A stretch of 20,909 nt of DNA, taken from positions 1 through 20,909 of the forward strand of contig JAOZFT010000034.1 of NCBI GenBank assembly GCA_027492035.1. The letters are read 5' to 3'. The translations under genes and the position numbers were made by a program. Below are positions 1 through 20,909 of this stretch, in pieces. The DNA comes from Thermoproteota archaeon (GTDB taxonomy: Archaea; Korarchaeota; JAOZGF01; JAOZFZ01). The notes under the pieces are model-generated. The model saw nothing but the letters and a program-made list of their open reading frames with translations. It was not told the origin of the DNA and searched no databases. Each line of letters starts with the position of its first letter. The first letter of the stretch is position 1.

Positions 1-198
1 GGGGACAATGTAAACACTGTCCCTTTCACAGCTCAAAAACTTTCCAACCTCCTTTTCCAAAACAACTCTGTCATGAAAGTTAAGGTCACCTATAAAACCA
101 CTGTACCGAATCCTTTTCAACCCATACTCAAAAAGAAGCTTACTCAACTTAGACCTCTTACGGTTATCAGAAATATCATAAATCACAAGAGTTTGCAT
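1..198 (-). CDS. cas2: CRISPR adaptation protein Cas2 (partial, 3' end off window)
   Basis: Sixty-six codons run from an ATG at 198 to the left window edge, so the C-terminus is missing. The N-terminus reads MQTLVIYDISDNRKRSKLSK, the beta-strand plus Asp motif (YDI-D, Asp8) of Cas2. It is followed by an R-x-x-YSGFIGDL segment, equivalent to the 'R-x-Q-x-S-V-F' strand of the family. Cas2 is the central dimer of the Cas1-Cas2 spacer integrase. A TATA-like stretch (219-230) lies about 27 bases before the ATG with no Shine-Dalgarno sequence, suggesting a leaderless transcript. cas1 is not in the window; since this gene is transcribed leftward, cas1 may lie further left. Too short for a usual length cut-off, but the family match is clear. 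Confidence 0.9.
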   Translation of the reverse strand, partial: MQTLVIYDISDNRKRSKLSKLLFEYGLKRIRYSGFIGDLNFHDRVVLEKEVGKFLSCERDSVYIVP

Positions 199-218
199 GA
201 ATAATAAGAGGGACGCCA

Positions 219-230
219 ATAAAAATTTAA
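219..230 (-). promoter_or_regulatory. TATA-like box of cas2
   Basis: On the minus strand this reads TTAAATTTTTAT, centred about 27 bases upstream of the cas2 ATG. This is the normal archaeal distance from TATA to transcription start, so the transcript would begin at or next to the start codon. The rest of 199-384 is A-rich on the plus strand and shows no gene. Confidence 0.4.
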
Positions 231-384
231 CTTCCAACCACCAACACTACACAGACCCGCAAAGAACACATCAACAAGGAAAACAATGCGAACCCCTTTA
301 AAAAACAACAATCCAGAAAAAACAAAACATCAAACATACACTTAAAACAAGGAGTCTCGAAGAAAGAGAATTGAAAGAAAGAGT

Positions 385-1041
385 TTAGTAGGGTTCATTT
401 ATCCAGATTATTTTCCTACCGGAGAAGTAAAGAGCCTTTAAATTATAGTTTACAGCTTGTCTTAGCAGGGCTATTGTCAAAGGCTTGGTTCCACCAGTTA
501 AATCTACAAGTATCTCATGGTTAAAGATGTTTTCCTCCACTGCCCTCCCAGTTATCTCGATCAATTTGTCAAGGTTCTCCCTTAAAACCTCCTTGTAGGG
601 TTGAACAATGAAGTTAACTCCAACTTCACCGTAAACTTTAAAAAATTTCTCTCTCACCTCAGGACTTGTAACATATAACACCTTGTCTGGTTTATATCCA
701 TGAACCTCTAAGGCATCCCTCAAATCTTTGTAAAGAGTTACTTCCTCGCCTAAACCTCCAATAAGTAAGAGAGGCATCTTTATGTCAAGTACATGTCTAA
801 CAATGCTTAAAAGACCTGGTTTCACCCTGTAAACTCCTCTCTCAATTTTCTCAATCACTCCCTCACGGATCAAAAACCTTACATGGTAATCCACACGCCT
901 CGAAACCTTAACCCTTCCAATTATCTCTGAAAACTCAGCTTTCTCCCTTCCACATAGAAAACTAAGTATAACTTTCCTAGCCCTGCTTTTAACCAATTCC
1001 TTGATCCTTAAAGCTGCTGTACTCAAATCAAACACTTCCAC
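385..1041 (-). CDS. HTH-CARF transcription regulator (Csa3-like parts, reversed order)
   Basis: A 218-residue protein. Residues ~20-75 look like a winged helix-turn-helix (basic SRARKVILSFL, then FSEIIGRVKVSRRVDYHVRFL and a wing ending GVYRV). Residues ~90-218 form a Rossmann-like CARF domain, starting PLLLIGGLG and carrying DLTGGTKP at 180-187, the phosphate-loop motif of CARF sensors of cyclic oligoadenylate. In classical Csa3 the CARF domain comes first and the HTH last; here the order is the opposite. The start is GTG at 1041; an overlapping ATG at 1043 is out of frame. It lies between cas2 and cas6, and a perfect palindrome sits about 32 bases upstream. The likely role is ligand-controlled transcription of cas genes or its own gene; the ligand and targets are inferred. 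Confidence 0.75.
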   Translation of the reverse strand: MEVFDLSTAALRIKELVKSRARKVILSFLCGREKAEFSEIIGRVKVSRRVDYHVRFLIREGVIEKIERGVYRVKPGLLSIVRHVLDIKMPLLLIGGLGEEVTLYKDLRDALEVHGYKPDKVLYVTSPEVREKFFKVYGEVGVNFIVQPYKEVLRENLDKLIEITGRAVEENIFNHEILVDLTGGTKPLTIALLRQAVNYNLKALYFSGRKIIWINEPY

Positions 1042-1073
1042 ATCTAAAATTTTAGGAGGTTAAAGAGACAGTA

Positions 1074-1087
1074 AAAACATATGTTTT
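1074..1087. promoter_or_regulatory. Perfect 14-bp palindrome, candidate operator of the HTH-CARF gene
   Basis: AAAACATATGTTTT is a perfect inverted repeat starting 33 bases before the GTG of the HTH-CARF gene. It overlaps the edge of a TATA-like run (TTTAAATTTAAA, 1085-1096) read on the minus strand. An operator beside the TATA element is a usual place for an archaeal repressor. Binding is inferred. The rest of the divergent interval 1042-1304 holds a second TATA-like run (about 1202-1213, plus strand) before cas6. Confidence 0.4.
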
Positions 1088-1304
1088 AAATTTAAATTCC
1101 TCCGGTAAGGTTTCATCCTTCAGTCAAGTTTCACAGCTTTAAAGAGATTCCTCCCTCAAAAATAAGTAACACTAAACTTCAAATTAAAGTTTAAGGGGTA
1201 ATTTATTTATAGTTAAGGCTCCTTAATAAACAGAGAGAATAACCCTGGGAATAACTTCTCACAGTCTAGGGAAACATCACCTCAAAAAAAGGTTTAATGA
1301 GTAG

Positions 1305-2189
1305 TTGAAGAAGAGAGGAATCGGTTTGTCCATTATTCAAAGTTTAAAGTTTAATGTTTTCTGCTTGGAGGAAGGTGAAATCTCCTTTCCCGGACACGTC
1401 ATTCAAAGCATATTCTTCAATCTATTAAGAAAGGGAGACCCTGGGTTAGCCACTTATATCCATGACCTAAAAGCTATGAAGGGATACTCAGTTACACCTC
1501 TTCTCTACACAGATTCAAACAAGAAACTTAAACTTGCATGGAAAATCAGAAAGAAGCTAGAATACTTCTTTAAAATCTCCATTTACGGTAAACCCCTGTC
1601 AAACGCGGCTCTCACAATTTTAAAAGGGTTAGAAACAAGTTTCAACATTTACAACGCAAACTTCACCCTTGAATCAGTTGAGGTATCAGTTAAAACCTAT
1701 GAAGGAATCCAGCGGCAAAGCACACCGATAAATTCATTTTCCATTATGTTTATCTCTCCTACATGCTTCAAAAACTTTGAAACAAACCTTGTAAGTTTAT
1801 TTCCAACACCCTTCAGAGTCTTAGACAGCGCCTTAAGAGTTTGGAACAACTTCGCCCCCGAAAAACACAGATTCAAATGGGTTATAGAGGGAAAGGAAAC
1901 AGCTTCCCCATACAGGGAATGGATAAAAACATGTGTCTCAGAGAAGAAATTCAAGGTTAAAAGTGTAAAACCAATCGAACCCTACAAACTACCAGGTTTC
2001 ACAGGGCAAACAACCTATATAATCAAAAAACAGAGAGGGATAGATGAAGAGGAACATGAAGAATACTGCAAAATAACAGATACACTTCTAAAATTCGCTG
2101 AAACAGTTAATGTAGGCTCCCAAAGAACAACTGGAATGGGGGTAATAGAGGTTAAAACCAATACAAAACCCCAAGAACCCAATCAATAA
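1305..2189 (+). CDS. cas6: CRISPR RNA endoribonuclease Cas6
   Basis: Up to 294 residues in the RAMP fold. The C-terminal glycine-rich loop NVGSQRTTGMGVIEV (269-283) is the signature of Cas6. The N-terminal part contains FPGHVIQSIFFNLL and YIHDLKAMKGYSVTPLL, the family's 'HD...K-x-x-T-x-S-P-L' region; His31 and His53 are candidate catalytic histidines. Cas6 cuts the CRISPR repeat in the primary transcript to give crRNAs for the type III complex. No ATG is available: an in-frame stop precedes the TTG at 1305. A second TTG at 1326 has GAGAGG seven bases before it (1313-1318) and may be the true start. A TATA-like run at about 1202-1213 could drive it. It stands alone on the plus strand, away from the effector operon. 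Confidence 0.9.
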   Translation: MKKRGIGLSIIQSLKFNVFCLEEGEISFPGHVIQSIFFNLLRKGDPGLATYIHDLKAMKGYSVTPLLYTDSNKKLKLAWKIRKKLEYFFKISIYGKPLSNAALTILKGLETSFNIYNANFTLESVEVSVKTYEGIQRQSTPINSFSIMFISPTCFKNFETNLVSLFPTPFRVLDSALRVWNNFAPEKHRFKWVIEGKETASPYREWIKTCVSEKKFKVKSVKPIEPYKLPGFTGQTTYIIKKQRGIDEEEHEEYCKITDTLLKFAETVNVGSQRTTGMGVIEVKTNTKPQEPNQ

Positions 2190-2363
2190 CCACTAAACCC
2201 ACGCAGATACAAAACCTAACAAACAACCTATACCGCTTAAAAACCTTTAATCTCTTTTCACAGCCACTTTAAATATATGTTCCTTTAACTCCAATTCTCA
2301 AAAGCCTCTCCTAAACCATACCCACCTTTACCATAAGGGAGACTTAAGGGTGTAGCAGAGGCC

Positions 2364-2696
2364 ATGAGAAAACATAAAGAGTTAAATATAAGGTATTTAC
2401 TCTATTCCTTAATGGTGTATAGGAGTATGAATGAAAGGATAAAAACAAGCATTATAATCAACAAGAAACTATGGGATAGGTTTAGACATAAAATAAGTGT
2501 TGAAAAGAATTTAAAGAGCCTTAGCAAATCAGTTGAGGAGGCATTAGAGGAAGAGCTTAACGAGTTAATCATAGCTGAGGCCCTAGAAAAAATGATTTCA
2601 GCGAAGCCCACTACACTTGAAACAGTACCAGTTAAACTTAAAGTGAAGGGTAAAGCTGAAGAAGTAGTACGTGAGTTGAGGGGGTCCAGAACTTGA
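2364..2696 (+). CDS. Ribbon-helix-helix antitoxin (VapB type)
   Basis: A small protein with the core IKTSIIINKKLWDRFRHKIS: a beta strand followed by two amphipathic helices (LSKSVEEALEEELNELI), typical of ribbon-helix-helix antitoxins. The C-terminal tail is charged and would wrap the toxin. The DNA-binding strand begins near residue 26, so in-frame ATGs at 2412 or 2427 would give a more usual length. The ATG at 2364 is the longest option and none has a well-spaced Shine-Dalgarno sequence. Its stop overlaps the start of the PIN toxin gene (TTGA at 2693-2696), showing translational coupling. The pair is probably autoregulated. Family name VapB is assigned from fold and partner rather than close sequence recognition. 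Confidence 0.75.
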   Translation: MRKHKELNIRYLLYSLMVYRSMNERIKTSIIINKKLWDRFRHKISVEKNLKSLSKSVEEALEEELNELIIAEALEKMISAKPTTLETVPVKLKVKGKAEEVVRELRGSRT

Positions 2697-3139
2697 CTGT
2701 TTATCTTGATACAAGTGCCATAGTTAAGAGATACATCCTTGAACCTGGAAGCAAAGTTGTGAAGAAAGTTTATGTCAATGCACTTAACGGAGAAACAACT
2801 TTATCATTCTCTGCATGGAACATCGGTGAGGTTTTCGGGGTATTAGACAAATATCTTAGTAGAGGATGGCTAGATAAAAGGGGTTACGAAGTAGCATTAG
2901 TTTCATTTGTAAAGGAGACTATTAGGTTAATAAAGCTTAGATTAACTAAGATAATCCCGGTAAGAACAAGTCTGCTCGCAGAAACATGGAACCTGATAAA
3001 TAAATATCATATATATGAAGCTGACGCCATACAAATTACATCTGCAAAACATGCAGATTCAGAACAATTCCTTTCAGGAGACAAAAAACTTGTAGAAATA
3101 TCTAAGGCAGAGGGCCTCAACGCTCTTTATTTAAAGTGA
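2693..3139 (+). CDS. PIN-domain ribonuclease toxin (VapC type)
   Basis: A 148-residue single PIN domain with all the acidic residues expected for Mg-dependent RNA cleavage: Asp6 in YLDTSAIVKRY, Glu46 or so in NIGEVFG, Asp in YEADAIQI, and Asp in FLSGDKKLV. The start is TTG at 2693, overlapping the antitoxin stop by four bases, the normal VapBC layout. VapC toxins cut tRNA or rRNA when the antitoxin is lost. Placement between cas6 and cas4 fits the frequent presence of toxin-antitoxin pairs in archaeal CRISPR islands, where they may stabilise the locus; that role is inferred. Confidence 0.88.
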   Translation: MTVYLDTSAIVKRYILEPGSKVVKKVYVNALNGETTLSFSAWNIGEVFGVLDKYLSRGWLDKRGYEVALVSFVKETIRLIKLRLTKIIPVRTSLLAETWNLINKYHIYEADAIQITSAKHADSEQFLSGDKKLVEISKAEGLNALYLK

Positions 3140-3169
3140 GTTTAAATCCAACTAAAAGAAAACCTTTCT

Positions 3170-3515
3170 CTCCGAGGGAAAGAAGAGACAGAAAAAGAGA
3201 ATAAAGCCATCTACTTTTCAAAAGCAACCATGAGACAAACATGTCGCGGAAGCAGAGAAAGCAATTGCTGACAGTTTACATCTACCGAAACAGTACCCTA
3301 TTCAAGAAACATTTCTTACTTTAACCCACTTAAAACATGACCTAGAGAAAATCTTAAGTTATACGCTAAAGATGAAATCAGATGCCTTACTAAAGAGACC
3401 ATGTCTATTAGAGTTAAAGGGTATAGACATTTCTAGTGCGTCAAAAAGATTTAACGAAGAACATTATAAAATTAAATTTATTTCCCTTTCAAAAGGAGTT
3501 AAAATCAGGAAATAG
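3170..3515 (+). pseudogene. Decayed gene fragment of unknown family
   Basis: No intact gene occupies 3140-3653. Two linked open stretches look like broken coding sequence. One frame ends KENKAIYFSKATMRQ and is then continued in another frame from 3240 by 91 codons: HVAEAEKAIADSLHLPK, LTLTHLKHDLEKIL, SDALLKR, LELKGIDIS, to a TAG at 3513-3515. The 3' part is similar to a second fragment at 8506-8700. I do not recognise the family. Joining the two frames is an inference from their protein-like composition. The remainder (3553-3600) shows nothing definite. Confidence 0.4.
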
Positions 3516-3610
3516 AGACTGACGATCAACGAGTTGTTAGAATAACCCTGCAATGTCGATCCATCATTCAATTTGCCCTTTTCTTACACCATAAGTTTTA
3601 TCATAAAATA

Positions 3611-3620
3611 AATATATAGA
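3611..3620 (+). promoter_or_regulatory. TATA-like box before cas4
   Basis: The run ATAAATATATAGA centred near 3614 lies about 40 bases before the ATG at 3654. Transcription would begin roughly 10-15 bases before that ATG. Position and composition are the only evidence. Confidence 0.3.
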
Positions 3621-3653
3621 GGAAAACCTTCCATTAATACTCTAATCATCCAA

Positions 3654-4305
3654 ATGGGGATAAGACAAATCCAGGTGACACCTAACCAAAGTAGGGGGGT
3701 TTCTAATTTGAACCACTCAACCCATGAATTAGGAACCGTAACTGTGAATGACATAGTTCAACACTTTTACTGCCCCAGGAAAGTTTACTTCCTTAAAACA
3801 ATGCAGACCCCCTTCAAACCAAGGAAAAAGATGGTTTTCGGATTAGAAACCCAAGAAAAGGAAAAGAAAAGGGTTAAGGAAAGAATAGATGTATACGGAT
3901 TCGAAAAAAGAGAAGTTAAAGCTATGCACTTAAACGTTGAAGCATACTGTGAAGAAATAGGGTTGAAGGGGGAAAATAGATGTACTCCTGAAACTTAAAA
4001 GCGGAGAACACATCCCAGTGGAAATAAAATACACAGAGAAACCAATTGTCCAAAGACCCTACAAAAAACAAGTTATAGCTTATGCAACCCTAACAGATTG
4101 CAAATACAAAACAACCACTGAAAAAGCAATAATCTACTTCTCAAAACAGAAAATATCCAGGAAAATAAATGTTTCAAGGGAAGACAAAGAAACACTTAAA
4201 AGAGATATAAAGAAAATAAGGGAAATGCTTACAAATGAAAAACCACCAAGGAAAACATCAAAGGAGAAATGCAAATACTGCGAAGTCGAAAAATACTGTG
4301 TATAA
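3654..4305 (+). pseudogene. cas4: Cas4 exonuclease split by a single-base frameshift
   Basis: Two reading frames together make one Cas4. Frame one (3654-3998) holds VNDIVQHFYCPRKVYFLK, the N-terminal Cys motif of the Fe-S cluster. It stops just after a G5 run at 3968-3972. Removing one G joins GLKG directly to KIDVLLKLKSGEHIPVEIKY in the other frame, restoring the PD-(D/E)XK active site (Asp of KIDVLL, Glu and Lys of VEIK). This frame continues with KKQVIAYA (the Q-x-x-x-Y motif) and the C-terminal CKYCEVEKYC cluster ligands, ending at 4305. Cas4 trims prespacers during adaptation. As sequenced, the catalytic core is unreadable. It may be a true mutation, a homopolymer sequencing error, or less likely programmed frameshifting. 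The start at 3654 is uncertain, since the conserved domain begins near residue 28. Confidence 0.85.
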
Positions 4306-4612
4306 ATAACCTACATATAAAAATGAAACCCGGATAAATTAAAAACAACAAACCCCTCCCCCTTAACCGTCACTACTCCATGTGCTAAATAAACCATCCC
4401 CTTTTGCAGTTAAACTTTGAAATCTCTTATTTATCAAGGAACAGTTTTATTGTCAGATCCCTTTATAACCCGTAACGCTTTCTCAAATCAAGCTTTACAG
4501 CTCTTTATCCTTCCTTAAACCTCCATAATTTCCCCTAAATTTAGGCTAAGACCATTAAACTGAATATTTAAAGGACTAACATTCATCCATTTAAATTTAA
4601 ACCGTTAAACTA

Positions 4613-4629
4613 TTCCAGGAACCCTGGAA
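4613..4629. repeat. Perfect 7-bp inverted repeat with 3-bp centre
   Basis: TTCCAGG-AAC-CCTGGAA lies in the gene-free interval 4306-4855, about 20 bases after a TATA-like run (ATTTAAATTTAAA, around 4588-4602). It could be an operator or a small hairpin. No function can be assigned from sequence. Confidence 0.3.
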
Positions 4630-4681
4630 ACATGTTTCTCTTCTACCTCCTGCACAATACTATAAAGACAAGTTTAAAGAT

Positions 4682-4830
4682 GCAGCAACAGCCCCAAGGA
4701 AAAAAGTGAAAAGTTAAATAAGATATAAGTTTTACTCTATTCCTTAACGGTGTAAAAGACTAGGGCTTTTATGCTTCACACCTCCCCTCTAAACCCAACT
4801 GGACTTCAGATACACTTGAAACGTTAAGTG
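4682..4830 (+). pseudogene. Relic copy of the upstream antitoxin gene region
   Basis: Bases 4682-4757 closely follow 2352-2425, the leader and first codons of the ribbon-helix-helix antitoxin gene. A shared stretch is ACTCTATTCCTTAA, then C/T, then GGTGTA. The codons matching ATG 2364 and ATG 2412 are altered (CCATGAG becomes CCCCAAG; AATGG becomes AACGG). After an interval with no match, TACACTTGAAAC near 4811 recalls the same string near 2611 in the antitoxin gene. The core helices are missing. This looks like an internally deleted, dead duplicate. The rest of 4306-4681 contains no gene I can support. Confidence 0.45.
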
Positions 4831-4855
4831 AAATTAGGGTTTGTTGAGGATAACG

Positions 4856-5632
4856 ATGTCAAAAGGGAAAATAGTTAGTATAGCACTCTTCTATCTGCTT
4901 GCCTACCTAATTGCTTACATTGTAAACCCCCTTCTGTTTCCACATTTGGAAATGCCACACCCCTTTCCCAGCCTCCTATTGACTCATACACTTACACTGG
5001 TTGAAATACTTTTAATCGCCTATTTGGTTTTAAAGTTAAACAACGAAAACTGCACCCTCTCAACCTTCGGGATTAGAAAAGATAACTTAGGTAATAGTTT
5101 CTTGTGGGCAGCAGCTTTCTCAACACCTATCCCGCTGCTTTGGCTTATCGGCACAAAAATTGTAGGTTTTGAAACCATTTTAATCGCTGCCAAACCCTCA
5201 TGGGCTAATCCACCAATTTCGCTACAAGTTTTGATGTCTGCTATACTTTTATGGATTCTGGCAGGCATTGTAGCGTTCATGTTCTGGGAAGCCTTCCCAT
5301 ATGAACTCATGAAGGATTTCCCCCAGAAGCTTGCAACACCCTTAATAGCAGTTTTATGGACAGGTCTATACAACACCCCCTTGTTGACAGGGAAAATTGA
5401 CCCATTTGATGCCATATTCTTCGGATTTCTTTTTACATTGACTTATCATAAAGCAAGAAATAGCATGGGAATATTGATGGCGTACCTTCTAAACGAGAAT
5501 CCTCTATGGTGGGTAACAGCAGCAGTATTTGGATCAAATATTAAAATGGCATTCACAGTTTTCCTCATCTTTAGGATGTTAATATGCTCCATATCAACAT
5601 TTTGGGTGATTAAAACGAAAAATTCTAAGTAG
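4856..5632 (+). CDS. Multi-pass membrane protein, CPBP (Abi)-like
   Basis: About 258 residues with seven or so hydrophobic segments. The central region (FMFWEAFPYELMKDFP, AVLWTGLYNTPLL, DAIFFGFLFTLTYHKARN, MGILMAYLLNE) has the spacing of the CPBP intramembrane protease family: EExxxR helix, F-x-x-x-H helix, then a helix ending in an Asn. Key residues are degenerate: the paired glutamates are WEAFPYE, and the first expected His is replaced by Asn (LYNTP). Catalysis is therefore doubtful. The ATG at 4856 is chosen because GAGG (4846-4849) precedes it by six bases; an upstream in-frame TTG exists at 4841. It stands between the broken cas4 and the converging CARF-HEPN gene. CPBP proteins sometimes occur in defence islands. 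Family assignment is tentative. Confidence 0.5.
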   Translation: MSKGKIVSIALFYLLAYLIAYIVNPLLFPHLEMPHPFPSLLLTHTLTLVEILLIAYLVLKLNNENCTLSTFGIRKDNLGNSFLWAAAFSTPIPLLWLIGTKIVGFETILIAAKPSWANPPISLQVLMSAILLWILAGIVAFMFWEAFPYELMKDFPQKLATPLIAVLWTGLYNTPLLTGKIDPFDAIFFGFLFTLTYHKARNSMGILMAYLLNENPLWWVTAAVFGSNIKMAFTVFLIFRMLICSISTFWVIKTKNSK

Positions 5633-5758
5633 AGAAAGAAATAACACCATCACTCCACCCGACTCTACGGTGCTTTGCAACCCTGTAAAAAACCCTGTAA
5701 AAAACCTTTGCATAATTTCTAGGTTTATGGTTACCAAGGTTGTCAAAAAAAGTAACTT

Positions 5759-5946
5759 TCACCTTTCAGATATTTCTTCTACTAAATTAATCGCATCCAA
5801 GATGTGATTAGGAATATCATATCGCCTTTCTTCATCCGAATACTACCCTAAACTCTTTCTCAATTATTTCTATCAAATATGAAGTGATGGATGCCTTTGT
5901 AAGTAAATCTATCCACTAATTTATCTATTATTTCATACATTTTCAT
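5759..5946 (-). pseudogene. Small decayed coding fragment, unknown family
   Basis: Read leftward from an ATG at 5946, three short frames follow one another with protein-like content: MKMYEIIDKLVDRF, then TSYLIEIIEKEFRVVF, then DEERRYDIPNHILDAINLV to a TGA at 5759. Two frameshifts would join them into a protein of about 60 residues. It follows the CARF-HEPN gene in the same direction. I do not recognise it. The neighbouring 5633-5758 contains no gene; it has a short direct repeat of CCTGTAAAAAAC around 5681-5705. Confidence 0.3.
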
Positions 5947-5954
5947 TATATCTT

Positions 5955-6135
5955 GGAGTGGGGTTCAGAATTCCTGGCAACAGATTGGGGATATGTGAAG
6001 TTTACGGAGCGTAAACGGAGCAAATTTGGGCTAGCAAAGCGGGGGCCACATATCTATATGTTGTTCGAGTGCTATAACACCGTAGCGAAGTGGAGAGTTG
6101 CAGGTGACAGGCGAAGTTTCACGGATCTTCGGTTC
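5955..6135. other. Compositionally distinct island with short inverted repeats
   Basis: This stretch is clearly richer in G+C and in CpG than its surroundings. It holds GTTTAC-GGAGC-GTAAAC (a 6-bp stem with a 5-base loop) near 5999-6016 and ACATAT-CT-ATATGT near 6048-6061. A 70-codon plus-strand frame (5953-6165, TTG start) and a minus-strand frame overlap here, but neither is recognisable and both intrude on the 3' end of the CARF-HEPN gene. It may be a structured RNA, a remnant of foreign DNA, or nothing. Confidence 0.25.
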
Positions 6136-6136
6136 A

Positions 6137-7408
6137 TCAACTTTTCTCTTGTGAGAATGACCTAAATATTCTTGTAAATTTTCTAAGTTTATTTTTGAAA
6201 TCTGCAGGAGAATGGTAGTTCTGCTCTCTCCAACCACTATGGTTTATGTCATTCCTGTAATCTATAATTTCATGCCACAAATTTAGAATTCGAGCAGGTA
6301 TTTTTTCATATCTATTATTCAACATTACTTCTGCAATCTCTCTATAATCTGTGTCTTCTCCCTTTCTCGGTTTTTTCAGTCTATTACTTCCAATAATATT
6401 TACTATCACATAATTAACAATAGTTTCCCTTAAAATCGTAAATCCTTGCTGAATTAAATCATTTTCTATACACCAAGAAGCAACTTCTAGTCCACAAGTT
6501 ACATTGTTATCGATTTGCATATTGCTAAATCTCCCTTTTATTTTCCTAAATAATGGTTTAAATTGCCTCAATTTTTCCAGTTCTTTCTCTGCTTCTAACA
6601 ATGAATCTAAAATCTTTTTAATGTTGGATTTAAAATCAGGAGCACGACATGTTGAAACGTTCTGTGAAAAAGCTTTCAGGGAACTAATAAGCTTTCGAAG
6701 CCCTCCTCCAACCTCACCCCTAGTTTCTGCAAGTAAAGGTTTCAATTCCTCTATTCCAAGCTCACTTATCATTTCTGCATTTCCAGTTTTTAAGAATCTT
6801 TCAACAGCTACTGTCCAGTCGAATAAGCTTGCAAACGGTGTGAGATTGAATACAGGTATTACTCTTTCTTTTAAAGGCATTCTTTTAACTTTATTTGGGG
6901 AACCTAAAGCCTCCATTGCACCATAAACAATTTGGTTTATCTTCACATTTTTTAAGAATTTGACATAATTTAAAGCTACAAGTGTCAACATTGGGAGAGA
7001 ACGAAAACTATGAGTGATATCAAAAATTAAGACATCCTTTTCACCGATATTATCATTTATTTTTTCAAATATCTCCCACAATTCCTCTTCATTTCTTCCT
7101 TCTGGTATTTCAACTTCTTTTAAAGTAATGTTCAATTTCAGTCTTTCTTTAGCCCCTTCCAATCGTTCTTTTAACCCCTTTTCAAAGTTTGCACCCTCAC
7201 ATTCATTTTTACCTAGCCAATTCCTTCTTTTAGATTCTTTAGTCAGAAAAATAACTATCTGGTCGCCATCTTTCCACTCTTTACAGAAAAATTCAAGTAA
7301 GGCTTCTTGGATAAACTGACATGGTTTCTGAGACTTTTCATTATTGTAGATATAATAAGCCTCGATGTATCTCGTGGGACCTATAAAGCTCAATAATTTA
7401 TAGCTCAT
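6137..7408 (-). CDS. csx2: CARF-HEPN ribonuclease, TM1812/Csx2 branch of Csx1/Csm6 family
   Basis: A 423-residue type III accessory effector. The N-terminal CARF domain (about 1-185) starts KLLSFIGPTRY and carries DVLIFDITHSFRSLPM at 125-140, the signature of the TM1812 family. Then comes a helical linker with a charged coil (about 255-290). The C-terminal HEPN domain ends with RNDINHSG: Arg385 and His390 form the R-x4-H ribonuclease motif. Family members are activated by cyclic oligoadenylate made by Cas10, then cut RNA without sequence specificity, causing dormancy or death of infected cells. The ATG at 7408 overlaps the end of csx3 by 11 bases, so ribonuclease and signal-degrading enzyme are co-translated. 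The exact ring size sensed is not visible in the sequence; the csx3 partner suggests cA4. Confidence 0.85.
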   Translation of the reverse strand: MSYKLLSFIGPTRYIEAYYIYNNEKSQKPCQFIQEALLEFFCKEWKDGDQIVIFLTKESKRRNWLGKNECEGANFEKGLKERLEGAKERLKLNITLKEVEIPEGRNEEELWEIFEKINDNIGEKDVLIFDITHSFRSLPMLTLVALNYVKFLKNVKINQIVYGAMEALGSPNKVKRMPLKERVIPVFNLTPFASLFDWTVAVERFLKTGNAEMISELGIEELKPLLAETRGEVGGGLRKLISSLKAFSQNVSTCRAPDFKSNIKKILDSLLEAEKELEKLRQFKPLFRKIKGRFSNMQIDNNVTCGLEVASWCIENDLIQQGFTILRETIVNYVIVNIIGSNRLKKPRKGEDTDYREIAEVMLNNRYEKIPARILNLWHEIIDYRNDINHSGWREQNYHSPADFKNKLRKFTRIFRSFSQEKS

Positions 7409-7694
7409 CGATCTTCACCTTTATAATCTCCCCTACTTCCAAGCTTTGTCCATGCGATTCTACCACTATAGCACCACTAACTCTTGGATCATAGGTTGCT
7501 ATAAATTTTGTGGGATGGTAATAATGGCAAAGATAACAGTAAAGCCATATAGGACCACGACCACTCAGTATTATTCCTTTTGTTCCATCAACCTTTGGTG
7601 GTTTTAGTTTTTGCAAAATTTCTGGTGATATACTACTTTCTAATTCAAAATGAACCACTGTAAACTCTTCTCTCTCTATCACTTTGAATCTCAT
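7398..7694 (-). CDS. csx3: Csx3, cyclic tetra-adenylate ring nuclease (Crn3)
   Basis: A 98-residue protein whose core IILSGRGPIWLYCYLCHYYH, TKFIATYDPR and AIVVESHG matches Csx3 across almost its whole length. From the ATG at 7694, His60, Asp69 and Arg71 fall where the active-site residues of the Archaeoglobus protein lie. Csx3 degrades cA4, sandwiching it between dimers, and switches off CARF effectors; it was first described as a Mn-dependent RNA 3' exonuclease. The ATG at 7694 is chosen over a longer TTG start at 7709 because GGAGG stands eight bases before it and the protein then begins MRFKVI, as in relatives. The TGA of the upstream csx1 relic overlaps this ATG (ATGA), a trace of former coupling. 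Confidence 0.92.
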   Translation of the reverse strand: MRFKVIEREEFTVVHFELESSISPEILQKLKPPKVDGTKGIILSGRGPIWLYCYLCHYYHPTKFIATYDPRVSGAIVVESHGQSLEVGEIIKVKIDEL

Positions 7695-8505
7695 TTCAAT
7701 CTCCTCCAACAGAAATTTTCAATTGTTTCCATCTTATCCTCACAATACTTTAACAACACTTTGCCATTACCCTTTTCGATTTCCACTACATTTCTTTCAA
7801 AAGCTGAATAAGTCAAGAAATCTCTTGCATTAGGTTCTCCTATCTCTTTTCCCAATACATCATTGTATATTTACCAGTTTCTGATATCTTTTCCTTCTAC
7901 ATCTTTCTCTAAGTATAAACATCAGTGCTAATTCTCATTTTAAGTCTTTCATCAAATATGAATAAATTATCTCTCAAATTCTTAATTTCGTCGAGAGTTA
8001 CCTCTGATTTCACAAAGAAATGAGTTTTTGATTCTTTAACAATATTGAAATTATATAGGTGAATATATGCTTTCAACTCTTTTCTAAATTTTACCTTTTT
8101 TCACAACTTTTAACTACCTTGATTTTTTACCTAATATATTTCTCATACAAATTTAAGACTTCAGAAATTATTTTCTCCAGCTTTTCTGGATAGAACCTAA
8201 AAAGAGCAATAGGCAACCCATTATATAATGCTCCAATAAAGGGTTGAAAGTTCTTTGTTATCTATTTCCCTGACACTTTTCAGCTTGTGTTCGAAAAGTT
8301 CTCTTCTTCCTTTATCGCCCAAGTTTTATAGGTTCCAGTGGTCTTTCTTGAATAATCTTTCGAGTAGAAGGAGTGAGATTGGGCAGAGTGTCTTCAACAA
8401 TGCTAATAAAAAATTTTTCTACAACCCTTGACCAAGAACCCGCCTTATCAGTGCTTTAAATTGTACTTTCTTAAAAATAGAAAGCATTTCCACTATTTCT
8501 TTAAT
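7691..8505 (-). pseudogene. csx1: Decayed csx1-like CARF-HEPN gene
   Basis: The roughly 1 kb between csx3 and the nuclease gene holds six protein-like pieces in shifting frames, in order: WSRVVEKFFISIVEDTLPNL (about 8430); GRRELFEHKLKSVREIDNKE; FIGALYNGLPIALFRFYPEK to a TAA near 8126; KVKFRKELKAYIHLYNFNIV to RISTDVYT and a stop near 7906; LEKDVEGKDIRNW with an in-frame TAA; and NDVLGKEIGEPNARDFLTYS with ERNVVEIEKGNGKVLLKY to a TGA at 7691-7693. The last piece matches the C-terminal HEPN end of Csx1 (MJ1666 type), normally R-N-F-x-A-H. Here it is RDFLTY, the His codon replaced by TAT (7808-7810). At least three frameshifts and three stops rule out function. Family call rests on the C-terminal motif and the position beside csx3. 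Confidence 0.6.
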
Positions 8506-8700
8506 AAGCTATGTAGTTAAGCCGATGCTTTACTAAAGAGACTAGGTTATCCGTTAGAATTGAAGGATATGGATATCTCTACTTGCATTAAAAAAGATTT
8601 AACGAAGAACGTTAGAAAATAATCCATTTTCCCCTTCAAAAGGATTTTAAAAACAGGAAATAGAGACTACCGGTCAACGAGGTACTAGAATAATGCTGAG
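8506..8700 (+). pseudogene. Second copy of the fragment seen at 3381-3552
   Basis: This reads SYVVKADALLKRLGYPLELK then DMDISTCIKKDLTKNVRK to a TAA, and is followed by noncoding-looking bases. It parallels 3366-3552 at both DNA and protein level (SDALLKR..LELKGIDIS). DNA similarity carries on past the stop into CAGGAAATAGAGACT and ATCAACGAG/GTCAACGAG. It abuts the 5' side of the csx1 relic. It is the 3' end of an unknown gene, without a body. Confidence 0.4.
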
Positions 8701-8765
8701 TAAGAAGCCAAGAATATGGAGTTAATAAAAGTCGTCGGTTTCGGTGTTTTGGTAACAGAAAAGGA

Positions 8766-10049
8766 TTATCTTAACATGTCCTCAAGATGCTCGCTTAAAT
8801 TTTTAACATTACATATTAAATCTCTTCTAGCTGCCTCCTTACATGTTACTAAAATACCACCTATACCTAATTCAGGAACTTTTTCAAGGTCTTTCTTTAG
8901 AGAATCGAGTTTTTTATTAAATCTTTTTGCGTCCTTCTCTTCAGCTGTTATTTTACACTCCAGCAAAATCAATTTGCGTTGTGGTTTTACAACTAGTGAT
9001 AAAACATCATATTCTTCCCCTTTGATCATAGTGTTGTGGGAAATGAAGTAATCTACACCTCTTTCAGAAAAGATTTTCCTCAGCAATAAATAAACATAAA
9101 TCTCAAATAAAGTGCCTATGTTATTTTCCTTAGTGTATTCCTTATCTATGAGAAACACCTTTTTCATTTCCTTTATATCCCTTTGAGGATGGTTACTTAA
9201 GTTTTCTTCTATGATCCTCCGTGATATACGATGATATTTTACCTTTCCGAAATATGAAAAGCCACACTTATCTAGATCCTTTTCTCTTTCGCTAAATAAC
9301 ACGGTTAAATCACGGGCAGCTTTTCCGAAACTTTTAATTTTTAATGGCTGAAAATCTTTATCATTCCGTTTTAAAGACTCTTCATTCCCAATATCCATTT
9401 TTGTCAACTTCGAAAACAAAACAGACCCAATAGACGTTTCCATTAGCTTTTCTAGTAAATTCAATACTTTACTTTTCTTCAATAAATATTGAAATATAGA
9501 ATATCTCTCAGGGAATAAAAACCCTTTCTCAGAGTCTTCATAGAAGTGAGGATGCACGAATGAAATGAGTGAGATTGAAGAAGTATAATCACAAAGCTCA
9601 ATTAGTGCACTGTAAATATCACTATTGTTAGAAAAAAGAGGTCTGTCTCTATCTAAGAAAGCAGTTATGAAAAAAGATAAATATGGAATACATAATAAGT
9701 TCTTTAAGTAGCTAGACATGCTGTATCCATCAAGCTTTAAAATTTCTATGTCTTTCCCTGACACAGTAATTTTAATGGTAGAAGGTATTTTCAACTGGGT
9801 TTTTGGAATCGAAGAAGTAATCACATAACGAAGAGCCTCTGATGCATAACTTAAGATGGAATCCTCAAGAGCCTCTATGCCATCTGTTAAAAAAGACATT
9901 TCCTCGGAGATTGATTGTTCAATATACCCTTCTAATAATTTCTCTGAGAAGGAATCACCGAGTTTCAGTTCGTTATCTTTTAATGATCTCACAATGTTTT
10001 TAAGCAGCTTTATAATAATTTCGGCCTCACTTTGAGATATGTAAAGCAA
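8766..10049 (-). CDS. PD-(D/E)XK nuclease of unrecognised type, last gene of type III operon
   Basis: A 427-residue protein. The C-terminal part (about 305-427) has the restriction-endonuclease fold pattern: Glu316 in GTLFEIYVYLLLRKIF, Asp348 in KGEEYDVLSLVV, and Glu364-Cys-Lys366 in KLILLECKI, followed by a helix and a strand. The N-terminal 300 residues are mostly helical with a hydrophobic stretch near 118-132 (LCIPYLSFFITAFL). I see no CARF motif in them, unlike Can1 or Can2/Card1, which pair CARF with this nuclease fold. The start is TTG at 10049, with GAGG nine bases before it, 12 bases after the preceding RAMP gene. Operon membership implies a role with the type III complex, perhaps target cleavage or an ancillary effector. 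Nuclease activity is inferred from motif only. Confidence 0.7.
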   Translation of the reverse strand: MLYISQSEAEIIIKLLKNIVRSLKDNELKLGDSFSEKLLEGYIEQSISEEMSFLTDGIEALEDSILSYASEALRYVITSSIPKTQLKIPSTIKITVSGKDIEILKLDGYSMSSYLKNLLCIPYLSFFITAFLDRDRPLFSNNSDIYSALIELCDYTSSISLISFVHPHFYEDSEKGFLFPERYSIFQYLLKKSKVLNLLEKLMETSIGSVLFSKLTKMDIGNEESLKRNDKDFQPLKIKSFGKAARDLTVLFSEREKDLDKCGFSYFGKVKYHRISRRIIEENLSNHPQRDIKEMKKVFLIDKEYTKENNIGTLFEIYVYLLLRKIFSERGVDYFISHNTMIKGEEYDVLSLVVKPQRKLILLECKITAEEKDAKRFNKKLDSLKKDLEKVPELGIGGILVTCKEAARRDLICNVKNLSEHLEDMLR

Positions 10050-10061
10050 TTTAGAAGGCCT

Positions 10062-10940
10062 CTACTTCATTTTTTCTATGTAACTTCGTACATCCAAAGT
10101 ATCATAATGGCCTTCTTTAAGTAGTAAAGCATATATGTTTTCTTTTACAGCGGCATCGCTCTCTGGATCAGGATTAAGCTTTAAAATTAATGCTCTCGAA
10201 TTTTCCTCATCTAATGTCAGTAATCCGAAGCCTTTGCTTTTAAGCCCCCCGACATATAAACCATTCGTTAAGATGTATTCTAACACCTTTGCAAACAATC
10301 TTGCTTCGCTTGAGCCATTATCTAAGTTGTCAATCACCACTCTGGTTTCAAAGTATAAACCTTCCTGTGGAGGAATCATTTCAGCTGAAAACAATCTTTC
10401 CCCTTCAACAACACCTATTTTCCTTGACATAGAAGTTGATGTATAAGTTGTTACTTTTGGCTTCACTATCGGTATTAAATCATAGAACAAAAGCTTGCCA
10501 GCTAACTTCCTCGATCCGAAAAGTAGACAAATTGGACAATTCATTGAAAAATAAATCTCCATTTTATCGCTTTCGCTTAGCTCATTCAGTTGATCTTCGG
10601 CGTAAAGTTTGCTAGCTAACTCAGAGGCAGCACTTAAGTATTTCTCATCTATTTTTGACGGCAAATGTTCATCTTTCCTGTGAAATCTGACTACTTCATC
10701 TACTTCGCTGCTTTTAAATTGCATGGATTTAGCTAAATAGGTTGCCAGCGACCTTAAAGCCCCTTTAAATGAGTTAGAGGGTATTATTGGAACTAAATCA
10801 TCTCCAACTCGAAGCCTTACAATTTGTTTAAGCGCCCCTTCCTGTCCATTCCCTACGTGAAGGGGGGTTTCAGGTTTTAGGAATAACTTAAAGATTGCTC
10901 TACTCACCAATTTTTCAAGGTGATTGACCTTACTGAACAA
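10062..10940 (-). CDS. Csm3-like RAMP (Cas7 group), catalytic Asp replaced
   Basis: A 292-residue backbone subunit of the type III complex. Visible RAMP features are LKPETPLHVGNGQ, the glycine-rich PSNSFKGALRS, the CPICLLFGSRKLAG cysteine pair of Csm3-type subunits, SMSRKIGVVEGERLF, and the C-terminal glycine loop GGLKSKGFGLLTL. In Csm3 the segment before PGSS reads G-A-I-D-N-P-I-I-R; here it is GALKQIVR, so Lys38 stands where the RNA-cutting Asp belongs. This subunit is predicted not to cleave. The TTG at 10940 overlaps csx10 by 11 bases; in-frame TTG/GTG codons 30-33 bases further in are alternatives, since the domain begins near residue 13. Confidence 0.8.
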   Translation of the reverse strand: MFSKVNHLEKLVSRAIFKLFLKPETPLHVGNGQEGALKQIVRLRVGDDLVPIIPSNSFKGALRSLATYLAKSMQFKSSEVDEVVRFHRKDEHLPSKIDEKYLSAASELASKLYAEDQLNELSESDKMEIYFSMNCPICLLFGSRKLAGKLLFYDLIPIVKPKVTTYTSTSMSRKIGVVEGERLFSAEMIPPQEGLYFETRVVIDNLDNGSSEARLFAKVLEYILTNGLYVGGLKSKGFGLLTLDEENSRALILKLNPDPESDAAVKENIYALLLKEGHYDTLDVRSYIEKMK

Positions 10941-12018
10941 AGGGAAACACCTCTAAAATGTTTAAGCCTACGTTTGAGAAGGAACCGAAACCCAACAGTT
11001 CCCTTTCAGCAATTTTCGTCGGGTTTAAGTCATTTTCTGTTTTGAAGAAATATAATGAACCTATTTCAGCTGCTTCAATAGATACTTTCGGCAGATTTGA
11101 CAGTAAACTAAACCCTGAAACTCTCGTCGTTTCTGTTAACACGTAATTTAGGTCCTTATATATAAGTAAAGGTTCAGCTTTTATTCCCATTCTACCAAGA
11201 TCTATGGTTGGGGTTGAAGTTAATTTCTCATTTAAAAAACTTAAGGAGAAAACCGGAGAAATCGCAATCAAAATAATTTTTCCATCAAAAAGTTCAAGGG
11301 TCTTTTTAATCCTATCGCTTTCTCTCTTTATGTAGCCTTTTTTTTCGCTGATCTTCACCTCTACATGGCCATATCCTCTTGAAATCGCTCCTCCGATGAA
11401 CAGATCAATTATTTCCTCATCTAAAAATCCAAGTTCTTCCATTCGATTTGAAAGATCTATTATTAACCCCTTAAATATTGACCCTGGAGATACCGCCACG
11501 TATCCATAAAGCATTTTGATCTCAGCTCCCTTCACTACTCTGTTGATACCTATGGCCTCTGTTTTAGAGTAAGTTGTTTCATGTTTAATGTAACTATTTC
11601 CCTCCATAAACACAAGTGCCCCTCCGATACTTTTCGTGGAGAAGATATGTTTCCCTTTTCGGCATATATATGGAGGGTTATAGGTTTCAAAGTTGAATGA
11701 AGCTATCCTTTTAGGCTCCTCAAAACTCTTAGGTACAAATATCTCCCCGCAAACTTTGCATTCATACATAAAGGGATGGGCTGGCTTTGCGGTTTCGTCG
11801 TTCACTACTGGATATGCTGGGTGGAAAAATAGTTTTGGATCCTTAAGTTCCCTTTTCACCAAGTCTTTTTTCCCTTCCCTCCAAGGTTTAGCTAGAAATG
11901 CTCCTCTAAGGGTTAAACCAGGGATTTCCTGTCTACTATGCACTAGGAGGTTCCCGGTTTTAGGGCCCGAGTGAACTAAAGGTGTCTTAACTTCAATCAT
12001 GGTTTCATATATCTTCAA
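10930..12018 (-). CDS. csx10: Csx10-like RAMP (type III-D Cas5-type subunit)
   Basis: A 362-residue protein with two RAMP-like halves. The first has EIPGLTLRGAFLAKPW, FHPAYPVV, a four-ligand zinc-like site (CKVCGEIFVPK and CRKGKH), SKTEAIGINRVVKGAEI, and the glycine loop GGAISRGYGHVEV. The second ends LLGFGSFSNVGLNILEV, another glycine loop. This double-loop layout with an inserted Cys motif fits Csx10, which caps the crRNA 5' handle in type III-D complexes. The TTG at 12018 has GGAGGAG six to seven bases upstream and overlaps the previous gene by 14 bases; an ATG at 12000 is possible. The subtype call of this window rests largely on this gene, and the match is by architecture, not by a long identical motif. 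Confidence 0.7.
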   Translation of the reverse strand: MKIYETMIEVKTPLVHSGPKTGNLLVHSRQEIPGLTLRGAFLAKPWREGKKDLVKRELKDPKLFFHPAYPVVNDETAKPAHPFMYECKVCGEIFVPKSFEEPKRIASFNFETYNPPYICRKGKHIFSTKSIGGALVFMEGNSYIKHETTYSKTEAIGINRVVKGAEIKMLYGYVAVSPGSIFKGLIIDLSNRMEELGFLDEEIIDLFIGGAISRGYGHVEVKISEKKGYIKRESDRIKKTLELFDGKIILIAISPVFSLSFLNEKLTSTPTIDLGRMGIKAEPLLIYKDLNYVLTETTRVSGFSLLSNLPKVSIEAAEIGSLYFFKTENDLNPTKIAERELLGFGSFSNVGLNILEVFPFVQ

Positions 12019-12646
12019 GGCTTAGCTCCTCCCATATCGCCTTTACGAGAGGGTCTCTTAAAACTTCCCTTGGAACCTTACTCTTCTCTTTCACAATTTT
12101 AACCCCTACAGCTCCATTTCTACCAATCCTTTCGTAATTTAACTCTGCAATTGAAGCCATTAATGCTCTGAACTCCTCAATATTCAAATTAAAACCCTTT
12201 AAATCTACATAAAACCTCTTTTTAATTGATAGGTACTCAGCGGTGAAAAGCCCCATCTCTTCGGCTATTTTAGTAGCATCATCTATTTTAACATGGGTAA
12301 GCGTATTTGTTTCTTCATCTAACAATGCTGAGCCAACAAAAATTTTACTTTCAGGTCCATGAGGCTTCCCGAAGAGATTTGTAACAATATCTAACTTACT
12401 GCCTATTTTATTGGGGTAAACAGTTTCTGTTACCCTTCTGTAACCCAATAAATTAGAAATCCTTATTAAACTAGTTCTAAGAACCCCTTTAATAGTAGAC
12501 CCTGGAACAAGAAGCTTAGATCCCCCTTTTCCTCTCACCCTTAAGAAGGGGGCGTCAGATTTTATTTTAACAGATAAACCACCAGCCCCGACTATAAATT
12601 TTTTCTTAGTTTCTAATCTTAACCTAAGTTCTACATTAAAGTTCAC
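12005..12646 (-). CDS. Csm3-like RAMP (Cas7 group), short, no Cys pair
   Basis: A 213-residue subunit. It shows LLVPGSTIKGVLRTSLIRI, NLFGKP, KIFVGSALLD, HVKIDDATKIAEEM and a final glycine loop GRNGAVGVKIV. KSDAPFLRV at 29-37 corresponds to the I-D-N-P-I-I-R segment of Csm3, so Asp31 is the probable RNA-cleaving residue. The cysteine pair found before LFG in the other Csm3-type subunits is missing (IVTNLFG). The start is GTG at 12646; its G is shared with the cas10 TAG, so the genes overlap by one base. Confidence 0.8.
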   Translation of the reverse strand: MNFNVELRLRLETKKKFIVGAGGLSVKIKSDAPFLRVRGKGGSKLLVPGSTIKGVLRTSLIRISNLLGYRRVTETVYPNKIGSKLDIVTNLFGKPHGPESKIFVGSALLDEETNTLTHVKIDDATKIAEEMGLFTAEYLSIKKRFYVDLKGFNLNIEEFRALMASIAELNYERIGRNGAVGVKIVKEKSKVPREVLRDPLVKAIWEELSLEDI

Positions 12647-15288
12647 TATCGCCCACCTTCAAGAACCTCAATCAATTGATAAAGGTCATATAAGTTGAAA
12701 CGTGGTTTATCAGATGGTATATAAAGTTCATCTAGTATTTCCTTAATTTCCCTTGCATCAACCTCTGTTCTTGACTCTCTGAGAGCGAAAATAACTCTGA
12801 TTTTTAAATCCGAGTCCCCTAATATATTCACTTGAAGCACTTTATTTAACAGGTTACGTAGTTTCCTTAATTTATTTAGCGAATTAGTTGAAATAACCCA
12901 AGAAGCAAACTCTTCCATTGATAAGTTTCCAAGGGACAAACCATTTGAGTAAATTGTCCTGATTAACCTTAGAATAGACCTTGGGTCTTTAGTATTTGAA
13001 ATCGTGTAGGGAAATTTCTCCTGGGAACTGATGCCCTCCTTTGAAAGTTGTTCGAGAACTGATCTAAGCGCTTCCCTTGTCATTGTTCCACCGTCAGCCG
13101 AGAGGAAAGATAAGCAACCTCTAAATTTACTACTGGGTTTCTCCAATGCAACGCTGTGATTTTCCCTGTAGTCCAGTGATCGAGCCCCCTTCTTAGCTGT
13201 TCTAAGTAGGTAATCAGCTGATTCATAGAGTTGAATTATTGGATGCTTAGGCTTAGCTACTGCGATTCCAAAGGAAAGAGTGGCTTTACATCCCATATGA
13301 AGATAAAATTCGTTTGCTAGGTGTAATGCAAAAGGGATAGCTAATGGTGAGGGCATCATTACTGCTCCATCGTCTCCTCCAAGGTACATTAAACCCAAGG
13401 ATAATCTGCAGAAATCATCTTCATTTTTACCTTTTATCATCTCTAGGAAATCTATGAAGGCCTGTTTCACTCCGTAATCAATACGAACACTTCTCTCAAA
13501 AGCATCTGTTATGGATATGCTTGAAGCCATTATTTCACTCATCAGGTTACCATCAAACTTAATGAGTGCTAGGCTTCTATACTTTCCTACTTTACCATTG
13601 CACAGTTCATCTAATGGATGACCTGCAATGTACTCCAAAATATGATCTCTAAGCTTTTCCCATTCAACCTTGATTATACTCTTCAGCTTTTTAGTCGTTA
13701 CTCTAGCTTTAAAGTGAATGCCGTCACCAACTTCCAGCTTCCTCTTACAAGTCGTGCAGATGTATTTTTCTCTCCTATAGTCCACAGCATATTTTTGTTC
13801 ACATAGTAAGCATAATTGAAAAATATTTGGGCTTACATCTCCAAGGAGACTTGTAAGTTTCTCTTTTAATATAGATTCATCGATTTCCCTGCTAATTAAC
13901 GAAAAATCTCTATACAAAGGGGAGAAACCAGTAGTGATGGATATGTTAAAGCATCTTTGGAAATGCTCTTTTAACCTTTGTATTTCTGAAACTTTGTTTG
14001 AAGGCATTATTAGTGTTAAGTTACCTCCTCCAAAATATAAAATTGTTTCTGCAGGTAATGTAAATTGATTCATCAAGTATAAGGGTATTGCCACATAACC
14101 TATGAAGTCAATTATTCTACTAGCTCCATTCATCGCCCTTATGTCATTACTTTTAATATATGCTTGAATCTTCCTCAAATCTAACCTTACAACTGAAATT
14201 TCATCCGTTATCAATGCTTTCCTTTTTTTCTCTTCATTTACAGAAATAAGTGACTCTTTAATCACAGGGTTCTCAGGGGAAATCTTTGATGCGTTCATAC
14301 AGAAATTCAAGGTTAATTTCTTTATTAATTCATCACCTACAAATTTCTCCCAGAATTTCCAGCTTGTGAAGGCTTTATAGAGTTTCTCATCCTCTCTAAC
14401 CATTGTTTCCCCGCAAAACTCATTTACACGGTTCAACAATTCATTTTTAAGGCTTTCATCTAGAAGTTTAGGGAGCAACCATATAACTCTGTCAATACCG
14501 CTTGCAAGTCGATCTGATTTTTCAAGTATATTACGGAAATATGTTAATTCTGATATTTCTTTTTCTTCGATGATGGATGAAGATTTATTAATGATCTCCT
14601 CTGCTTCGCTTCCGGATTCCACATATTTCTTAAACAATTCATGTACTTTTCTAGCTGATATTGATTTGTGTCTACGCCAGTCTAGGAATTTACCTAGGTC
14701 ATGAAAGATCGACGTCACTCTAACGATGGCTAAATTGTATGTATCCTCGCAACCGTATTCCCCAATATATAGACTAGAAGCCATCGCTGAAGTTGTAAGC
14801 ATGTGAATTAAAAGTGAAGATGTGTTGGAGGCAGGTCTAGTATCAGCAGGAAAGCTTAAAATCCTTAAAATCAGGGAATGACGAGGCTGAAACAACTTTT
14901 CATCCGAAATCATAATTCTATTTAAGATGTCCTTGTATCGTATAAGTGACTCCCAAGAATAATAAGGCATGTCTTCCCTTCTCAGCTTTCCTTTGTATTT
15001 AAAGTAAAAATACAGCGCGTCCATGGGAGAAAGAATGATATCAGGCAGTGGATCCAAATAGAGTTGAGATTTAAGGTAAAGGATAAATGAATCTAAAAAA
15101 TTATTAACGTCCAGCGAGGTCTTCAGTTTTTTCCCTCCGTTATCTGTGTAGTTCCTAACAACTTCCTCTATTAGTTCACAGAAAGCATTAAGCAGCGATT
15201 TTCCATCATCAGAGGATAATTCCTCTATGTAAACCGGGTTATTATTCTTCCCTCTCTTAGGAATAATGTATCCCCTTACGATATTCAT
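12646..15288 (-). CDS. cas10: Cas10, type III large subunit with HD and GGDD domains
   Basis: An 880-residue protein. The HD nuclease region includes SIFHDLGKF (His196-Asp197) with further histidines 162, 207 and 216; HD domains in Cas10 cut single-stranded DNA. The first palm domain (about 365-470) contains YFGGGNLTLIMP, a GGGN in place of GGDD, as is common. A treble-clef-like zinc site follows: CLLC (493-496) and CTTC (511-514). The second palm has LALIKFDGN (Asp579) and MYLGGDDGAVMM with GGDD at 637-640, so cyclic oligoadenylate synthesis should be intact. A helical C-terminal domain (about 740-880) resembles the Cas11-like D4 domain. The ATG at 15288 overlaps the preceding gene by ATGA. 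Partners are the flanking RAMPs; signal receivers lie at 6137-7694 and probably 385-1041. Confidence 0.93.
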   Translation of the reverse strand: MNIVRGYIIPKRGKNNNPVYIEELSSDDGKSLLNAFCELIEEVVRNYTDNGGKKLKTSLDVNNFLDSFILYLKSQLYLDPLPDIILSPMDALYFYFKYKGKLRREDMPYYSWESLIRYKDILNRIMISDEKLFQPRHSLILRILSFPADTRPASNTSSLLIHMLTTSAMASSLYIGEYGCEDTYNLAIVRVTSIFHDLGKFLDWRRHKSISARKVHELFKKYVESGSEAEEIINKSSSIIEEKEISELTYFRNILEKSDRLASGIDRVIWLLPKLLDESLKNELLNRVNEFCGETMVREDEKLYKAFTSWKFWEKFVGDELIKKLTLNFCMNASKISPENPVIKESLISVNEEKKRKALITDEISVVRLDLRKIQAYIKSNDIRAMNGASRIIDFIGYVAIPLYLMNQFTLPAETILYFGGGNLTLIMPSNKVSEIQRLKEHFQRCFNISITTGFSPLYRDFSLISREIDESILKEKLTSLLGDVSPNIFQLCLLCEQKYAVDYRREKYICTTCKRKLEVGDGIHFKARVTTKKLKSIIKVEWEKLRDHILEYIAGHPLDELCNGKVGKYRSLALIKFDGNLMSEIMASSISITDAFERSVRIDYGVKQAFIDFLEMIKGKNEDDFCRLSLGLMYLGGDDGAVMMPSPLAIPFALHLANEFYLHMGCKATLSFGIAVAKPKHPIIQLYESADYLLRTAKKGARSLDYRENHSVALEKPSSKFRGCLSFLSADGGTMTREALRSVLEQLSKEGISSQEKFPYTISNTKDPRSILRLIRTIYSNGLSLGNLSMEEFASWVISTNSLNKLRKLRNLLNKVLQVNILGDSDLKIRVIFALRESRTEVDAREIKEILDELYIPSDKPRFNLYDLYQLIEVLEGGR

Positions 15289-15605
15289 ATTCTTTCCATC
15301 AACTCCTTAAATTTAACTCTTCTTTCACTCAGCTCGACATGAGTGAAATATTCAGAGAATCTTTGGGCTGTTTCCGAGCTAATCTCGTTAAAAAGATAAT
15401 TTCCGTTGATTTTTAGCCATTCAAATCCCTTTAATAAGCCTTTAATCAACGTAAACGCAAACCCTAAAACCCCGAGGTCATTGACCCTACCTATCTCCGC
15501 TTTGGCAATTCTCCACGTTGTCAAGTCATTGGATACTATCAGGATTAATCCCGGTTTCAACTGAGTTAATTTCTCTTTTAACTCCTGAACAGTTAACTTG
15601 TTCAT
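15285..15605 (-). CDS. 106-residue orphan between RAMP and cas10
   Basis: Not recognised. It is a compact alpha/beta protein: a helix (VQELKEKLTQL), a strand (GLILIVSND), a glycine-rich hydrophobic stretch (DLGVLGFAFTLIKGLLKGFE), and a charged helical end (HVELSERRVKFKELMERI). There are no Cys pairs or nuclease motifs. It overlaps the upstream RAMP gene and the downstream cas10 gene by four bases each (ATGA), so it should be made in step with the complex. Type III-D loci often carry a small extra gene, csx19, of unknown or structural role; this could be its counterpart by position, but I see no sequence proof. Confidence 0.75.
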   Translation of the reverse strand: MNKLTVQELKEKLTQLKPGLILIVSNDLTTWRIAKAEIGRVNDLGVLGFAFTLIKGLLKGFEWLKINGNYLFNEISSETAQRFSEYFTHVELSERRVKFKELMERI

Positions 15606-16588
15606 ATTTCAACAATCCCCTTTTCAAAATCTATATGTTCACCATACTTACTTTTCATTAATATCCCCTTGACTTTTTCAATAAGCTCGGCAGTACCCCT
15701 CATCTCTTTCATCTCACCGTTCTCAAAGCTATATCCTTTGAAGTTTTTTAAGGTAAATTTCAGCAATCCAAACATGTACTTTTTTCTAAAACGTCTCGTT
15801 GTCACTTTAGGATTATAGACATATTTAAAGGAGCCGATTAGTATGGGGCTCCCCGAGTAAAGTTCAAATCCAAGAAAGAGAATAGATAAATCCAGTAAAC
15901 TCATGTTCAAACAATTAACGGATAATTTAAATTTGGATCCAGGCTTAACAGCTTCTATACCCTCTAACTCTATTAATTTCTCGGTGTTACCTGAAACCAT
16001 GTAGGCGTCTGAAAAATAAACCCTAGACGCTAAGTTTGGGGAGCCGAATAAATCGCAAACTATACAAACATTTGGGGATCTGCAAACACCACTTCTCATA
16101 TATCTAGTTTCCTCTCCCCAGAACTTCAAGTGATTTACTGCCCTTGCTTTGTCGAAAAACAAGGATTCAACTGAGTAACAAGAGTAAGAATATAGTTTTC
16201 CACTTATTTCAAATGGTTTAAATTTATACTCAACCCTAGATCTAACGGCTCCTTTAATAGAAGACCCAGGTATGAAATATTTGCCTTTTCTAGAAGGAAA
16301 AGACTTGGAAGGAGCTATCTTTTTCACTAGGAATTCCTTTCCAAGCCTTTTAAGTTCATCAATATTTAAATGTTCTTTTCTTTTAAGGATCCTAGATTTA
16401 TATGCCTTTATCCTTGATAAAAGCTTATGCGGCTCCTTTAATTCTTCTGGGACAGCTCCACTGAAAAGGTAACTGTTTGAGGGAGTGTAAGCTTCAAAGT
16501 TTAATATGACATTGAAGTGATCGGGTAAGACATGATCTCTACCTGTATATTTATCCTTTTTAACCTCTACTCTTAACTCTTTTGACAT
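15602..16588 (-). CDS. RAMP protein, Csm5/Cas7-like with insertion
   Basis: A 328-residue RAMP. It has GKYFIPGSSIKGAVRSRVEY, the cysteine pair in CIVCDLFGSPNLASRVYFSD, AVKPGSKFKLSVNCL, and a C-terminal glycine region GSPILIGSFKYVY. A long basic insertion (about 50-105: ELKEPHKLLSRIKAYKSRIL and following) separates the first strand from PGSS. No Asp sits at the catalytic position. Size, insertion and lack of the Asp suggest a capping subunit such as Csm5 or an insertion-bearing Csm3. The ATG at 16588 overlaps the previous gene by 29 bases. Confident as a RAMP, less so for which one. Confidence 0.75.
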   Translation of the reverse strand: MSKELRVEVKKDKYTGRDHVLPDHFNVILNFEAYTPSNSYLFSGAVPEELKEPHKLLSRIKAYKSRILKRKEHLNIDELKRLGKEFLVKKIAPSKSFPSRKGKYFIPGSSIKGAVRSRVEYKFKPFEISGKLYSYSCYSVESLFFDKARAVNHLKFWGEETRYMRSGVCRSPNVCIVCDLFGSPNLASRVYFSDAYMVSGNTEKLIELEGIEAVKPGSKFKLSVNCLNMSLLDLSILFLGFELYSGSPILIGSFKYVYNPKVTTRRFRKKYMFGLLKFTLKNFKGYSFENGEMKEMRGTAELIEKVKGILMKSKYGEHIDFEKGIVEI

Positions 16589-17423
16589 AGTCCCACCATG
16601 CTCTTTTACACTCGTTTAGAAAAGCAGATGGATCCTTAGCATTTACCTTTATTTCTTCGTCGTCTTCGTCCAGTCCTGGAAGAGAACTAAGCTCCCTTAA
16701 ATCCTTCCTATCTCCATCAGTGAAGACATATCCACTTAAGGAAGCAGCATCAACCTTAACTCTTCCGAAACCCCTTGATTTAAAGCCTCCAATCTTTAAA
16801 AAACCGCTGTTGATTTGATCAAGAATAACGGAGAACAGCCCCATCCCATAGTTAGGTATATTTCTGAACTCTACAAAACCGTTAAATACACTTCCAGGCG
16901 TGACGAATTCAACTGTGTACAGGGCCCCTCGTCTAACCGTGCCACTTCTCCTGTTAATGGCAATACCTGTTTTGACTCCTCTCTCAGGCAATGTTTCCCA
17001 TGGGGGATATGCATCCCCGAAAAATATATGGCTTGCATAACTGGAGGAACCATACATTTTACATATTAAACAGTATTTTTTGAGATGTTCAACGAGCTCG
17101 TCAAGTTCATTACTTCTCATTAACATTTGCAATTTATTGTTATTGTCATTTTTCTCCCTACAGCCTTCACCCGCCATGCAAATGCCTTTGATACCTGAAG
17201 ACCTGGCAATGAACTCTGAAGAAGATCTAAAAACACCTTTAAGGCTGCTTCCAGGTATAAACGGAACTTCAGCTTCATTTATTTTAATGGTTAAAACTTG
17301 TAGATCTATAGGAGAAGTGGGCTTCTTAGCTTTGCCAGCTCCTATCCTCAAAGGTGATAATGCCTTAAATCTAAGGTTTATCTTCAGATCTCTATAAACT
17401 ACATGATGTACAAACCAGCTCAA
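16560..17423 (-). CDS. csm3: Csm3-like RAMP (Cas7 group) with acidic tail
   Basis: A 287-residue backbone subunit: SPLRIGAGKAKKPTSPIDLQ with Asp40 in the catalytic position, VPFIPGSSLKGVFRSSSEFI, CLICKMYGSSSYASHIFFGD, TGIAINRRSGTVRRGALY, TPGSVFNGFVEF, and the glycine loop GGFKSRGFGRVKV. This is the standard order of Csm3. An acidic stretch (LPGLDEDDEEIKV) and a basic C-terminus follow the fold. The start is TTG at 17423, overlapping the previous stop by TTGA. It should bind crRNA in six-base steps and cut target RNA. Confidence 0.87.
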   Translation of the reverse strand: MSWFVHHVVYRDLKINLRFKALSPLRIGAGKAKKPTSPIDLQVLTIKINEAEVPFIPGSSLKGVFRSSSEFIARSSGIKGICMAGEGCREKNDNNNKLQMLMRSNELDELVEHLKKYCLICKMYGSSSYASHIFFGDAYPPWETLPERGVKTGIAINRRSGTVRRGALYTVEFVTPGSVFNGFVEFRNIPNYGMGLFSVILDQINSGFLKIGGFKSRGFGRVKVDAASLSGYVFTDGDRKDLRELSSLPGLDEDDEEIKVNAKDPSAFLNECKRAWWDYVKRVKSRG

Positions 17424-18145
17424 TGTTTTTCCTCCTCCAAGATTTTCCTATAATCTGTTGTTGCATCGCTTACAGTCATTGTAGCTCCATCTAAACACCT
17501 AACCTTTCTGATGTACATTTTTATCTGCCCTAATCCAACGCTACGCCTTGAACCAATGAATAACTCTCCTTCAACCAGCTTTTTCATGAGGTAATTGAAA
17601 AGATTAGTCCTTTTATCTCCTCTGTTTAAAATATCAATGTTTATCACTCTCAATTTCCATTGAAACAAGGCATGAGGGGTTACATACTCGATGTCAAAAA
17701 GTCTCCCGGCATGCTGACCCCCGGTTATCCTATTGATAGAAACGGCATTTCTAATCTCAGTGTGATAAACTTTAGGATAAGCGTCAAAAATATACACATG
17801 AGAAGCTATAGTGGGTCCGCCGAAAACTTGACAGACAAGGCAGGGTACATAATTCTCTCCAAGTTTCTCTTTCCTTTTTAATTCCCCTTCTTTAGGGTTT
17901 AATATATTGCAAACATAGCTTTGATCTTCTCCATAAACTGTTCTTACATATCTCTCAGCTTCAGACCTTAAAATGCCTTTTAAAGTGCTCCCAGGTATAT
18001 ATGGCTTTCCTTCTAATCTGATAATGGGATTATCTATAGCCCCTACTACAGATTTACCTGAACCAATTGATAAAGGTGTTAAATTTTCAAGGTCAGCTTC
18101 TAAGATGTACTCAATTAATAATTTATCGAAGTCTCCATACAACAC
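17420..18145 (-). CDS. csm3: Csm3-like RAMP (Cas7 group), canonical
   Basis: A 241-residue subunit, the most typical Csm3 here: LTPLSIGSGKSVVGAIDNPI with Asp38 as the RNA-cutting residue, PYIPGSTLKGILRSEAERYV, CLVCQVFGGPTIASHVYIFD, NAVSINRITGGQHAGRLFDI, YVTPHALFQWKLRV, and the glycine loop GSRRSVGLGQIKMYI. The GTG at 18145 has AGGTGAT six bases upstream and follows the cas11-like stop by six bases. It probably forms part of the helical backbone on the crRNA. Confidence 0.9.
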   Translation of the reverse strand: MLYGDFDKLLIEYILEADLENLTPLSIGSGKSVVGAIDNPIIRLEGKPYIPGSTLKGILRSEAERYVRTVYGEDQSYVCNILNPKEGELKRKEKLGENYVPCLVCQVFGGPTIASHVYIFDAYPKVYHTEIRNAVSINRITGGQHAGRLFDIEYVTPHALFQWKLRVINIDILNRGDKRTNLFNYLMKKLVEGELFIGSRRSVGLGQIKMYIRKVRCLDGATMTVSDATTDYRKILEEEKH

Positions 18146-18151
18146 TTAAAA

Positions 18152-18544
18152 TCACCTAGAAACAACTACTTGAATAAGTTCCTCAAAGCTATTTACTCTA
18201 CCCCTTACATTGCTTTCATATATCCACTTCATTAAAACAAGGTATTTCTGAGTCGCGCTCCTAAGCTTCTCATGGTTGTCTCTAAATTTCTTGAAAATTT
18301 CATTGAGATGGGAGATAAAAATACTACCTATGTGCCTTGGGATTTCATTTCTACCCATCTGCCGAAGAACATAGGTTATTAAAAGCAGAATAGCGTCTAA
18401 AGGATCCGCTTCACCTTGGAAAAGGGAAAGCATATTTGAAATAGTTGATTTATCCACCCGGCCTGAAGCAAGAGTACCTGCTTTCGAAGCAAAATTATAG
18501 ACCTCTCTCTCCATAAATTCCCCGAAGCTGTTGTTATCTGTCAA
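18152..18544 (-). CDS. cas11: Small helical subunit, Cas11 (Csm2/Cmr5-like)
   Basis: A 130-residue all-helical protein at the head of the operon. Segments include LDAILLLITYVLRQMGRNEI, HIGSIFISHLNEIFKKFRDN and ATQKYLVLMKWIYESNVRGR. The length, helical content and Lys/Arg-rich last helices suit the inner-belly subunits of type III complexes, which bind the target RNA. No catalytic motif is visible or expected. The call depends on position and fold type. The start is TTG at 18544, preceded seven bases earlier by GAGGTGA (18552-18558), an excellent Shine-Dalgarno match. Confidence 0.7.
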   Translation of the reverse strand: MTDNNSFGEFMEREVYNFASKAGTLASGRVDKSTISNMLSLFQGEADPLDAILLLITYVLRQMGRNEIPRHIGSIFISHLNEIFKKFRDNHEKLRSATQKYLVLMKWIYESNVRGRVNSFEELIQVVVSR

Positions 18545-18551
18545 AATAGAT

Positions 18552-18567
18552 TCACCTCTCCACCTCC
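18552..18567 (-). promoter_or_regulatory. Strong double Shine-Dalgarno sequence at the operon head
   Basis: Read on the minus strand, GGAGGTGG is followed directly by AGAGGTGA, then seven bases, then the TTG of the cas11-like gene. It decides that weak start codon and predicts strong translation of the first gene. TATA-like runs lie just upstream (CTATATAG 18567-18574; AATATTAA 18584-18591). The second is better spaced for a leader that includes the ribosome site. Confidence 0.55.
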
Positions 18568-18808
18568 TATATAGTAATGACGTTTAATATTCACATAATA
18601 CTTGCTTAGTTCAACATTCTCTAATCAAATATTAACGTGAGGTATATGTGTTAAGGGATTTATGAAGATATTTAAGTTTTTTTAAAAGATGTAATACAAG
18701 GTTATGTTTTAAAATTCATATGAACGCTGTTACTCTTTTTTTGGGGGATAAATGATATTTATTTAAACAGAAAAATTCACTAATCTCATAGTTTTAAACT
18801 TTATTTAG

Positions 18809-18859
18809 AAGAGGCTAAAGTAAGTTTTTATTCGAAACTTACGATGTAGGCGGCCTCTT
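18809..18859. terminator. Nested inverted repeat between ATPase gene and cas operon
   Basis: An outer pair AAGAGGC (18809-18815) and GCCTCTT (18853-18859) encloses a perfect inner hairpin, GTAAGTTT (18820-18827), loop TTATTCG, AAACTTAC (18835-18842). It lies about 36 bases after the stop of the minus-strand ATPase gene and about 260 bases before the cas11-like gene. It may end the ATPase transcript or form a small RNA. The rest of 18545-18895 is AT-rich promoter-like sequence without a gene. Confidence 0.35.
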
Positions 18860-18895
18860 TTCGAAAATGCTGGTTTATATTGTAAAAAGAAGGTG

Positions 18896-20395
18896 CTACA
18901 GGTTGTGGTTCGATTTTGTTAGTAGAACCAAAAATGTTTCAGTTGGGACCACCAAGGTGTCTCCCTTGAACTCTATGTCCTCTTTGCTTAGCACAATGTA
19001 TTTTTTGATTTGAGGAATTTTTAGGATATCTCTACTTTTAACTCTGCCTTTATATTTTGTTTCAATCCCTAAGAAAGATTTGTCCACCTTCATTATGTTA
19101 TCTATTTCCCTATTACTTGTATTATAGTAAAACCATAGAAATGTAGGTGTTTCTCTCATGACAGGTGTTTCTTGAGTTAAAACTAGGTGGGAGTTAACTA
19201 TTCCTTCCACTATTTTGCTTAATGATTCTTCATCTTCAAGTGTTTCAGTTATTACTTCGTTTATATCTATGCCTGTTAAAAAACTTTTAAGTGCATGGAA
19301 GATAAAGGGGTCTTGGAAATAAATCTTCTTTCCCCCCTTAAACTTTGGTTTTTGCTTGTTAAAGTCGAATGCATGGAGGATCGTTAAGATGAACGAATCT
19401 TTTAATAGCTCTAAGTAATCAATTGTCGTTGCATGGGATATCTCTATGTCCCTTGCAAGTTTTGAAAAAGTATATCTGGTCCCGTACTTCTCTATGATTT
19501 CCCTTAACATCTGTCTTGCAAATGCTTCCTGTCTCCCCTGCTTAACTATGTCTCCTAGGACATTCCTAACGAACATTTCAGCCAAGGTAAAGTCAACTAA
19601 TTCTTTTTCCCCAGCAAATTTTTTCCTTAAATGATTATTGATGATCCCGGGAAAACCACCAGTTACTAAGTAAATTCTGAAAAGATACTCTAATTCTTTT
19701 TTGAAGGGGATTACTGTGTTAATCACCTTAAGTATTTCATTTAGATTCCATTTTAGGTTTATACTAACCTTTTCAAGGTTAAATTTTAGGTGTCCTAAAG
19801 CGTTGTAGAATTCCTTTGTTTTAACATGATTTCTCATGTAATCCACGGTTTGAAGTACAAATTCCCTGAAGCTTAAAGGTTTTAAGTAATATTCATTGCC
19901 CTCTAAACCCCTACCTGGTAAAAGCTCTCCTTTTCTGCGAAGAGCAGCTCCACTTGAACCAGTTGCAACAATAACAGCCCTTTTTGTAACCCCTGAATCC
20001 CACAGATACTTTAGTTCAAGGTTCCAATCCTTTATAGAGGTTAACTCATCCAGTAAAATGTAAAGGCTTTCAGCTTCCCTGTTTATATCCATGAAATAGT
20101 TGATGGCGCTCCTCATCTCCTTCCTAGAAGTAAAGAAATCTAATGAAAGGTAAAGGATCAGCTTTGAGTCAAATCCATTACCTACTAACTTCTCGACCCA
20201 TTTCTTTAAGTAAGTTGTCTTACCAGTTTGCCTACATCCCCTTATTACATATATGTTCTCCTTACTTGTTTCAAAACCCCTTCTTTCAAAGTAAATTAAT
20301 TCCTTTTTTACCTTGGATAAATGTCTATCGTAACCGGTGAAACTTTTACCGTGTTTCCACCAAGGGTTTTGCTTTATAATCTCACCTATCTTCAT
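18896..20395 (-). CDS. AAA ATPase with DUF4143-type C-terminal nuclease-like domain
   Basis: A 499-residue protein. The ATPase core has Walker A GCRQTGKTT (53-61), Walker B LYILLDELTS (111-120) and a sensor strand VIVATGSSGA (141-150). A helix-turn-helix-like region follows (about 300-335: YTFSKLARDIEISHATTIDY). The C-terminal domain shows a PD-(D/E)XK pattern: Glu397, Asp432 in NREIDNIM and Glu445-Thr-Lys447 in GIETKYKG. This is the DUF4143/DUF4130-like ATPase family that is very common and multiplied in archaea and often mobile; the role is unclear. The ATG at 20395 follows a TATA-like box at 20418-20430. It reads toward the cas operon but a 350-base gap with a hairpin separates them. Confidence 0.85.
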   Translation of the reverse strand: MKIGEIIKQNPWWKHGKSFTGYDRHLSKVKKELIYFERRGFETSKENIYVIRGCRQTGKTTYLKKWVEKLVGNGFDSKLILYLSLDFFTSRKEMRSAINYFMDINREAESLYILLDELTSIKDWNLELKYLWDSGVTKRAVIVATGSSGAALRRKGELLPGRGLEGNEYYLKPLSFREFVLQTVDYMRNHVKTKEFYNALGHLKFNLEKVSINLKWNLNEILKVINTVIPFKKELEYLFRIYLVTGGFPGIINNHLRKKFAGEKELVDFTLAEMFVRNVLGDIVKQGRQEAFARQMLREIIEKYGTRYTFSKLARDIEISHATTIDYLELLKDSFILTILHAFDFNKQKPKFKGGKKIYFQDPFIFHALKSFLTGIDINEVITETLEDEESLSKIVEGIVNSHLVLTQETPVMRETPTFLWFYYNTSNREIDNIMKVDKSFLGIETKYKGRVKSRDILKIPQIKKYIVLSKEDIEFKGDTLVVPTETFLVLLTKSNHNL

Positions 20396-20417
20396 AATTT
20401 TTAGTAAATCTATTATC

Positions 20418-20430
20418 TAAATATATAAAA
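20418..20430 (-). promoter_or_regulatory. TATA-like box of the ATPase gene
   Basis: The minus strand reads TTTTATATATTTA, centred about 29 bases before the ATG, with no Shine-Dalgarno sequence between. A leaderless transcript is likely. Confidence 0.5.
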
Positions 20431-20568
20431 ATTTCGATATTTAATTAACCAAAATACAGAGGGTTTTTCAATAGTGCTAAGGAACCACTTCACCTAATAG
20501 AACACATTTGGCTTTATGTCTCGCACCTAAACTCAGAACGTTGTTTTGAGAAGTTGATAAGTAAAGGA

Positions 20569-20832
20569 TTAAGGAGTTGTTGAGCAGCAAACAAGAATCT
20601 CCAGCTTCATCCGTGAAGAGCGCCAAATATCCTTTATATTTTCTTTAATATCTGTAAATTGAGAATTTGAGGTGAGTTTTAATTGTCTAAATATTCTGTG
20701 GCGAAATTCTGTTAAAGTGTTTGTTGATGGAAGGTGGAATATGTTTTTTGGGTTCCAAGGGATCAGTAGAGCTCCTCCCTCGACGCTGTTTACTGTTTGG
20801 GTTTGGGACTTAAATTCGTGACGACTAGGCAT
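20569..20832 (-). CDS. Possible small hypothetical protein
   Basis: An ATG at 20832 opens 87 codons, starting MPSRHEFKSQTQTVNSVEGG with a later segment TEFRHRIFRQLKL. It is not recognised. There is no clear ribosome site and the composition (many Ser, Thr, Asn) is unlike the neighbours, so it may be a remnant or chance. The remaining bases from 20396 to 20909 hold the ATPase promoter and nothing else I can support. Confidence 0.25.
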   Translation of the reverse strand: MPSRHEFKSQTQTVNSVEGGALLIPWNPKNIFHLPSTNTLTEFRHRIFRQLKLTSNSQFTDIKENIKDIWRSSRMKLEILVCCSTTP

Positions 20833-20909
20833 GAGGAGATGCTAAAAACACCCTTAAATCTATTCTTGGAGAGGTTAAAAGGGTTACACCTAGAAAGGAG
20901 ATAGACTTA

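Follow-up and report, generated by a model that had tools for sequence, protein, structure and literature searches.

The protein encoded by the last gene of a type III-D CRISPR effector operon in the window, i.e., the 20,909-nt stretch of archaeal DNA that was analyzed and that represents an entire contig of its assembly, is very probably a III-D accessory protein of the PD-(D/E)XK nuclease fold. This protein, here referred to as NUC, combines a C-terminal nuclease-type domain with an N-terminal part in which we detected no CARF domain, and similarly built proteins recur beside other archaeal III-D operons. Our main explanation, a tentative one that we doubt slightly more than we believe, is that NUC works with the III-D complex rather than through a CARF domain of its own.

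The III-D effector operon and its last gene

Family matches identified cas10, a csx10-type cas5, several cas7 and a cas11, the complete set of a III-D effector operon, in the order (18544 to 8766, minus strand) cas11, cas7, cas7, cas7, 106-aa gene, cas10, cas7, cas5 (csx10), cas7 and NUC, with cas6 lying apart. The features of this region are:

18152-18544 (-): cas11/csm2 small subunit (PADLOC Csm2 (III-D), 2.7e-12)
17420-18145 (-): cas7-like RAMP, from its position and similarity to other cas7 proteins of related operons
16560-17423 (-): cas7-like RAMP (family match)
15602-16588 (-): cas7-like RAMP (family match)
15285-15605 (-): 106-aa gene without family match, flanked by cas7 and cas10; the closest relatives have counterparts
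12646-15288 (-): cas10, 880 aa, with HD motifs H162 and H196-D197 and GGDD at 637-640
12005-12646 (-): cas7-like RAMP (family match)
10930-12018 (-): cas5/csx10 (PADLOC Cas5_IIId, 5e-15)
10062-10940 (-): cas7-like RAMP in the SSO1432 position, immediately upstream of NUC (Pfam RAMPs, 1.9e-20)
8766-10049 (-): NUC, 427 aa, final gene of the operon; PD-(D/E)XK-type domain at the C-terminus, preceded by a predicted helical part
9150-10049 (-): NUC residues 1-300, no family match, predicted mostly helical (AlphaFold) with one beta hairpin at about residues 90-105
8769-9149 (-): NUC residues 301-427, PD-(D/E)XK-type domain
9102-9104, 9006-9008, 8958-8960 and 8952-8954 (-): NUC active-site codons for E316, D348, E364 and K366, respectively
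7398-7709 (-): csx3 ring nuclease (Pfam, NCBIfam, PADLOC)
6137-7408 (-): csx1/csx2-type CARF-HEPN effector of a separate cassette (NCBIfam, PADLOC)

The NUC reading frame starts with TTG, and a run of 427 stop-free codons has a chance probability of about 4e-14 at 36% GC. About 10 nt upstream of the TTG is a GAGG motif that directly follows or overlaps the stop of the preceding cas7, and the gap of 12 nt between the two genes suggests that NUC is co-transcribed with the effector operon. The initial annotation, which had reported a 427-residue protein as the last gene of a type III-D-like effector operon and a csx2-csx3 cassette set apart from it, was borne out by the family matches, the latter as a csx1(csx2-like)-csx3 pair. 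For the 106-aa gene, a homologue was found in a related locus (L015, E 6e-8; loci are given as L numbers throughout), and ORFs matching it in size and position are present in L070 and L027.

Three further features were observed in the window. By eye, a Cas4-like protein extends over two frames on the plus strand (3654-4305; 3654-3998 and 4018-4305), probably as a broken gene, and a VapBC-like toxin-antitoxin pair lies at 2364-3139 (+), encoding a 110-aa antitoxin-like and a 148-aa PIN-like protein. In addition, the stretches 3361-3550 and 8504-8698 are 73-78% identical and are probably the ends of a gene that is present as two decayed copies; one of the stretches sits just downstream of NUC.

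The C-terminal half of NUC contains E316, D348 and E364-C-K366 in the order typical of PD-(D/E)XK enzymes, at exactly the positions first reported. Since E/D/ExK motifs alone arise by chance, the assignment of a nuclease fold relies on profile matches that go beyond the motif: residues 311-390 match Pfam Card1_endonuc (PF09002) with E 0.0043 and 17 bits, below the curated cut-off of 26.4, and PADLOC returned CARF_PDDEXK (8.4e-6), Csx1 (1.1e-5) and PD_DExK (1.7e-5), together covering residues 248-425. For this domain the first AlphaFold model, of low confidence, gives the succession helix-strand-strand-strand-helix-strand. A clear match to a known Cas or CARF nuclease family, which would have spoken against a new kind of nuclease, was not obtained, the only matches being sub-threshold ones to the nuclease half of Card1-like proteins; likewise, no match to the NucC family model was found in Pfam, NCBIfam or PADLOC.

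Residues 1-300, which the initial annotation could not place and in which it saw no CARF domain, gave no meaningful match in the same three libraries, and in particular none to a CARF, SAVED or RAMP model. These libraries do recognize other proteins of the window, including CARF proteins: Csx1 scored strongly in PADLOC and NCBIfam, Csx3 scored strongly as well, and a helix-turn-helix (HTH)-CARF protein at 385-1041 scored weakly in Pfam. The latter (minus strand, 218 aa) has an HTH-like start and a match to PF23400 CARF_Card1 (E 3.3e-4), from which it is likely a regulator responding to cyclic oligoadenylate (cOA). AlphaFold models of NUC reached a pLDDT of 34.6 from one sequence and 37.4 from seven, with almost all values below 50 in residues 1-300, so that only secondary structure is usable there; both low-confidence models are mostly helical in this part, with the single beta hairpin.

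Relatives of NUC in archaeal III-D loci

Single-protein searches with NUC found no relative in genome_contigs, viral_contigs or plasmids, none in 101 relatives, 29 genomes of the phylum and 28 of another phylum, and none among PDB sequences, where profile searches were also empty. Profile A3 gave chance-like matches only, besides the window NUC itself, viral scans with profiles A2 and A3 and a plasmid search with P0008 returned nothing, profile A6 matched none of 394 archaeal relatives, which included no positive control for this profile, and hhalign between small alignments yielded nothing usable. Relatives were instead recognized by walking outward from Cas10, which led to about 30 related operons.

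The Cas10 of the window belongs to a clade with a support of 100/100. Within this clade, L027 encodes a NUC homologue that overlaps the last cas7 by 14 nt, retains E-D-ECK and matches window residues 261-367 by BLASTP (E 1e-4); the score of the two C-terminal parts was reached by none of 1000 shuffles (9.4 SD), whereas for residues 1-300 and the N-terminal part of the L027 protein 516 of 1000 shuffles scored as well. In L027 the III-D operon (44-10045) is split into two convergent halves, the cas10 half on the plus and the cas11 half on the minus strand, and despite this rearrangement NUC remains on the cas10-cas7-csx10-cas7 half. In L070 of the same clade, a different 165-aa gene fills the NUC slot, and the third member (L015/L026) is cut by the contig end.

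Beyond this clade, about 13 proteins of NUC-like layout are encoded either 3' of archaeal III-D operons or divergently beside them. The slot 3' of the last cas7 is occupied in L029, L030, L031, L032, L068, L103, L104 and L105, while in L036, L084, L085, L071 and L072 (the last one frameshifted) the gene lies divergently beside cas11; one of these two positions is thus found in the window, in L027 and in 13 other loci. The same-slot proteins are 335-434 aa long, look helical in their N-terminal part and carry the motif E...ExD...Ex[K/T] in the C-terminal one. In L033, the position that the nuclease gene takes in relatives, 3' of the last cas7, belongs to a Csx1 CARF-HEPN gene (15385-16887). Leave-one-out profiles recognized 11 members of the wider set above shuffles but not the window NUC and the L027 protein, while a C-terminal profile of the eleven ranked the window NUC above its neighbours, a score that 4 of 3000 shuffles equalled. 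The sequence similarity of the window NUC to the wider set is therefore weak (p about 0.001); by these profile comparisons, a common origin within the superfamily is likely, though not proven.

Among the 14 members that could be read, the catalytic lysine is replaced by threonine or serine in 11 (serine in L036) and kept only in the window, L027 and L085, where the full E-D-ExK set is retained. Across the wider set, ExD and the subsequent E/D are conserved, and ExT members as a rule have an arginine or lysine a few residues after the threonine.

Linkage to III-D loci was recurrent in this set rather than lying mostly outside type III. Profile A4, built from five members, matched ten of the 398 genomes searched, all from one archaeal phylum; five of the ten are its own members. 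Of the other five matches, four lie in III-D loci: G539, G551 and G552 each have a III-D operon whose final cas7 is followed directly on the 3' side by the gene, and in G411 the copy next to such an operon is degraded. The fifth, in G649, is short (60 residues, E 3.5e-4) and in no III-D locus.

The sequence subtypes A, B and C follow the Cas10 tree, on which they required 2 changes versus 4.7 in shuffles, only 1 of 1000 of which was as low, whereas the presence or absence of NUC was not found to track this tree (8 changes versus 9.6 in shuffles). L103-L105, which were included in the subtype test, had been found via the nuclease and hence raise the count of carriers artificially; when they are left out, the gene is present in 12 of 25 operons. 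This pattern is that of an accessory gene with frequent loss or gain that nevertheless evolves together with its complex.

All NUC-bearing Cas10s keep GGDD, and all except that of L103 keep the HD motif. We therefore rejected the idea that NUC replaces a lost Cas10 HD domain, as the window and almost every other NUC-bearing operon retain an intact HD. Of the 31 Cas10s compared, from about 30 III-D operons, 28 have an intact HD motif, while the available text of a survey reports an HD domain in only 3% of III-D Cas10s (PMC11229360), from which this archaeal Cas10 branch seems to differ.

Possible roles of NUC

With few exceptions, accessory nucleases of type III systems are driven by a cyclic-nucleotide sensor domain. 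In our main explanation, NUC would be an accessory nuclease of an SsoCsm-type III-D CRISPR system, whose C-terminal PD-(D/E)XK domain would cut nucleic acid, either DNA or RNA, and whose CARF-less, mostly helical N-terminal part would couple it to the effector complex by docking or assembly. NUC would then act together with target recognition by the complex and not via cOA bound to a sensor of its own. The placement of the gene among those of the complex suggests such cooperation, and separate CARF proteins in several NUC-bearing loci (window, L027, L029 and L032) would make NUC dispensable as a cOA sensor. We infer all three steps, catalysis, docking on the complex and activation in cis. The window NUC is probably catalytically active, and for its physical binding to the complex we see the arguments as almost balanced.

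Against this explanation stands the divergent orientation in five loci, which is odd for a complex subunit; together with the patchy distribution, it would suit an accessory effector equally well. Further points against it are the N-terminal part, which shows no detectable homology even to the L027 protein, the weak similarity of the window NUC to the wider set, and SsoCsm, whose complex forms without such a gene (PMC9945777). The earlier proposal of a 'complex-linked or new effector nuclease' holds with regard to the place in the effector operon, the recurrent III-D linkage, the PD-(D/E)XK half and the lack of a detectable CARF domain, while the five divergent genes resemble those of an accessory effector more than of a core subunit. 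The stricter version, in which archaeal III-D complexes contain NUC as an integral nuclease subunit that target binding itself sets off, is doubtful; most of the family would then rely on a variant ExT active site.

It is unlikely that NUC is a cyclic-oligonucleotide-activated effector like Can2/Card1, with a sensor in residues 1-300 that is too diverged or novel to be recognized. The GGDD of Cas10, the proximity of the nuclease half to Card1-type domains and the effector-like divergent orientation in some relatives would agree with this, but three libraries that detect CARF in the same window found neither CARF nor SAVED, cOA sensing is already covered by Csx1, and the low-confidence prediction of helices plus one hairpin does not resemble a Rossmann-like alternation of strands and helices. 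A split Card1, with NUC as the nuclease half and the HTH-CARF protein at 385-1041 as the CARF half, is improbable. Its PF23400 match and the similar HTH-CARF protein in L032 (11593-12324), 1.3 kb from the NUC of that locus, point in this direction, yet 7.7 kb separate the two genes in the window, the CARF families differ in other NUC hosts (CARF7 in L027, CARF5 in L029), and the HTH-CARF protein is more simply a regulator.

The loss of the lysine in most readable members, with ExD and the next E/D conserved, would suit a mainly nucleic-acid-binding or structural factor of the complex, in which catalysis is secondary and decayed in most relatives. We regard this as quite unlikely, since the full motif persists in three members, the threonine itself is conserved with a basic residue within a few positions, and threonine need not mean inactivity; active PD-(D/E)XK enzymes without the lysine exist, such as BamHI and BglII. 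Least probable of all is a role in trimming crRNA 3' ends or in handling spacers, in which case the nuclease would be encoded with the effector genes by chance. NUC is indeed an operon-linked nuclease, and to our knowledge the enzymes trimming type III crRNAs are mostly unknown, but a processing step that is required would hardly be distributed so patchily over related operons, and cas6 is separate.

A recurrent, operon-linked nuclease that lacks a sensor and accompanies complexes with both HD and cyclase motifs would suggest that type III CRISPR in archaea has another output, possibly independent of signals; a built-in subunit, if true, would provide these complexes with a third one in addition to HD nuclease activity and the synthesis of cOA. 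Furthermore, the operon linkage of NUC yields a testable prediction on the composition of the III-D complex.

Comparison with known systems

A NUC-like system is not described in the available portions of the surveys PMC11229360, PMC12669027, PMC9704534 and PMC10910872, which is not proof of absence. Hoikkala et al. present four new effector types besides the known ones, without a NUC layout among them in the text available (PMC11229360), and the accessible part of the 2025 classification mentions PD-(D/E)XK additions in I-E3 and in type III derivatives that lack arrays, not in III-D (PMC12669027). One of its figure legends, on new class 1 systems including type III variants, explains a PD-(D/E)XK label, so that an earlier, unnamed sighting of a NUC-like protein is possible. 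As far as these partial sources reach, NUC looks like an undescribed accessory part of an archaeal III-D immune system.

Several described nucleases share single traits with NUC. Variant I-E3, as presented in the same partial source, has a PD-(D/E)XK nuclease fused to Cas11, sometimes beside an intact main nuclease (PMC12669027), and thus likewise adds such a nuclease to a class 1 effector module; however, it is a type I system with a fusion, whereas NUC is a separate gene of a type III-D system. The nucleases associated with HRAMP and ARAMP are also of the PD-(D/E)XK type and linked to type III-derived modules, but these modules, by the description available, lack arrays and are only type III-like, which sets them apart from NUC (PMC12669027). 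NucC resembles NUC as a PD-(D/E)XK nuclease of type III loci without CARF, yet according to the accessible text it is activated by cA3 and hexameric (PMC9704534), and its model does not match NUC. Can2/Card1 are the best library matches of NUC, which resembles them in a putative Card1-type domain at its C-terminus, in the order of the motifs and in the type III setting; in contrast to them, NUC has no detectable CARF, its gene lies inside the effector operon, and its Pfam match stays below the curated cut-off. The operon itself corresponds to that of SsoCsm, the III-D complex of S. solfataricus (SSO1424-1432) with five cas7-like genes and a single copy each of cas11, cas5 and cas10, which lists no nuclease gene and whose complex forms without one (PMC9945777). 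Its gene order, cas11-cas7-cas7-cas7-cas10-cas7-cas5-cas7, is that of the window minus NUC and the 106-aa gene (PMC9945777).
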